From positions 682,001 through 746,000 of the forward strand of contig NZ_QENZ01000003.1 of the NCBI RefSeq assembly GCF_003096835.1: a stretch of 64,000 nt of DNA. The letters run 5' to 3'. This DNA is from Balneicella halophila. GTDB taxonomy: Bacteria > Bacteroidota > Bacteroidia > Bacteroidales > Balneicellaceae. Made by a program: the position numbers and the translations under genes. The first letter of the stretch is position 1. The number at the start of each line of letters is the position of its first letter. Shown piece by piece: positions 1-64,000 of the stretch. The notes under the pieces were generated by a model, which was given only the letters and a program-made list of their open reading frames with translations, was not told where the DNA came from and did no database searches.

Positions 1-828
1 AAAGGCTCTGTCCATATAACCACTGGAGTAGATGTCTGAATATTTTGCATCAATAGTAAAATGGTCACCAATGAGTCCTGTTCCTACTTGGTAATTTTGT
101 CTAAAAGTATTGAAACTACCACCCGATAAGCCAACTTTGGCATAAGCTTCTTTATTAAAATCCTCTGTCTCAAGATTGAGTGTAGCTCCAAAAGAGGCTG
201 CGCCGTTAGAGGAAGTTCCCACACCTCTTTGTATTTGAATGTTTTTCGTTGCTGAAGCAATATCAGGAATATTTACCCAATAAACACTGTGTGATTCAGA
301 GTCATTAAGAGGCACACCATTTACTGTTACATTAATACGTTCTGTAGATGTTCCCCTCACTCTGAAATTAGTATATCCTACACCTGCACCTGCATCAGAT
401 GAAGTGACTAAGGAGGGAGAACCTTCTAATAGCATAGGGATATCTTTACCTAAATTGCTTTTTGTAAGTTCAGCTTTTGTGATGTTGTGAAAGCTCATAG
501 GAGTTTTTTCCGTAGCTCTCGGGAGCTGACTCGTAATTATAACTTCCGCCAGCAATGTTTCTTCTGGTTCTAGAGTAAACAGCATATCTACACCATTATA
601 CTTTTGTGTTTTATCCTTATACCCAATAAAAGAAACCGTAACTAAAGTTCCATTCTCCAGATTAGGAAGTTGTGCTTTTCCATTGCTATCCGTTACAGTG
701 CCCGAACTATTATAAGATACTGAAGCACCAGGCAAGATTTGATTTTGTGTATTCTTTACGGTAATGTTTACTTGTGCATAACTCGATATAGAGTAGAACA
801 AACAAGCAATAAAAATAAAAAACCTCAT
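1..828 (-). CDS. TonB-dependent outer-membrane receptor, probable thiamine or thiamine-precursor uptake (3' end outside window)
   Basis: The first 276 codons of a minus-strand gene that continues past the left edge. The start is ATG at 828-826. Residues 1-19 form a signal peptide ending in SYAQ. Residues about 20-95 are a carboxypeptidase-regulatory-like beta-sandwich (PGASVSYN, SFIGYKD), followed by a TonB plug domain with a typical FRVRGTSTERINV segment and a VPLNDSESHSVYW stretch. The family imports scarce nutrients across the outer membrane using TonB-ExbBD energy. The substrate is inferred from the TPP riboswitch directly upstream; TPP-controlled receptors are known in Bacteroidota. The barrel is mostly outside the window, so the substrate cannot be checked from the protein. 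Confidence 0.88.
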   Translation of the reverse strand, partial: MRFFIFIACLFYSISSYAQVNITVKNTQNQILPGASVSYNSSGTVTDSNGKAQLPNLENGTLVTVSFIGYKDKTQKYNGVDMLFTLEPEETLLAEVIITSQLPRATEKTPMSFHNITKAELTKSNLGKDIPMLLEGSPSLVTSSDAGAGVGYTNFRVRGTSTERINVTVNGVPLNDSESHSVYWVNIPDIASATKNIQIQRGVGTSSNGAASFGATLNLETEDFNKEAYAKVGLSGGSFNTFRQNYQVGTGLIGDHFTIDAKYSDIYSSGYMDRAF

Positions 829-882
829 TTTTTTAAGTTGTTTTAGTTAATACTTAATAAAGAATGAGGTTATTACATTTTT

Positions 883-963
883 AGAATCCCTACGTCAGCA
901 TTATCTGAACAGGTTCTGTGGGTGTAATCTCAGCAACTGCTTTTTGCAGGAGCACCCCATTCT
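883..963 (-). ncRNA. TPP (thiamine pyrophosphate) riboswitch, THI element
   Basis: Read on the minus strand, the conserved TPP aptamer elements occur in order: GGGGTGC, then GCTGAGATTACACCC, then GAACCTG, then CAGATAATGC and GACGTAGGGA. The outer P1 helix is AGAAT (963-959) with ATTCT (887-883), and P2 is GGGGT with ACCC. The element ends 54 nt before the start codon of the TonB receptor. Flanking sequence shows a translational switch: AGAATGGGGT (963-954) can alternatively pair with ACCTCATTCT (870-861), and AACCTCATT (871-863) is the exact complement of the start-codon region AATGAGGTT (829-821). Confidence 0.95.
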
Positions 964-1000
964 CTATAGTTAAATCATTGGCAAATGTAGCCAATTAATA

Positions 1001-1423
1001 TTAAAGCCCAAATATTTCGCTAAAGGCATTTTTAAACGTCTGCTTAGGCAGTGCCCCTTTAGCCATGGTAGGTTTTCCGTCTTTTGGAATAAAAAGAAAA
1101 GCAGGAATGCTACGCACACCAAAGACTGCGGCTAATTCTTTTTCTCTATCGATATTAACTTTGTAAATAGTTAATTTATCTCCGTATTCATTTTGTAATT
1201 GTTGCAAAATAGGAGCTACCTTTTTACATGGACCACACCATGAAGCGTAGAAGTCAATAACCACAGGTCCGTCACCTTTGAAATTCCACTCTGTCTCATT
1301 TTTATAATCAAAAACTTGATTTTGAAATTGTTCAGCATTGATGTGTTGGATTTCTTGAGCAGAAATGTTAGTTGTGATAAAACTTGCTATCGCTATGATT
1401 GAGATTATAAATAACTTTCTCAT
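1001..1423 (-). CDS. exported thioredoxin-family protein
   Basis: A 140-residue thioredoxin fold with an N-terminal signal peptide (residues 1-22, ending NISAQ), so it acts outside the cytoplasm. The active site WCGPCK sits near residue 62 in the context DFYASWCGPCKKVAP. The cis-proline loop RSIPAFLF follows at about residue 105. The GP dipeptide between the cysteines is that of classical reducing thioredoxins, so a role in keeping periplasmic thiols reduced is plausible but not shown. The gene is monocistronic: the next gene upstream is divergent and a TPP riboswitch begins downstream. A weak -7-like box (minus-strand TATTTTTA near 1463-1456) precedes it. Confidence 0.88.
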   Translation of the reverse strand: MRKLFIISIIAIASFITTNISAQEIQHINAEQFQNQVFDYKNETEWNFKGDGPVVIDFYASWCGPCKKVAPILQQLQNEYGDKLTIYKVNIDREKELAAVFGVRSIPAFLFIPKDGKPTMAKGALPKQTFKNAFSEIFGL

Positions 1424-1529
1424 AAATGTATCTTTTTTAAATTATTTCAGCTGTAAAAATACACATTTTGTGCCATTAGTGATTATTCTGTCAATTTATT
1501 TTATAAATTAGGGATTTAAATGCAGAATT

Positions 1530-2621
1530 ATGAAGAGACTTTTAGCCTTAGATGTAATGAGGGGACTTACAATAGCCCTGATGATAACAGTTAATACTCC
1601 AGGTAGTTGGAAGTATATTTATCCTCCATTGCGACATGCATCTTGGCATGGCTGTACCCCGACAGATTTAGTTTTTCCTTTTTTCTTATTTATCGTAGGC
1701 ACCGCCATGTGGTTTTCTTTTAAAAAGAATGAACCTAAACCCACTAAAGAAAAAGTGAAAAAGGTGGCAAAACGCGTAGCTATCATTTTTTTGATAGGGT
1801 TGTTGCTTAACCTATATCCCTATTTTAATTTCTCTGGAGTAAGAATAATGGGCGTATTGCAACGAATTGCTTTAGCGTATGGTGTCGCAGGGTTTTTAGT
1901 CTTGTATATGAGACCCAACACGCTAAAAATAGTTTCAGCTCTTATTTTATTGGCTTATTGGTTACTGCTCTACTATGGAGGGAATCCTCCTTACGGAGCC
2001 TCTACGAATATCGTAGGACAATTTGATAAGTTAGTATTAGGAGAAAATCATATTTGGAGAGGATTAGGTTTTCCATTCGAACCGGAAGGATTGCTATCAA
2101 CTTTTCCTGCTGTAGTTACGGTTTTGCTCGGCTATTTTGCTGGTAGTGAAATAGCGAAGTCAGGGCAGATGATTGACGGAGTGAAAAGATTACTTTTCTG
2201 GGGCGTTTTATTCACTGCTTTTGGCTGGGTCTGGGGTTACGTATTCCCCATAAACAAATCACTTTGGACAAGTACCTATGTGCTTTACACAGGAGGATTA
2301 GCTACTATACTTTTGGCAGTTCTCTTATGGTTGATAGATGTAAGAGGCTATAAAAAATGGACAAAGCCTTTTGTTCACTTTGGTATGAATCCGCTATTTA
2401 TCTTCGTATTGTCAGGATTGTATGTAAAAACAATTAGCTATCTAATAAAAATTGAAGATGGCGGTGAAACGATAAATGGATATACCTATCTCTATCAGAA
2501 GATATTTGTTCCATTAGCAGGCAATATGAATGGTTCTTTGCTCTTTGCCCTCACTCATATTGTTTTCTTCTGGATTATTGTTTACTTACTGTACCGAAAG
2601 CGAATTTTTATAAAAATATAA
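1530..2621 (+). CDS. NagX/HGSNAT-like multi-pass membrane protein (DUF5009-type acyltransferase)
   Basis: A 363-residue integral membrane protein with about ten hydrophobic segments. The N-terminus (SLDVMRG-like LALDVMRGLTIALM) and the HGCTPTDLVFPFFLFIVG segment around residues 40-57 are hallmarks of the family related to heparan-alpha-glucosaminide N-acetyltransferase. The family transfers acetyl groups to amino sugars across a membrane; bacterial members often sit in sugar-catabolism loci, but no such neighbours are seen here. The histidine in the HASWHG segment is at the position of the family's catalytic His. The exact substrate is unknown. Its stop codon abuts the convergent lipoprotein gene with no gap. 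Confidence 0.82.
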   Translation: MKRLLALDVMRGLTIALMITVNTPGSWKYIYPPLRHASWHGCTPTDLVFPFFLFIVGTAMWFSFKKNEPKPTKEKVKKVAKRVAIIFLIGLLLNLYPYFNFSGVRIMGVLQRIALAYGVAGFLVLYMRPNTLKIVSALILLAYWLLLYYGGNPPYGASTNIVGQFDKLVLGENHIWRGLGFPFEPEGLLSTFPAVVTVLLGYFAGSEIAKSGQMIDGVKRLLFWGVLFTAFGWVWGYVFPINKSLWTSTYVLYTGGLATILLAVLLWLIDVRGYKKWTKPFVHFGMNPLFIFVLSGLYVKTISYLIKIEDGGETINGYTYLYQKIFVPLAGNMNGSLLFALTHIVFFWIIVYLLYRKRIFIKI

Positions 2622-3038
2622 TTACTTTACAGGGTAGTATTTAGCTTCTTTTCTGATGATATTTTCAAGAGGCAATTCGTATATCTTACCTCTATGATTA
2701 TAGATTATCATATCTCGTTTAGTCGTAACGGCAGGTTTCTCAAATATTTTTTGAGTTCCTGTCTCAAAATCTGCACGTACAATAAGTTCCTCTTTTTTGA
2801 TTTCTACAATAGGAGTCACTTGTAGGTTGTTGTAAACAACGGCAAGTATTTTAACATCACTAACATTCCCTGTCAGAGTAACTTCCAAATGTGTTCCTCT
2901 GCTTTTTGCTTCCACTGTACTCCAAGATTGTACAAAGGCATCTGCCACTTGAACAGGATGTTTCGCTTTATTGTTTGCACATGAGAAAGCGATTAGAATA
3001 AGAAAAAATAACGCAAATCTTTTAAAATAAATGATCAT
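2622..3038 (-). CDS. hypothetical lipoprotein
   Basis: A 138-residue protein starting MIIYFKRFALFFLIL with a lipobox-like IAFSC, giving a predicted lipidated Cys at about residue 19. The remaining 120 residues are predicted mostly beta (DVKILAVVYNN, TPIVEIKKEELIVRADF) and resemble no family I recognise. An ATG 12 codons further upstream at 3074 was rejected because a perfect TAnnTTTG box lies at 3071-3064 on this strand, which would place transcription initiation downstream of it. The gene is divergent from the S41 protease gene and convergent with the NagX-like gene. Confidence 0.7.
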   Translation of the reverse strand: MIIYFKRFALFFLILIAFSCANNKAKHPVQVADAFVQSWSTVEAKSRGTHLEVTLTGNVSDVKILAVVYNNLQVTPIVEIKKEELIVRADFETGTQKIFEKPAVTTKRDMIIYNHRGKIYELPLENIIRKEAKYYPVK

Positions 3039-3063
3039 GGGGTCTGTTTTTTTTGTAATATTG

Positions 3064-3071
3064 CAAATATA
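3064..3071 (-). promoter_or_regulatory. Bacteroidota -7 promoter box
   Basis: Minus-strand TATATTTG matches TAnnTTTG exactly and lies 25 nt before the chosen start of the lipoprotein gene. It supports the shorter start at 3038. No clear -33 TTG was found at the right distance. Confidence 0.5.
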
Positions 3072-3100
3072 CATTTATATATTATTTAATTTAAAAAAGA

Positions 3101-4636
3101 ATGAGAAGAATTTACCAATTAGCATTATTAATTTTTTCAATAGGAATGCTAACAGCATGTGGAGACGATGACAAACCGACCCCTAAACCTAATCCGCCAG
3201 TTGAAGAAAAAGAACCTATGCCAGATCCTATTTCAGAGTTTATTTGGAATGGTTTAGATGTTTATTATTTATGGGAAGCTGACGTAGATGCTTTGCAATT
3301 AAAAAGCGGAACTGAAGAATGGAAAAAATACCTTAACGGATATGGAAGTGAATATGAAGAGCTTTTTGAGTCCTTACTCTATATAAAACCTGATGCAAAT
3401 GGTTCTGCAACTGTTGATAGATGGTCATGGTTTATCTATGATTGGGTTGAACAAGAAAATGCATTTGCTGGAATCAGCAAAAGCTTCGGTTATGAGTATC
3501 GCCTTAGCAAATATAGTGATAGTGACGGTGTATATGGTTATGTAACCTATGTGGTTCCAAATTCACCAGCAGCTGAAGCAGGCGTAAAGCGCGGAGATAT
3601 CTTTGTTTCTGTAAATGAAACTGATTTAGATGTATCAAATTATAGAGACTTATTATATGGAAATGATTCTTACGATTTAGGTTTGGCAGATTTAGACGTA
3701 GAGAATAACATAATTATTCCAAATGACAATATAGTAACAATATCAGCAATTGAACTTACTGAGAACCCAATTTTATTAGCCAAAACGCTTGATATCAATG
3801 GAACTAAAGTTGGTTATATGGCATACAATAGCTTTACAGGGACTGATGAATTCAACTTGGCATTGAATGACAGTATTGGCAGATTGAAGAATGAAGGTGC
3901 AACCGAATTGGTTTTGGATTTACGTTATAATGGAGGAGGTTCTACTTACACGGCTTTGATATTAGCAAGTATGATTGATGGTAATCATGTAGGTGAGGTT
4001 TTCAATAAGCGTAAGTATAATGATATGCTACAGAATTACTATACTGACAAATACGGAGAAAGTTTTTTAGAAGAATATTTTACTGAGAAAATTGAGAATT
4101 GGGATGGCGAACAGCTTGCATCAATTAACTCCTTAGGATTGAGTAGAGTGTTTGTATTAACAAGTGACTGGACTGCATCTGCCAGTGAGCTGATTATTAA
4201 TGGATTAAGACCCTATATGGATGTTGTTTTAATTGGAACCCAAACACATGGGAAATATACATTCTCCATTACAGTGAAAGATTTTTTAGATAATGGTGAA
4301 GTGAATCCAAAACATAAGTATGCAATGCAACCTATTGTTGGGAAATCGGCTAATGCCGAAGATAACACCGATTATGGAGATGGTTTTGCTCCTGATTATA
4401 TTAGGGAGGAATGGGATTATTTAGGCAATATTAAGCCGTTGGGAGATCCGGAAGAAGCATTCTTAAAAGCTGCCTTAGATGTTATTGCAGGAAACAACCC
4501 TCCTGTAGAGGATAATATGGCTACAAGAAGTGGGGAACAATTAGAAACGATTTTTGACTCTAAAGAATTAAAACCTTTCGGTAGAAATATGTATGATGAT
4601 AGAATAGATAGTAAGTTCAAAGACTTAACGAAATAA
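3101..4636 (+). CDS. S41-family (C-terminal processing protease-like) lipoprotein with PDZ domain
   Basis: A 511-residue serine protease on a lipoprotein signal (LLIFSIGMLTAC, Cys about residue 20). A low-complexity Pro-rich linker follows. A helical N-terminal domain (residues about 45-125) precedes a PDZ domain (about 130-220, VVPNSPAAEAGVKRGDIF) and the S41 peptidase core (about 235-450). LVLDLRYNGGG is the family's substrate-binding strand. The nucleophile is the Ser in TASASELIINGLRP and the general base is probably the Lys in GTQTHGKYTF, spaced as in CtpA. The family cleaves unstructured C-termini of envelope proteins; the natural substrate is unknown. The last 50 residues are a poorly conserved tail. 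Confidence 0.85.
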   Translation: MRRIYQLALLIFSIGMLTACGDDDKPTPKPNPPVEEKEPMPDPISEFIWNGLDVYYLWEADVDALQLKSGTEEWKKYLNGYGSEYEELFESLLYIKPDANGSATVDRWSWFIYDWVEQENAFAGISKSFGYEYRLSKYSDSDGVYGYVTYVVPNSPAAEAGVKRGDIFVSVNETDLDVSNYRDLLYGNDSYDLGLADLDVENNIIIPNDNIVTISAIELTENPILLAKTLDINGTKVGYMAYNSFTGTDEFNLALNDSIGRLKNEGATELVLDLRYNGGGSTYTALILASMIDGNHVGEVFNKRKYNDMLQNYYTDKYGESFLEEYFTEKIENWDGEQLASINSLGLSRVFVLTSDWTASASELIINGLRPYMDVVLIGTQTHGKYTFSITVKDFLDNGEVNPKHKYAMQPIVGKSANAEDNTDYGDGFAPDYIREEWDYLGNIKPLGDPEEAFLKAALDVIAGNNPPVEDNMATRSGEQLETIFDSKELKPFGRNMYDDRIDSKFKDLTK

Positions 4637-4658
4637 GAATCTAACTTATTGATTCTTT

Positions 4659-4692
4659 AAAGCCTCTTCCAATTTGAAGAGGCTTTTTTTTT
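4659..4692 (+). terminator. rho-independent terminator between convergent genes
   Basis: Stem AAAGCCTCTTC (4659-4669) with GAAGAGGCTTT (4676-4686), a 6-nt loop and a run of eight or more T. It ends the S41 gene and touches the ftsK stop codon. On the opposite strand the T tail is weak but present, so it may serve both. Confidence 0.85.
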
Positions 4693-7063
4693 ACCTCAAA
4701 TCCAAATCTTCTAGAAACTGCTCGAGACTGAGTTCATCTGGAATTAAAACTTGACGTGCTTTGCTACCTTCGAAAGGACCCACGATACCGGCAGCTTCCA
4801 ACTGGTCAATGATGCGTCCTGCACGGTTGTAACCAATAGAGAAGCGTCGTTGGATTCCTGATGTAGAGCCTTGTTGCGTACTTACCACGAGTCTGGCGGC
4901 TTCCTCAAAAAGACTGTCGCGTTGCTGTAAATCTATAGTTCCCTCTATGTCATTACTACTGTCATCCTTATATTCAGGAAGTTCAAAAGCCATAGGATAG
5001 CCACGCTGTTCAGAGATAAAGTCAGTAATAGCTTCCACTTCAGGAGTATCCACAAATGCACATTGCAGACGCACCATTTGGCTACCTTGCGAGAAGAGCA
5101 TATCACCTCGTCCAATAAGCTGATTAGCACCCGGTGAGTCTAATATTGTTCGGGAGTCAATCATTGATGCCACCTTGAATGCAATACGTGCTGGGAAGTT
5201 CGCTTTTATCACTCCGGTAATGATATTCGTAGATGGTCGTTGCGTAGCAATAATCATATGGATACCCACAGCACGTGCTTTTTGGGCGATACGTGCAATC
5301 GGCATTTCCACTTCTTTGCCTGCAGTCATAATGAGGTCTGCAAACTCATCTATAAGTACTACAATATAAGGTAAATATTTATGTCCATTTTCAGGATTTA
5401 GTTTACGTTTTATAAACTTCCCATTATATTCTATCAAATTACGCGCATGCGCTTTTTTCAGCAAATCATAGCGGTCGTCCATTTCTATACAAATGGATTG
5501 TAGGGTAGCGACCACTTTGCTAACATCCGTGATGATTGCTTCGTCTTCATCAGGAAGCTTGGCAAGAAAATGCTTTTCAATTTTCGAGTAGATGCTAAAT
5601 TCCACCATTTTGGGATCCACCATTACGAACTTAAGTTGTGATGGATGCTTTTTGTAAAGGAGTGAGGTGATTATGGCATTCATCCCTACAGACTTTCCCT
5701 GTCCGGTAGCCCCGGCTACTAGCAAATGTGGCATTTTGGTCAAATCAAAAACAAAACTTTCATTAGAGATGGTACGTCCCATGACCACAGGAAGCTCATA
5801 TTTTGATTCTTGGAATTTTTTTGAAAGAACCACGCCGTGCATCGAGACAATTTCTGGTGTTTTATTCGGCACTTCAATACCTATTGTCCCTTTTCCCGGT
5901 ATGGGAGCGATAATACGAATTCCTAGAGCTGATAAACTCAAGGCGATATCATCTTCCAGGTTTTTAATTTTAGAAATACGTACACCAGGTGCTGGAACGA
6001 TTTCATACAGCGTAATCGTAGGACCAATGGTCGCTTTTATCTTAGTAATCTCAATGCTGTAATGCTTTAGAGTCTCTACAATTCTATTTTTATTATCTTC
6101 AAGTTCTGCAGGTGTTACCTTAGCTTCATTTTCAGGATATTCTTTTAGTAAATCAATAGGTGGCTTCTTATATTTTGATAAGTCTAAGGTAGGGTCATAG
6201 TCTTCAGATGGAGCTTTTACCGTTTCATCTTTTTCACTGATTGTTACCTCCATAGCTTCTACATCAGTACTTACCTTTTCATTATCAGTATCCAATGTTT
6301 TTTGAATGATTTCAGGTTTCTCATATTTTGGTTCCTCAATAGGTTCTTCTGTATAAGTATTAGGAACTTCAATATTTTCGGTTTCGTCCTCAGTCGTTTC
6401 AACTTCAGTTTCGGCTTTTCCTTGCTTATCAAAAAATTGTTCTTTTTTGTTTTTGACAACTTGTGTGACTCCTTTTACCTTACCGAGTATATCTCTTACC
6501 GATAAAATTAGAATAGCTAAATAGCTAAAAATAATAAGAAGTAAGGTGCCAATCTCTCCGATAGCAGCATTAAGCCAATGAGAAATATAATAACCATGAA
6601 GTCCGCCGATAGCTAAATGTGAACTCTTATAATTATCGGCTAAAAAATATGAAAATGCAACGGAGCTCACGACAACTAGTGAAACAACAAGTAATGTACT
6701 TTTTAATAGAGAAAATGGCTTGATGTTAAGCAATGCAAGAGCATATAGAAATAATAAGTAAAGAAGACCAAACGAAGCAATTCCTAATCCTCTGTTAATG
6801 AATAGGTGGGAAAGATAAGCCCCCTCTTTGCCTCCAAGATTTGCTACTCTTATCTCTGGGTTTCTCATAAACTCACTACGACTAATGTCTAATTGGCTTT
6901 GATCAATGCCACCATAAAATAAAAAGGATAAAAATGAGACTAAAAGATAAATTGCTAGGAATAGCAAAAATAGCCCTAAAACATTTTTAAGATTTTTATT
7001 AATTGTAAATGTTTTTTTATTGCCTAAGTTGTTGTTATTTTGTGTTTTACGTCTTCTTCTCAT
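4691..7063 (-). CDS. ftsK: DNA translocase FtsK/SpoIIIE
   Basis: A 790-residue septal DNA pump that segregates chromosome ends and aids XerCD dimer resolution. A basic N-terminus (MRRRRKTQNNNN) is followed by four membrane segments (about residues 25-200), an acidic low-complexity linker (about 215-310), the RecA-like motor with Walker A GATGQGKS near residue 455 and Walker B VVLIDEFAD, and a C-terminal gamma winged-helix domain (RRFSIGYNRAGRIIDQLE) that reads KOPS-type sequences. The start at 7063 is preferred over an ATG 16 codons upstream because a perfect -7 box lies at 7099-7092, between the two. Length and architecture are normal for Bacteroidota FtsK. Confidence 0.96.
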   Translation of the reverse strand: MRRRRKTQNNNNLGNKKTFTINKNLKNVLGLFLLFLAIYLLVSFLSFLFYGGIDQSQLDISRSEFMRNPEIRVANLGGKEGAYLSHLFINRGLGIASFGLLYLLFLYALALLNIKPFSLLKSTLLVVSLVVVSSVAFSYFLADNYKSSHLAIGGLHGYYISHWLNAAIGEIGTLLLIIFSYLAILILSVRDILGKVKGVTQVVKNKKEQFFDKQGKAETEVETTEDETENIEVPNTYTEEPIEEPKYEKPEIIQKTLDTDNEKVSTDVEAMEVTISEKDETVKAPSEDYDPTLDLSKYKKPPIDLLKEYPENEAKVTPAELEDNKNRIVETLKHYSIEITKIKATIGPTITLYEIVPAPGVRISKIKNLEDDIALSLSALGIRIIAPIPGKGTIGIEVPNKTPEIVSMHGVVLSKKFQESKYELPVVMGRTISNESFVFDLTKMPHLLVAGATGQGKSVGMNAIITSLLYKKHPSQLKFVMVDPKMVEFSIYSKIEKHFLAKLPDEDEAIITDVSKVVATLQSICIEMDDRYDLLKKAHARNLIEYNGKFIKRKLNPENGHKYLPYIVVLIDEFADLIMTAGKEVEMPIARIAQKARAVGIHMIIATQRPSTNIITGVIKANFPARIAFKVASMIDSRTILDSPGANQLIGRGDMLFSQGSQMVRLQCAFVDTPEVEAITDFISEQRGYPMAFELPEYKDDSSNDIEGTIDLQQRDSLFEEAARLVVSTQQGSTSGIQRRFSIGYNRAGRIIDQLEAAGIVGPFEGSKARQVLIPDELSLEQFLEDLDLR

Positions 7064-7091
7064 GAATGTGCTATTTCCTACTACAAGACAA

Positions 7092-7099
7092 CAAAGGTA
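7092..7099 (-). promoter_or_regulatory. -7 promoter box of ftsK
   Basis: Minus-strand TACCTTTG, an exact TAnnTTTG match 29 nt before the ftsK ATG at 7063. It makes the longer reading frame starting at 7111 unlikely. Confidence 0.55.
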
Positions 7100-7150
7100 A
7101 TAGAAAAACAAAAAAATAGCTAACTTAATTTTCTATATAACTTTAAATCT

Positions 7151-7158
7151 TATTTTTG
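7151..7158 (+). promoter_or_regulatory. -7 promoter box of carbamate kinase gene
   Basis: TATTTTTG matches TAnnTTTG exactly, 35 nt before the ATG at 7194. It is divergent from the ftsK box about 50 nt away. Confidence 0.5.
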
Positions 7159-7193
7159 TAGCGAGTTTAAAAAATAAGTCAAAAATTAACGAT

Positions 7194-8144
7194 ATGAGTA
7201 GAAATAAACTAGCCGTAGTCGCTCTTGGAGGCAACGCTCTGTTGAGAGGAAACCAAAAAGGTACGAATGATGAACAGAACCAAAATACTCTTGAAACTTT
7301 AAACAACCTTGTTTATTTGGCTGAGGAAGGATATAATCTTATTATTTCTCATGGAAATGGACCACAGGTAGGCAACATCTTAATGCGTAATGATGCTGGT
7401 GATACCATGTACGATATACCACAAATGCCTTTAGATATCTGCGTAGCAGATTCTCAAGGAGGTATTGGTTATATGATTGAAAGAAATTTGCGTAATGTAT
7501 TGCGAGAAAGAGGAATTAATCGTAACGTTATCACTGTTGTAACAGAAGTGGCAGTCCGTCCAGATGATCCTGCTTTTTCTGATCCGCAAAAACGAGTGGG
7601 GCGAATTTATGAGAAAAAGGAAGCTGATGAACTGAATGCAAAATTAGGATGGGAGTTCAAAGAAGAAGTAAAAAAGCCAGGTGGTTGGAGAAGAGTAGTG
7701 CCAAGTCCTGAGCCATTGGATATTTTGAATCACGAGTTAATAAAAGAATTAGCTGAAGCTGGAAATATCGTTATTGCAGTTGGGGGCGGAGGTGTACCTG
7801 TAGCTATTGACGAAAAAGGCAACGTAGAAGGTGTAGAAGCTGTCATTGATAAAGATAGAGCTTCCTCATTATTAGGACATAAAATAGGTGCTGATGAATT
7901 TTATATTTTGACAGATGTACCTTTTATCTATAAAGATTTCAATAAACCAACTCAAGAAAAATTAGAATTTCTAAGTTTGGAAGAGGCTAAAAAATATATT
8001 GCTGAGGGACAATTTAGTAAAGGAAGCATGGAGCCTAAAGTACAGGCATGTGTAAATTTTGTTGAGAATGGAGGAGAGAAAGCAATCATTACGGAGGCAA
8101 CAAAGTTAGAAGACAAATCTTTTGGATCTAAAATATCACGATAA
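7194..8144 (+). CDS. arcC: carbamate kinase
   Basis: A 316-residue cytoplasmic enzyme that makes ATP from carbamoyl phosphate and ADP, releasing carbamate. Amino-acid-kinase motifs are visible: ALGGNALL at the N-terminus, SHGNGPQVGN near residue 60, the IAVGGGGVPVA segment near 200 and a Lys/Asp-rich VIDKDRASSLLG nucleotide-binding region. The length equals the family norm. It is followed after 26 nt by the ornithine carbamoyltransferase gene, and together they form the energy-yielding half of the arginine deiminase pathway. No arginine deiminase (arcA) or antiporter (arcD) is present in the window. Confidence 0.95.
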   Translation: MSRNKLAVVALGGNALLRGNQKGTNDEQNQNTLETLNNLVYLAEEGYNLIISHGNGPQVGNILMRNDAGDTMYDIPQMPLDICVADSQGGIGYMIERNLRNVLRERGINRNVITVVTEVAVRPDDPAFSDPQKRVGRIYEKKEADELNAKLGWEFKEEVKKPGGWRRVVPSPEPLDILNHELIKELAEAGNIVIAVGGGGVPVAIDEKGNVEGVEAVIDKDRASSLLGHKIGADEFYILTDVPFIYKDFNKPTQEKLEFLSLEEAKKYIAEGQFSKGSMEPKVQACVNFVENGGEKAIITEATKLEDKSFGSKISR

Positions 8145-8170
8145 TTTTAACATTTTAATACATTAAGAAA

Positions 8171-9172
8171 ATGGCATTTAATCTTAGAAACAGAAACTTT
8201 TTAACACTTTTGGACTTTACTCCAAAAGAAATCAAGCACATGCTTGATACAGCGGCTGCATTGAAAAAAGCAAAGTACATTGGAACAGAGCAACCACGTT
8301 TGAGTGGGAAAAATATTGCTTTGATTTTTGAGAAATCGTCAACACGTACTCGTTGTGCATTTGAAACTGCAGCTTACGATCAAGGAGCTAGAGTTACTTA
8401 CCTTGGACCTTCAGGGTCACATATTGGTCAGAAAGAGTCAATGAAAGATACTGCACGCGTACTTGGACGCATGTATGATGGTATAGAATACCGCGGTTTT
8501 GGACAAAGCATCGTAGAGGAGTTAGGTGAATATGCAGGTGTGCCAGTTTGGAATGGTTTGACTACCGAGTACCACCCAACACAAATTCTTGCTGATTTCT
8601 TGACCATGATGGAGCATACCGACAAACCTCTTTCTGAAGTTAAATTTGCATACTTAGGAGATGCTCAAAACAATATGGGTAATTCATTAATGATTGGTGC
8701 GGCTAAAATGGGTATGGACGTACGATTAGTTGGACCACAAGATTTGATGCCTACAAAAGACTTGGTGAATAAGTGCGAAGATATCGCTAAAGAAACTGGA
8801 GCAAAAATTACACTAACTAGTGATGTAAAAGAAGGTGTAAAAGATTGTGATTTTATTTATACTGACGTTTGGGTGTCAATGGGCGAGCCAGAAGATGTAT
8901 GGAAAGAGCGTATTGAGTTGTTAAAACCTTACCAAGTGAACAAGAAAGTGATGGACGCTACAGGAAATAAAAACTGTAAATTTATGCACTGTCTTCCTGC
9001 TTTCCATAACGAGGAAACAGCAGTTGGTAAAGACGTATCAGAAAAATTCGGAATGCCTGAACTGGAAGTGACAGAAGAAGTTTTTGAATCTGAAAACTCT
9101 ATAGTTTTTGATGAAGCAGAAAATCGCATGCATACAATCAAAGCTGTAATGGTATTAACTCTAGGGGCATAA
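8171..9172 (+). CDS. arcB: ornithine carbamoyltransferase, catabolic type
   Basis: A 333-residue transcarbamylase. The carbamoyl-phosphate loop SSTRTR is near residue 55 and the ornithine-site motif HCLPAFH near 275, which is the OTC form rather than that of putrescine carbamoyltransferase as far as I recall the families. In the catabolic direction it phosphorolyses citrulline to ornithine plus carbamoyl phosphate, feeding the carbamate kinase encoded upstream. Bacteroidota usually use an N-acyl-ornithine transcarbamylase for arginine synthesis, so coupling to arcC favours a degradative role. Followed by a clear terminator. Confidence 0.92.
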
Positions 9173-9200
9173 TAATCTATAACATACTAACTATAAATGT

Positions 9201-9236
9201 AGAGCTGTCTTTATTATGAAGATAGCTCTTTTTTTA
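9201..9236 (+). terminator. terminator of the arcC-arcB operon
   Basis: Stem AGAGCTGTCTT (9201-9211) with AAGATAGCTCT (9219-9229), one G-U pair, followed by eight T. Confidence 0.85.
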
Positions 9237-9284
9237 TTGAAAAATAATCTGAAATTTTATATAAGCTGTAAATTTATTTTTCCC

Positions 9285-9314
9285 TTGTCCAAGTTTCAAC
9301 ATTTTTCTATTTTG
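9285..9314 (+). promoter_or_regulatory. putative promoter of the TGA-interrupted TonB receptor
   Basis: A TTG at 9285-9287 is followed after 20 nt by TATTTTG at 9308-9314, close to the Bacteroidota -33/-7 arrangement; the -7 box is one base shorter than consensus. The inferred start of transcription falls at about 9320, next to the palindrome at 9321-9337. Confidence 0.45.
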
Positions 9315-9320
9315 GCAACC

Positions 9321-9337
9321 TTAATTAGACTAAATAA
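9321..9337 (+). promoter_or_regulatory. 17-bp palindromic operator-like site
   Basis: TTAATTAGACTAAATAA is an inverted repeat centred on 9329 with one mismatch to TTATTTAG-N-CTAAATAA. The perfect version of the same palindrome lies at 12035-12051 upstream of the DUF2023 gene. Its position just downstream of the promoter suggests repression. By analogy to DtxR/Fur-type sites and to the siderophore-receptor target, a metal-dependent repressor is inferred. Confidence 0.55.
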
Positions 9338-9348
9338 AAATAATTAAA

Positions 9349-11589
9349 ATGATGAAAAATTTTATTCTGACATGTATAATTTCAATAAGTATGATGGGTG
9401 TATTACTAGCTCAGGATTTAGAGCTAGATACAATGAGTACTTCCGAATTGGATGAGGTTGTTGTTGTTGCTTCACGCAAACCGACTAAGATTACAGAAAT
9501 ACCCGGAACTGTTTGAATAGTACCTAAAACGCAAATTAAGCAATTAGTATCGAGTGGGGTACCTATTAAAGAAATGTTAGGGCAGTTAGTCCCAAGTATG
9601 GATATCGGTTCACAAGGCAGAACCAATTTCGGGCAAAATATGAGAGGACGAGCTATGTTGGTAATGATAGATGGTGTCTCTCTTAACAGTTTGAGAGGAG
9701 TAAGTCGCCAACTAGATGCAATAGATCCTTTTCACATAGAACGTATTGAAGTGCTTTCAGGAGCAAGTTCTATTTATGGAGGTAATGCAACTGGAGGTAT
9801 TATTAATATTATAACCAAAACACCAAATATTCAAGGCTGGAGTGGCGAAACGGCTTTGGGTTTACGGACCGGATTCAATGATGATGAAGATATTGATTAC
9901 CGATTGGCTCAGTCATTATCTTATAAAAAAGATAAATTCAGCGGGAGAGTTGGGATATCCTATCAACAAAACGGAAGGTCTTTTGATGCCGATGGTGACC
10001 AAATTATCACCGATATTACCCAAACTGACTTACAGTATAATAGAATAATAGATGTAATGGGTAGTGCTTCATATAGAATAAACGATAAGCACAAAATTTC
10101 CTTTATAGCTCAATATTACAATTCTGAGTTTAATGGGGATAGGTCTTTATCTTTGGGTGAAAATTATGGAGCTATATTGACTGCAAATCCAAGCTTGCTC
10201 GAGATGAAAGACGGCTTTAATTCTGACCAAAGAATAGGAACCAAGAGATATATGGGAATTTTATCATACCGAGCTAATAGAATATTGGGTGGTCAAGATT
10301 TGCATGTTCAAGTTGCTACACGAGGCGAAGAGCTAGGTTTTTATCCATTTCCAAGTATTCTGGTATTTGACAAGAAACAAATACCTCTGACTTCTTCTTC
10401 TGAACAAAATACGTATTACACAGACGTAAAAGCTCTATTATCCAAAAATTGGGAAAAGCTGAATTTAACTTATGGAATTGATATGGATTTTGAGGATTTC
10501 GAAGCTTTTCGAAATATTTATAAAGTAGAAAAAGCTTTTCCATCAGGTGGATTAGATAATGAAACTTTCAAAACAACAGGCAGGTATCCATCTATTTTTT
10601 CACAAACATATGCTGGATACATTCAGGCAAAATACAAAATCACGCCAAAGCTTACTCTGAATGGAGGGGTGAGATATCAATTTATGGATGTTGAAATCGA
10701 TGACTTTATAGGTAGTGTAGAGCAAGAGTTTTTAGCTTTGGTAATAGGTACTAGTGCTGATCCTGTACCTGGAGGCAGCAGTTCTTACAACGTTACTTTA
10801 GGGAATATAGGATTGTTATACAAGCCTACTTTGAATCAACAGCTTTGGGCTAGTTTTTCGCAAGGGGCTGAGTTGGCAGATCCTGCTAAACTTTACGGCA
10901 ACGGAACCTATAGCTACAACCCATCTAATGGAAATTGGGATTTGCAAAACAGTGTTAACATCAATGATTCATCTTTAGAAGGTATCGTAACTAACCAGTT
11001 CGAGCTAGGTTATAGAATAAAACATCAAGGCTTTAAAGCCCAAATTGCTGGTTTCTATAGTTTTTCAGATAAAAATATTGGTTTGTTAAATGATGAAAAA
11101 GGAAATTTATTTATCCAAATCGAAGACATGAAATTACGTAATATGGGTGTGGAGTTGGAAGCCTCTTACCATTTTGATAACGGTTTATATATTGGAGCAA
11201 ATGGACTCTTAATAAAATCAGAGATTAAAGAAGATGGAGATTGGAAGAAACAATCCATTTTCACAGCATCACCTTCAAAAGTGGTTGGTTATATTGGATA
11301 TTCAATAGACAACTGGTCAGTGCGTTTTCAAAATCAACAAACTTTCGACCTCGAAGGTAATATGAACTATGAGATTGAGGGGTATAACATCTCCGATTTA
11401 TCTTTAGCTTATAATACAAAATATGGAAAATTATCTTTAGGTGTACAGAACGTATTCAACACAGATTACAGAACCATCTGGAGTTACAGAGCAGATAAAT
11501 TATACACCCAATCTATTCCTTTACCAGAACTTTTTACCTATAAAGGAAGGGGCAGAACATTTAATTTCTCATATGTTCTTAACTTTTAA
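9349..11589 (+). pseudogene. siderophore-type TonB-dependent receptor interrupted by an in-frame TGA
   Basis: Reading from ATGATG at 9349 gives a signal peptide (MMKNFILTCIISISMMGVLLAQ), a TonB-box-like LDEVVVVASR, then IPGTV, a TGA at 9514-9516 (codon 56), and the frame resumes with IVPKTQIKQLV and runs intact to 11589. The plug (QNMRGRAMLVMIDGVSLN, ERIEVLSGASSIYGGNATGG) and a full barrel with aromatic C-terminus follow. Family members commonly have Trp after GTV, so TGA looks like a one-base change from TGG. Everything else, including promoter and terminator, is intact. Translation from the next ATG (9574) would lack the signal peptide and TonB box. A recent nonsense mutation is most likely; stop-codon read-through or a sequencing error are alternatives. 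Confidence 0.8.
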
Positions 11590-11628
11590 TGCCTAAGAAG
11601 TATTAAAACTAAGAAATTTTTGTGGTAG

Positions 11629-11666
11629 AACGCTAATGACTAAATGTCGTTAGCGTTCGTTTATTT
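11629..11666 (+). terminator. terminator after the interrupted TonB receptor
   Basis: Stem AACGCTAATGAC (11629-11640) with GTCGTTAGCGTT (11646-11657), one G-U pair and a 5-nt loop, then a T-rich tail. It overlaps the end of the convergent DUF2023 gene. Confidence 0.75.
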
Positions 11667-12032
11667 AGAAGATATTTTTCTTTTTTCAGAATACTCTAAA
11701 TATCTTTTGTACTGCTCACACTTGTCGTATCCTAGCATAATACCAAGCATAAAATCCTGTTCAGCACTGTATTGAGATAAAGAATCCTTATGAAATGATT
11801 CTATAATTTTGATGCAATTCGGGTCTCCGAGAAAGATATTGATTCTAACAGCAGAAACGACTTTTATGAGGTAGGAAACACCTCTTCTCTTTAAGATAGC
11901 TTCGGCTTTTTCTTGCTCTTCTCTATTCATGGTATGCAATGCAATAGAGCGGAGCCCTTTTTTATATTCGTAAATATGATGGGTTAAAATACGAATATCT
12001 GTAGAGTGAAAATTAGGAGTATTCTCGAACAT
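11661..12032 (-). CDS. DUF2023 family protein
   Basis: A 123-residue cytoplasmic protein with the family signature LTHHIYEYKKGLRSIALHT at residues 16-34, the INIFLGDP strand and the closing DFMLGIMLGYDKCEQYKRYL helix. The family is uncharacterised; in Bacteroidota I recall its members next to flavodoxin genes and iron-starvation functions, but no flavodoxin is seen here. The start codon lies 3 nt from a perfect 17-bp palindrome that also precedes the siderophore-type receptor, which links both to the same regulator. The operator overlaps the ribosome-binding region. Confidence 0.85.
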   Translation of the reverse strand: MFENTPNFHSTDIRILTHHIYEYKKGLRSIALHTMNREEQEKAEAILKRRGVSYLIKVVSAVRINIFLGDPNCIKIIESFHKDSLSQYSAEQDFMLGIMLGYDKCEQYKRYLEYSEKRKISSK

Positions 12033-12034
12033 CT

Positions 12035-12051
12035 TTATTTAGTCTAAATAA
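12035..12051 (-). promoter_or_regulatory. perfect 17-bp palindromic operator-like site
   Basis: On the plus strand TTATTTAGTCTAAATAA is an 8+1+8 perfect inverted repeat centred on 12043. It sits immediately before the DUF2023 start codon. The one-mismatch copy at 9321-9337 precedes the TonB receptor. Confidence 0.6.
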
Positions 12052-12146
12052 GAATACAAGTTTAAGTAAAAAAATGATATTTACAAAAAGATACTCCATA
12101 TTTATTTTATGAATAGCGATGCAAAAAAAAACTATGGAGAAATTAT

Positions 12147-12154
12147 TATATTTG
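12147..12154 (+). promoter_or_regulatory. -7 promoter box of citrate synthase gene
   Basis: TATATTTG matches TAnnTTTG exactly and lies 42 nt before the ATG at 12197. Confidence 0.5.
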
Positions 12155-12196
12155 TAAATTATAAGATACCGATATAGCCTATTAAAAATATAACTT

Positions 12197-13510
12197 ATGA
12201 TGAATTCTACATTAAAGCAAACTTTAGCTCAGGAGATAGAAGCCTGGAGACCGCGCACTAAAAAACTTGTAAAGGAATATGGCGATGTGGTTGTGGATGA
12301 GGTCACTATTTCCAAAGTAATCGGAGGTATGAGAGGATTGAAGAGTTTGGTTTCAGACATTTCTAATCTCGATCCTAATGAAGGTATTCGTTATAGAGGT
12401 TATAGTTTGCAAGAAGTTGTAGATGGTTTACCTAAGGCACCAAACTCTACAATGCCCTATGTTGAGGGGCTCTTTTACCTGTTGTTGACAGGAAAATTTC
12501 CTACAAAGGCAGAAGTGGAAAATGTTGTTGATGAATTTGCAAAACGCCGAGTTTTGCCACGTTATGTTTGCGAGATTTTAGATGCTTTCCCAGATTATAC
12601 GCATCCTATGGTTATGTTTTCATCGGCAATCTTATCAATGAGTAAGGAGTCAGAATTCAACAGGAAGTATTTTAAGGGTAATTTGCATAAAAATGATTTT
12701 TGGGATCCTACCTATGAAGATGCGTTGAGCTTGTTAGCTAAGTTGCCTAACATAGCATCTTACATTTACAATAAATTATACCTCAAAGGTAAACCGCGTT
12801 TTTCTGATCCTAATTTGGATATGGGCGGTAACTTTGCCTTTCTGATGCATAAACAAAAGCCTTATGATGATGTTGCTCGTATGCACTTTATCGTACATAG
12901 TGATCATGAAAGCGGTAACGTAAGTGCACATACCGGTCACCTAGTCGCAAGTTCTCTTTCGGATGTTTATATGTCAACTTCGGCTATGCTTAACGGCTTG
13001 GCAGGTCCATTGCATGGGCTGGCAAGTCAAGAGGTGATGAAATGGTTGTTAGATGGTATCGATATCATCGGCAATGATGAGCCTTCCGAAGATGAGTGGC
13101 GTAAATTCGTTTGGGACAAGCTCAATACAGGACAAGTTATTCCTGGATATGGGCACGCAGTATTACGTAAAACAGATCCGCGTTACACTTTACAGAGAAA
13201 CTTTAGCAAGGAGTTTATGTCTGATGATAGTATCTGGAAAAGTGTGGATAAACTCTATAGAATTGTGCCGGAGGTTTTAAAAGAACATGGTAAAGCAAAG
13301 AATCCGTGGCCAAATGTAGATGCACAGTCAGGAGTGATACAATGGCATTATGGAGTTAGAGAATTTGAATTTTATACTGTGCTGTTTGGTATTAGTCGTG
13401 CTATTGGTATTTGTGCGAATATCATTTGGGATAGAGCCTTGGGTTATCCGTTAGAGCGTCCGAAGTCTGTTACAACTGAGATGTTGGAAAAAATTGCAGG
13501 CATCAAATAG
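12197..13510 (+). CDS. gltA: citrate synthase, eukaryote-like type
   Basis: A 437-residue enzyme that condenses oxaloacetate with acetyl-CoA to citrate, the entry to the TCA cycle. The long form resembles the mitochondrial type rather than the short bacterial one. Catalytic elements are visible: LHGLASQEV (first His), PGYGHAVLRKTDPRY (second His and the oxaloacetate-binding Arg), and the catalytic Asp in NPWPNVDAQSG. Two adjacent ATG codons open the frame; the first is used here. It is monocistronic behind its own promoter box. No aconitase or isocitrate dehydrogenase gene is adjacent. Confidence 0.95.
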   Translation: MMNSTLKQTLAQEIEAWRPRTKKLVKEYGDVVVDEVTISKVIGGMRGLKSLVSDISNLDPNEGIRYRGYSLQEVVDGLPKAPNSTMPYVEGLFYLLLTGKFPTKAEVENVVDEFAKRRVLPRYVCEILDAFPDYTHPMVMFSSAILSMSKESEFNRKYFKGNLHKNDFWDPTYEDALSLLAKLPNIASYIYNKLYLKGKPRFSDPNLDMGGNFAFLMHKQKPYDDVARMHFIVHSDHESGNVSAHTGHLVASSLSDVYMSTSAMLNGLAGPLHGLASQEVMKWLLDGIDIIGNDEPSEDEWRKFVWDKLNTGQVIPGYGHAVLRKTDPRYTLQRNFSKEFMSDDSIWKSVDKLYRIVPEVLKEHGKAKNPWPNVDAQSGVIQWHYGVREFEFYTVLFGISRAIGICANIIWDRALGYPLERPKSVTTEMLEKIAGIK

Positions 13511-14005
13511 CAGACGTTTATAGTTGTAGCTTTTAAGAAGACGAGAAGTTACTAGATTACTTCTATTATTTTGTAGCGGGAAGGATTGTGCTATTGTGTA
13601 GGGAAGTCCCGCTTTCCGTTACTATCTTTTTGCTCTCGCACCAATAACAACTCACAAAAAGGATAACCACTGCAATCGGGGCTAATCTTTTAAACCTTGT
13701 TCGGACTTGGTTCGTAACTGTGTTGGTCAGCATTAGCGAAGTATCTCTTTATTCTTGTCAGTTCTAGCGATTTTATTAAAAAAAGAAAAATGTATCGAGG
13801 ACTCATCACTGAAAATTTCAATACAAATTTGCTTCGCTAATTCACTTGATGTGAAAAGTATGTTCGCACTGTAGTATGCTAAGTAAGTCGCTCAGCATTT
13901 TCGGTGTACTAAAAGTTTTTGTTAATTTTTCTATGAGTTTAGGTAGTTTTTGTGAAGTCTTTTCTATTTTTAGCACTGAAAATTCCAAAATCTTAAACTT
14001 ATTTC
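13511..14005 (+). repeat. non-coding stretch with several inverted repeats, possible extragenic repetitive element
   Basis: This 495-bp stretch holds no convincing gene. It contains AGCGGGA (13575-13581) with TCCCGCT (13607-13613), TATCTTTTTG (13623-13632) with CAAAAAGGATA (13655-13665), and a perfect 10-bp pair ATTAGCGAAG (13732-13741) with CTTCGCTAAT (13832-13841). CACTGAAAATT occurs directly repeated at 13807 and 13974. The local composition is richer in GC than the flanks in 13575-13740. I have the impression that the 13600-13690 part resembles a dispersed extragenic sequence in Bacteroidota, but this is memory, not a search. A small reading frame at 13876-14115 overlaps the next gene and is not believed. 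Confidence 0.4.
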
Positions 14006-15157
14006 ATGAAAAAGCTCACTATTTCTTTGCTATTTCTGTTGAGTCTTCATTTACTCTTTGGACAAAAGCAGGATACGATCCAGTTAGAGACAAAAGAAGA
14101 ACCGCAAGGGATTAACATTGGAAACTTTGTTACCATGTCTGGTCATTGGTTCATTGCCTACCGTGATGGTTATAGCCAAACACACACAGATGAGGCACAT
14201 CCCGGACTAGATGAACACGAAAGTGCCTTAGTGTTAAAGCGAAGTTATTTTACGCTAAAGAAAGATATCGATGATATTTTTTCTGTACGATATACACAAG
14301 ATATTACCATTGATACTGAAGGTGATGATGCCGGTAATGTGGAAACTCGTATGAAATACCTGTACTTAAAAGTAAAACCACGCATTAAAAGTAAGATGCT
14401 AACAGGTACATGGCTGGAAGTAGGTATGGTGCATCGACCTTGGCTGGATTATGAGCAGAAGATCAATACCTACCGTGTTCAAGACAATATGGCGATAGAG
14501 CGTAATAAACTATTTAACTCAGCCGATTTTGGGGTTACCATAGGAGGTAATATCGGACCAAAGATGGACAAATCATTTTTAAGAGAAGTGAATGGAGCTA
14601 TGAAAGGAAAATATTTCTCGTACTCGCTAGGTGTTTACAATGGCGGTGGTTATTCCGGAGCTGAGAAAAATACGAGCAAAGTTTTTGCGACTCGTCTGTC
14701 GGCACGTCCGTTTCCTAATAAAATTCCAGAATTGCAATTGAGTACGTATTTTAACTTAGGTAAAGGGAATACAGAGCATGAACCTGACTTCAACCAACTA
14801 ATGGGATTTGTTGCATGGACTGGGCGTAATTTGACACTTACTGCGCAATACCATACAGGAGAAGGGGACTTTAAAGGTAAATATGTAATGCCCGATGATA
14901 AAGGAAAATCATTGAAAAACCACGGATATAGTTTCTTTGGTGAATATAAATTTGGTACTTCTCCGTGGGCAATTTGGGGACGTCATGATTATTTTTCGCT
15001 AGAAAGAGAGTTGAAAGACGATGTTACGCGTCGGTATATAGCCGGACTCAGCTATCGTATTAACAAAAACATTCGACTGATATTGAACACCGAGCAAACA
15101 GAAAAAGCAGGCGAAGATGATGATGTTTATGAGTTAAACTTGGAAATCGTATTCTAA
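14006..15157 (+). CDS. outer-membrane porin-like beta-barrel protein
   Basis: A 383-residue exported protein: signal peptide MKKLTISLLFLLSLHLLFG followed by short alternating amphipathic strands (YFTLKKDIDDIFSVRYTQDI, LYLKVKPRI, WLEVGMVHRPWLDYEQ) and a C-terminus ending in VF preceded by YELNLEIVF, typical of barrels inserted by BamA. The pattern resembles phosphate-selective-porin-like proteins, but the substrate cannot be told from sequence. It lies alone between the repeat-rich stretch and a terminator. Confidence 0.65.
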   Translation: MKKLTISLLFLLSLHLLFGQKQDTIQLETKEEPQGINIGNFVTMSGHWFIAYRDGYSQTHTDEAHPGLDEHESALVLKRSYFTLKKDIDDIFSVRYTQDITIDTEGDDAGNVETRMKYLYLKVKPRIKSKMLTGTWLEVGMVHRPWLDYEQKINTYRVQDNMAIERNKLFNSADFGVTIGGNIGPKMDKSFLREVNGAMKGKYFSYSLGVYNGGGYSGAEKNTSKVFATRLSARPFPNKIPELQLSTYFNLGKGNTEHEPDFNQLMGFVAWTGRNLTLTAQYHTGEGDFKGKYVMPDDKGKSLKNHGYSFFGEYKFGTSPWAIWGRHDYFSLERELKDDVTRRYIAGLSYRINKNIRLILNTEQTEKAGEDDDVYELNLEIVF

Positions 15158-15179
15158 TAATAGCTTAATATAACTTTTT

Positions 15180-15206
15180 AAAAGGGGGCAGTTCGCTCCC
15201 TTTTGT
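15180..15206 (+). terminator. terminator of the porin-like gene
   Basis: Stem AAAAGGGGG (15180-15188) with CTCCCTTTT (15196-15204), 7-nt loop, followed by a T-rich tail that doubles as the -33 region of the next gene. Confidence 0.7.
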
Positions 15207-15233
15207 TTTGAAAACACAAAATCGCTAAGTTTG
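15201..15233 (+). promoter_or_regulatory. promoter of the yfhO-ftsX-waaA operon
   Basis: TTTTG at 15201-15205 is followed after 20 nt by a perfect TAnnTTTG box, TAAGTTTG, at 15226-15233. The spacing fits the Bacteroidota primary sigma factor. The -7 box lies 18 nt before the first ATG. Confidence 0.55.
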
Positions 15234-15251
15234 TAACTCATAAAACAATAG

Positions 15252-17678
15252 ATGAGAATGTCGATAAAGAAATTTCGCTTACCCCTGAGCCTGCTGGGCG
15301 TGTTCTTACTTTTAGTTATTTTCTTTTTACCCTTATTTCAAGGAAAAGTTCTTTTCCAAAGCGATACGCAGGGTTGGAAAGGAATGGTACAGGAAATACA
15401 ATCTTTTAAAGATAAAACCGGAGAACATTCTTACTGGACTGGCAATTTATTCTCTGGAATGCCTACAATTAATATAGATTCCGGCAGTAATAGTAATTTG
15501 TTTCTATATGCAGAAAAGCTTTTTAATATGATACCCTCTGCTGTATGGATGCTCTTTATTACCTTTCTAGGTTTTTTTGTTTTACTAAGAGTGTTAGGCG
15601 TAAAACACTGGTTAGCTCTTATCGGTGGCGTTGGGTATATGCTTTCGTCTTACTTCATTATTATTACTGCGGTTGGGCATGTTACTAAAATGCATGCGTT
15701 ATCGTATTTTGCGTTTGTAGTGGCTGGAATAATTTTGACTTATCAGAAAAAATATTGGAAGGGCGGTCTGCTGTTTGCGATATCTTTATCGCTCCATATT
15801 GCTGCCAATCATCCGCAAATAACCTATTATTTACTATTATTAGTATTGCTTTACGGTGTTTTTGAACTGGTAAAAACGATTCGTGAAAAAACATGGAACC
15901 ATTTTTTCAAAGCAAGCTTAGTTTTGGTTGCAGGTGCTATATTAGCTGTAGGTACAAATGCCGAAAATCTATTTAAGGTCTATGACTACGCTAAAGTTTC
16001 TACTCGGGGAGAGCAAATTTTAGGAGATGATACTTCAACTCAAGGTGTGGATTTGACCTATGCTACTGAGTGGAGTTATGGAATAGACGAAACGCTTACA
16101 CTGCTCATGCCAAACCTAAAAGGCGGTGGTAGTAATGGAAAGTTGTTAGATAAAGACTCAGAAACCTATGCCGTTTTGGAGAAAATGCGTGTACAGAATC
16201 CAGAAGCTGTTCTCAAAAGTATACCAACATATTGGGGGCCTCAACTTTTCACCGAAGGTGGAGTTTACGTAGGAGCTTTACTATTTTTCTTTTTTGTATT
16301 TGGACTCTTTGAAGTAAAAGGGCAGATGAAATGGTGGTTGCTATCGGCAACACTATTGTCAATATCCTTAGCTTGGGGAAGAAACTTTATGAGTTTTTAT
16401 GAGTTTTTCTATAATACCCTGCCCTTTTTCAATAAGTTTAGAACCCCGTCAATGATTCTTGTTGTAGCAGAGTTTACGATTCCTCTATTGGGTATTTTGG
16501 GGCTAGCACAAGCGTTTAGAAACAGAAGAAATATAAATGAAACGAAGAAAAATCTGCTTTGGAGTGGAGGAATTACTCTTGGTATTTGTTTGTTGCTTTG
16601 GCTGATACCTTCCTTAGTTGGTGATTTCTCAGGAGCAAGAGACGGACAGTTGCCTGAGCCTCTTAGAAATGCTCTTTTAGAAGATAGAAAAGCATTATTG
16701 CGTAGTGATGCACTGCGTTCCATATTTTTTGTATTAGCAGGAGCAATTGTTCTATGGTTTGCTTTTCAAAATAAATTGAAACAAACGGTAATCTATATTC
16801 TGTTAGGTTTGTTAGTTGTTATTGACTTGTATTTAGTAGATAAGCGGTTTTTGAATGAAGACAACTATGTGAATAAGAGAAAACTAGAGAAGTTCTATCC
16901 ATATACGGCTGATGTAGAGATTTTGAAAGATAAAGAATTGATTTATAGAGTGTTAGATATCACAGAAAGTCCGTTCAATAGTTCGAGAGCTTCTTATTTT
17001 CATAAGTCTATTGGCGGATACCATGCAGCAAAGATGCGACGTTATCAAGATTTAATTGAGCACCAGTTGCATCCTGAAATGGAAACTTTAGTAGAAGGCT
17101 TGCAAGCTCAAAAACCTGTTGATTCTTTAATGCAACAGCTTCCTGTTTTGCGGATGTTGAACTTGAAATATTTAATTTACAATCCAGAAGCTAGTCCTAT
17201 AAAGACGAATGAAGGATTAGGAAATGCTTGGTTTATTAATAATGTGAAGATAGTAGATACTCCTACAGAAGAGATGAGCCAGTTGGGAAATATTGATCCT
17301 GAAAATACGCTAGTGATTTTAAAAGATGAATCAACAAGAATTTCTGTAAAAAAAGATGCTTTTGGAGATATTAAAATGGTAAGATATGCACCGAATCACT
17401 TACAATATGAGAGCGAGAGTGCTACGGGAGGTGTTGCTGTCTTTTCAGAAATATATCATCCTGATTGGGTTGCAAAAGTTGACGGCAAACAAACAACGAT
17501 TGCTCGTGTAAATTATACATTGATGGCAATAGATATTCCCCAGGGAAATCATTCGATAGAATTAATATTTAAGCCACAGAAATATGAAATTTGGTGCTGG
17601 ATAGGTTTAATTTCCTCAATTGTATTACTTTTGCTAATAGGCATATTTTATTTTAGGCTGACTACTAAAAGAGATTAA
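15252..17678 (+). CDS. YfhO-family multi-pass membrane protein
   Basis: An 808-residue protein with about 13 membrane segments in the first 540 residues and a large extracytoplasmic beta-rich C-terminal domain (about 555-770), then a last membrane anchor (about 780-800). The N-terminal FFLPLFQGKVLFQSDTQ and the TGNLFSGMPTINI loop are typical of YfhO-like proteins, which resemble GT-C glycosyltransferases; in Gram-positive bacteria YfhO glycosylates lipoteichoic acid, while the role in Bacteroidota is unknown. Two ATGs (15252, 15258) are possible starts. Only 2 nt separate its stop from ftsX. Confidence 0.85.
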   Translation: MRMSIKKFRLPLSLLGVFLLLVIFFLPLFQGKVLFQSDTQGWKGMVQEIQSFKDKTGEHSYWTGNLFSGMPTINIDSGSNSNLFLYAEKLFNMIPSAVWMLFITFLGFFVLLRVLGVKHWLALIGGVGYMLSSYFIIITAVGHVTKMHALSYFAFVVAGIILTYQKKYWKGGLLFAISLSLHIAANHPQITYYLLLLVLLYGVFELVKTIREKTWNHFFKASLVLVAGAILAVGTNAENLFKVYDYAKVSTRGEQILGDDTSTQGVDLTYATEWSYGIDETLTLLMPNLKGGGSNGKLLDKDSETYAVLEKMRVQNPEAVLKSIPTYWGPQLFTEGGVYVGALLFFFFVFGLFEVKGQMKWWLLSATLLSISLAWGRNFMSFYEFFYNTLPFFNKFRTPSMILVVAEFTIPLLGILGLAQAFRNRRNINETKKNLLWSGGITLGICLLLWLIPSLVGDFSGARDGQLPEPLRNALLEDRKALLRSDALRSIFFVLAGAIVLWFAFQNKLKQTVIYILLGLLVVIDLYLVDKRFLNEDNYVNKRKLEKFYPYTADVEILKDKELIYRVLDITESPFNSSRASYFHKSIGGYHAAKMRRYQDLIEHQLHPEMETLVEGLQAQKPVDSLMQQLPVLRMLNLKYLIYNPEASPIKTNEGLGNAWFINNVKIVDTPTEEMSQLGNIDPENTLVILKDESTRISVKKDAFGDIKMVRYAPNHLQYESESATGGVAVFSEIYHPDWVAKVDGKQTTIARVNYTLMAIDIPQGNHSIELIFKPQKYEIWCWIGLISSIVLLLLIGIFYFRLTTKRD

Positions 17679-17680
17679 GT

Positions 17681-18523
17681 ATGAAAATGAAATCTTCTTT
17701 GTCTATTATTATCAGCATTACCCTAGTGATGATTATTTTGGGAGGTGTCGGAATAATATTATTGAGCGGACAACATTTAAAAAATTATGTGAGAGAGCAT
17801 ATTATGGTCTCAGTTGTGTTAGATGATAATATAAAGGAGGTTGAAATACGCCAATTGGAGAAAATATTAAATGCTTCGGGATATGTAAAATCAAGTGAGT
17901 ATGTTACGAAAGAGGAGGCAGAGAAACGACTAGAACAGCAGTTGGGCATTGAGTTTACAAAAGTCCTTGACTTTAATCCATTGATGGCTTCCATTGACCT
18001 AAAACTCCAGCCTGATTATATCCAGCAAGATAGCATTACAAAAATTGAAAAGGAATTGTTAGATTTTCAAGGTGTTGAGGAGGTTTATTATAAGAAGAGC
18101 TTGTTAGAAAGTATCAATGAAAATTTGAGAAAAATAACCTTGATACTTTTGGCTGTATCGCTTCTGCTGTTTGTGATTAGTTTTACTCTAATTAATAATA
18201 CCATACGGCTTTCAATTTATGCCCAAAGATTCATTATCAATACGATGCAGATTGTGGGAGCTACGGATAGCTTTGTTCGAAAGCCATTTGTAAGAGAGGG
18301 GATGTTCAGGGGATTCATCGCTGGAATTCTTGCGTCTATAGTGTTGGTTGTTGTGGTATATTTCCTGCCTGAAGATTTTCATAATATCGTATCTATACGA
18401 GATCCGTATTTTCTATGGCTCATTTTAGCCTTGATAGTTATCGCTGTAGCTTTTTCTTGGTTTGCTACTTACTTTGCCGTTTCTCATTACTTGAGAAAGC
18501 AAACAACAGCTTTGTACAAATAA
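17681..18523 (+). CDS. ftsX: cell-division protein FtsX
   Basis: A 280-residue permease-like protein with four membrane segments: one near residues 5-28, then the extracytoplasmic domain (about 30-155), then three at about 160-185, 205-235 and 245-270. With the ATPase FtsE it transmits a signal across the inner membrane to peptidoglycan hydrolases at the septum. The NTMQIVGATDSFVRKPFVREGM cytoplasmic loop is the conserved FtsX coupling region. FtsE is not encoded in this window. The gene is wedged between yfhO (2 nt) and waaA (7 nt), consistent with one envelope-related transcript. Confidence 0.92.
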   Translation: MKMKSSLSIIISITLVMIILGGVGIILLSGQHLKNYVREHIMVSVVLDDNIKEVEIRQLEKILNASGYVKSSEYVTKEEAEKRLEQQLGIEFTKVLDFNPLMASIDLKLQPDYIQQDSITKIEKELLDFQGVEEVYYKKSLLESINENLRKITLILLAVSLLLFVISFTLINNTIRLSIYAQRFIINTMQIVGATDSFVRKPFVREGMFRGFIAGILASIVLVVVVYFLPEDFHNIVSIRDPYFLWLILALIVIAVAFSWFATYFAVSHYLRKQTTALYK

Positions 18524-18530
18524 TTTTCTG

Positions 18531-19787
18531 ATGAAGATATTATACACCATAGGAATTTATCTGTATGCTTTTTTGTTAAAATTAGTTTCCCCGGTTCATC
18601 CTAAAGCAAAACTTTGGGTCGATGGTCGTAAAGGAGTTTTCCAAAAGCTTGAAAACTCATTGAAAACTAATCAAAATCCTGTTATATGGATGCATGTTTC
18701 TTCTTTGGGAGAATTTGAACAAGGACGCCCTTTGATTGAACAGATAAAACAAAAATATCCTGAGTATAAAATCGTGCTCACTTTTTTTTCGCCTTCAGGG
18801 TACGAAATTCGCAAAGACTATCCACTTGCTGATGTCGTTGTTTATCTTCCGATAGATACTCCAAGGAATGCAAAACGGTTTTTAAACCTTGTAAAGCCTA
18901 AAAAAATATTTTTTGTGAAATATGATTTTTGGTATCACTACCTAAGTGAGGCACATCGTCGAAATATTCCCACCTATCTTATTTCAGCACTATTTCGTGA
19001 AAATCAATTGTTCTTTAAACCTTATGGTCGATTTTATCGTAAGATTTTGCACTTCTTTACAACTATGTTTGTTCAAGATAAAAACTCCGTTGAATTACTC
19101 AATTCAGTGGGGTACAATAAAGCTATAATTGCTGGTGATACGCGAGTTGATAGAGTGGCAGACTTAGCAGAACAGGTACAGCCAATTCCATATATTGATG
19201 ATTTAAAACAAGACGCTCTTCTTTTAATAGCTGGCAGTACTTGGCAACCCGATGAAGAGCTGTTATTGTCTTTTTTTAAAAAGTATCACACTAGCCTTCC
19301 AGTAAAACTTATCGTAGCTCCGCACGAAATTGATCATGCGCATGTGGAGCAATTAAGCAAGATGTTTAAAGATGCTTCGATATCACACATTCGTTATTCA
19401 TCTTTATCAGAAAATACAAAAGTGGAAGATTATGTAGCGCTAATTATCGATAGTATTGGATTACTTTCTTCCTTATATCAATATGGGGATATCGCTTATA
19501 TCGGAGGAGGCTTTGGTGCAGGAATTCATAATACATTGGAACCTGCGACGTTTGGGTTGCCCATTATTTTTGGGGAAAAGTATCATAAATTTAATGAAGC
19601 TGTTAGTTTAGTTGCCCTTAAAGGAGCTTTTTCAATAAATCAATTATCAGAACTTGAAGAAATTGGAAAGAAATTGTTGACAGATTCTGGCTTTAGAGAA
19701 AAGTCAGGAAATGTTGCTAAAGCTTTTATCAGCAGTCAAAAAGGAGCTGTTGATATAGTTATATCTTACTGTTTTTCAGAAAAATAG
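18531..19787 (+). CDS. waaA: 3-deoxy-D-manno-octulosonic acid (Kdo) transferase
   Basis: A 418-residue GT-B glycosyltransferase (GT30) that adds Kdo to lipid A precursor at the inner membrane. A single N-terminal hydrophobic anchor (residues 1-20) precedes WMHVSSLGEFEQGRPLIEQ, the conserved N-terminal motif with the catalytic Glu. IAGSTWQPDEELLL near residue 235 and GGGFGAGIHNTLEPATFGLPIIFG near 325 are the C-terminal CMP-Kdo-binding elements. Length is normal. It is the last gene of the yfhO-ftsX-waaA group. Confidence 0.94.
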   Translation: MKILYTIGIYLYAFLLKLVSPVHPKAKLWVDGRKGVFQKLENSLKTNQNPVIWMHVSSLGEFEQGRPLIEQIKQKYPEYKIVLTFFSPSGYEIRKDYPLADVVVYLPIDTPRNAKRFLNLVKPKKIFFVKYDFWYHYLSEAHRRNIPTYLISALFRENQLFFKPYGRFYRKILHFFTTMFVQDKNSVELLNSVGYNKAIIAGDTRVDRVADLAEQVQPIPYIDDLKQDALLLIAGSTWQPDEELLLSFFKKYHTSLPVKLIVAPHEIDHAHVEQLSKMFKDASISHIRYSSLSENTKVEDYVALIIDSIGLLSSLYQYGDIAYIGGGFGAGIHNTLEPATFGLPIIFGEKYHKFNEAVSLVALKGAFSINQLSELEEIGKKLLTDSGFREKSGNVAKAFISSQKGAVDIVISYCFSEK

Positions 19788-19913
19788 CAGGTTTTTATTG
19801 CAATTTAGAAATTTAATCTTATCAACAGTCTAAGTAGTTGTTTTTCAATGAAAACAAATTCTAAATAAGAAAACTTTACGATAAAAATGATTCCTGTTCT
19901 TATCGCGTTTTTG

Positions 19914-19921
19914 TATCTTTG
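19914..19921 (+). promoter_or_regulatory. -7 promoter box of the class II ribonucleotide reductase gene
   Basis: TATCTTTG, exact TAnnTTTG, lies 42 nt before the ATG at 19964. It overlaps a possible upstream start at 19919 and so argues against that start. Confidence 0.55.
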
Positions 19922-19963
19922 GTTTCACTAAATTATTACCAAAATATATTATTCCATATAACT

Positions 19964-22519
19964 ATGAGTTCAGAAACAGATCGAATGACGTCTTTGTTTG
20001 ACGTAAAAACCGCTTCGTATACACAAGATGAAGCATTTAAGGCATCAGTAAAATATTTCAATGGCGATGAATTAGCTGCTCGCGTTTGGGTCAATAAATA
20101 TGCTTTGAAAGATTCTAAGGGCAATATTTTTGAGTTAACTCCTGATGACATGCACAAGCGATTGACCAAAGAGATTGCTCGAATTGAAAATACATATGCA
20201 AATCCATTGTCAGAGGAGGAGATTTATGCTGTGCTCAAGGATTTTAAATATATTGTTCCACAAGGAGGTCCAATGTCGGGCATTGGTAACGATATGCAAA
20301 TTTCTTCATTGTCAAATTGTTTTGTGATAGGCAATGATCGAGATTCTGATTCTTACGGTGGAATTATGAAAATAGATCAAGAGCAGGTGCAACTGATGAA
20401 ACGCCGAGGCGGGGTAGGACATGATTTGTCACATATACGCCCAAGTGGCTCACCGGTAAAGAACTCAGCACTTACATCTACAGGCCTAGTGCCATTTATG
20501 GAACGATACTCAAATTCTACCCGAGAGGTTGCACAAGACGGTCGTCGTGGAGCTTTAATGTTAAGTGTTTCAATAAAACACCCGGATGCTGAAAGTTTTA
20601 TAGATGCAAAAACAGAGCAAGGAAAAGTTACTGGCGCTAACGTTTCTGTAAAGATTCATGATGATTTTATGCAGGCTGTTGTGGAGGAGGATACTTATGT
20701 ACAACAATATCCTATTGATGCTCCTAATCCTAGGTACACGAAAGAGATAAATGCCAAATCGTTGTGGGATAAAATTGTGCACAATGCATGGAGATCAGCT
20801 GAGCCGGGAATCCTGTTTTGGGATACTATTATCAAAGAATCTGTGCCAGATTGCTATGCAGACTTAGGCTACAAAACTGTTTCTACAAATCCATGTGGAG
20901 AAATCCCATTATGCCCCTATGACAGTTGCCGTTTGTTAGCGATAAACTTATATTCCTATGTTCAAAATCCGTTTTTAGAAGATGCTTCGTTTGATTTTGA
21001 CTTGTTCAGAAAGCATGTTCGATTAGCACAACGGATCATGGACGATATTATCGATTTAGAACTCGAAAAAATTCAAGGGATTATCGATAAAATAAAAAGT
21101 GATCCTGAAGATGATGAAGTGAAGCGAATTGAGATGAATCTATGGAAGAATATTGCACAAAAAGCAAAAGAAGGACGACGTACCGGAGTAGGAATTACCG
21201 CTGAGGGAGATATGCTGGCAGCATTAGGCTTACGCTACGGAAGTGAGACGGCTATCGACTTTTCTACAGAAGTACACAAGACTATAGCTTTAGAAGCATA
21301 TCGCTCTTCAGTAGAGTTAGCTAGAGATAGAGGAGCTTTCCCAATGTTTGATATTGAGCGAGAAAAAGACAATCCATTCATTAACAGGTTGAAAGATGCC
21401 GACCCTCAATTTTATGAGGATATGAAAGAATACGGTCGCCGTAATCTAGCTTGTTTGACAATAGCCCCAACAGGGACCACAAGTTTAATGACACAAACGA
21501 CTTCAGGTATTGAGCCTGTATTCCTTCCAGTATATAAACGTCGTCGTAAGGTAAATCCAAATGATAAAGACGTTCGTATAGATTTTATTGATGAGGTTGG
21601 AGATCACTGGGAGGAATATGTGGTATATCACCATAAATTTCAGGATTGGATGAAGACGAAAGGCTATGATACAGACAAAAATTATTCTAATGAAGAAATT
21701 GATAAGTTGGTGGAAGAATCACCTTATTATAAAGCAACATCGAACGATATTGATTGGGTGAGCAAAGTGAAGATGCAGGGACAAATTCAAAAGTGGGTTG
21801 ACCATTCTATTAGTGTGACTGTAAACTTACCCAATGACGTTAGTGAAGAATTAGTTGGAGAGCTTTATATTGAGGCATGGAAAAGTGGCTGTAAAGGATG
21901 TACAGTTTACCGAGATGGATCACGAGCCGGTGTGTTGGTGTCAAATGACAAGAAAGAGGAGGAAGCAAAAGCGCCAAGCAAACGTCCTAGAGAGTTAGAA
22001 GCAGACGTGGTACGCTTTCAAAACAATAAAGAAAAATGGATCGCCTTTGTGGGGCTTTACGACGGCAAACCGTATGAGATTTTTACGGGTATAGCCGATG
22101 ATGAGGAAGGAATCATGTTGCCTAAAACTGTTGAAAAAGGAGTGATTATCAAAAATAGAAATGAAGACGGTTCGTCAAGATATGATTTTCAATTCCAAAA
22201 TAAGCGTGGCTTTAAAGTTACTATTGAGGGATTATCTTATAAATTTAATCCAGAGTTTTGGAATTATGCCAAACTGATATCCGGAGTGATGCGTCATGGA
22301 ATGCCTGTGGTTGATATGATTGGTCTGATTTCAAGCTTACAATTGAATAATGATAGTATTAATACGTGGAAGAATGGAATTGAACGTACTTTAAAAAAGT
22401 ATGTCGCTGATGGTACGAAAGCACAAGGTAGAGAATGCCAAGCTTGCGGTTCAGAATCAGTAGTCTATCAAGAAGGATGCTTAATTTGCAAAGATTGTGG
22501 ATCTTCCAAGTGTGGTTAA
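19964..22519 (+). CDS. nrdJ: adenosylcobalamin-dependent (class II) ribonucleotide reductase
   Basis: An 851-residue enzyme that reduces ribonucleotides to deoxyribonucleotides using B12 as radical source, independent of oxygen. The core shows SSLSNCFVIG (first redox Cys), STNPCGEIPLCPYDSCRLLAINL (radical-site Cys region) and TIAPTGTTSLM (phosphate-binding loop). A TSCPD-type C-terminal domain (about residues 670-800) ends in a zinc ribbon, CQAC...CLICKDCGSSKCG, whose last cysteines can re-reduce the active site. No class I or III reductase is in the window. I looked for a cobalamin riboswitch upstream and saw none. Confidence 0.93.
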   Translation: MSSETDRMTSLFDVKTASYTQDEAFKASVKYFNGDELAARVWVNKYALKDSKGNIFELTPDDMHKRLTKEIARIENTYANPLSEEEIYAVLKDFKYIVPQGGPMSGIGNDMQISSLSNCFVIGNDRDSDSYGGIMKIDQEQVQLMKRRGGVGHDLSHIRPSGSPVKNSALTSTGLVPFMERYSNSTREVAQDGRRGALMLSVSIKHPDAESFIDAKTEQGKVTGANVSVKIHDDFMQAVVEEDTYVQQYPIDAPNPRYTKEINAKSLWDKIVHNAWRSAEPGILFWDTIIKESVPDCYADLGYKTVSTNPCGEIPLCPYDSCRLLAINLYSYVQNPFLEDASFDFDLFRKHVRLAQRIMDDIIDLELEKIQGIIDKIKSDPEDDEVKRIEMNLWKNIAQKAKEGRRTGVGITAEGDMLAALGLRYGSETAIDFSTEVHKTIALEAYRSSVELARDRGAFPMFDIEREKDNPFINRLKDADPQFYEDMKEYGRRNLACLTIAPTGTTSLMTQTTSGIEPVFLPVYKRRRKVNPNDKDVRIDFIDEVGDHWEEYVVYHHKFQDWMKTKGYDTDKNYSNEEIDKLVEESPYYKATSNDIDWVSKVKMQGQIQKWVDHSISVTVNLPNDVSEELVGELYIEAWKSGCKGCTVYRDGSRAGVLVSNDKKEEEAKAPSKRPRELEADVVRFQNNKEKWIAFVGLYDGKPYEIFTGIADDEEGIMLPKTVEKGVIIKNRNEDGSSRYDFQFQNKRGFKVTIEGLSYKFNPEFWNYAKLISGVMRHGMPVVDMIGLISSLQLNNDSINTWKNGIERTLKKYVADGTKAQGRECQACGSESVVYQEGCLICKDCGSSKCG

Positions 22520-22608
22520 TGGAAAAATAGAAAAAAATCGTCTAAACATAATACTTAAGTTAATTGAGTTTGATATTTGCAAATCAGATGTTTAGATAAA
22601 GGAAAAGA

Positions 22609-22645
22609 AAAAGAGAGACATGCTGTCGAACATGTCTCTCTTTTT
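22609..22645 (+). terminator. terminator of nrdJ
   Basis: A perfect 13-bp stem, AAAGAGAGACATG with CATGTCTCTCTTT, 8-nt loop, followed by a T-rich tail. Coordinates may be off by one base. Confidence 0.9.
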
Positions 22646-22683
22646 CTTTTCTTTGATACAAACGTTTTAGCTGTAATAATTAC

Positions 22684-22691
22684 TATATTTG
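22684..22691 (+). promoter_or_regulatory. -7 promoter box of the giant protease/adhesin gene
   Basis: TATATTTG, exact TAnnTTTG, 38 nt before the ATG at 22730. It favours that ATG over the longer open frame that begins upstream in the nrdJ terminator. Confidence 0.5.
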
Positions 22692-22729
22692 GGCAAACTA
22701 AAATTAACCAAAAATTAATAATTTATTCT

Positions 22730-25700
22730 ATGAAAAAGACTTTACTAGTTCTAGTAATTCTTGTCAGTATTTTTAACTTTTCTTTATCTGCAATAAATCT
22801 TGATGATTTAGAAAAACAAGACAAAAAAGAACAAACCAACAATTCACAGAAGTATGTGAAAATTGAATTAGAGTCGATACCTACAGCAGAAGAGCGAAAA
22901 GCGCTTGAAACTAGAGGTATTTTTCTTGTCCGTTACATTTCAGGCACAACTTATTATGCAATCGTAGAGAAGAAGCAAACTCTTCAAAAAACGAAATCAA
23001 GGACTAATGATATTGTTTCTGAAGTTAGTACGATTGACGCAAAATCTAAATTGGACAGTTATCTGAAGAAAGGGGAAATTCCTGAGCATGCTATCGTTTC
23101 AGAGGGAGTCGTGCGAATTATCGTGGCCTATTTCCCAGATACAGACCTTTCATTGATTGGATCTTATATTAAAGATAAAAAATTAAAAGATTTTGAGCTT
23201 TATAAAGCGTTCAAAATGTTCAATATAAGTATCCCATTTGATTTAGTTATAGACTTAGCTTCTCAGTCTTGGGTAAGGAAAATCGAATGTATTTCGCCTC
23301 CCTATGAGTTTAACAATATAGAAGCGCGAACAATGAACAGAGCAGAGCTGCTTTCATATACTGGAATAGGAGGTAGAGGTTTGACTGGCGAAGGTATGAA
23401 TGTGGGTATATGGGATGCCAACGTAGAAGGTCATCCTGATTTAGGTAAAAGATTACACACTCAGGAGTTTACAAGTTCAAATTCTCATGGACAGCATGTT
23501 GCAGGAACTATGGTAGGCTCAGGTTTACTAAATATTAGAGCCAGAGGTATGGCTCCAGAAGCAGAAGTTTATACTTGGAATTTCCAAAACGGAAATACTC
23601 AAGCTGAGATGCTTAGAGGTATTCAAGAGTTTGACATAGCAATCACTCAGAATTCTTATGGTATATCTAACAAATTATATTGTGAAACACCTTCTGAATA
23701 TAGGATGAACGATGAGCAATTAGATTGGTTGGTTAATAAATTTTCTTACGTGACCCATGTCTTCTCAGCGGGTAACGACCAGTATATTTGTCCTGATCAA
23801 GGTCCATACAGAACATCGACTAAACGCGTCAAGAATGCTATTTTAGTAGGTGCTGTTGATAAATATACAAATATGAGTGATTTCAGTAGCTGGGGTCCTA
23901 TGGATGATGGACGTATTCTTCCCCATGTTGTTGCAAACGGAACGGACATTCTTTCTACTGTTTACAATAACTCTTACGAACAAGAAGACTGGCAAGGAAC
24001 TTCTATGGCATGTCCTGCCATTTCTGGGTTAACAACCTTACTTTATCAACGATATAAACAAATAAATGGAGGAGAAAATCCTCTTTCTTCGTTAATAAAG
24101 GGAGCTTTACTAAATACAGCGGAAGATTTGGGAAATAAAGGTCCCGATTATCAGTTTGGTTTCGGACGTGCTGATGGAGAGAAAGCTATTGAAATTCTTG
24201 AAAAGAAACAATATTTTATTGGAAGATTAACACATGAACAATCAAACTCATATGATATCACTATTCCTGCAGGTGCTACAGAGTTGAGTGTAATGTTAGT
24301 TTGGAATGATGTGGAAGGTACTGCTGGCGATAAAGCGTTAATTAATGATTTAGATTTAAAAGTTATAAATGGTGGTTCAATCACCTATCCGTGGATATTA
24401 AATCCAGCAATCCCTGAAGAGCCAGCAATAAAAGCTGTTGACAGATTAAATAATCAGGAACAAGTAACTATTGAAAATCCTAATACTTCTTATACGATAA
24501 AAATAGAAGGTTATAAGATACCTGGTGAAGAGCAAGAGTATGCAGTGGTATATTCATACAAGATGCCAGAACTAAGAATGATTTATCCAAATGGAGGAGA
24601 AGTATTTAGTCCTGGGGAGAAGATTATGGTGCGTTGGAATAGCATCGGTTATAATGGAAATCAAAAATTAGAACTATCTACAGATGGAGGAGCTACTTTC
24701 CAAACTCTAGAGGCTGAGGTTGCAGCTGGGAAACATGATGTGCTTTTTGATGTCCCAGCTACGATTACTGACAAAGCCATATTACGTGTTACACAAGGGG
24801 GGACAATGGATGTAAGTGATTTGCCTTTTGTTATAATGGGTACACCCCAGAATCTAAAACTTACTAATTCTCCTTGTAGTGTTTCGGGATGGAATTTAGG
24901 TTGGGATGCAGTAGATGGAGCTGTAAAATATAAAATATTAAGAGCTAATCCAGCAGAAGAAACATATAGTATAATTGGAGAGTCTGCTAGCTTAAGTTTT
25001 GAACTCCCAAATTTGAGTACTGCAGAAATGAATATCTATACTGTAAAAGCAGTAGATGCATCAGGTATTGAAAGTGAGAGAGCCATCGCAGTTATTGCTG
25101 ATAATAGTGGGACGCTACCTATTACTCCAACAGCTTTACCATTTATGGAAACATTTGAACAAACACCTAGTTCATATATTGAAATAGATAAAGGAGTAAA
25201 TGTTAAACAGGAATATGTACAACTAGGTTCTTCCAGTGATCCCACCTCCAAAAGTAAGGCATTAAGTTTTGCGGGCGATAGTGAACTTACCACTTCTTGG
25301 AATTCAACTGATGTCTATGCAAATAAGGCAAATGTAGCTGAAGCAAAGATTTGTAATATAGATGCAACTAATATAACCGGGAATTTATGGCTCCGATTCG
25401 GTTCGGTTATTCAAACTACAACACCTGGAAACGCAAACTTTAGGGTTTTAATTAATGGAAATCCTGTTGCAAATAATATAGGTAGAGTTAATATTGATTC
25501 AACACCAAAAGGGCAGACTGTACAGTATTATGATTTGTCTGATTATGTAGGACAAGAATTTTCGGTAAGCATACAAACGGCTGTACGCGATACTGAAGAT
25601 CAAGTAATTTTCGCCTATATCTATATTTTAGAAGCAAAAAACGATGTTGGTATTACAAATATGATAGTGCCTGCACATTCAGGAAATTTAACGGCTGATG

Positions 25701-28700
25701 AAAAAGTCTCAATATCAATTAAGAATAATGATGGAGAGGATATATCAAATGTTCCTGTTAAATTATATTTAGAAGGACAGTTAGTCGCTGAAGAAGTTGT
25801 TGCTGGTCCTATCCCTGCTTTCAAAACCTTAGATTATACATTTGCAAGAGGAGTTGATTTAACGATTCCAAATAAACTATACGAAATAAAAGCTGAAACA
25901 GCTTTGAAAGGTGATATAAATGAGAGCAACGATATAATGATCAAAAATACCGCGAACTTTGGTGATTATTATAGAATTCCTCCTTATGAAAATTATATGC
26001 CAGTTGAAAAAACAATAACAAGTGAAATTATTAAGTTTACTGATGATGGAGCAAAAGTTCTAAATTATAGTGATAATTTCCAAGGTGGAGTTGTTTTTAA
26101 ACCACAGACTGCTGGAGCTAGAGTGAAACTTAAATTCACAGAATTTAATACGCATCCTAACGATAAAGTAATAATTCATGATGGTCCTTATGTCTCATCA
26201 CCAATTTTAGCAGTTCTTTCTGGAAATATGACTACTCCAATGGAATTTATTGCAGACAATTATTCGAATGAGTTTTTGGTGGTATTTGAATCAACAGGAA
26301 CGAATAATGAAACCGGTTGGTTAGCCGAAGTTTCAGAAACAACAGAAGAGCCAACAAATAATTTTGTTAACAATACTTTTTCATTAGAAAGAATAGATAA
26401 TTCTAATGGATATTTTACCGAGCCCCAAACTATTTATATAGAAGTTGTGAACAATTCTAATAATGCTCAAACGAATGTTGAAGTTCAATATAGAGTAGAT
26501 AAAGGAGACTGGAATACAGAAACAATTAGTTCAATTCCTGCAGGGCAAGCAGTAAAGTATGGCTTTACCAAGAAGGCAGACATCACGGTATCTCAAAAAC
26601 GATATTTTATTGAAGCACAAGTACTAAATGAGGATGTTGATCTTGAAGATAACGAAACGTCAAAATTTATTACTAATGATAGATATTGTGTTTCTAGAGT
26701 GGGAAGTTATTCTTATAAGCCTGCCATATTTATTAAACAAGTGGCTAAAGATAAAGTCTTGCATGAAACATCTTCAAAAAATGCAGAGTCCAATGTGCCT
26801 CAGTATTTTAGAGATGTGATTTTTGAAGTGTATAAAAATAAGGATGATGATAAACTTGAAGTAACTGTTAGTGCTGTAGAATTGGGCGCACTGGCTCTAT
26901 GGGTTGATTGGAATAATGACGGCGATTTTGAGGATGGCAGCGAAGCGATAGGAGAAATTGCTGTTAGTCAAGGTGTAAATACGCATAGTATTCCAATCAG
27001 TATCCCTGCATCAGTAGGAGAAGGAAACTATAATATTAGACTACGTGTAGCCTCAACTCCTAATATCACAGTATGTAAAGATGATGGCTACGGTATCAAT
27101 GGAGAAGTAGAGGATTATACCATTAAAGTTGTAAACGAATATCCTTATCCAACAGATTTATCTATTGAAGGAACAAACCTAAAAAGTGGCAATGGTCTTA
27201 CCGATTCAGAATTGGTTAAAGTAACTATTTTAAATAATGGTACAGAAACGGTTAATGAGTTTGAAGTTGCCTATAAAATCAATGGAGGATCAGAGGTGAA
27301 AGAGACTGTTTCTACTGCTATAGTACCTAATGCTTCTATAGAGTACACTTTCACAGCTGAAGCAAATTTATCCGCAGGCGGTCCATATAAAATAGAATTA
27401 TATACAATATTGGATAAAGACGATAATTCTGAAAATGATAAGTTAGTTGTTGATATTACCAATGAGGTTCCTGCTTCGGATGGTTTTTATGCTCTTGATT
27501 TTGATGGGAAAGATGATCTAGTTAACTTAGGAAGTTTGAATGATACAAATTTAGAATCTTTTACTTTAGAAACTTGGATGAATCCTAAGACAGCAGGTGG
27601 TTATGGCAGTGTTGGGTTCGGTCGTTTGTTTGAAGGAAAAGGCGCAACTGTATTTTTGGTTGCTACACATAATTTCTATCCAGAAAATTCCATTGTGATT
27701 TCAAGTATAGGAGATGGAACTTTTATGAGTCCTGCGAATACTGTAAATTATAATGTGTGGCAACATATAGCAATCAGTTTTGATGCAACGACACAGACCG
27801 TAAAACTTTTTGTCAACGGTCAAGAAACACCATTGACTGCTTATAAACCAATAACTACAGCGCCAGAAGATAACACAACGAACGAATTGTACGTAGGTAA
27901 TAGACAAGACTTACAGCGTGCATTTAACGGGATGTTAGACGAAGTGCGTGTTTGGAATATCGTCAAAAATCAAACAGATATACAATCAGGAATGTATGCA
28001 CACCAAAAAGGTGCTGCTAACTTAGTTGCAGAATTCTCTTTTGATGAAGGCTATTATAATACAAAAGTTTATAGTGATAAGCTACAAGGTACTATCATGA
28101 ATGCTGAATCACTTGATGACAGTGAGCAAAGTATCTGGGTAGAACCTACTGATCTATTATATACGATTCACTATCCTGAGCAAGTTATTGATTGGGAGGT
28201 TAATGATTATAAATGGGGAACAGAAGTAGAGCAAGGAACAGATTTAACGAATATGGTTGGGACATTTACCCCAACTTGGCCTAATGTTGTTGCTAATGTT
28301 CAAGGAACTGCCCAAATATCAGGAGTTACTAGTAATGATTTTACCAATTCAGAAAATACACCAGTTCCGTTTGAATTGGCTACTACTGTTTTTGGTAGAG
28401 ATCTACAGGAAACTTACTTGCTAACTATTGTTGAGGAGAAGAGTACCGAATGCGAATTATTAAGTATTGAAATTCCAGGTGTTGGTTTTAATCCAAATCC
28501 TATTACGCAACAGATGACTTTTGAAGTTGATGAGACAACAGATTTAACCAGTTTGACTACCAATTTTACAGTATCAAACGGTGCTACAGTATGGATTGGT
28601 GATAAACAGATAATTTCAGGTGAGAGTTTGGATTTCTCTAAACCTATTGTTTTTACAGTTGTTGCCGCCAACGGTAGAGCAACTAATGAGTATAGTGTTG

Positions 28701-31700
28701 TGTTAAAGAAAAAGCAAACCCTGACTTGGGCTGTTGGACCTAATGAAAGAGTTAAAACGTATGGAGACGTTGCATTTAACTTGACTGCAGAAACCTCATC
28801 AGAAAATCCTGTTTATTACACTTCTAGTGATGAGAATATTTTAAAAATAGTATTAGATGAAGCTCAAATAAAAGGAGTAGGAACTGTTTCTATTACGGCG
28901 AATGCTTCAGAAGATAATTCTACCATTGGGGCTGAGCCTATAACCTATACTTTCACGGTTAATAAGAAAGATCTTACGATTACTGCAGAAGATAAAGAGG
29001 TTGATTATCTAGAAGAAATTCCGGAATTAACGATGAAGTTCGACGGCTTTGCTTATTCGGAGAATGAAGAAGTGCTAGATGAACTGCCAACGATAAGTAC
29101 AACTGCTACCTTAGGTTCTGTTGCTGGAAAGTATGATATTACATTGACAGGAGGTACAGATGATAATTATAATTATATTCTTAATAAAGGCGCACTTACC
29201 ATAAAACCAACAAATGCACAGGAAGTTACTTTCGAAGTGGCTTATGAAGGTAATCCTGAAATAGGAGCTACTATAACAGTTGATGGACGTGAGATAACTA
29301 CAGGTGCCAATGGTAAAGCAAGTATTAGGTTGAATCCTGGCACGTATTCTTATAGTGTGGTAAAAGATGGTAGAGAAACTTTTGAAGGAGAACTAACTGT
29401 AGTTGATACCCCAGTTACAGAAACAGTTCCGATGATGAACTTATTGCCAAGATTTAAGATAACTTTCAAGACAGATGGTAATGGAACGATTGATGGTCCA
29501 GCAATTCAGCAAGTGAAACAAGGAACTGATGCAACTCCAGTTACAGCGAAACCAAAATTTGGTTATGTTTTCGATAAGTGGAGTGACGGTACTGCATCTG
29601 CTACTTATATTGTGAAAAATGTTGAAGCAGAGGCTACATATACTGCTACATTCAAAGCAAAAACATTTACATTACAATATCATGGTGGTGACCACGGAAC
29701 AATAGAGGGGCAAGCAAGTCAAACTGTTAGCTATAGCCAAGATGCAACAGAAGTTAAAGTTTTAGCCGAGCAGGGATATAGCTTTAAGCAATGGAGCGAT
29801 GGTAATACTGACAATCCACGTAAGGATGTAAATGTTGGTATGGATATAAATGTTACAGCAGAATATAATAAGGTATATTATGCACCATATAAACAAACTT
29901 TTCATGGAACAGAAAAACCTGCAGACTGGGCAATTACTGATAATAGCGGAGATGGTTGTGTGTGGGAGTTTAAAACGAAGTCTGAACATTATATGGCGGA
30001 ACCTCTTAAAGGTTCTTCTCCTAACTCTGCAGTCATGGATGGATATAAATGCGGCTACTCTACAGCTAATCGCTCAAGTTTAATAAGTCCATTGTTCGAC
30101 TTTTCAGACAACTCTACAATTACTTTGAAATTCAATCATGAGTTTTATAATAAATATAATAATAGTCAAGTTGGAGGACTAGCATATAAGATTGGTAGTC
30201 AAGATTGGGTCGTATTTGAAAAGTTTGATGCGCAAGTAGCTAATAATACTATTTATGAAAAGAAAATAGATGCCGTTGCTGGTCAATCAAATGTACAATT
30301 TAGTTGGACATTTGCCGATGGGTCAGGTTACTGGACTGTAGATGATATTGAAATTAAGGCAACTACGGCAGCATCTGAGTATGAGGTAGTTTATAGAGCA
30401 GGTGCTAATGGATCATTAAAGAATGCAAATCCTGACGGAACTGTTACTGCTACAGTAGCACATGGTGATGATGGACCTGAGGTATTAGCTGTCGCTGATC
30501 CGGGATATGCATTTTACCAGTGGAGTGATGGCAATACTGATAATCCAAGAAAAGATAAAGTTGTTTTTGAATTAGATGTAACAGCAGAATTTGGTAAAGA
30601 TTGTTCTTTAGCTATTGCTAAGCTTCCATATCTTGAAGATTTTAATGCGAAACAAGAAGCACCAGATTGTTGGGAAGCACCAGCTACAGCGGGTAATTTT
30701 ACTTGGGAGTTTGGAGATATGCTAATATATTCAATCCCTGTTAAATTAGGTACTACGGGCAATACTGCTTTCTTTAGCAGTGCAAAAACGAATTATGGAC
30801 AAGAAGAATCTGCTGATTTAATATCTCCAGAGTTTGATTTAAGTAATTACCCCGTGGTTTATTTATCATTTATGCACCATCATGAGTATTATGATACCAA
30901 GTCAGTAGTAAGTGTTTCTTATTCCTTAGATAAGGGGGATACATGGAATGTCATTAAATTATGGACTGGATATACTGATCAACCTGAATATTTCCAGCAG
31001 AAAGTTGATGAAATTGCAGGTCAAAGTAGTGTGATCCTTAAGTGGAATTCTACGACTACTTGGCAATTCGGATGGATTATTGATGATGTTGAGCTAAAAA
31101 CTAAACCTAATTATATGCTCAAGTACTCTGTCCCAGCTGTCAAAATTGGAGATGATTGGGTTGAATTGGGTACAATAGATGGCGAATGGTTACAATTGGT
31201 AGATGAAGGAGAAGATGGTACTTCTGTTAAAGCAATCCCTGCTAATGGATATAAATTCGTTCAATGGAGTGATGGAAGCACAGACAATCCACGTCAAGAC
31301 TTAGATGTAACACATACAATAAGTGTTGATGCTTATTTTGAGAAAATTACTAGTGGAACTACTCATACATTAACTTATGTAGCAGGCACTGGAGGAACTA
31401 TTTCAGGAACTGCAATACAAACAGTTAAAGAAGGAGAGAGCGGAACAGCAGTTGAGGCTATTCCAGATACAGGCTATGAGTTTGTGAAATGGAGTGATGG
31501 AAGTACCGACAATCCACGTACTGATACTAATGTAACAATGAATATTAATGTTACGGCAGAATTTATGAAGATTACTCCTTCTGATAAGGAATTTATATTA
31601 GATTATAGAACAGATATTGGAGGAACTCTTTATGGTACAATAACTCAAAAAGTAAAAGAAGGAGAATCAGGAACAGCAGTTGAGGCTATTCCAGATACAG

Positions 31701-34700
31701 GCTATGAGTTTGTTCAGTGGAGTGATGGAGTGATGGAGAATCCACGTGTAGATGCTGGTATAACAGCAGACATTACGGTAAGTGCAGAATTTAAAAAATT
31801 AGATTTGCCAACTGTAACTTATCCGTTGACTTATGTAGCAGGTGCTGGAGGTACACTTTCTGGTACTTTATCACAAACAGTAGAGGAAGGACAAGATGGT
31901 ACTCCAGTAGAAGCGATTGCTGACGCAAATCATGAATTTGTAAAATGGAGTGATGGAGTCACTGACAATCCTCGTATTGATGAAAATGTGTCAAGGGCAA
32001 TAAATGCTACTGCAGAATTTAAGGAAACAACTACAGTAGCTGATCCAAGTGCTACATTTACTTTGACTTATACGACAATTGCTGGGGGAGAGTTCGAAAA
32101 GTATGCATATCCTGCAGTTACAGAAAAAGTACAAAGTGTGAAATACGGAGAAGATGGTGCTCCAATCGAAGCATTCGCAGAACATGGGTACGAATTTGTA
32201 AAATGGAGTGATGGAGTTACTGACAATCCTCGTACTGATACAAATGTAACTGAGAATATTACCGTTCAGGCATTATTCACGCTTAAGATGTTCACCCTAT
32301 CTTACGATACAGATGGTAATGGAACAATTAGTGGAACTACAACGCAAACTGTACCATATGGTAAAGCAGGTAATCCTGTAGAGGCTATTGCGAATCCGGG
32401 ATATCAATTCTTAGAGTGGAGCGATGGTGAAGTTGACAATCCTCGAAGAGATTTGATAGTATTTTTAAACAGAACTGTCACAGCTATTTTTAGAGAGGTT
32501 GACACCCCTTCATCGAAATATTCATTGACTTACACAGCTGATGCGAATGGAACAATTTCTGGGGAGGCAAATCAAACGGTTATTTCTGGTAATTCTGGAA
32601 CAGCAGTTGAAGCTATTCCAAATACAGATTATAAATTTGTAAAATGGAGTGACGGTAGTACTGATAATCCAAGAACAGATACAGATGTAAGAGGAGATAT
32701 TGATATTGAAGCGATATTTGTTGGTGTTAATGAAGTATTTACTCTCAATTATAAAGACACCTATTCTTTATGGGGTGGTACTATTTCTGGAACAGCTGAG
32801 CAAACCGTAAAAGGAGGAGAGAATGGAACTCCTGTAGAAGCAATTCCTAATCCAGGTCGAACGTTTGATGGTTGGAGTGATGGAGTTTTAGATAATCCAC
32901 GCCAAGATTTACTAGTAATGAAGGATGTTGGTGTATATCCTAAATTTGGATTCCTTAAAACTTACTATTCATTAAGTTATAATGCTGGACTTGGTGGTAA
33001 TGTTACAGGTAAAACATTCCAGCGTATTACAGACATGAGTGGAACAGCATCAGGTACTCCTGTGGAAGCTGTAGCAAACTCCGGTTATGAATTTGTAAAA
33101 TGGAGTGATGGTCGTACAGAAAACCCTCGTATAGACATCAATGTTGTTGAATCATTAGCAGTAGAAGCCTTGTTTAGTCAGGTTGCTACTATTGAATTGA
33201 ACTATACCGTTGGTGAAGGTGGAACGCTTTCTGGAACCACAACGCAAGAGGTGAATAGTGGTGATAGTGGAACTCCAGTAGAGGCACTGCCAAATATAGG
33301 ATATAAATTTGTTCAGTGGAGTGATGGGGTGACTGATAATCCACGTATTGATAAAGATGTAACAGGAGAAATAAGCGTAGTTGCAAAATTTGAACTTGAG
33401 ACATATAGTGTAGTTTACGATACAGATGGAAATGGTATTATTTCTGGAAATAAGACTCAGACCGTAAGTTATGGCTCATCAAGTTCAGAAGTTACAGCTA
33501 ATGCAAATACGGACTACGAATTTTGGAAATGGAGTGATGGTCGTATCGATAATCCACGTTCTGATGAGAATGTGACTAAGGATATTTCTGTTATTGCAAC
33601 GTTTAAAAATATTGCAGTTACAGAATACACCTTGACATACATAGCAGGCACTGGTGGAACAATTTCTGGAACTGCTACTCAAACAGTTGAAGAGGGCAAA
33701 TCAGGAAGCACTGTAGAAGCACTAGCAGGTTCAGGTTATGAGTTTGTGAAGTGGAGTGATGGAGTAACGGACAATCCACGTACTGATGCAGATGTGAGTG
33801 CAAATATTTCTGTAACAGCAGAATTTGAGCTGAAAACCTACACTGTAACTTACAACACAGATGGCAACGGAACGATTTCCGGTACTGCAACACAGACCGT
33901 AAGTCATGGTTCATCAAGTACATCAGTAGAAGCACTAGCAGATTCAGGTTATGAGTTTGTGAAGTGGAGTGACGGAAGTACGGATAATCCACGAAAAGAC
34001 ACGAACGTAACTTCAGACATCAGCGTTGTTGCTGAGTTTGCTGAAATCGTAACCCCGCCAACAGAATATACATTAAGTTATACTGCGGGTAATGGTGGAA
34101 GAATTTCAGGCGAAGCTACTCAAAGAGTTGAAAAAGGCGAATCAGGAAGCACTGTAGAAGCCATTGCAGGTTCAGGTTATGAGTTTGTGAAGTGGAGTGA
34201 CGGAAGTACTGACAATCCACGAAAAGACACAAACGTAACATCAGACATTAGCGTTGTTGCTGTGTTTGCTGAAATCGTAACCCCGCCAACAGAATATACA
34301 TTAAGTTATACTGCGGGTAATGGTGGAAGAATTTCAGGCGAAGCTACTCAAAGAGTTGAAAAAGGCGAATCAGGAAGCACTGTAGAAGCCATTGCAGGTT
34401 CAGGTTATGAGTTTGTGAAGTGGAGTGACGGAAGTACTGACAATCCACGAAAAGACACAAACGTAACATCAGACATTAGCGTTGTTGCTGTGTTTGCTGA
34501 AATCGTAACCCCGCCAACAGAATATACATTAAGTTATACTGCGGGTAATGGTGGAAGAATTTCAGGCGAAGCTACTCAAAGAGTTGAAAAAGGCGAATCA
34601 GGAAGCACTGTAGAAGCCATTGCAGATTCAGGTTATGAGTTTGTGAAGTGGAGTGATGGAAGTACTGACAATCCACGAAAAGATACGAACGTAACATCAA

Positions 34701-36169
34701 ACATCAGCGTAGTCGCGGAGTTTAGTGAAATCGTAACCCCGCCAACAGAATATACATTAAGTTATACTGCGGGTAATGGAGGAAGAATTTCAGGCGAAGC
34801 TACTCAAACAGTTGAAGAAGGCGAATCAGGAAGCACTGTAGAAGCCATTGCAGATTCAGGTTATGAGTTTGTGAAGTGGAGTGACGGAAGTACTGACAAT
34901 CCACGAAAAGACACAAACGTAACATCAGACATCAGCGTAGTCGCTGAGTTTGCTGAAATCGTAACCCCGCCAATAGAATACACATTAAGTTATACTGCGG
35001 GTAATGGAGGAAGAATTTCAGGAGAAGCTACTCAAACAGTTGAAGAGGGCGAATCAGGAAGCACTGTAGAAGCCATTGCAGGTTCAGGTTATGAGTTTGT
35101 GAAGTGGAGTGACGGAAGTACTGACAATCCACGAAAAGATATGAACGTAACTTCAGACATCAGTGTAGTCGCTGAGTTTGCTGAAATCGTAACGCCGCCA
35201 ACAGAATATACATTAAGTTATACTGCGGGTAATGGAGGAAGAATTTCAGGCGAAGCTACTCAAAGAGTTGAAAAAGGCGAATCAGGAAGCACTGTAGAAG
35301 CCATTGCAGATTCAGGTTATGAGTTTGTGAAGTGGAGTGATGGAAGTACTGACAATCCACGTAAGGATACCAACGTAACTTCAGACATCAGTGTAGTCGC
35401 GGAGTTTAGTGAAATCGTAACCCCGCCAACAGAATATACATTAAGTTATACTGCGGGTAATGGTGGAAGAATTTCAGGCGAAGCTAGTCAAACAGTTGAA
35501 GAAGGCGAATCAGGAAGCACTGTAGAAGCCATTGCAGATTCAGGTTATGAGTTTGTGAAGTGGAGTGACGGAAGTACTGACAATCCACGAAAAGACACGA
35601 ACGTAACATCAGACATCAGCGTAGTCGCGGAGTTTAGTGAAATCGTAACCCCGCCAACAGAATATACATTAAGTTATACTGCGGGTAATGGAGGAAGAAT
35701 TTCAGGCGAAGCTACTCAAACAGTTGAAGAGGGCGAATCAGGAAGCACTGTAGAAGCCATTGCAGATTCAGGTTATGAGTTTGTGAAGTGGAGTGATGGA
35801 AGTACTGACAATCCACGAAAAGATATGAACGTAACTTCAGATATCAGCGTTGTTGCTGAGTTTGGTGAGATTTTGCCTAAATCCTTTAATTATATAAAGG
35901 CACCACAGATAATAACACCTGATGGTAACGGAATTAATGATAAATGGTGTCTGCCAGATTTAGAAGAACGACTTTTGAGTGGTATTAGTAACATAGTGCG
36001 CATCTTTGATAAAGAAGGAAAGGAAGTGTATCATAAAGAGGACTACATGAAAGATGGAGAGTGCTTTGATGGTGATGGACTTTCTGACGGACTTTACTAT
36101 TATGTTATTGAAGTTGAAGATGGATTCAAAACGAAAGGATTTTTCTATATTATTAGAAAGAATCCATAG
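22730..36169 (+). CDS. giant T9SS-secreted subtilisin-like protease/adhesin with InlB-type repeats
   Basis: A 4479-residue surface or secreted protein. Signal peptide 1-22; propeptide-like region; S8 peptidase about 215-450 with Asp229 (GIWDAN), His253 (HGQHVAGT) and Ser425 (GTSMACP). Then fibronectin-III-like (about 705-795), jelly-roll (800-970), CARDB-like (970-1080), CUB-like (1083-1200), GEVED (1380-1470), a second CARDB-like, LamG-like (1584-1800), two cadherin-like/DUF5018-type, MBG-type (2000-2160) and carboxypeptidase-regulatory-like (2160-2240) domains. About 24 divergent InlB B-type repeats follow, marked by WSDG-x-x-x-NPR, the early ones interleaved with two cleaved-adhesin/MAM-like domains (2384-2545, 2624-2792). 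The C-terminus (about 4383-4479, ITPDGNGINDKW) is a gliding-motility-associated sorting domain for type IX secretion. The ATG at 22730 begins a clear signal peptide. Monocistronic, with a strong terminator. Individual beta domains other than S8, GEVED, repeats and sorting domain are less certain. Confidence 0.93.
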   Translation: MKKTLLVLVILVSIFNFSLSAINLDDLEKQDKKEQTNNSQKYVKIELESIPTAEERKALETRGIFLVRYISGTTYYAIVEKKQTLQKTKSRTNDIVSEVSTIDAKSKLDSYLKKGEIPEHAIVSEGVVRIIVAYFPDTDLSLIGSYIKDKKLKDFELYKAFKMFNISIPFDLVIDLASQSWVRKIECISPPYEFNNIEARTMNRAELLSYTGIGGRGLTGEGMNVGIWDANVEGHPDLGKRLHTQEFTSSNSHGQHVAGTMVGSGLLNIRARGMAPEAEVYTWNFQNGNTQAEMLRGIQEFDIAITQNSYGISNKLYCETPSEYRMNDEQLDWLVNKFSYVTHVFSAGNDQYICPDQGPYRTSTKRVKNAILVGAVDKYTNMSDFSSWGPMDDGRILPHVVANGTDILSTVYNNSYEQEDWQGTSMACPAISGLTTLLYQRYKQINGGENPLSSLIKGALLNTAEDLGNKGPDYQFGFGRADGEKAIEILEKKQYFIGRLTHEQSNSYDITIPAGATELSVMLVWNDVEGTAGDKALINDLDLKVINGGSITYPWILNPAIPEEPAIKAVDRLNNQEQVTIENPNTSYTIKIEGYKIPGEEQEYAVVYSYKMPELRMIYPNGGEVFSPGEKIMVRWNSIGYNGNQKLELSTDGGATFQTLEAEVAAGKHDVLFDVPATITDKAILRVTQGGTMDVSDLPFVIMGTPQNLKLTNSPCSVSGWNLGWDAVDGAVKYKILRANPAEETYSIIGESASLSFELPNLSTAEMNIYTVKAVDASGIESERAIAVIADNSGTLPITPTALPFMETFEQTPSSYIEIDKGVNVKQEYVQLGSSSDPTSKSKALSFAGDSELTTSWNSTDVYANKANVAEAKICNIDATNITGNLWLRFGSVIQTTTPGNANFRVLINGNPVANNIGRVNIDSTPKGQTVQYYDLSDYVGQEFSVSIQTAVRDTEDQVIFAYIYILEAKNDVGITNMIVPAHSGNLTADEKVSISIKNNDGEDISNVPVKLYLEGQLVAEEVVAGPIPAFKTLDYTFARGVDLTIPNKLYEIKAETALKGDINESNDIMIKNTANFGDYYRIPPYENYMPVEKTITSEIIKFTDDGAKVLNYSDNFQGGVVFKPQTAGARVKLKFTEFNTHPNDKVIIHDGPYVSSPILAVLSGNMTTPMEFIADNYSNEFLVVFESTGTNNETGWLAEVSETTEEPTNNFVNNTFSLERIDNSNGYFTEPQTIYIEVVNNSNNAQTNVEVQYRVDKGDWNTETISSIPAGQAVKYGFTKKADITVSQKRYFIEAQVLNEDVDLEDNETSKFITNDRYCVSRVGSYSYKPAIFIKQVAKDKVLHETSSKNAESNVPQYFRDVIFEVYKNKDDDKLEVTVSAVELGALALWVDWNNDGDFEDGSEAIGEIAVSQGVNTHSIPISIPASVGEGNYNIRLRVASTPNITVCKDDGYGINGEVEDYTIKVVNEYPYPTDLSIEGTNLKSGNGLTDSELVKVTILNNGTETVNEFEVAYKINGGSEVKETVSTAIVPNASIEYTFTAEANLSAGGPYKIELYTILDKDDNSENDKLVVDITNEVPASDGFYALDFDGKDDLVNLGSLNDTNLESFTLETWMNPKTAGGYGSVGFGRLFEGKGATVFLVATHNFYPENSIVISSIGDGTFMSPANTVNYNVWQHIAISFDATTQTVKLFVNGQETPLTAYKPITTAPEDNTTNELYVGNRQDLQRAFNGMLDEVRVWNIVKNQTDIQSGMYAHQKGAANLVAEFSFDEGYYNTKVYSDKLQGTIMNAESLDDSEQSIWVEPTDLLYTIHYPEQVIDWEVNDYKWGTEVEQGTDLTNMVGTFTPTWPNVVANVQGTAQISGVTSNDFTNSENTPVPFELATTVFGRDLQETYLLTIVEEKSTECELLSIEIPGVGFNPNPITQQMTFEVDETTDLTSLTTNFTVSNGATVWIGDKQIISGESLDFSKPIVFTVVAANGRATNEYSVVLKKKQTLTWAVGPNERVKTYGDVAFNLTAETSSENPVYYTSSDENILKIVLDEAQIKGVGTVSITANASEDNSTIGAEPITYTFTVNKKDLTITAEDKEVDYLEEIPELTMKFDGFAYSENEEVLDELPTISTTATLGSVAGKYDITLTGGTDDNYNYILNKGALTIKPTNAQEVTFEVAYEGNPEIGATITVDGREITTGANGKASIRLNPGTYSYSVVKDGRETFEGELTVVDTPVTETVPMMNLLPRFKITFKTDGNGTIDGPAIQQVKQGTDATPVTAKPKFGYVFDKWSDGTASATYIVKNVEAEATYTATFKAKTFTLQYHGGDHGTIEGQASQTVSYSQDATEVKVLAEQGYSFKQWSDGNTDNPRKDVNVGMDINVTAEYNKVYYAPYKQTFHGTEKPADWAITDNSGDGCVWEFKTKSEHYMAEPLKGSSPNSAVMDGYKCGYSTANRSSLISPLFDFSDNSTITLKFNHEFYNKYNNSQVGGLAYKIGSQDWVVFEKFDAQVANNTIYEKKIDAVAGQSNVQFSWTFADGSGYWTVDDIEIKATTAASEYEVVYRAGANGSLKNANPDGTVTATVAHGDDGPEVLAVADPGYAFYQWSDGNTDNPRKDKVVFELDVTAEFGKDCSLAIAKLPYLEDFNAKQEAPDCWEAPATAGNFTWEFGDMLIYSIPVKLGTTGNTAFFSSAKTNYGQEESADLISPEFDLSNYPVVYLSFMHHHEYYDTKSVVSVSYSLDKGDTWNVIKLWTGYTDQPEYFQQKVDEIAGQSSVILKWNSTTTWQFGWIIDDVELKTKPNYMLKYSVPAVKIGDDWVELGTIDGEWLQLVDEGEDGTSVKAIPANGYKFVQWSDGSTDNPRQDLDVTHTISVDAYFEKITSGTTHTLTYVAGTGGTISGTAIQTVKEGESGTAVEAIPDTGYEFVKWSDGSTDNPRTDTNVTMNINVTAEFMKITPSDKEFILDYRTDIGGTLYGTITQKVKEGESGTAVEAIPDTGYEFVQWSDGVMENPRVDAGITADITVSAEFKKLDLPTVTYPLTYVAGAGGTLSGTLSQTVEEGQDGTPVEAIADANHEFVKWSDGVTDNPRIDENVSRAINATAEFKETTTVADPSATFTLTYTTIAGGEFEKYAYPAVTEKVQSVKYGEDGAPIEAFAEHGYEFVKWSDGVTDNPRTDTNVTENITVQALFTLKMFTLSYDTDGNGTISGTTTQTVPYGKAGNPVEAIANPGYQFLEWSDGEVDNPRRDLIVFLNRTVTAIFREVDTPSSKYSLTYTADANGTISGEANQTVISGNSGTAVEAIPNTDYKFVKWSDGSTDNPRTDTDVRGDIDIEAIFVGVNEVFTLNYKDTYSLWGGTISGTAEQTVKGGENGTPVEAIPNPGRTFDGWSDGVLDNPRQDLLVMKDVGVYPKFGFLKTYYSLSYNAGLGGNVTGKTFQRITDMSGTASGTPVEAVANSGYEFVKWSDGRTENPRIDINVVESLAVEALFSQVATIELNYTVGEGGTLSGTTTQEVNSGDSGTPVEALPNIGYKFVQWSDGVTDNPRIDKDVTGEISVVAKFELETYSVVYDTDGNGIISGNKTQTVSYGSSSSEVTANANTDYEFWKWSDGRIDNPRSDENVTKDISVIATFKNIAVTEYTLTYIAGTGGTISGTATQTVEEGKSGSTVEALAGSGYEFVKWSDGVTDNPRTDADVSANISVTAEFELKTYTVTYNTDGNGTISGTATQTVSHGSSSTSVEALADSGYEFVKWSDGSTDNPRKDTNVTSDISVVAEFAEIVTPPTEYTLSYTAGNGGRISGEATQRVEKGESGSTVEAIAGSGYEFVKWSDGSTDNPRKDTNVTSDISVVAVFAEIVTPPTEYTLSYTAGNGGRISGEATQRVEKGESGSTVEAIAGSGYEFVKWSDGSTDNPRKDTNVTSDISVVAVFAEIVTPPTEYTLSYTAGNGGRISGEATQRVEKGESGSTVEAIADSGYEFVKWSDGSTDNPRKDTNVTSNISVVAEFSEIVTPPTEYTLSYTAGNGGRISGEATQTVEEGESGSTVEAIADSGYEFVKWSDGSTDNPRKDTNVTSDISVVAEFAEIVTPPIEYTLSYTAGNGGRISGEATQTVEEGESGSTVEAIAGSGYEFVKWSDGSTDNPRKDMNVTSDISVVAEFAEIVTPPTEYTLSYTAGNGGRISGEATQRVEKGESGSTVEAIADSGYEFVKWSDGSTDNPRKDTNVTSDISVVAEFSEIVTPPTEYTLSYTAGNGGRISGEASQTVEEGESGSTVEAIADSGYEFVKWSDGSTDNPRKDTNVTSDISVVAEFSEIVTPPTEYTLSYTAGNGGRISGEATQTVEEGESGSTVEAIADSGYEFVKWSDGSTDNPRKDMNVTSDISVVAEFGEILPKSFNYIKAPQIITPDGNGINDKWCLPDLEERLLSGISNIVRIFDKEGKEVYHKEDYMKDGECFDGDGLSDGLYYYVIEVEDGFKTKGFFYIIRKNP
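34073..35870 (+). repeat. eight-unit 228-bp in-frame tandem repeat array
   Basis: Units start at 34073, 34301, 34529, 34757, 34985, 35213, 35441 and 35669, exactly 228 bp (76 codons) apart, with no length variation. They differ at only a few positions, mostly as switches between two versions: RVEKGE or TVEEGE, GSGYEF or DSGYEF, EFAEI or EFSEI, VAVF or VAEF. The 3' half of the preceding unit (from about 33930) already matches. Upstream units (29.4-33.9 kb) encode the same fold but are strongly diverged. Confidence 0.97.
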
Positions 36170-36191
36170 TAAATATTTGATGAAATTAATC

Positions 36192-36230
36192 AAAGAAGGC
36201 TACTCATTCGAGTAGCCTTCTTTAGTTTAA
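36192..36230 (+). terminator. terminator of the giant gene, probably bidirectional
   Basis: A perfect 14-bp stem, AAAGAAGGCTACTC (36192-36205) with its complement at 36210-36223 and a 4-nt loop, followed by TTTAGTTT. It lies between the giant gene and the convergent stress-protein gene. Confidence 0.88.
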
Positions 36231-36333
36231 AAAGTTGAGTTTATCTAAGCATGAAAAAAATTGCTTAAAACAAATAGATTGTAATTTTGTACATTCTATT
36301 TGTTTCTAAAAGGATGAATATTTTAATATGTGA

Positions 36334-37155
36334 TTAAAAGAAATCCGTAAATTGCATTAAGTCCATTCTTGGGTTTACGCACATTACAGGAATCTTATAT
36401 TCATTACCAATTACAAATTCTTCATCCGCACCGATAAGATGATCAAGCAACGAAAGATGTTCTGAGGTCATAATCATTAAAATATCAGCGCCCGTTCTAT
36501 GCGTATATTCTATGAGGGATTCACGAAATGCTACACCTTTAGGGGCTAAGGTTGTCTTTCGATGAATTTTGAATCTGTCAAGATATCGTTTGGCAAATAA
36601 ATAATTCGCTTTAGTATCAGCACGTTCTTCGATATTATGTTCATTTTGAACAAATAATTCTACTCTTATATTAAAATAGTTACTTAAAACACGTACCCAG
36701 CGAAGCTTTTGCTTATTGTGGAAATCAAAACTAATAGGAATGACTATCTTTTTTAAGGTTTTGAAATGAGGTTTATCTCTCACTACCAAGAATGGGACTA
36801 TTCCTCCCATCACAATCTTTAGCGTTTGACCTCCAAATATTCTTTCAAAACCTTGCAAAGGATTTTTGGTGCCGATGATAACTAATAATGCTCTTGAATA
36901 CTCTGCATATTGTTTTATGCTACTGGCAAGATTACCTTTAATTAGAGCAACTTCGATATCATAATCATAAGTATATTCCTTACGCTTATTCTCTAGTCTG
37001 GATTCTAGTTTAGGCTTATTTCTATCATTAGAGTAAATATGTAACATAACAATTTTTGCCTGCATGGGATTCCCAATAATAAGTGCATGATCCATTGCAT
37101 TATCACCTCTTTCAGTGAAGTCATACGCGACTATAATTGTTTTTTTCTTCTTCAT
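36334..37155 (-). CDS. universal stress protein, two tandem UspA domains
   Basis: A 273-residue cytoplasmic protein made of two UspA folds. The first (about 1-140) opens with KTIIVAYDFTERGDNAMDHAL and ends with VIIGTKNPLQG...GGIVPFLVVRDKPH. The second (about 145-273) opens with KKIVIPISFDFHNKQKLRWV and ends with GNEYKIPVMCVNP. The ATP-binding G-2x-G-9x-G motif is incomplete in both halves, so nucleotide binding is doubtful. The family is linked to stress and growth arrest; the role here is unknown. It is monocistronic. Confidence 0.88.
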   Translation of the reverse strand: MKKKKTIIVAYDFTERGDNAMDHALIIGNPMQAKIVMLHIYSNDRNKPKLESRLENKRKEYTYDYDIEVALIKGNLASSIKQYAEYSRALLVIIGTKNPLQGFERIFGGQTLKIVMGGIVPFLVVRDKPHFKTLKKIVIPISFDFHNKQKLRWVRVLSNYFNIRVELFVQNEHNIEERADTKANYLFAKRYLDRFKIHRKTTLAPKGVAFRESLIEYTHRTGADILMIMTSEHLSLLDHLIGADEEFVIGNEYKIPVMCVNPRMDLMQFTDFF

Positions 37156-37319
37156 CTCTATTATCTTGCAATCTTTTTGAAAATAATATCTCTAATAAGT
37201 AGAAATATAGCTAAAATCCTGCTATAAAAGTATAAAAAATATTCCAAAACCAATGGGTTTTTTACTCTTAAAGTTTATACCTTTACGCATATTAAATAAT
37301 AATACTAAAATCTATAATA

Positions 37320-38333
37320 ATGCAAGAAATAAATTGGAGTGAACTGAGTTTTGGTTACATGCCAACGGATGTCAATGTAAGATGCGAGTTCAAAGATGGT
37401 AAGTGGGGTGATGTTTATACATGTGAAGACCCATATATCAATGTTCATATGGCAGCAACAGGATTGCATTATGGACAGGAAGCATTTGAAGGAATGAAAG
37501 CCTTTCAAGGTAAAGATGGCAAGGTACGTGTATTTCGTATGGATGAAAATTTCAAACGTTTGAAAAATTCATGTGAGGGGATTTTAATGGCTGATTTGCC
37601 ATGGGACAAGTTTGAAAATGCTATTATGACCGTGATTAAAGAGAATAAACGTTTTATTCCTCCCTACGGACATGGAGCTTCACTGTATATCCGTCCATTA
37701 ATTTTTGGTTCTGGCGCTCAGGTAGGCGTGAAACCTTCTAGTGAGTATATGTTCGTTGTTTTTGTTACACCAGTAGGACCCTATTTTAAAGAAGGATTTA
37801 AACCCACATCTTTGATGATTACCCGTGAGTTTGACAGGGCAGCACCACAAGGAACAGGAACACTTAAAGTTGGAGGTAATTATGCGGCAAGTCTTCGTTC
37901 AGGACAATTAGCTAAAGAAAATGGCTATTCTGCGGTGTTATTTTTAGATGCTAAAGAGAAGAAGTACATTGATGAATGTGGACCTGCTAATTTCTTTGGG
38001 ATAAAGAATAATACATACATCACACCTAAATCTCCATCCATACTGCCTTCTATAACCAATATGAGTTTACAAGTACTGGCAAAAGAGCTAGGCATGGAAG
38101 TTGAGGTGCGCCCCATACCTGTAGAAGAGTTAGATACTTTCGAAGAAGTTGGAGCATGTGGTACGGCAGCTGTTATTAGTCCTGTTGGAAGTATTATGGA
38201 TTATGAAAATAAAAAAGAATACAAATACGGAACAGAAGCTGGAGAAAAGAGTACTTTGCTTTATGAAAAGTTAAAAAGAATTCAAAATGGTGAAGAAGAA
38301 GATAAGTGGGATTGGACGTTTTTAGTAGAATAA
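37320..38333 (+). CDS. ilvE: branched-chain amino-acid aminotransferase
   Basis: A 337-residue PLP enzyme (fold type IV) that interconverts Leu, Ile and Val with their 2-oxo acids using glutamate. The probable PLP lysine is Lys183 in GTLKVGGNYAASL. LHYGQEAFEGMKAF near residue 50 and the FEEVGACGTAAVISPVG segment near 275, which includes the CxxC-like region of the long, eukaryote-like BCAT type, support the assignment. A near-consensus box TACCTTTA lies at 37278-37285. It is followed by its own terminator, so it is separate from the SusC/SusD genes. Confidence 0.94.
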   Translation: MQEINWSELSFGYMPTDVNVRCEFKDGKWGDVYTCEDPYINVHMAATGLHYGQEAFEGMKAFQGKDGKVRVFRMDENFKRLKNSCEGILMADLPWDKFENAIMTVIKENKRFIPPYGHGASLYIRPLIFGSGAQVGVKPSSEYMFVVFVTPVGPYFKEGFKPTSLMITREFDRAAPQGTGTLKVGGNYAASLRSGQLAKENGYSAVLFLDAKEKKYIDECGPANFFGIKNNTYITPKSPSILPSITNMSLQVLAKELGMEVEVRPIPVEELDTFEEVGACGTAAVISPVGSIMDYENKKEYKYGTEAGEKSTLLYEKLKRIQNGEEEDKWDWTFLVE

Positions 38334-38361
38334 AGGAAAATTTAAATTTATACAATAAATG

Positions 38362-38394
38362 AAAGGTTGGCTCAGAAAAGTCAACCTTTTTTTG
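38362..38394 (+). terminator. terminator of ilvE
   Basis: Stem AAAGGTTG (38362-38369) with CAACCTTT (38382-38389), followed by seven T. Confidence 0.8.
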
Positions 38395-38475
38395 TTAACT
38401 TCTTGTTAATTTTTACTACTTTAGTAAAAAAGTGTTGTATAACACATAATTATTTACCTTATAAACTAATAGATT

Positions 38476-41400
38476 ATGAAAAAATTAATCCTGTTTGTTG
38501 CGATATTGTTGTTAACTACGATATCGTTTGCGCAGACGGTTGTGAAAGGTCGGGTTGTAGATGCGCAAGGCGAATCTATTCCCGGGGTCAGTGTACTGGA
38601 ACAAGGTACAACAAATGGAGTTACTACTAATATTGATGGAACTTTTTCACTTACTGTCAAAAAAGATGCCAAACTAATATTTTCATTTGTAGGAATGAAA
38701 GAGCTTGTGGTTTCTGTTGATGGCAGAAATTGGCTTGATGTTACTTTAGAGGAATCTGTAGCAGCCTTAGATGAAATTGTTGTTGTCGGTTATGGAGTAC
38801 AGCGAAAAAGTGATGTTACCGGATCGATAGCATCAGTAAAGTCAGAGGAATTAGAGAAAATTTCCGGAGCTAGTGCGGTTCAGGCACTTCAAGGACAAGT
38901 TGCGGGTGTACAAATTACCTCAGCAACAGGTTCACCTGGATCTGCTGCTACTGTATTAATTCGTGGACGTGGTACAGTAGGTGATTCTTCACCATTGTAT
39001 GTAATTGATGGATTAGCTGTGGGAGATATCAGTTTCTTAAATACTAAGGATATTCAATCTATAGAAGTATTAAAAGATGCTTCTGCTACAGCAATTTACG
39101 GAGCACGTGGTGCAAATGGGGTTGTGCTCATAACCACAAAACAAGGGAAAGCTGGAGAAATGCAGGTAACTTATGATGGATACTATGGCGTTCAATCAGT
39201 ATGGAATGAACCAGACTTATTAGATGCTCAAGAATGGATTGATGTGCAAAATCAAGCTCGTGCTAATGCTGGTGAAGCAAACTTAGATTTAAAACCTGGA
39301 GCTGATAATCCTAATCACACAACTGATTGGTTTGACGAAATTACTCGAAATGCAATCGTGCAAGATCATAATATTCGTATTTCCGGAGGTGGCGAAAACC
39401 TAAAAGCTACATTGAGTGGAAACCTATATGACCAAGAAGGTTTGATTGAAGGTTCAGATTACACACGCTACTCATTAAGAATCAATAGTGAAGCAAAATT
39501 AAGCAACTATGTAACTGTAGGTGAGAATTTATCAATAACACAATCAAAGAGACATAGTATTTTGGAAGGAAACTACTTTAATGGTATTGTGAATGCAGCC
39601 TTAAAATTAGATCCTATAACACCAGTGAAAAATGCTGACGACGAATACATGTCATCACCTTATACTGATGTGATGAACCCGGTTGCTCATATTGAAAATA
39701 CCAACGATGAACGTAAGTATCAAAGATTAGTCGGTAATATCTATGCCGATGTAAAATTACTTCCAAACCTGGTTTATCATTCATCTTATGGAATGGATAT
39801 TAACGATGTGGATTTTTATGATTTTAATCCAACCTATTTTTACGCGATTGATGAAAAGAATGAAGTGAACAGTGTTACACGTAGTCATACTAAAACAACA
39901 CTTTGGAATTGGATTAATACTTTGACTTATATGTTTGAGGTAGATAAACATTCATTTACACTAATGGGTGGTATGGAGGCAACTGAAAGTGACACAGAAT
40001 GGTTTTCTGCTTCTAAAAATAATGTTCCATCTAATGAAGATTATCTAAGATTTTTAAGTGCTGCTTTAGGAGATGAGAATGGTATGGGAACTGCATCAGG
40101 CTCGCTTAGCGAGTGGTCAATGTTATCATACTTTGGACGTTTAAATTATAATTATGATAATAAATACTATCTGACAGCTAATTTACGACATGATGGTTCA
40201 TCTAAATTTGGTAAGGATAAGCGCTGGGGAACATTCCCATCTGTTGCTTTAAAATGGAAAATTTCGAATGAAACATTCTTCCAGCCTATGGCAGAAAACG
40301 GAACTTGGACAAGTGCAGCCCTTCGTGCTGGATGGGGTCAAGTAGGTAATGATAAGATTTCACTTTATCAATACACAACTGCTGTAAGTAATAATAAACA
40401 GTATGGGTACGTTTTTGGTAAAGATCAAAGATTATATTATGGTGCGACTATTGAGGGGATCGGTAATCCATCGATTCATTGGGAGACTGTAGAGTCCACA
40501 AATATTGGTTTAGACTTAGCTTTCTTAAATAACAGGTTAGGCGTAACTTTTGATTGGTTTAACAAGAAGACCAAAGAAATGTTATTACGCGAACCAATTC
40601 CTGATTTTGTAGGTTATACCTCTTCACCTTATAGTAATGTAGGTGATGTCGAAAATAGAGGTTGGGAATTGTCTTTAAATTATAAAGGTAGCCCAACGGA
40701 TGATTTATCTTATAACTTAGGAATCAACTTAGGTAGAGCGAAAACAGAAGTGTTAGATTTAGGTGAAGTTGATTTCCTAAGTGCAGGTTTCGTAAGAATT
40801 GATAATGCAACAAGAACTGAAGTTGGCAATGAGATAGGTGCTTTTTATGGATATGTAACTGATGGTATATTCCAAACCCAAGCTGAGATTGATAGTCATG
40901 CTACACAATCAGGAGCACAGCCTGGAGATATCCGCTTTAAGGATCTAAATGACGACGGGAAAATTGATGCAGAAGATAGAACTTTTATAGGGTCACCTTA
41001 TCCAGATTTAACTTATGGATTCAATTTAGGAATTAACTATAAAGACTTTGATTTCTCAATGTTTTGGCAAGGAGTTTATGGCAATGACTTATTCAATTTT
41101 ATGATTTTCGAAACTATGAATCCAGGTAAAACAACCAATAAATATACTGATATTTTAGATAGCTGGAATGGTCCTGGAACTTCAAACAGTGTACCTCGTT
41201 TATCAACTCAAGACACCAATGACAACCTTAGAGTGTCTGACAGATATATTGAAGATGGTTCATACCTACGCTTGCGTAATATTCAATTAGGCTATAGCTT
41301 GCCAGTTGAAGTAACCGATAAGTTACGAGTAAATAGAGTTCGTTTGTATGTTGCAGCACAAAATCTTTTTACCATTACTGATTATTCAGGTTTAGATCCT

Positions 41401-41496
41401 GAGATTGGTAGATATGATAGTCTTTCTATCGGAATCGATGAAGGGATATTCCCTCACGCTCGCACATGGATGATAGGTGCAAACATTACATTTTAA
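38476..41496 (+). CDS. SusC/RagA-family TonB-linked outer-membrane transporter
   Basis: A 1006-residue receptor. Signal peptide 1-20 (ISFAQ), carboxypeptidase-regulatory-like domain about 22-100 (VVKGRVVDAQGESIPGVSV), TonB box LDEIVVVGYGVQRKSDVTGS near 108-127, plug with the SusC signatures LIRGRGT and VLKDASATAIYGARGANGV, then a 22-strand barrel ending in MIGANITF. The family forms a lidded pair with a SusD lipoprotein to import glycans or peptides. The partner SusD gene follows after 18 nt. No glycoside hydrolase or regulator is adjacent, so the substrate is unknown. Confidence 0.96.
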   Translation: MKKLILFVAILLLTTISFAQTVVKGRVVDAQGESIPGVSVLEQGTTNGVTTNIDGTFSLTVKKDAKLIFSFVGMKELVVSVDGRNWLDVTLEESVAALDEIVVVGYGVQRKSDVTGSIASVKSEELEKISGASAVQALQGQVAGVQITSATGSPGSAATVLIRGRGTVGDSSPLYVIDGLAVGDISFLNTKDIQSIEVLKDASATAIYGARGANGVVLITTKQGKAGEMQVTYDGYYGVQSVWNEPDLLDAQEWIDVQNQARANAGEANLDLKPGADNPNHTTDWFDEITRNAIVQDHNIRISGGGENLKATLSGNLYDQEGLIEGSDYTRYSLRINSEAKLSNYVTVGENLSITQSKRHSILEGNYFNGIVNAALKLDPITPVKNADDEYMSSPYTDVMNPVAHIENTNDERKYQRLVGNIYADVKLLPNLVYHSSYGMDINDVDFYDFNPTYFYAIDEKNEVNSVTRSHTKTTLWNWINTLTYMFEVDKHSFTLMGGMEATESDTEWFSASKNNVPSNEDYLRFLSAALGDENGMGTASGSLSEWSMLSYFGRLNYNYDNKYYLTANLRHDGSSKFGKDKRWGTFPSVALKWKISNETFFQPMAENGTWTSAALRAGWGQVGNDKISLYQYTTAVSNNKQYGYVFGKDQRLYYGATIEGIGNPSIHWETVESTNIGLDLAFLNNRLGVTFDWFNKKTKEMLLREPIPDFVGYTSSPYSNVGDVENRGWELSLNYKGSPTDDLSYNLGINLGRAKTEVLDLGEVDFLSAGFVRIDNATRTEVGNEIGAFYGYVTDGIFQTQAEIDSHATQSGAQPGDIRFKDLNDDGKIDAEDRTFIGSPYPDLTYGFNLGINYKDFDFSMFWQGVYGNDLFNFMIFETMNPGKTTNKYTDILDSWNGPGTSNSVPRLSTQDTNDNLRVSDRYIEDGSYLRLRNIQLGYSLPVEVTDKLRVNRVRLYVAAQNLFTITDYSGLDPEIGRYDSLSIGIDEGIFPHARTWMIGANITF

Positions 41497-41514
41497 TTTT
41501 AAACAAGAGAAGCA

Positions 41515-42975
41515 ATGAAAATATATAAAATTTTAATATTGATAGGTTTTCTGATCGCAGGATTCTCCTGTTCTGATGATTTTCTAGAAAAATCTCCAAA
41601 AGGGGAAGAAAGTGCAGATCAGTTCTACAAAACAAAAAGAGGGATTGATGCACAGATAATTGCAGCATATTCCGAATTGAAAAACTACAGATACGCCTCT
41701 AATCGATTCTTCCTAGGTGATGTCGCTTCAGACGATGCTACTAAAGGAAGTGAGCCTGGTGACTTTGTTACAGCTAAAGAAATAGAGGAGTTCCGTGCCA
41801 CAGCATCTAACTTTCAATTTGGAACTTGGTGGTGGACGAGGATTTACCGAGGGATTTTTTATGCTAACGTAGCTATATCTAACATTGATGAGCTTGAAGA
41901 TGTGACCGAGTCCGAAAAAAATCAACTCTTAGCTGAAGCTAGATTTTTAAGAGCTTATTATTATTCTGAGTTAGTAAGGTCTTATGGTGGAGTTCCGCTG
42001 CGTACTGCACCTGATCAACCAATAGATCAACCAAGAGCTTCTGCTGAAGAAGTTTATAACCTGATTGAGGAAGACTATAGTTTTGCTATACAGAACTTGC
42101 CTGAGAAGTCACAATACCCTGCAGAAGATATGGGACGTGCTACAAAAGGAGCAGCTCAAGCTTTATTAGGAAAGGTATATTTATACCAAGAAAAGTGGCA
42201 ACAAGCAAAAGAAGCTTTTCAAAAAGTGATAAATTCTGGTGAATATTCGTTAGATCCTTCTTACAGTTCTATGTTTACTGTAGCTGGTGAAAATGGTGTC
42301 GAGTCTATTTTTGAAATACAGTTTTTTGAAAGTGAGTCCGAAGCAGATACATGGCGAAATGGGGGTAATTTTACAACAGTTTTCATTATGCCTAGAAATA
42401 TTTGGGGATGGGGTATAATGCAACCAACACAGGCATTGTATGATGCTTATGAAAGTGGCGACCCAAGACGAGAAGCTACAATTATCCTAAGAGGAGAGGT
42501 GATAGAAGGAGAAGTACAAGAGGGCAGTGATGATCAAACTGGTTTATATAGCCGAAAAGACTTCTTACCACCTTCAGAAAGACCTGTCTTAAATGTGAAA
42601 AATAGTCCATTAAATGAGATTATTATCCGTCTGGCTGATGTTTATTTAATGTATGCTGAAGCTGCTTATCATCTTGGTGATGAAACAACGGCTAAAATGT
42701 ACGTAAATATGGTAAGAGAAAGAGCGCGTAATGGAGACAATACTATTCTTCCAGATGTTACTGCTAGTGGTACTGCTTTATTAGATGCAATTTATCACGA
42801 GCGTAGAGTGGAGTTGGGTCTTGAGCATCACCGTTATTGGGACGTTATACGTACGGGACGCGGACAAGAGTTATTACATCCAAACTTTACTCCTGGGAAG
42901 CATGAATTGTTCCCTATACCACAGTCAGAAATTGATGCATCAAAAGGTGTTTTGACTCAGAATCCCGGTTACTAA
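41515..42975 (+). CDS. SusD/RagB-family nutrient-binding outer-membrane lipoprotein
   Basis: A 486-residue surface lipoprotein with a lipobox-like IAGFSC (Cys near 19) and the SDDFLEKSP start typical of SusD. TPR-like helices (about 60-320) include NQLLAEARFLRAYYYSELVRSYGGVPL, the strongest SusD signature. The C-terminal part contains VYLMYAEAAYHLGD, ERRVELGLEHHRYWDVIRTGR and LFPIPQSEID, all family hallmarks. It acts as the lid of the SusC transporter encoded just upstream. It ends at a strong hairpin terminator. Confidence 0.96.
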   Translation: MKIYKILILIGFLIAGFSCSDDFLEKSPKGEESADQFYKTKRGIDAQIIAAYSELKNYRYASNRFFLGDVASDDATKGSEPGDFVTAKEIEEFRATASNFQFGTWWWTRIYRGIFYANVAISNIDELEDVTESEKNQLLAEARFLRAYYYSELVRSYGGVPLRTAPDQPIDQPRASAEEVYNLIEEDYSFAIQNLPEKSQYPAEDMGRATKGAAQALLGKVYLYQEKWQQAKEAFQKVINSGEYSLDPSYSSMFTVAGENGVESIFEIQFFESESEADTWRNGGNFTTVFIMPRNIWGWGIMQPTQALYDAYESGDPRREATIILRGEVIEGEVQEGSDDQTGLYSRKDFLPPSERPVLNVKNSPLNEIIIRLADVYLMYAEAAYHLGDETTAKMYVNMVRERARNGDNTILPDVTASGTALLDAIYHERRVELGLEHHRYWDVIRTGRGQELLHPNFTPGKHELFPIPQSEIDASKGVLTQNPGY

Positions 42976-42997
42976 CAGTTAATTATATTCGATTCTA

Positions 42998-43036
42998 AAT
43001 TAGGAAGTTCCTATTGTAGGAGCTTCCTAATTTTTA
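42998..43036 (+). terminator. terminator of the SusC-SusD operon
   Basis: A 16-bp stem with one G-U pair: AATTAGGAAGTTCCTA (42998-43013) with TAGGAGCTTCCTAATT, 3-nt loop, followed by five T. Confidence 0.88.
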
Positions 43037-43108
43037 CTTAATCATTAACATTTAGTTAAATAATATGAACTTTATTGTTTTGATATAATACTCTTCTAAA
43101 ACTTATTG

Positions 43109-43116
43109 TAGCTTTG
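43109..43116 (+). promoter_or_regulatory. -7 promoter box of the TonB receptor/DUF4249 pair
   Basis: TAGCTTTG, exact TAnnTTTG, 32 nt before the ATG at 43149. Confidence 0.5.
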
Positions 43117-43148
43117 ATCTCGTATTTCAGTAACTCTATTCTATATCC

Positions 43149-45524
43149 ATGAAAAATGTAATAATTTGTCTGTTTCTATTATTTCTTTCTTCAATCTCTT
43201 TTGCTCAGGAAAAAGTAACGCTTTCAGGTGTTGTAACTGATCAAAATAGTGGAGAGAAAATCTTAGGAGCTAATGTATTTGTACTTAACAATGATTTGGG
43301 AACCGTAACAAATGATTATGGTTATTATTCCTTAGATTTAAAGCCTGGGAAATATGAAATTGAAATTTCTTATATCGGTTATGAAACGCAGGTTGTAGAG
43401 ATTGAAATTAAAGATAAAAAACGCTTAGATTTTGAACTTAGAGTTTCCAATTATATGTTGGATGAAGTGGAAGTAGTCGCAAATTCGAATGTTGCTAATA
43501 TTCGTAGACCTCAAATGAGTGTGAATACCATGTCTGTGAATACAATTAAGGCTATGCCGGTAGTTCTCGGTGAGGTTGATGTTATTAAAAGCTTGATTCA
43601 ATTACCGGGTGTGAGCAATGCCGGAGAGGGTGCTTCAGGTTTTAATGTGAGAGGCGGTGCTGCTGACCAAAATCTAATTCTTCTTGATGGGGCAACCTTG
43701 TATAGTTCATCACACCTCTTTGGTTTTTTCAGCATATTTAATCCAGATGCGATACGAAATATCAAACTCTATAAGGGAGGTATTCCCGCAAAGTATGGTA
43801 GCCGAGTTTCTTCGGTATTAGATATTTACCAAAAGGATGGTAATAGTAATAAATTTCATTTAACAGGCGGTATTGGGGTGATTTCTTCAAGATTGTTAGC
43901 TGAAGGCCCCATAGTAAAAGGGAAGAGTTCTTTCCTCGTTGGAGGAAGAAGTTCTTATGCGCATCTCTTTTTAAAATTAACGGATGATTATAAAGACAAT
44001 TCAGCCTACTTCTATGATCTTAATACAAAACTGAATTACAAGATTAATAAAATGAATACCTTGTACTTGTCTGGCTATTTTGGAAGGGATGTGTTTCGAT
44101 TAAATGATGATCTCGAAAATATCTTTGGAAATTCATTAGTAAACCTAAGATGGAATCACTTGTTTTCAGATAAATTATTTTCTAATTTATCACTGATTTA
44201 TAGTGATTACTATTATGGTTTAGAATTGGGTTTTGTTGGATTTGAATGGGAATCATCTATTAAAAATTTTAATTTAAAATACGATTTTAACCATTACTTA
44301 AATCATAAATTGACTTTGAATTATGGGGTTCAAGGTATTTATTACGATTTTCATCCCGGTAAAATAAGCCCATCTAATGAAACTTCAACAATTAAAGAGA
44401 AAGAAATTGCAAATAAATATGCTATAGAAGGTGGAGCGTATCTGGATATAGAGCATAAATTATCAGAGAAATTAGCATTAACCTATGGTCTACGCTTTAG
44501 TTACTTTGCAAAAATAGGAGCTGAAAATATTAATTTATATACAGATAATAAGCCTGTTGTGTTTGATACAGCTCAGCAGATTTATGAAAAAGCAACGCCT
44601 ATAGGTGAGGAATCATTTGATTCCAACGAAGTTATCAAAGGTTATAACGATTTGGAGCCTAGAATTTCATTAGCCTATGCATTCAATGATAATAATTCTA
44701 TAAAAGCGAGTTACAACAGAATGGCTCAGTACATGCACTTAATTTCTAACACTTCAGCGCCCACACCTTTAGATGTGTGGACACCAAGCGGGAAATATAT
44801 AAAACCACAATTAGTAGATCTGTATGCAATAGGGTATGCAAAGAATTTTTTAGATGATACATATTCTCTAGAAGTGGAAAGTTATTATAAAAAACTCAAA
44901 AATAGACTGGATTATATCGATGGTGCAGATTTGGTGGGGAACGAGGCTATAGAGCAAGTGATTTTATCTGCTGAAGGTAGGGCTTACGGTTTAGAATGCT
45001 ACTTCAGAAAGAATAAAGGTCGACTTACGGGCTGGGCTTCCTATACATTATCGAGGGCAGAACAGAGAGTAAAACCAAGAAATGACTTAGAGACTGGAAT
45101 TAATAATGGCGAATGGTATCGGGCTAACTATGATAAAACGCATGATCTTACAGTGACGGGTATGTATCGATTAAATAAAAAATGGAGTTTTAGTGCTTCC
45201 TTCACACTACAATCTGGTATGCCAACAACCTATCCTAAAAATAAATATATTTATGGAGACATAACAATACCTAACTATGGTTTGCGAAATGAAGAGCAGT
45301 TGCCCGCCTACCACCGTTTAGACATATCCGCTACATTTTCACCGGCAACTCATAAAAATAAAAGATGGAAAGGAGAGTGGGTATTTGGTATCTACAATCT
45401 TTACAATAGAATGAATGCACAATCCATCACTTTTAGACAGGATACAGAAACCGGCAAGAATGAAGCAGTAAAGTTATCTATTTTTGGCATTGTGCCAAGT
45501 GTTACCTACAATTTTAAATTCTAA
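43149..45524 (+). CDS. TonB-dependent receptor with carboxypeptidase-regulatory-like domain
   Basis: A 791-residue outer-membrane receptor. Signal peptide 1-19 (ISFAQ), a carboxypeptidase-regulatory-like domain about 22-100 (LSGVVTDQNSGEKILGANVFV), plug about 115-230 with SNAGEGASGFNVRGGAADQNLILLDG (the FNVRGG motif), then the barrel ending SVTYNFKF. It lacks SusC signatures and belongs to the receptor type that pairs with a DUF4249 lipoprotein, which follows after 4 nt. The substrate is unknown. Confidence 0.93.
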   Translation: MKNVIICLFLLFLSSISFAQEKVTLSGVVTDQNSGEKILGANVFVLNNDLGTVTNDYGYYSLDLKPGKYEIEISYIGYETQVVEIEIKDKKRLDFELRVSNYMLDEVEVVANSNVANIRRPQMSVNTMSVNTIKAMPVVLGEVDVIKSLIQLPGVSNAGEGASGFNVRGGAADQNLILLDGATLYSSSHLFGFFSIFNPDAIRNIKLYKGGIPAKYGSRVSSVLDIYQKDGNSNKFHLTGGIGVISSRLLAEGPIVKGKSSFLVGGRSSYAHLFLKLTDDYKDNSAYFYDLNTKLNYKINKMNTLYLSGYFGRDVFRLNDDLENIFGNSLVNLRWNHLFSDKLFSNLSLIYSDYYYGLELGFVGFEWESSIKNFNLKYDFNHYLNHKLTLNYGVQGIYYDFHPGKISPSNETSTIKEKEIANKYAIEGGAYLDIEHKLSEKLALTYGLRFSYFAKIGAENINLYTDNKPVVFDTAQQIYEKATPIGEESFDSNEVIKGYNDLEPRISLAYAFNDNNSIKASYNRMAQYMHLISNTSAPTPLDVWTPSGKYIKPQLVDLYAIGYAKNFLDDTYSLEVESYYKKLKNRLDYIDGADLVGNEAIEQVILSAEGRAYGLECYFRKNKGRLTGWASYTLSRAEQRVKPRNDLETGINNGEWYRANYDKTHDLTVTGMYRLNKKWSFSASFTLQSGMPTTYPKNKYIYGDITIPNYGLRNEEQLPAYHRLDISATFSPATHKNKRWKGEWVFGIYNLYNRMNAQSITFRQDTETGKNEAVKLSIFGIVPSVTYNFKF

Positions 45525-45528
45525 AAAA

Positions 45529-46344
45529 ATGAAAAAATATATCATTTTGCTAAGTTGCGTTATTATTTTCTTCTCCTGTGAGGAAGTTGTTGACATTGAT
45601 TTGAAAGAAGGAAAGAAAGAGCTTGTAGTAGAAGCAAGTATTGACTGGATACAAGGTACCAATGGAGCCGTACAAACCATTGTTCTATCACAAACATCTG
45701 CATATTTTGAAGATGAATATCCAAAGGTGTCGGGTGCTACTGTACGTGTCAAAGATACTGATAATGAAGTGTATATTTTCAAAGAAGAGGATAAAGGAGT
45801 TTATATTTGTCGAACTTTTCAGCCTGAATATGAGAAAGTTTATCAGCTAAATATTGAATATCAGGGAATAACTTACAGGTCGATTGATACACTTCGCTCT
45901 AAAGTTAAGTTTGATAAAATAATCCAGAATGATGATGGAGGAATTACGAAAGAAGATAAAGAAGTTGAGTTTTATTTTAGTAATGAAGATACAGCATCAC
46001 CTCAATATTTTTTGATAGAAGCTAGAGACCCATATAATGTCATTCCTTTTTATTTTTTATTGGATGGAGACGATTTTCAGGATGGCAAATACTTTGTAGT
46101 AGGAGGAAGTGAAGACTGGAAATCGGGAGATGAGTTGGAATTTAAGGTATATCATATTTCCCAAAACTATTTTAACTACATGAGTCGTTTATTGGCAGTT
46201 GCTGAACAATATGGAGGAAAACCTTTAACAACTCCAGATGCAAGGGTTCAAGGAAACATCATAAATACTTTGGATTCTAAGGCAAATCCATTGGGAGCAT
46301 TTCGAGTAACCTCATGTTTGGAGAAAAAAATAATTATAGAGTAG
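45529..46344 (+). CDS. DUF4249 family lipoprotein, partner of the TonB receptor
   Basis: A 271-residue lipoprotein: MKKYIILLSCVIIFFSC with Cys at about residue 17, then EEVVDIDLKEGKKELVVEASI, the typical DUF4249 opening, and an Ig-like SGATVRVKDTDNEVYIF segment. Members are encoded next to TonB receptors in Bacteroidota and are thought to be surface partners, analogous to SusD; no substrate is known. The start at 45529 is used because it begins a lipoprotein signal and lies 4 nt after the receptor stop. The protein ends with TSCLEKKIIIE, somewhat shorter than some members. Confidence 0.85.
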   Translation: MKKYIILLSCVIIFFSCEEVVDIDLKEGKKELVVEASIDWIQGTNGAVQTIVLSQTSAYFEDEYPKVSGATVRVKDTDNEVYIFKEEDKGVYICRTFQPEYEKVYQLNIEYQGITYRSIDTLRSKVKFDKIIQNDDGGITKEDKEVEFYFSNEDTASPQYFLIEARDPYNVIPFYFLLDGDDFQDGKYFVVGGSEDWKSGDELEFKVYHISQNYFNYMSRLLAVAEQYGGKPLTTPDARVQGNIINTLDSKANPLGAFRVTSCLEKKIIIE

Positions 46345-46345
46345 C

Positions 46346-46852
46346 TTAATTTAATAAATCAGAATACAGCTTATAATTCTCATCATCAAAACAGATGAAA
46401 TAAACATCCTCGATAATGCTTTGGGGATTTTCATTGAAATAATCATTAACTGTGTCTATAGCAATAGGGGCAGCTAATGACTTAGGAAAACCATAGACTC
46501 CCGTGCTGATATTAGGGAAAGCAATACTTTTTAACTGGTGATTCTCTGCTAATTCTAAGGAATTTTTATAGCATTCAGCCAATAATTCTTTTTCATTTTG
46601 ATGACCTCCTTTCCAGATAGGACCTACTGTATGGATTACTTTCTTTGCAGGAAGATTCCCCGCAGTTGTTATCACGGCTTCTCCTGTAGGGCATCCACCT
46701 TTTTCTTTACATTCGGCTAAAATAGCTGGTCCTCCCGCTCTGTGAATAGCTCCATCGACACCACCACCGCCAAGTAAACTACTGTTTGCGGCGTTTACAA
46801 TGGCGTCAACTTGAAGTTGCGTGATATCTGACTTTTGTACTTTTAGGTTCAT
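46346..46852 (-). CDS. macro-domain protein, probable O-acetyl-ADP-ribose deacetylase (YmdB/MacroD type)
   Basis: A 168-residue single macro domain. Ligand-binding motifs are clear: [27 protein letters not shown] near residues 15-43 (cut here into its two parts, NAANS and [10 protein letters not shown]) and the phosphate loop STGVYGFP near 117. The family removes ADP-ribose or acetyl-ADP-ribose adducts. It is the last gene of a minus-strand run after the glycosyl-hydrolase-like and dipeptide epimerase genes, 11 nt downstream of the epimerase, so co-transcription is likely; a functional link to peptidoglycan is not obvious. Confidence 0.9.
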
Positions 46853-46863
46853 CGCATTTTAGT

Positions 46864-47886
46864 TTAGATTTTTATTACGCCAATACCTGGTCTGTTATTT
46901 AGTTGCATTTTTCCATTAACCACTTTAACACCATCAAAAATATCATTTGTTATAAGCAAGTTGCCATCTAAATCGGCCCAATCTGCTAAAGAAGAAAGTT
47001 GCGTAGCAGCTGAGATACCACAAGAAGTTTCAGTCATACAGCCTAACATTGTCTTCATACCTATAGACTTTGCTAACAAGAGCATTTTATGGGCTTCTCG
47101 CATACCGGTCGCTTTCATCAATTTCACGTTTATACCTGAGTAAATGTCTTTCGTTTCAATAACATCATCTAAGCGCTGTATGGCTTCATCAGCAATAATG
47201 GGTAATGGACTGCGTGACGAGAGCCATGCAATATCATCTTTTCTTTCCTTTGCCATAGGTTGTTCTACTAGTACAACGCCTTGCTCTTTTAGCCAGAGGA
47301 TTTCATCCAATGCTTTTTCACGGTCTTTCCATCCTTGGTTAGCATCTACACAGATGGGGGTATCGCTAACACTGCGAATGGTTTCTATCATTTCTTGATC
47401 GTTATCCAATCCTACTTTTACTTTTAGTAGCTTGTAGGGAGATGCTTTCAAAGCTTTTTCTTTTACGATTTCAGGTTTGTCAATACCTATGGTAAAAGAA
47501 GTTACAGGAGTATCATCAGCATTATATCCCCAAATTTTAAACCAGGGTTGATTTAGCATTTTCCCGACTAAATCATGTAGTGCGATATCAATAGCGGCTT
47601 TTGCAGCATAATTTTCAGGAGCGATTTTGTCCACATAACCCAAAATATCTTCCATTTGAAAAGGATCTGAGAATTGAGACAAATCTAAACTCTTGAAAAT
47701 TCGGCTTGCGGTTTCTTGACTTTCACCAAGATATGGAGGCATTGCAGCTTCTCCATAACCCACTAAATCTTCATAGTGCAGTTCTGTTATCATTACCGGT
47801 GTGATGGCTCTTGAATGTGCCGAAACGGTAAATGTGTGTTCTAACTGTAAATTGTAGGGATAATATTTGAATTCTAAATTTGCCAT
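46864..47886 (-). CDS. dipeptide epimerase, probably L-Ala-D/L-Glu type (enolase superfamily)
   Basis: A 340-residue enzyme with an N-terminal capping domain and a C-terminal TIM barrel. The KxK acid/base motif is KVKVGL near residue 160, metal ligands are in ICVDANQGW, VLVEQPM and PIIADEA, and the opposing Lys in INVKLMKATG. In peptidoglycan recycling the enzyme epimerises the L-Ala-D-Glu dipeptide. Its upstream neighbour, 4 nt away, is a peptidoglycan-type glycosyl-hydrolase-like lipoprotein, which supports this substrate, though other dipeptides are possible in this superfamily. Confidence 0.9.
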   Translation of the reverse strand: MANLEFKYYPYNLQLEHTFTVSAHSRAITPVMITELHYEDLVGYGEAAMPPYLGESQETASRIFKSLDLSQFSDPFQMEDILGYVDKIAPENYAAKAAIDIALHDLVGKMLNQPWFKIWGYNADDTPVTSFTIGIDKPEIVKEKALKASPYKLLKVKVGLDNDQEMIETIRSVSDTPICVDANQGWKDREKALDEILWLKEQGVVLVEQPMAKERKDDIAWLSSRSPLPIIADEAIQRLDDVIETKDIYSGINVKLMKATGMREAHKMLLLAKSIGMKTMLGCMTETSCGISAATQLSSLADWADLDGNLLITNDIFDGVKVVNGKMQLNNRPGIGVIKI

Positions 47887-47890
47887 ATAC

Positions 47891-49435
47891 TTAGAGTTTT
47901 TTGTAGATAAGGTTACTGATTTTACTCTCTTGGTTTGCTTTATTCACTCGAGTAATAACAAATGTACGTTTTTTGCGTTTTTTTCTGCTCGTTTTAGGTA
48001 GCAGGATTTCTGTCTTTTTCGTTATTCTAAAAATATTCTTGGAATCGTCAAGATTCCCTACTGTATTTTTACCTTCAAACATGTAAATTAAATAGTATTT
48101 TAATTCGTCTGCACCTTCGCCCTTTAAAGCTTCCCAGGATAACTTATATGCATTGGCTTTTACTTTCTCAATTTTTGCAACTGGTGGTGGATTGAGTGTT
48201 TGTATTTTTGTAGGCGGTGGCAGTGCTATTTTACTATAATAATCGTTTTGCACACTATCTTTTAATCCATTAAGGTGTTCTGTTTCGAAAATTTTAGAGC
48301 GGAAAAACATACTCCCATTTACTTTAGGATATTTTTCATTGAGTTTCATTTGTCGAGTGATTTCATTGCCCGTATTCCATTCTAGGTAATTTCCTCCATG
48401 TCCAATCTTATATAAAGCGTGTCCGATATATAGGTGAGTGTTTTTAGTGTTTTTATTCCACCATTCTACAAGAGTGGCATAGTCTGCTGCTGGATGACCA
48501 ATATGCCAATATATTTGGGGAGTGACATAATCAATCCATCCTTTTTCCATCCAGAGGAGAATATCTGCGTATAAATCATCATAGTTCGTTTGTCCTGCTC
48601 GGGTTTCTGAACCTTTGGGATCTTTATCATCATTACGCCAGACACCAAATGGACTGATACCAAATTGCACCCAAGGTTTCGCTTGTTTTATCGTATCGCG
48701 AAGCTCTTGTATGATGAGATTTACATTATCGCGACGCCAATCATCTTTTTGAGCTTTTGAAAAACCTCTCGGATATTTTTGAAATGCCTTCTCATCGGGA
48801 AATTCGTGATTTGGAATTTTATAAGGATAAAAGTAGTCATCCATATGAATAGCATCTATGTCATAACGACGTGTAATGTCACCTACGATTTTTGCAATAA
48901 ATTCACGTGTTTCAGGCAATCCGGGATTGTAATACGTATGTTGTCCATAATTTACAAACCACTCAGGATGTTTAAAGATTGGATGATTATTTGAAACTTT
49001 TGCTTGTTTGTAATTGAAAACTCCTCGGTAAGGATTCAACCAAGCATGAAAATCTATATTCCGTTTATGACTTTCTTCTATCATAAATGCTAAAGGATCA
49101 TAAAATGGTTGAGGTGGCAGTCCTTGAGTGCCTGTAAGAACTTCAGACCAAGGCTCAAAAGGAGACGAATATAAAGCATCGCCTGAAGGACGAATTTGAA
49201 CAACTACAGTGTTAAATCGATACTTTACCATCGTGTCTAAGAGATTCACGAATTCTTGCTTTTGTTGCTGGACACTCAAGTCATTCTTCGAAGGAAAATC
49301 TAAGTTAAGAACAGAAGCAACCCAAAGAGCACGCATCTCATGTTTCGTCTCTTTTTTGTGAATTGGTTTTGGCTGTGTTGTTTTACATCCAATAACTAAA
49401 CTTAATATGATAAGGATACCTAAAATTCTTTTCAT
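47891..49435 (-). CDS. GHL10-type glycosyl-hydrolase-like lipoprotein (DigH/YngK family)
   Basis: A 514-residue lipoprotein: signal with IILSLVIGC (Cys about 17), then a TIM-barrel domain (about 30-380) opening with EMRALWVASVLNLDFPSK and showing VVVQIRPSGDALYSSPFEPWS, HAWLNPYRGVFN, IHMDDYFYPYKIP and VQFGISPFGVWR. A C-terminal fibronectin-III-like domain (about 405-510) follows. The E. coli relative DigH cleaves peptidoglycan strands lacking stem peptides, so a role in cell-wall turnover is inferred. It is the first gene of the operon with the dipeptide epimerase; a perfect -7 box lies 33 nt upstream. Confidence 0.88.
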   Translation of the reverse strand: MKRILGILIILSLVIGCKTTQPKPIHKKETKHEMRALWVASVLNLDFPSKNDLSVQQQKQEFVNLLDTMVKYRFNTVVVQIRPSGDALYSSPFEPWSEVLTGTQGLPPQPFYDPLAFMIEESHKRNIDFHAWLNPYRGVFNYKQAKVSNNHPIFKHPEWFVNYGQHTYYNPGLPETREFIAKIVGDITRRYDIDAIHMDDYFYPYKIPNHEFPDEKAFQKYPRGFSKAQKDDWRRDNVNLIIQELRDTIKQAKPWVQFGISPFGVWRNDDKDPKGSETRAGQTNYDDLYADILLWMEKGWIDYVTPQIYWHIGHPAADYATLVEWWNKNTKNTHLYIGHALYKIGHGGNYLEWNTGNEITRQMKLNEKYPKVNGSMFFRSKIFETEHLNGLKDSVQNDYYSKIALPPPTKIQTLNPPPVAKIEKVKANAYKLSWEALKGEGADELKYYLIYMFEGKNTVGNLDDSKNIFRITKKTEILLPKTSRKKRKKRTFVITRVNKANQESKISNLIYKKL

Positions 49436-49468
49436 AAAATTTATTCGTCTTTAATGGTGTGTAAAAAA

Positions 49469-49476
49469 CAAATGTA
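49469..49476 (-). promoter_or_regulatory. -7 promoter box of the GHL10-epimerase-macro operon
   Basis: Minus-strand TACATTTG, exact TAnnTTTG, 33 nt before the start at 49435. It is divergent from the box at 49489-49496. Confidence 0.5.
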
Positions 49477-49488
49477 AGCAAAATCCCC

Positions 49489-49496
49489 TATCTTTG
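49489..49496 (+). promoter_or_regulatory. -7 promoter box of the TlpA-like lipoprotein gene
   Basis: TATCTTTG, exact TAnnTTTG, 30 nt before the ATG at 49527. It overlaps an upstream start candidate at 49494 and argues against it. Confidence 0.55.
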
Positions 49497-49526
49497 TTAA
49501 TGAAACAATGTCTAAAACATAAAACG

Positions 49527-50063
49527 ATGAGAAAATTACTGCCTATTTTATTTGTAGCAATTTTGCTGGTAAGTTGTAAAAAGGATACTAAAAAGAATGA
49601 AGAACCGGCTGACCGTGGCTATATTGTAGAAGTAGGTGATATAGCACCTGATTTCGAAACCCAGCTAATGGATGGCAGTACTTTTAAGCTTTCAGATTGT
49701 CGAGGTAAAGTAGTGATGTTGCAGTTTACAGCCAGTTGGTGTGGCGTTTGTCGCAAAGAAATGCCTTTTATAGAGAAAGAAATTCATCAAGTTCATCAAG
49801 ATAAAGACTTTATAGTTATTGGAATTGACCGCGATGAACCTTTAGAAAAGATGCAGAAGTTTGCAAAAGATACTGGGATTACTTATCCATTAGCTTTTGA
49901 CCCCGATGCAAATATATTTGCTTTATATGCTCACAAAGAAGCAGGTGTTACGCGTAATGTGATTATCAACCGTGAGGGCAAGATTATTTATCTTACTCGC
50001 CTGTTTAATCGTGAAGAGTTCGATGCTATGAAAAAGGTCATCGAGGAGGAGTTGGCGAAGTAA
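49527..50063 (+). CDS. TlpA-like thioredoxin-fold lipoprotein (redoxin)
   Basis: A 178-residue lipoprotein: MRKLLPILFVAILLVSC with Cys at 17. The AhpC/TSA-like fold follows, with VGDIAPDFETQLMDGSTFKLSDCRG and the redox site SWCGVCRKEMP near residue 75. The peroxiredoxin-like insertion (KDFIVIGIDRDEPLEKMQKFAK) is typical of periplasmic TlpA/ResA proteins that reduce disulfides or deliver electrons. The active-site dipeptide GV differs from that of the two other exported thioredoxin-like proteins in this window. Start chosen from the lipoprotein signal and promoter position. Confidence 0.88.
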   Translation: MRKLLPILFVAILLVSCKKDTKKNEEPADRGYIVEVGDIAPDFETQLMDGSTFKLSDCRGKVVMLQFTASWCGVCRKEMPFIEKEIHQVHQDKDFIVIGIDRDEPLEKMQKFAKDTGITYPLAFDPDANIFALYAHKEAGVTRNVIINREGKIIYLTRLFNREEFDAMKKVIEEELAK

Positions 50064-50114
50064 GAGTATTTTATGAATATCATTATTAATGATATGTTAG
50101 ATACTTGACAAGAG

Positions 50115-50190
50115 ATTCTTCACTGCGTTCAGAAATACAATAGAAGATAAACAAATATAGTTGTCACTCTGAACGTAGTGAAGAGTCCTT
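50115..50190 (+). repeat. long imperfect inverted repeat, extragenic repeat or terminator
   Basis: Arms ATTCTTCACTGCGTTCAGA (50115-50133) and TCTGAACGTAGTGAAGAGT (50168-50186) are complementary at 17 of 19 positions plus one G-U pair, separated by 34 nt and followed by CCTTTTTC. It could terminate the redoxin gene and the convergent uvrB transcript. The arm sequence resembles a motif I associate with dispersed intergenic repeats in Bacteroidota genomes; this is recollection only. Confidence 0.7.
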
Positions 50191-50262
50191 TTTCTTTTTA
50201 TTAGAAAATCACTTGATTGCTTTTGGAAAGGTAGCTGGTTAAGTTTCGCAGATAAGTTTATT

Positions 50263-52248
50263 CTACATATTTTTTAACTTTTCTTGCATTGCGTACATTT
50301 TGTCACGAAGTTGTGCAGCATAGATAAAGTCCAAATCTTTGGAGGCTTTTTGCATTGCTTTCTTGGTTTGTTCAATGGCACGTTCCAGTCCTGCCTTAGA
50401 TTCGTAATTTGCTTCAGGTTCAGCAACCATTTGAGCTGTGGCTTGCACGTCAGTCTGACTTTCTATAATTTTCTTCTGTGCTTTCTTAATCTGCGTAGGA
50501 GTTATGTTATGTTTCTCATTATACTTTATCTGTTTCGTACGTCTATACTCCGTATTATCAATCGTTTCTTGCATTGATTTGGTAATCTTATCGGCGTACA
50601 TTATTACTTGACCATTTAGGTTTCTTGCTGCACGACCTGCCGTTTGAGTAAGTGAGCGTGTGTTACGTAAGAAACCTTCTTTATCTGCATCTAGTATCGC
50701 AACGAGGGAAACTTCAGGTAAGTCCAATCCTTCTCGCAAAAGGTTTACCCCGATGAGTACATCGATGATTCCTTCTCGCAATTGTTCCATTATTTCAACA
50801 CGTTCTAGTGTATCAACATCCGAGTGTACATAGCGACATTTTAACCCGATGTTGGCAAAATAAGTGTTCAATTCTTCAGCCATACGTTTGGTGAGTGTGG
50901 TTACCAAAACTCGTTCATTTTTTTGTATTCGAAGATGAATCTCATTTAATAAATCATCTATCTGATTCAAACTAGGTCGTACGGAAATAGGTGGGTCTAT
51001 CAAACCTGTAGGTCTAATAATCTGTTCCACAATTTCGCCACCTGTTTCTTCCAATTCGTAATCAGCAGGAGTAGCACTCACATAAATAATTTGTTTTCGT
51101 AATTGAGTGAATTCATCAAATGTCAAAGGACGATTGTCTAAAGCAGCAGGTAAACGAAAACCGTAGGATACCAAGTTTGTTTTTCTGGAAAAATCACCTC
51201 CATACATCGCCCGTATCTGTGGAATAGTAACATGGCTTTCGTCAATTACCGTAAGAAAATCCTTGGGAAAATAATCCAGCAAGCAGAAAGGGCGTGAGCC
51301 TGGCGGTCGGCCATCAAAGTAACGAGAATAGTTCTCTATGCCAGAGCAATAGCCTAGCTCCTTCATCATTTCCAAGTCAAACTCAGTGCGTTGTTTTAGT
51401 CGATTGGCTTCTTCACGCATACCATCTTCCATAAACTTCTCATATTGTATCATAAGATCATCTTGAATCATTCGAATGGATTGATGTAATCGGTCAGGCG
51501 AGGTAACGAATAGTGTTGCCGGAAATACGGTTAATTCCTCAGCTTTTTCAATAACCGTTCCGTCAACAGGATTGATATGTGAGAGTTCGTCTATTTCATT
51601 ATCCCAAAACAAAATTCTGTAGGCATTGTCAGCATAAGCAGGATAAATATCTACCGTATCTCCTTTCACTCGAAAAGTGCCTGGTTTAAATTCTGCTTCA
51701 GTTCGGGAATATAATGATGCCACTAAACTATGTAGAAGTTTATTCCTAGAAATAGTTTGTCCTTTCTCTATCCTTATGGTATTGGCTTCAAAATCATTTG
51801 GATTACCGATACCGTAAAGACAAGAAACAGACGAAACGACGATGACGTCACGCCTTCCGGATAGTAAAGCTGAGGTTGCTCTTAATCTTAACTTTTCAAT
51901 TTCTTCATTTATAGAAAGATCTTTTTCAATATAAGTAGCAGTAACTGGCAGATAGGCTTCTGGTTGGTAATAGTCATAATAAGATACAAAATACTCAACA
52001 GCGTTATTAGGGAAAAACGTTTTAAATTCACCATATAGTTGTGCCGCCAAGGTTTTGTTGTGGCTGAGGACTAAAGTGGGGCGTCCCGTTTCTTGGATTA
52101 CATTCGCAATAGTAAACGTTTTACCAGAGCCAGTAACGCCAAGAAGTATTTGAGATTCATCTCCATTTTCCACTCCTTTTACTAGCTTAGTAATGGCTTC
52201 AGGTTGATCACCAGAGGGTTTATATTCCGATTCTAATTGAAAATTCAA
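50263..52248 (-). CDS. uvrB: excinuclease ABC subunit B
   Basis: A 661-residue DNA-repair helicase-like protein that loads onto damage with UvrA and recruits UvrC. Walker A GVTGSGKT is near residue 40, the damage-probing beta-hairpin YYDYYQPEAYLP near 95, Walker B TVIDESHVT near 338, helicase motif QTAGRAARN near 540, and a C-terminal UVR motif (about 622-657, LERAIEQTKKAMQKASKDLD) that binds UvrC. Length and motif order are normal. It is monocistronic between the inverted repeat and the oxidoreductase gene. Confidence 0.97.
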   Translation of the reverse strand: MNFQLESEYKPSGDQPEAITKLVKGVENGDESQILLGVTGSGKTFTIANVIQETGRPTLVLSHNKTLAAQLYGEFKTFFPNNAVEYFVSYYDYYQPEAYLPVTATYIEKDLSINEEIEKLRLRATSALLSGRRDVIVVSSVSCLYGIGNPNDFEANTIRIEKGQTISRNKLLHSLVASLYSRTEAEFKPGTFRVKGDTVDIYPAYADNAYRILFWDNEIDELSHINPVDGTVIEKAEELTVFPATLFVTSPDRLHQSIRMIQDDLMIQYEKFMEDGMREEANRLKQRTEFDLEMMKELGYCSGIENYSRYFDGRPPGSRPFCLLDYFPKDFLTVIDESHVTIPQIRAMYGGDFSRKTNLVSYGFRLPAALDNRPLTFDEFTQLRKQIIYVSATPADYELEETGGEIVEQIIRPTGLIDPPISVRPSLNQIDDLLNEIHLRIQKNERVLVTTLTKRMAEELNTYFANIGLKCRYVHSDVDTLERVEIMEQLREGIIDVLIGVNLLREGLDLPEVSLVAILDADKEGFLRNTRSLTQTAGRAARNLNGQVIMYADKITKSMQETIDNTEYRRTKQIKYNEKHNITPTQIKKAQKKIIESQTDVQATAQMVAEPEANYESKAGLERAIEQTKKAMQKASKDLDFIYAAQLRDKMYAMQEKLKNM

Positions 52249-52302
52249 AATATGTCTTTTATTTTATAAATCTAAAAAAACAACTTAATAGTATTGTCCA
52301 GT

Positions 52303-53313
52303 TTACTGTTCTATTTCTAATATAATCTTACCAAAAGTATCTCCTTTCTGAACTTCTTCGTGCGCTTCTTTTGTTTTAGATAATGGATATACCGATTGTA
52401 TTTCTAGTGATATCTCTTTATCACCTACCAATTTTAGAATTTCGAATAAATCTTCACCGTTAGGATTTGATTTGAATCCCTCAACAGTCAGATTTCTCGA
52501 TTCGCCGGCTTCTTTTAGTTTATCTACCCAAATAGACGGAAGTACGACTACACGACCCTCTTTTTTAAGAACATCTAGTCCTTTCACACCTGCATCCCCT
52601 CCTACAAAATCTAAAAATAAATCTGCATCTAAATTTGGGAATGCATCATCTTCTCCATACTTTGTATAATCTATCCAGTTTTCTAACTTATCTACATTTA
52701 TTAATTTCTGTATTTTTTCATACTTATCTTCCGAGCATATCAATGAAAGTTTAACATTCTCATTTTCTACCTTTTTCATTAATAATTGCAATGCAATATG
52801 ACCAACGCCTCCTGCTGGAGCATTTAGTACAACGTGCTCATTAGGTTTTATATCTGCAAATTGAACGACTTGATAGGCAGTAATTCCAACACAAGGTAAG
52901 GCTCCAGCCTGTTCTAGACTTATATTTTCGGGAAGTTTCGTAATATATTTTTCCTCAATAGTATTGTATTGAGCATAGCAACCCCCATTATACGTCAATG
53001 CAGCAACTCGGTCACCAATGGCTACTTTATTAGAATTAGTTTTGACTACAACTCCTGAGAGGTCAAACCCTAATATGGCAAATTCATTTCTGCTAAACTT
53101 TTCTTTTTTAATCGCTTCAGCTCCCCATCCTTTGCCTTGGCGAGTTTTATAATCAACGGGATTTACACTACTATAAGCTACTTTCACTAAGACTTCGTTT
53201 TCAGCTAATTCGGGTATGGGCAACCTATCTTTATATTGAAGAACATCTGGTTTGCCAAATTCGCTAATTACTACTGCACTCTGTGTTGCTGGTAAATTTC
53301 CATCGATTTTCAT
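52303..53313 (-). CDS. NADP-dependent quinone oxidoreductase-like protein (MDR superfamily)
   Basis: A 336-residue medium-chain dehydrogenase/reductase. The N-terminal GroES-like domain has PIPELAENEVLVKVAYSSVNPVDYK and GFDLSGVVVK; the Rossmann domain has VVLNAPAGGVGHIALQLL near residue 150, the nucleotide-binding turn. Zinc-ligand residues of classical alcohol dehydrogenases are absent, which fits the quinone oxidoreductase branch. The substrate is unknown. It starts 3 nt after the HAD phosphatase gene, so the two are co-transcribed. Confidence 0.85.
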   Translation of the reverse strand: MKIDGNLPATQSAVVISEFGKPDVLQYKDRLPIPELAENEVLVKVAYSSVNPVDYKTRQGKGWGAEAIKKEKFSRNEFAILGFDLSGVVVKTNSNKVAIGDRVAALTYNGGCYAQYNTIEEKYITKLPENISLEQAGALPCVGITAYQVVQFADIKPNEHVVLNAPAGGVGHIALQLLMKKVENENVKLSLICSEDKYEKIQKLINVDKLENWIDYTKYGEDDAFPNLDADLFLDFVGGDAGVKGLDVLKKEGRVVVLPSIWVDKLKEAGESRNLTVEGFKSNPNGEDLFEILKLVGDKEISLEIQSVYPLSKTKEAHEEVQKGDTFGKIILEIEQ

Positions 53314-53316
53314 CTT

Positions 53317-53949
53317 TTACTTTTTTAGATTTTCTAATGATGTTAATAAGTCTCTCAATTTCTTATCACTTGTCTTCGTTATATTAATAGCTTGCATCCC
53401 ACCTGTTTTTGCTGACTGCATACCTAATTCACCATCTTCAAAAACGAGACAGTTTTCAGGTGCAATATCTATAATCTCTGCACATGAAAGAAACGTGTCG
53501 GGTGCAGGTTTATGATTCTCTACATCGTCAGCAGTTACAAGTCCTTCTATGTATTTGTTGACATTTAAATTGTCAATGATCTTCTCAGCAGTTATTCTTT
53601 GACTACCAGTACCAACCGCCATAGGAAACTTATTATGTAATGAGTACAGGAAGTCCGGTACAACTGGAATGGGCTTTACATCATCTAGCTTTTCTTCAAG
53701 AAAAACTTTGTCTTTTTGCTCAGAAAATGCTTTTGCATCTGCACTTACACCTTGTTTGTCTGCTTGTATGTTGACAATATCTTCAGTACTCATTCCAGCA
53801 AACTTTATGTGTTCTTCATGAGATAGAGAAAGTCCATATTTCTCACCTACTTCATTCCATGCTTCCAGATGCAAAGGCATTGTATCTGCCAAAGTGCCAT
53901 CTAAATCAAATATTAATCCTTTTATTCTTGAAATATCTATATCCATCAT
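53317..53949 (-). CDS. HAD-superfamily hydrolase, beta-phosphoglucomutase-like
   Basis: A 210-residue HAD protein. Motif I FDLDGTLADT is near residue 15, the alpha-helical cap follows (about 25-85), motif II VGTGSQR near 110, Lys in NHKPAPDTFL near 145 and motif IV VFEDGELGMQSAK. The Asp pair in motif I permits phosphatase or phosphoglucomutase chemistry; the cap is subclass I. Two adjacent ATGs open the frame (53949, 53946); a start further upstream at 53967 would coincide with the inferred transcription start and is rejected. It is upstream of the oxidoreductase gene in one transcript. Confidence 0.86.
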   Translation of the reverse strand: MMDIDISRIKGLIFDLDGTLADTMPLHLEAWNEVGEKYGLSLSHEEHIKFAGMSTEDIVNIQADKQGVSADAKAFSEQKDKVFLEEKLDDVKPIPVVPDFLYSLHNKFPMAVGTGSQRITAEKIIDNLNVNKYIEGLVTADDVENHKPAPDTFLSCAEIIDIAPENCLVFEDGELGMQSAKTGGMQAINITKTSDKKLRDLLTSLENLKK

Positions 53950-53971
53950 ATTTATCTTATAAGTCAATTTA

Positions 53972-53979
53972 CAAAGATA
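53972..53979 (-). promoter_or_regulatory. -7 promoter box of the HAD-oxidoreductase operon
   Basis: Minus-strand TATCTTTG, exact TAnnTTTG, 22 nt before the start at 53949 and in the short gap after the SDR gene. Confidence 0.5.
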
Positions 53980-53994
53980 GCAAAAGAAGAGGGC

Positions 53995-54771
53995 TTAGTC
54001 TTCATACGATAGTAGGTCATCGTATTTGTAACGATAAGGTAATCTTTCCTTAAGTTTTTTCGTTGAGACAATTTTAAATTTCGAAATCCCTTCAGCTTCA
54101 AAGTTTGGTAAAGGTTTGTGATGTCTTTTTGCTTGAGTCTCGTAAAACTCTTTTCTGTTTGGATGACTATCAGAACAAGCATTAAAAATTTCTCTCCAAA
54201 TATCTTTTTGAATGATTTGAGTGATAATTTCAATACAATCATCCTGATGAATTAAATTAACAAAGCCTTCTGGATTTTTCATTTCTTTATTCGGACGAAT
54301 AAAATTGACCGGTTTTCTGTCATATCCAAACAAGCCTCCAAATCGGATTATGGTAACACTAAACCCCTCAAGATCTCTAAAGAAATTCTCAGCGAGAACT
54401 AAGGGAGAAGCAACCAATGGACTTTCTTCAGTGACCTCAGCATTATTTGCTTGATATACAGAAGTAGAACTGAGGAATATCACATTTTTAGTAGGAGATT
54501 CGGAAATACGCTCTGTTAATTTTTCAATGCTTAAAGGCTTTTGAGGTGTAATAGCTACAACTAAAGTATCAGCATCTAAAAAATTATCAATATTATTAGT
54601 TAGTTCATTAATGTCAATAAGATATGGATCAATATTTAGGTTTCTAAGCTCTTCTAGCTTTTCCTCAGTTGTAGTGCTTCCTTTTACACTATATCCTTCA
54701 TCAATTAGTCGTGTTGCTAATGGTTTGCCTAACCATCCACAACCCAGTATGCTTATTGTTTTTTTAGTCAT
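53995..54771 (-). CDS. NAD-dependent epimerase/dehydratase-like protein (SDR, YeeZ-like)
   Basis: A 258-residue extended-SDR-like protein with a Rossmann N-terminus, ISILGCGWLGKPLATRLI, in which the dinucleotide loop is GxGxxG. The catalytic YxxxK motif of classical SDRs is missing: SSTSVYQANNAEVTE shows Ser and Tyr but no Lys four residues on. This matches the YeeZ-like subgroup of unknown function, which may be a sugar-nucleotide or DNA-precursor-related reductase; that is a guess. A near-consensus box TATCTTTA (54798-54791) lies upstream. Confidence 0.78.
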   Translation of the reverse strand: MTKKTISILGCGWLGKPLATRLIDEGYSVKGSTTTEEKLEELRNLNIDPYLIDINELTNNIDNFLDADTLVVAITPQKPLSIEKLTERISESPTKNVIFLSSTSVYQANNAEVTEESPLVASPLVLAENFFRDLEGFSVTIIRFGGLFGYDRKPVNFIRPNKEMKNPEGFVNLIHQDDCIEIITQIIQKDIWREIFNACSDSHPNRKEFYETQAKRHHKPLPNFEAEGISKFKIVSTKKLKERLPYRYKYDDLLSYED

Positions 54772-54850
54772 AATTTCTATTGGTTTCTGATAAAGATAAT
54801 GATTTTTGGAAAGAGATAAAATAGCATTAGGCTTGTTTTTACTTCTTGAT

Positions 54851-54858
54851 TATCTTTG
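54851..54858 (+). promoter_or_regulatory. -7 promoter box of the ABC-F gene
   Basis: TATCTTTG, exact TAnnTTTG. It lies inside the longer reading frame that opens at 54806 and 16 nt before the TTG at 54875, deciding in favour of the TTG start. Confidence 0.55.
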
Positions 54859-54874
54859 CACAAAATTTAAGAAA

Positions 54875-56818
54875 TTGATATCACTCAATAAAATAGGATT
54901 GCATTTCGGCGGATTTCAACTCTTTAATGACGTGTCATTGCTGATAAGTCCTAAAGATAAAATTGGTCTTGTAGGAAGAAATGGAGCAGGAAAGTCAACA
55001 TTAATGAAACTAATGGTAGGTTTGGAAACTCCTAATGAAGGGACGATTAGCAAACCTTCTGATCTAACGATTGGTTACCTCCCCCAACAATTAAAACTAT
55101 CTGATGAAAGAACACTTTGGGAAGAAACTCGATTAGCATTTTCTGAAGTGCTGAAGCTGAATAGCGCTATCGAATCATTGACCGAGAAACTGGCAGATAC
55201 TACTGTCGAGCGGAGTGAAGAAGAATTTATGGAACTTTCGCAACGCCTATCTGACCTTACAGCTAAACAGCAAATGTTAGGTCAGTATAGTCTCGAACAA
55301 AAAGCAGAGCAGATTCTCTTTGGACTTGGTTTTGAACGTAAAGATTTTGACCAGCCTACAGCTACTTTTAGTGGAGGTTGGCGCATGCGTATAGAGTTAG
55401 CCAAACTTTTACTTCGAGAACCCGATATATTATTGCTTGATGAGCCGACTAATCACCTCGATATCAATTCAATTCAGTGGCTGGAGAATTTTTTGAAAAA
55501 TTATAGTGGAGCTATTCTGTTAGTGTCTCACGACAAAGCTTTTTTAGATAATATTACCAAACGAACGGTAGAGATCGTTTTAGGAAAAGTTTATGATTAT
55601 GCTGTACCGTACTCAAAGTTTTTGCAATTACGTGCCGAACGAAGAGAGCAACAACAAAGAGCTTATGAGAATCAACAGAAAATGATTAAAGAAACTGAGG
55701 ATTTTATTGAAAGATTTCGTTATAAAGCTACAAAATCTGTCCAAGTTCAGTCTCGCATTAAACAATTAGAAAAGCTTGATAGAATTGAAATAGATGAAGT
55801 AGACACTCGTGGACTGAAAATTCGATTTGCGTCGCCTCCACGTTCAGGAAAAATCACGGTAGAGTTAGAAAATCTTCATAAATCCTATGATACCAAAGAG
55901 GTTTTAGCAGGTGTAGATTTAATCGTAGAGAGAGGAGAGAAGATAGCTTTAGTTGGGAAAAATGGAGAAGGAAAATCAACCTTGATTAAATGTATAGTTG
56001 GAGATACCGAATTTACCGGGAAAAGCGAGTTAGGACACAATGTTTCCGTAGGTTATTTTGCTCAAAATCAAGCACAATTGTTAGATGAAGAACTCACTGT
56101 TTTTGAAACGATAGAGCAAATCGTTGATGGAGGAAATCAAACCCAGATACAAACGATTTTAGGAGCCTTCTTATTCTCTGGAGATGATGTTCAGAAAAAA
56201 GTAAAGGTACTTTCAGGAGGCGAGCGTTCTCGTCTTGCAATGATTCAATTACTAATGAAACCGTATAATTTTCTTATTTTGGATGAGCCAACAAACCATT
56301 TGGATATTCCATCAAAAGAATTGTTGAAAGAAGCTTTGGCAAATTATGAAGGTACGGTGTTGCTCGTTTCCCACGACCGTGATTTTCTGAATGGATTAGC
56401 CGAGAAAGTTTATGAAGTTGCCCATAAAAAAGTCAAAGAATACATTGGTGGCATTTATGACTATCTGGAAAAAAAACAGTTAGAAAGTTTAGAACAATTG
56501 AATCTAACTTCTCAAACCACAAAAACAGAAGTGAAAACCGTTTCCGAAAATAAATTAGCCTATAAAGAGCGAAAGGAACTCAGCAAGCAACTTCGCAAAG
56601 CTGAGAAGCTGGCAACTCAGTATGAGGAAGAAATTAGCAAGCTAGAAGAACAGCTTGGAGGAATAGAGAAGAAACTCGCCAATCCTTCGGACGAACAAGA
56701 TATGCACAAACTTTCTACACTTTATCAAAGCTTACAGCGACAGATTGAAAAGAATATGGAACTGTGGGAGCAAAGCGTGGAGGAAGTTGAAGCCCTTAAG
56801 GAGAAATTAGACTTGTAA
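54875..56818 (+). CDS. ABC-F family ATPase (ribosome-associated, Uup-like)
   Basis: A 647-residue soluble protein with two ABC cassettes and no membrane domain. Cassette 1: Walker A VGRNGAGKST near residue 37, signature SGGWRMRIELAKLLL, Walker B LLLDEPTNHLD. Cassette 2: GKNGEGKST near 365, SGGERSRLAMIQLL, LILDEPTNHLD. The inter-domain linker (about 235-320) is basic and helical and the C-terminus (about 555-645) is a predicted coiled coil as in Uup. ABC-F proteins act on ribosomes or, for Uup, on nucleic acids. TTG at 54875 gives the usual N-terminus (ISLNKIGLHFGGFQLF); an ATG at 54806 lies upstream of the promoter box. Confidence 0.92.
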   Translation: MISLNKIGLHFGGFQLFNDVSLLISPKDKIGLVGRNGAGKSTLMKLMVGLETPNEGTISKPSDLTIGYLPQQLKLSDERTLWEETRLAFSEVLKLNSAIESLTEKLADTTVERSEEEFMELSQRLSDLTAKQQMLGQYSLEQKAEQILFGLGFERKDFDQPTATFSGGWRMRIELAKLLLREPDILLLDEPTNHLDINSIQWLENFLKNYSGAILLVSHDKAFLDNITKRTVEIVLGKVYDYAVPYSKFLQLRAERREQQQRAYENQQKMIKETEDFIERFRYKATKSVQVQSRIKQLEKLDRIEIDEVDTRGLKIRFASPPRSGKITVELENLHKSYDTKEVLAGVDLIVERGEKIALVGKNGEGKSTLIKCIVGDTEFTGKSELGHNVSVGYFAQNQAQLLDEELTVFETIEQIVDGGNQTQIQTILGAFLFSGDDVQKKVKVLSGGERSRLAMIQLLMKPYNFLILDEPTNHLDIPSKELLKEALANYEGTVLLVSHDRDFLNGLAEKVYEVAHKKVKEYIGGIYDYLEKKQLESLEQLNLTSQTTKTEVKTVSENKLAYKERKELSKQLRKAEKLATQYEEEISKLEEQLGGIEKKLANPSDEQDMHKLSTLYQSLQRQIEKNMELWEQSVEEVEALKEKLDL

Positions 56819-56844
56819 TCTCCATTATTAAATATAAAAAGCAT

Positions 56845-57387
56845 TTATTTAGATTTTTTAGACTTTGAGTTTATTTTGCAGTTTTCTTTTGTGATTACAA
56901 TTAACCTTGAGATATTTTCAGGCGTGATATTCCCCTTAATGTTTGCTAACAAATTACTTTTGTCTTTTTTATCTTTTATGAGTATTACAACGTCGGAAAA
57001 GATACTTTTCTCGTTGTCTTTTGAGTATAAATAAATATCATCATCAGCATTTGACGATTCCATAAGCAAAACGTAATTGTTCTTTTTCATAAATTTGATT
57101 TTCTTCAAGTCCTTCGATAAATCAACCTTTTCTGAAATTAGCAATTGTATCTCATCAATATTTTCCAATAGCTTAATGCCTTCTTTTTCTTCTTCAGTCA
57201 TATCATCACTTAATTCTGCAACACCTGCCATAATTTTAGAAATTCCTTTAAATAGTGAAGGAGCTACTTTTATGCGCTCAACATCTTCTACATCTTTGTA
57301 TCCTTCATAGAGCTCTTCAAAATTTTGTGCAAAAACTGCCGTTACGGATAATACAAGACTAATAATAAATAGAATAATCTTTCTCAT
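56845..57387 (-). CDS. DUF4252-like exported protein
   Basis: A 180-residue exported protein: signal peptide MRKIILFIISLVLSVTAVFAQ, then an acidic helical part (FEELYEGYKDVEDVERIKVAPSL start) and beta-strands YVLLMESSNADDDIYLYSKD and VVILIKDKKDKSN. The pattern of a signal peptide, VERIKVAPSLF and a C-terminal ITPENISRLI segment matches the Bacteroidota DUF4252 family, of unknown function, sometimes encoded near sigma factors; none is here. The last ten residues are Lys/Ser-rich. Between convergent ABC-F and the divergent YecH gene. Confidence 0.72.
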   Translation of the reverse strand: MRKIILFIISLVLSVTAVFAQNFEELYEGYKDVEDVERIKVAPSLFKGISKIMAGVAELSDDMTEEEKEGIKLLENIDEIQLLISEKVDLSKDLKKIKFMKKNNYVLLMESSNADDDIYLYSKDNEKSIFSDVVILIKDKKDKSNLLANIKGNITPENISRLIVITKENCKINSKSKKSK

Positions 57388-57530
57388 AATTTTTATAATT
57401 TAAAGTTTTATTTTGTTTCTACTGATTAAGACGTTGCGAACCATTAATAGGTTACAATTTTTAAAAATATTTTTTTGTTAAGGCAAAAAAAGACACCTTT
57501 GTCCTATATTTTAATGCAAAATAAAAGATT

Positions 57531-57797
57531 ATGAGTAACGTAAAACATATACACGAAGTATTATTTTTATTTCAAGAAAAGGCAACTTTCCAAAGTGAGG
57601 AAGCATTATTTGATGAAATTAAAAAACGACACGGTGAGGATGTTGGGTTTACTTCTTGTTCTAACGAACCGTTTGGCTTGGACAAAGTTGTAGATTTTTT
57701 AGTGAATAGAGAGAAAATTGTAAAGAATGCTGATGGGAGTCTAGCATTGCATCCTGATATGTCAATGTGCAACGGTCATGAGAACCATAAGCATTAA
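57531..57797 (+). CDS. YecH-like small metal-binding protein (DUF2492)
   Basis: An 88-residue cytoplasmic protein. N-terminal HIHEVLFLF and the C-terminal HPDMSMCNGHENHKH provide clustered His, Cys and Met residues; one Cys lies in GFTSCS at residue 42. The family is annotated as probable metal-binding, with no biochemical proof I know of. The near-consensus box CACCTTTG (57494-57501) precedes it, with TTG at 57475-57477. Confidence 0.85.
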   Translation: MSNVKHIHEVLFLFQEKATFQSEEALFDEIKKRHGEDVGFTSCSNEPFGLDKVVDFLVNREKIVKNADGSLALHPDMSMCNGHENHKH

Positions 57798-57892
57798 AAG
57801 TTTAAAAACCACTAACAATTTATGGATAATGGGTGTTTTGCAATGTGCAAAATGCCCTTTCCTTTTATCTGAACTTTTAGTACCTTTCGGCT

Positions 57893-58258
57893 ATGAATAT
57901 CGAAGACTTGCATAATTACTGTTTGCAAAAAAGAGGAGTCTCGGAAAGTTTTCCTTTCGATGAAGATACCTTAGTTTTTAAAGTAATGAATAGGATGTTC
58001 ACTCTTACTTCTTTATCCAATTGGGAAAAGGGAGAGGCGACAATAAATCTAAAATGTGAACCGGGAAAAGCAAGAAGCTTAAGAGAAAGATATACAGCCA
58101 TTACTCCTGGATACCATATGAATAAAAAACATTGGAACACGGTACATATTGATGGTACTTTATCAGATGATTTTTTGAAAGAGATGATAGATGATTCTTA
58201 TCAATTGATTGTGAAAAGTTTGCCAAAGAAAGCTCAAAAAGAATTAGAAAGTTTATGA
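57893..58258 (+). CDS. MmcQ/YjbR-family protein
   Basis: A 121-residue protein of the MmcQ/YjbR fold: GVSESFPFDEDTLVFKVMNRMFTL opening, FINLKCEP-like ATINLKCEPGKARSLRERY, PGYHMNKKHWNTVHIDG, and the closing helix DSYQLIVKSLPKK. The family resembles a DNA-binding fold but no function is proven. Its TGA stop overlaps the next start in ATGA at 58255-58258, indicating translational coupling with the DUF2797 gene. The TGA is followed immediately by TAA TAA in the same frame. It is the only TGA-terminated gene seen in the window. Confidence 0.9.
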   Translation: MNIEDLHNYCLQKRGVSESFPFDEDTLVFKVMNRMFTLTSLSNWEKGEATINLKCEPGKARSLRERYTAITPGYHMNKKHWNTVHIDGTLSDDFLKEMIDDSYQLIVKSLPKKAQKELESL

Positions 58259-59058
58259 TAATAAAAGGAAATCTTAGGAAAATGCACTCACTTTCGACAG
58301 ATGGTGAAGTTGCTTATAAATTGCCATTGGGTAAAGAGCTTGTTGATTTAAATCCATTGCTAGGTAAAAATATTGAATTGAAATACACCGGGAACATAAA
58401 CTGTATCAACTGTGGCAAGTTGATACAGAAGTCCTATGCACAGGGTTATTGTTATGAGTGCTTTACTACATTACCACAAACTGATGTAGGAGTTTTACAT
58501 CCTGAAAAAGATTTATCTTACATTGGCATTAGTCGTGACATGGAATGGTCCAAGAAAAACAGTTTGATTCCTCACTATATCTATCTTTCACTTACAGATA
58601 AAGTAAAAGTAGGAGTCACACGACACACACAAGTGCCTACTCGCTGGATAGACCAAGGAGCTACACAGGCTATTATCCTTGCAGAAACTCCGAACCGACA
58701 CATAGCAGGAGTTATTGAAGTTTTCTTAAAAAATTATTTTTATGATAAAACCAACTGGAAGTCGATGCTTACGCAAAATAGTGTGCCATTGATTGATTTG
58801 GTAGAAGAAAAAAAGCGTGCGACTTCACTTTTACATCCTGAACTAAAGCAATACGTGGTGGACAATAACGAGGTGTTACAATTAAAGTTTCCTGTATTAC
58901 GGGTTCCTTCGACATTAAAAACTCTAAAATTGGATACCACTTCTGAAATTTCTAAGAAACTAACTGGAATAAAAGGGCAATATCTCATTTTCGATGATGA
59001 TACAGCGATAAATATTCGCAACCACGGTGGCTACGAAGTGGAATTTGAAGAAGCTTAA
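58255..59058 (+). CDS. DUF2797 family protein
   Basis: A 267-residue cytoplasmic protein. A zinc-ribbon-like set of four cysteines lies at about residues 46-70 (CINC and CYEC pairs in NCINCGKLIQKSYAQGYCYECF). The central part holds LIPHYIYLSLTDKVKVGVTRHTQVPTRWIDQGA, reminiscent of GIY-YIG-type folds in its KVGVTR strand, and AILLAETPNR-like IILAETPNRHIAGVIEVFLK. I recall the family only as uncharacterised; a nuclease-like activity is speculation. It overlaps the MmcQ/YjbR gene by 4 nt. Confidence 0.85.
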   Translation: MIIKGNLRKMHSLSTDGEVAYKLPLGKELVDLNPLLGKNIELKYTGNINCINCGKLIQKSYAQGYCYECFTTLPQTDVGVLHPEKDLSYIGISRDMEWSKKNSLIPHYIYLSLTDKVKVGVTRHTQVPTRWIDQGATQAIILAETPNRHIAGVIEVFLKNYFYDKTNWKSMLTQNSVPLIDLVEEKKRATSLLHPELKQYVVDNNEVLQLKFPVLRVPSTLKTLKLDTTSEISKKLTGIKGQYLIFDDDTAINIRNHGGYEVEFEEA

Positions 59059-59132
59059 TGAAAACAAATTAAGAAAAATGATTTTACCTATCGGAAATAT
59101 TGTATTTTCGTAGAGGAATAACAATTATTAAA

Positions 59133-60107
59133 ATGCAAACAATAAAAGACTTACAAGAACTTGTAAATAAAAAGTTGAGTGAAAGAGCTTATGAAGAAGA
59201 GCCCATAGCACTTTTTGAACCAATGACGTACGCACTTTCTGTTGGAGGGAAACGTTTACGTCCTGTTATGGTTATGCTAGCTACACAGATGTACGGTGGC
59301 GATATATCTTATGCAATAAAACCTGCATTAGGGTTAGAAATTTTCCACAATTTCACCTTGTTGCATGATGATGTTATGGATAATGCTGACATTCGTCGCA
59401 ATCAACCAACGGTACATAAAAAATGGAACGAAAATGTTGCTATTCTTTCTGGAGATGCGATGTCCATAAAAGCGTATCAATATATCGTAAGCTGTAAAGA
59501 AGAACATACGCAAGATGTGTTGAAAGTTTTTAATGATACGGCTCTAGAGGTATGCAAAGGACAACAATTGGACATGGAATTTGAAGAGCGTGAAGACGTT
59601 GCTATGGAAGAATACTTGCAAATGATTTATTTTAAAACAGCAGTACTTTTTGCATGTAGCCTAAAAATGGGAGGAATTTTATCTGAAGCTCCGAAAGATC
59701 AGCAGGATGAACTTTATGAATTAGGAGTAAATCTTGGGATGGCATTTCAATTGCAAGATGACTATTTGGATGTCTATGGTGATGTAAATACTTTTGGTAA
59801 AAATATAGGTGGAGATATTTTAGAGAAAAAGAAAACATACCTGCTTATAAAAGCTTTAGAAAAAGCAAACATTACTGAAAAAGCAGATTTATTGAAACTT
59901 CTTAATGATGCTGAAATAAAACCTGAGCACAAAATCGAACAGGTTACAGAATTTTACAATAAGTTAGATGTTGGAAAAGATACACAACACACTATTGTCA
60001 AATATATTGAGAAATGCAAAAAGAATCTAGAGAATCTAGACGTACCGACGGAGCATAAAAGTGAACTAAAAGGCTTAATTCTCAAATTAGAAAACAGAAG
60101 CGTTTAA
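59133..60107 (+). CDS. polyprenyl diphosphate synthase
   Basis: A 324-residue all-helical isoprenoid enzyme that condenses isopentenyl diphosphate with allylic diphosphates. The first aspartate-rich motif is LLHDDVMDNADIRR near residue 83 (DDxxD type), the second is LQDDYLDVYGD near 208, and GGKRLRP near 40 binds diphosphate. Whether it makes farnesyl, geranylgeranyl or a longer product cannot be told safely; the residues before the first motif (EIFHNFTLLHDD) suggest a medium chain. A near-consensus box TATTTTCG (59103-59110) lies over an upstream start candidate, so the ATG at 59133 is used. Confidence 0.9.
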   Translation: MQTIKDLQELVNKKLSERAYEEEPIALFEPMTYALSVGGKRLRPVMVMLATQMYGGDISYAIKPALGLEIFHNFTLLHDDVMDNADIRRNQPTVHKKWNENVAILSGDAMSIKAYQYIVSCKEEHTQDVLKVFNDTALEVCKGQQLDMEFEEREDVAMEEYLQMIYFKTAVLFACSLKMGGILSEAPKDQQDELYELGVNLGMAFQLQDDYLDVYGDVNTFGKNIGGDILEKKKTYLLIKALEKANITEKADLLKLLNDAEIKPEHKIEQVTEFYNKLDVGKDTQHTIVKYIEKCKKNLENLDVPTEHKSELKGLILKLENRSV

Positions 60108-60119
60108 TAGATATTTTAT

Positions 60120-60127
60120 TACCTTTG
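60120..60127 (+). promoter_or_regulatory. -7 promoter box of atpD
   Basis: TACCTTTG, exact TAnnTTTG, 40 nt before the atpD ATG at 60168. Confidence 0.5.
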
Positions 60128-60164
60128 CGTAGATACACAATCAATTTTAGAAATATAATAATAA

Positions 60165-61676
<1,512 letters not shown>

Positions 61677-61687
61677 TATAAATTATT

Positions 61688-61930
61688 ATGAAATTAGACA
61701 TTATATCCCCAGATAAAAAACTATATACAGGAAAAGTTCGACTGGTTCAATTTCCTGGTGCAGATGGTTATTTTGAAATATTAAAGGATCACGCTCCAAT
61801 GATCTCACTATTGAAAGAAGGTAACATTAAATATATTGAGCTTGACAGTACCGAGGAGAAGCTCATTGAGATATCAGGCGGAGTGGTCGAATTAAATAAT
61901 AACGAAATTACAGTATTGGCTGAGGAATAA
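61688..61930 (+). CDS. atpC: F-type ATP synthase subunit epsilon
   Basis: An 80-residue epsilon subunit consisting of the beta-sandwich domain only (KLDIISPDKKLYTGKVRLVQFPG, HAPMISLLKEGNI, ISGGVVELNNNEITVLAEE). The C-terminal helical hairpin, which inhibits ATP hydrolysis in E. coli, is absent; short epsilon forms like this are common in Bacteroidota. It follows atpD by 11 nt and ends at a terminator. Confidence 0.95.
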   Translation: MKLDIISPDKKLYTGKVRLVQFPGADGYFEILKDHAPMISLLKEGNIKYIELDSTEEKLIEISGGVVELNNNEITVLAEE

Positions 61931-61954
61931 TATTTCCAAGACTCTAAAAAAATA

Positions 61955-61988
61955 AAAAGGTAGCTAAACGGCTACCTTTTCTAGTTTA
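61955..61988 (+). terminator. terminator of atpD-atpC
   Basis: A perfect 10-bp stem AAAAGGTAGC (61955-61964) with GCTACCTTTT (61971-61980), 6-nt loop. Symmetric A and T tails allow it to act for the convergent fbp gene as well. Confidence 0.88.
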
Positions 61989-62008
61989 TATCATATAATG
62001 GTTGTTAT

Positions 62009-63028
62009 TTAATCTTGTTCTGAGAATGTTTTCATAAACGTTTCGACAACTTTCATCATATTTTTAGAGCCACAAAAGAAAGGTACTCGTTGATGCAACT
62101 CTTTGGGCTCTAAATCTAATATACGTGTAAATCCATCTGTCGCTTTACCTCCTGCCTGCTCTGCTATGAATGCCATTGGGTTACATTCATAGAGTAATCG
62201 TAGTTTCCCATTAGGATGGTTCGTACCAGAAGGGTAAATATAAATACCTCCTTTTACCATATTTCTATGAAAATCAGCAACTAAAGAGCCTACATATCTA
62301 GAGGTGTAAGGTCTGTTACCTTTCTTTTCTTGACAATATTTTAGATATTGTTTTACCCCCATTGGAAAGTGGATATAGTTTCCTTCATTGATAGAATAAA
62401 TAGTTCCCGCCTCAGGAAATTTCATATTTGGGTGTGAAAGATAAAATGCTCCAATAGATGGATCAAGCGTAAATCCATTGACTCCATTTCCGGTAGTATA
62501 GACTAAGATAGTGGATGAGCCATAGAGAACATAACCTGCAGCAACCTGCTTGTTCCCTGGTTGTAGTAAATCTTGCTCTTGCACTGGTGTGCCAGGCTCA
62601 GTAATTCTCCTGTAAATGGAAAAAATCGTCCCTATTGAGATATTGACATCTATATTTGATGAGCCATCCAAAGGATCCATCAGCACCACATATTTATTGT
62701 GCTTGCCATTGTCTTTGTCTGAAACAACAATATAGTCTTCTTCTTCCTCCGAAGCGATGGCACAGACCACTTCACGACTTGTTAAAGCATCGATAAATGT
62801 ATTGTGTGCCAATACATCTAACTTCTGCTGTGTCTCTCCTTGGATATTTTCTTTTCCTGAGGCACCAAGGACATCAACGAGTCCTGCTTTGTTAACTTCT
62901 CTATTTACAACACGAGCAGCTAAACGTATAGAGCTTAAAAGACTAGAAAGTTCACCCGTAGAATAGGGGAAATCTGCTTGTCTTTGAATAATAAATTCAC
63001 CTAAGGTAATTGGTGTGTTGGGTTGCAT
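62009..63028 (-). CDS. fbp: class I fructose-1,6-bisphosphatase
   Basis: A 339-residue gluconeogenic enzyme. Metal-binding motif [16 protein letters not shown] is near residue 120, followed by the [12 protein letters not shown] strand and the substrate and metal motif [19 protein letters not shown] near 280. AMP-site-like residues at the N-terminus ([19 protein letters not shown]) suggest allosteric control. Class I is one of several FBPase types in Bacteroidota. A near-consensus box TATCTTTA (63060-63053) lies 25 nt upstream. Confidence 0.96.
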
Positions 63029-63079
63029 AGTTTTTAATTTCTAAGATTTTCTTAAAGATATATATTTTTAAAGAAATTG

Positions 63080-63592
63080 TTAATTATTTGCAATCTCTTT
63101 TTCCAATATTCTCTCAATTTTTGGATCATCAGCTTTTTTAGCATTATATAATTTGATGGAACCGTCCTTTCCTAAAATCATAAATCGCGGAATCCAGTTT
63201 AGTTCTATCGAAGTCAGAAAGTTGGTTTTCCACTCGGAGCCGAGATAATAATGCTCTCCCTTGATATCATATTTTTCTAAAGCTTTATGCCAAGCTTCTT
63301 TATCTTTATCCATAGACGAGTATAGGAAAGTGACCTGTGCCCCGTACTTTTCTTTCAGAAATTTAACCGTCGGTAAACTGTGCAAACAATCACCACACCA
63401 TGATGCCCAAATATCAATAAGTACAATCTCTCCTTTATAATTATTCAACATCTCTTTTACTGTAAGAGTTTCTCCCTGCGTTGTCTTCACTTTATCATCT
63501 AAGGCTTTTGTATCGAATGATGTTGGTTCGCTTTTCTTACATTGTATAAAAAATAAAGGAATTGTTAGCACTAATAGGATATATTTTTTCAT
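63080..63592 (-). CDS. TlpA-like thioredoxin-fold lipoprotein
   Basis: A 170-residue lipoprotein: MKKYILLVLTIPLFFIQC with a relaxed lipobox and Cys at 18. The redox site SWCGDCLHSLP is near residue 65, preceded by KGEIVLIDIWA. SMDKDKEAWHKALEKYD is the TlpA/ResA-type insertion and IPRFMILGKDG the cis-Pro loop. It is likely a periplasmic thiol oxidoreductase; the partner is unknown. It follows the alpha/beta-hydrolase gene by 8 nt and may be in the same transcript. Confidence 0.88.
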   Translation of the reverse strand: MKKYILLVLTIPLFFIQCKKSEPTSFDTKALDDKVKTTQGETLTVKEMLNNYKGEIVLIDIWASWCGDCLHSLPTVKFLKEKYGAQVTFLYSSMDKDKEAWHKALEKYDIKGEHYYLGSEWKTNFLTSIELNWIPRFMILGKDGSIKLYNAKKADDPKIERILEKEIANN

Positions 63593-63600
63593 GGTTGTTG

Positions 63601-64000
63601 TTATTTTATAAAATACAAAATGGTTTTAATCACAAGTTCGGGTTGCTCGGCATGCAGCCAATGCCCCGCATTAGGTATGACAGTAAGCTCAGAATTTGAA
63701 AACGATTTTCTGATAATAAAATCATCCTCTAAAGTTAAGTAATGAGAATTTTCACCTTTAATAAATAATGCTGGTACTTTTGTTTGCAGTTTATCCCAAC
63801 CTTCAGTGCCACCAGTTATGTTTTCTAGTTTGTCGTAAAGAACAGGAAGGTTGATACGCCATTCAAAAGTTTTATCTTTCTTCCTATGAAGATTTTTCAT
63901 AACCAGCTTAACAACCTTTTCACTTTTAAGCAAAGAAGTTAGCTGTTCTTCTATTTCTTTTCTTCTATCTACCTCATCGAGATCTAAACTGCGCATCACA
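63601..64000 (-). CDS. alpha/beta hydrolase, C-terminal part (5' end outside window)
   Basis: The last 133 or so codons of a minus-strand gene that runs off the right edge. VPALFIKGENSHYLTLEDDFIIRK carries the strand with the probable catalytic Asp or Asn region, and PNAGHWLHAEQPE carries the catalytic His, as in YbfF-like carboxylesterases. The nucleophile elbow lies outside the window. Substrate unknown. Confidence 0.82.
   Translation of the reverse strand, partial: VMRSLDLDEVDRRKEIEEQLTSLLKSEKVVKLVMKNLHRKKDKTFEWRINLPVLYDKLENITGGTEGWDKLQTKVPALFIKGENSHYLTLEDDFIIRKSFSNSELTVIPNAGHWLHAEQPELVIKTILYFIK

Follow-up and report, generated by a model that had tools for sequence, protein, structure and literature searches.

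The giant protein encoded at positions 22730 to 36169 of the DNA analyzed here (the window, 64,000 nucleotides from Balneicella halophila) belongs to a known family of secreted proteases, of which it is an extreme variant. All of its parts are of known kinds, and relatives share most of the architecture of its head and trunk; carried on this head, the stalk of 24 units and the type B tail of the type IX secretion system (T9SS) make a new variant. We consider it probable that the protein is a tethered, self-activating enzyme, with a KP-43-type subtilase at the far end of a very long arm on the cell surface. An earlier note on this DNA had proposed a surface protease on a long arm, and this is still the likely reading. 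The features of the gene and its upstream region are as follows.

22603 to 22650, no strand assigned: strong stem-loop (20 pairs) with T-rich sides, between nrdJ and the giant protease gene.
22684 to 22691, plus strand: TATATTTG, a -7 box look-alike, read from the sequence.
22730 to 36169, plus strand: whole gene, 4479 aa, 488.5 kDa.
22730 to 22789, plus strand: signal-peptide-like N-terminus, residues 1 to 20 (from sequence, by eye).
22793 to 23314, plus strand: N-terminal pro-domain, residues 22 to 195, conserved in relatives.
23390 to 24166, plus strand: S8 catalytic domain, residues 221 to 479 (Pfam Peptidase_S8, E = 6.9e-38, over cut-off).
24197 to 24619, plus strand: KP-43-like jelly-roll domain that follows the catalytic domain (model, 1wmd match).
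24647 to 25999, plus strand: beta modules including a weak CARDB, residues 640 to 1090 (blastp to relatives, slice Pfam).
26003 to 26419, plus strand: CUB domain, slice 1092 to 1230 (22.8 bits against a cut-off of 21.4, isolated slice).
26402 to 26899, plus strand: CARDB-like module, under cut-off.
26891 to 27124, plus strand: GEVED domain, residues 1388 to 1465 (Pfam over cut-off, whole protein).
27152 to 27505, plus strand: CARDB-like module, under cut-off (21.8 against 22.7 bits).
27503 to 27985, plus strand: Laminin_G_3 (LamG) domain, residues 1592 to 1752 (Pfam over cut-off, whole protein).
28067 to 28759, plus strand: DUF6242/DUF5018-like region, under cut-off, the end of the core shared with Flavobacterium.
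28973 to 29200, plus strand: MBG_2 domain, residues 2082 to 2157 (Pfam over cut-off, whole protein).
29201 to 29464, plus strand: CarboxypepD_reg-like module, under cut-off (31.4 against 32.3 bits).
29453 to 35866, plus strand: 24 InlB B-repeats, with W at residues 2284 to 4354, broken by two adhesin-like modules (Pfam, unit profile).
29882 to 30409, plus strand: Cleaved_Adhesin-like module, weak (15.5 against 21.4 bits).
30584 to 31129, plus strand: Reelin_subrepeat-B-like module (25.4 against 27 bits).
33926 to 35868, plus strand: recent tandem array of 228-bp units (TRF).
35897 to 36151, plus strand: CHU_C type B T9SS sorting tail, residues 4390 to 4474 (Pfam PF13585).

The open reading frame (ORF) at 22730 to 36169 begins with ATG and has no internal stops. 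The mechanical ORF start is a TTG at 22577; the ATG at 22730 instead yields an N-terminus that looks signal-like by eye. The scan lists the upstream stem-loop on the minus strand only, and the plus-strand sequence is likewise T-rich on its 3' side. This terminator-like element suggests that the giant protease gene is probably its own transcription unit. The sequence TATATTTG resembles TAnnTTTG, which we take to be the Bacteroides -7 box. Directly downstream of the giant protease gene, a Usp-family protein gene lies on the opposite strand (36334 to 37155, minus strand), and positions 38476 to 46344 of the window hold a SusC/SusD-like pair followed by genes for a TonB-plug protein and a DUF4249 protein.

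The head of the protein is a complete S8 protease, as the earlier note had recognized. The catalytic positions D229, H253 and S425 and the oxyanion Asn (N349) are all present, and they do not vary in any of the 94 aligned sequences, a sample that is biased because the relatives were gathered by similarity and in which one gene is entered twice (L147 and L053). These sequences comprise the giant protease itself, 80 named loci (the best 80 of at least 542) and 13 sequences from the genomes with G handles. Loss of the S8 triad in relatives was looked for in this set and was not found. An AlphaFold model of residues 22 to 640, for which the input alignment held 45 sequences (the window and 44 of 48 qualifying named loci), has a mean pLDDT of 85.5 and a pTM of 0.72; in the pro-domain, confidence is low in the first 16 residues and at residues 170 to 173 of the modelled fragment. 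The best PDB match to this fragment by sequence is KP-43 (1wmd; E = 1.6e-27), which is also ranked first by Foldseek (E = 2.6e-32). The alignment with 1wmd spans residues 223 to 584 of the 619-aa fragment and covers both the catalytic domain and the jelly roll. Based on the triad, the oxyanion Asn and a jelly roll directly C-terminal to the catalytic domain, we conclude that the head is an S8 subtilase of the KP-43 subfamily, with predicted activity.

The pro-domain (residues 22 to 195) has no Pfam match. SpBcA and SpBcB of Bergeyella cardium, like the giant protease, have an S8 KP-43 domain, a non-I9 pro-domain and a T9SS CTD (PMC11982257), and SspA of Riemerella is likewise a T9SS subtilisin (PMC10202324). 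For these proteins, the portions of the two papers on which we draw mention PKD, cleaved-adhesin or choice-of-anchor J domains and do not mention an InlB stalk. PMC11982257 also reports that such a KP-43 protease, putatively T9SS cargo, can be active and can activate itself.

Between the protease and the tail, four modules other than InlB repeats reach a curated Pfam cut-off: GEVED, LamG and MBG_2 in the whole protein and CUB in an isolated slice. The number of at least 10 different beta-sandwich domains suggested in the earlier note is plausible, but only these four attain the cut-off; of the CUB-, LamG-, GEVED- and MAM-like modules that it named, the first three are among them. In the whole protein, DUF5018-rel and Reelin_subrepeat-B are both under cut-off, as are the CARDB-like modules, Cleaved_Adhesin, Reelin_subrepeat-B and CarboxypepD_reg in isolated slices. 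The chain of CUB, CARDB, GEVED and LamG modules probably consists of binding modules.

The domain search of the whole protein, which recovers S8, GEVED, LamG, MBG_2 and CHU_C, also finds 24 tandem stretches of Flg_new_2 (InlB B-repeat; E = 2.4e-203), in agreement with an earlier estimate of about 24. WSDG units likewise number 24, with a spacing of 71 to 76 residues in 20 of 23 cases, and all 24 PF18998 matches in the source genome fall within this ORF. The array detected by TRF at 33926 to 35868 contains 8.5 copies of a 228-bp unit (95% matches; score, 3382), which is far above chance. The last eight InlB units (W at 3822 to 4354) differ at 0 to 17 of 228 bases. Among 11 older units (W at 2921 to 3675), adjacent units resemble each other no more closely than the rest do (50% versus 52% identity). 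This indicates recent growth of the array at the C-terminal end, a duplication that the earlier note had not mentioned; on the anchor model given below this end would be the membrane side. Of the 25 variable codons in the last eight units, 16 vary only synonymously, indicating that the repeat sequence is under constraint.

The count of near-identical units hinges on the assembly, and two of the units are identical over 228 bp, as might be expected if the 8.5-copy array were mis-assembled. We regard an artefact of this kind as very improbable. The frame is kept across all units, the rest of the last eight are 6 to 17 bases apart per 228 with the mostly synonymous variation just described, and the 16 units outside the last eight are well diverged. 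A PDB search with InlB units gave nothing at E ≤ 0.01. Structure prediction by segment, which the earlier note had proposed, succeeded for residues 22 to 640 but not for the last 332 residues, for which a single-sequence fold had a mean pLDDT of 43.7 and was discarded; the repeat and tail folds are thus taken from Pfam only. Our search of the open-licence literature found no paper on InlB B-repeats with type IX secretion, and no title among the matches listed concerned such a fusion.

The C-terminus matches CHU_C (PF13585) at 51.3 bits against a cut-off of 27 (E = 1.3e-13) and aligns with the other CHU_C tails of the genome. The T9SS sorting tail reported in the earlier note is therefore real, and by its CHU_C match it is of type B, which that note had not said and which changes the anchoring model: secretion with anchoring on PorP is predicted. 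The NCBIfam type B model TIGR04131 is covered in full at 26.2 bits against a cut-off of 35, which is an annotation threshold and does not define the class. PorP-like proteins appear to anchor type B cargo without the involvement of PorU or PorV, and the PorP complex can be fastened to peptidoglycan by a PorE partner (PMC9143113); such cargo is probably uncleaved (PMC10202324).

We searched the source genome (2,089,523 bases in 11 contigs, 98.2% complete) for T9SS parts. Both parts expected in a genome with type B cargo, the SprA translocon (2410.9 bits) and a PorP/SprF protein (a single one, 262 bits), are present. The PorP/SprF gene is adjoined by a gene for a PorE-like OmpA protein (278 bits to the PorE model, cut-off 600). 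The sole PorP gene found is ~125 kb from the giant protease gene, so the pairing of cargo and PorP has no support from linkage, which is usual for type B cargo and not defining. Type B cargo depends on PorP/SprF shuttles, and in F. johnsoniae unlinked cargo is known to be able to share one shuttle (PMC12618676). The genome has seven CHU_C matches, six of them over cut-off, of which one (a 2350-aa ORF) drops to 20.7 bits, under cut-off, when the protein is re-scanned. Among the other CHU_C-tailed proteins (L061, L063, L064 and L062) are a 2837-residue ORF carrying DUF7507/DUF11 repeats and short ORFs in which Ig_7 or TSP3 is matched in addition to the tail.

Parts for type A cargo seem scarce in this genome. 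There is one type A tail (30.2 bits against a cut-off of 27; NCBIfam, 23.4 against 23). PF01364, which represents the whole C25 family and not PorU alone, has no match in the source genome; it has matches in 54 of 59 other genomes searched (all except G008, G011, G018, G057 and G058) and in 0 of 14 named control genomes. The PorV family model NF033709, which also takes in PorQ, reaches 69.7 bits at best, under its cut-off of 90, and is over cut-off in 8 of 9 chosen other genomes, with scores of about 357 bits or higher in six. Since the coordinates in G047 and G003 put the C25 and PorV genes near each other, a single assembly gap could hide both here; the scarcity of type A tails is independent support for missing type A parts, the gap argument aside. 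The T9SS of the source genome (G000; C3, C4 and C5) appears to be type-B-only. Two genomes of the same order, G018 and G057, have PorV-family matches of 421 and 455 bits, yet neither has a C25 match. We dropped the idea that a T9SS without PorU is unheard of, given these two genomes and a report that Sphingobacteriia are without PorU, PorQ or PorZ (PMC7323717).

Tails are readable in 71 of the best 80 named relatives (nine were left out because the 3' end is open or residues close to it are unknown); 60 of the 71 match a type A tail model and 2 match CHU_C (best E = 2.3e-5). Type A is the class that PorU cleaves, and one KP-43 enzyme has been shown to break down gelatin and fibrinogen in vitro (PMC11982257), as would suit a nutritional protease that is secreted by the T9SS, loses its tail and is shed with its binding modules, the repeats being a linker only. 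We think it unlikely that the giant protease is released in this way, because its tail is CHU_C, because no C25 sortase was found in the genome and because a stalk of ~2100 residues would be costly for a soluble enzyme.

The scan of named genomes gave at least 585 pattern matches, of which at least 542 encode a relative, and the best 80 were kept. The S8 region lies within an ORF in all 80. When these were compared by blastp with pieces of the giant protease (E ≤ 1e-3), the pro-domain was matched in 29, the 640-1090 region in 41, CUB in 5 and LamG in 4; the InlB profile matches one of the 80, weakly (L120, best unit 8.6 bits). S8, 640-1090, CUB, LamG and 1780-2000 occur in order in three, all from Flavobacterium: L071 (F. 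sp. Leaf82), L072 (F. sp. 7A) and L073 (F. collinsii CECT7796). These T9SS subtilases are 41 to 44% identical to the giant protease over S8 and jelly roll, and they also share the pro-domain and a CARDB module in the same order. By sequence, residues ~22 to 2000 are thus collinear with these ~2300-aa proteins. In contrast to the 4479 residues found here, their ORFs have 2300 to 2321; unlike the giant protease they have no InlB profile match, their GEVED is unmatched by blastp (weak in Pfam for L071) and their tail is of type A (seen individually for L071) rather than type B.

At E ≤ 1e-10, the profile of the InlB unit has matches in 30 of 393 genomes, the source genome among them. We inspected 20 loci from 18 of the other 29; eight long repeat ORFs among them end at a contig or stretch end, so S8-InlB fusions can be missed and all fusion counts are lower bounds. 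An ORF with both S8 and InlB was found in 2 of the 20, L156 (G316:C124, 1231 aa, five units) and L167 (G193:C112, 3187 aa, three units), both with a type A tail over cut-off. G091, which is outside the 30 matched genomes, still carries S8 and three units (L185; C6, 3466 aa). In G193, L186 (S8, contig C46) and L165 (InlB, four units, contig C125) overlap exactly over 99 bases at contig ends, and are probably one gene split by the assembly, a second S8-InlB gene in that genome.

L167 and L185 share most of the head and trunk and have an InlB pair at the place matching the giant protease, with three units each by profile rather than 24. Residues 36 to 2406 of the giant protease align with 62 to 2569 of L167 (25% identity, E = 9e-144), in which the LamG match is under cut-off. 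L185 has no CUB match, a CarboxypepD_reg-rich stalk and no Pfam match to a T9SS tail. The shorter L156 is 30% identical in its S8 region and has no CUB, GEVED or LamG match. We dropped the view that S8, InlB and T9SS parts together are unique, since L156, L167, L185 and L186/L165 carry comparable parts. Nor does the earlier statement that no homologous architecture is known hold, given the Flavobacterium proteins and the S8-InlB proteins with T9SS tails in other Bacteroidales. The search for S8, repeats and a sorting domain together, which the earlier note had called for, found them in L156 and L167. The stalk varies (InlB here, mostly CarboxypepD_reg-like in G091) while most of the head and trunk is kept, which we read as selection for a spacer.

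SprB of Flavobacterium johnsoniae is comparable to the giant protease in its great size, its repeats, its surface location and its type B tail, and it has a PorP/SprF partner (PMC9143113), as is predicted here. SprB is a gliding adhesin whose partner gene is adjacent, whereas the PorP gene here is unlinked; the common ground is the type B tail and repeats only, and a gliding role is not implied. To our knowledge, SprB has no protease domain. The giant protease could be mainly an adhesin in the manner of SprB, with an S8 head whose role is limited to maturing or trimming the arm or neighbouring proteins of type B, itself included. InlB repeats together with CUB, LamG and adhesin-like modules make up most of its mass, and its S8 match is the only one in the source genome. 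Against this, the triad is invariant throughout the alignment and most of the aligned proteins lack InlB repeats, which indicates that conservation falls on the enzyme and variation on the arm. We therefore doubt that adhesion is the main role.

The tethered, self-activating surface protease that we favor builds on the observed modules, intact triad, KP-43 fold, tail class and genome complement, from which its secretion route, anchoring, binding and substrate are predicted. The N-terminal signal would direct Sec export. If SpBcA of Bergeyella is a guide, the ~175-residue pro-domain would hold the enzyme inactive until it cleaves itself. By virtue of its C-terminal tail of type B, the protein would pass through SprA and be collected by the PorP/SprF-family barrel of the genome, and the uncleaved tail would stay bound to PorP, probably tied to peptidoglycan via the PorE-like neighbour. 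Because the C-terminus would then sit at the membrane, the InlB repeats would form the spacer nearest to it, with the CUB/CARDB/GEVED/LamG chain and then the protease farther out. The net effect would be that the cell keeps the enzyme while extracellular protein is digested or processed at a distance. A contact-dependent weapon, in which a long filament delivers the protease to adjacent cells, would share the length and the tip position; none of the families matched around the gene points to this, and we find it hardly credible.

More tentatively, and with considerable doubt, we raise the idea that the T9SS of this lineage was reduced to a type-B-only form (SprA, PorP and a PorE-like protein) through loss of PorU, of PorV and of almost every type A tail, and that an ancestral PorU-cleaved subtilase became permanently tethered through a swap of type A for type B tail and a longer arm. 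The lone S8 head may then have assumed some of the surface maturation carried out by PorU.

These proteins look like a natural experiment in tail choice. Comparable heads bear type A tails, which are cut and then released or LPS-linked, in 60 of the 71 readable relatives, versus a type B tail here, in a genome seemingly without the parts that process type A. It thus becomes testable whether the class of the tail is enough by itself to determine if the enzyme is released or tethered. One conserved head carries stalks of different folds, and one of these stalks has grown by recent tandem duplication.
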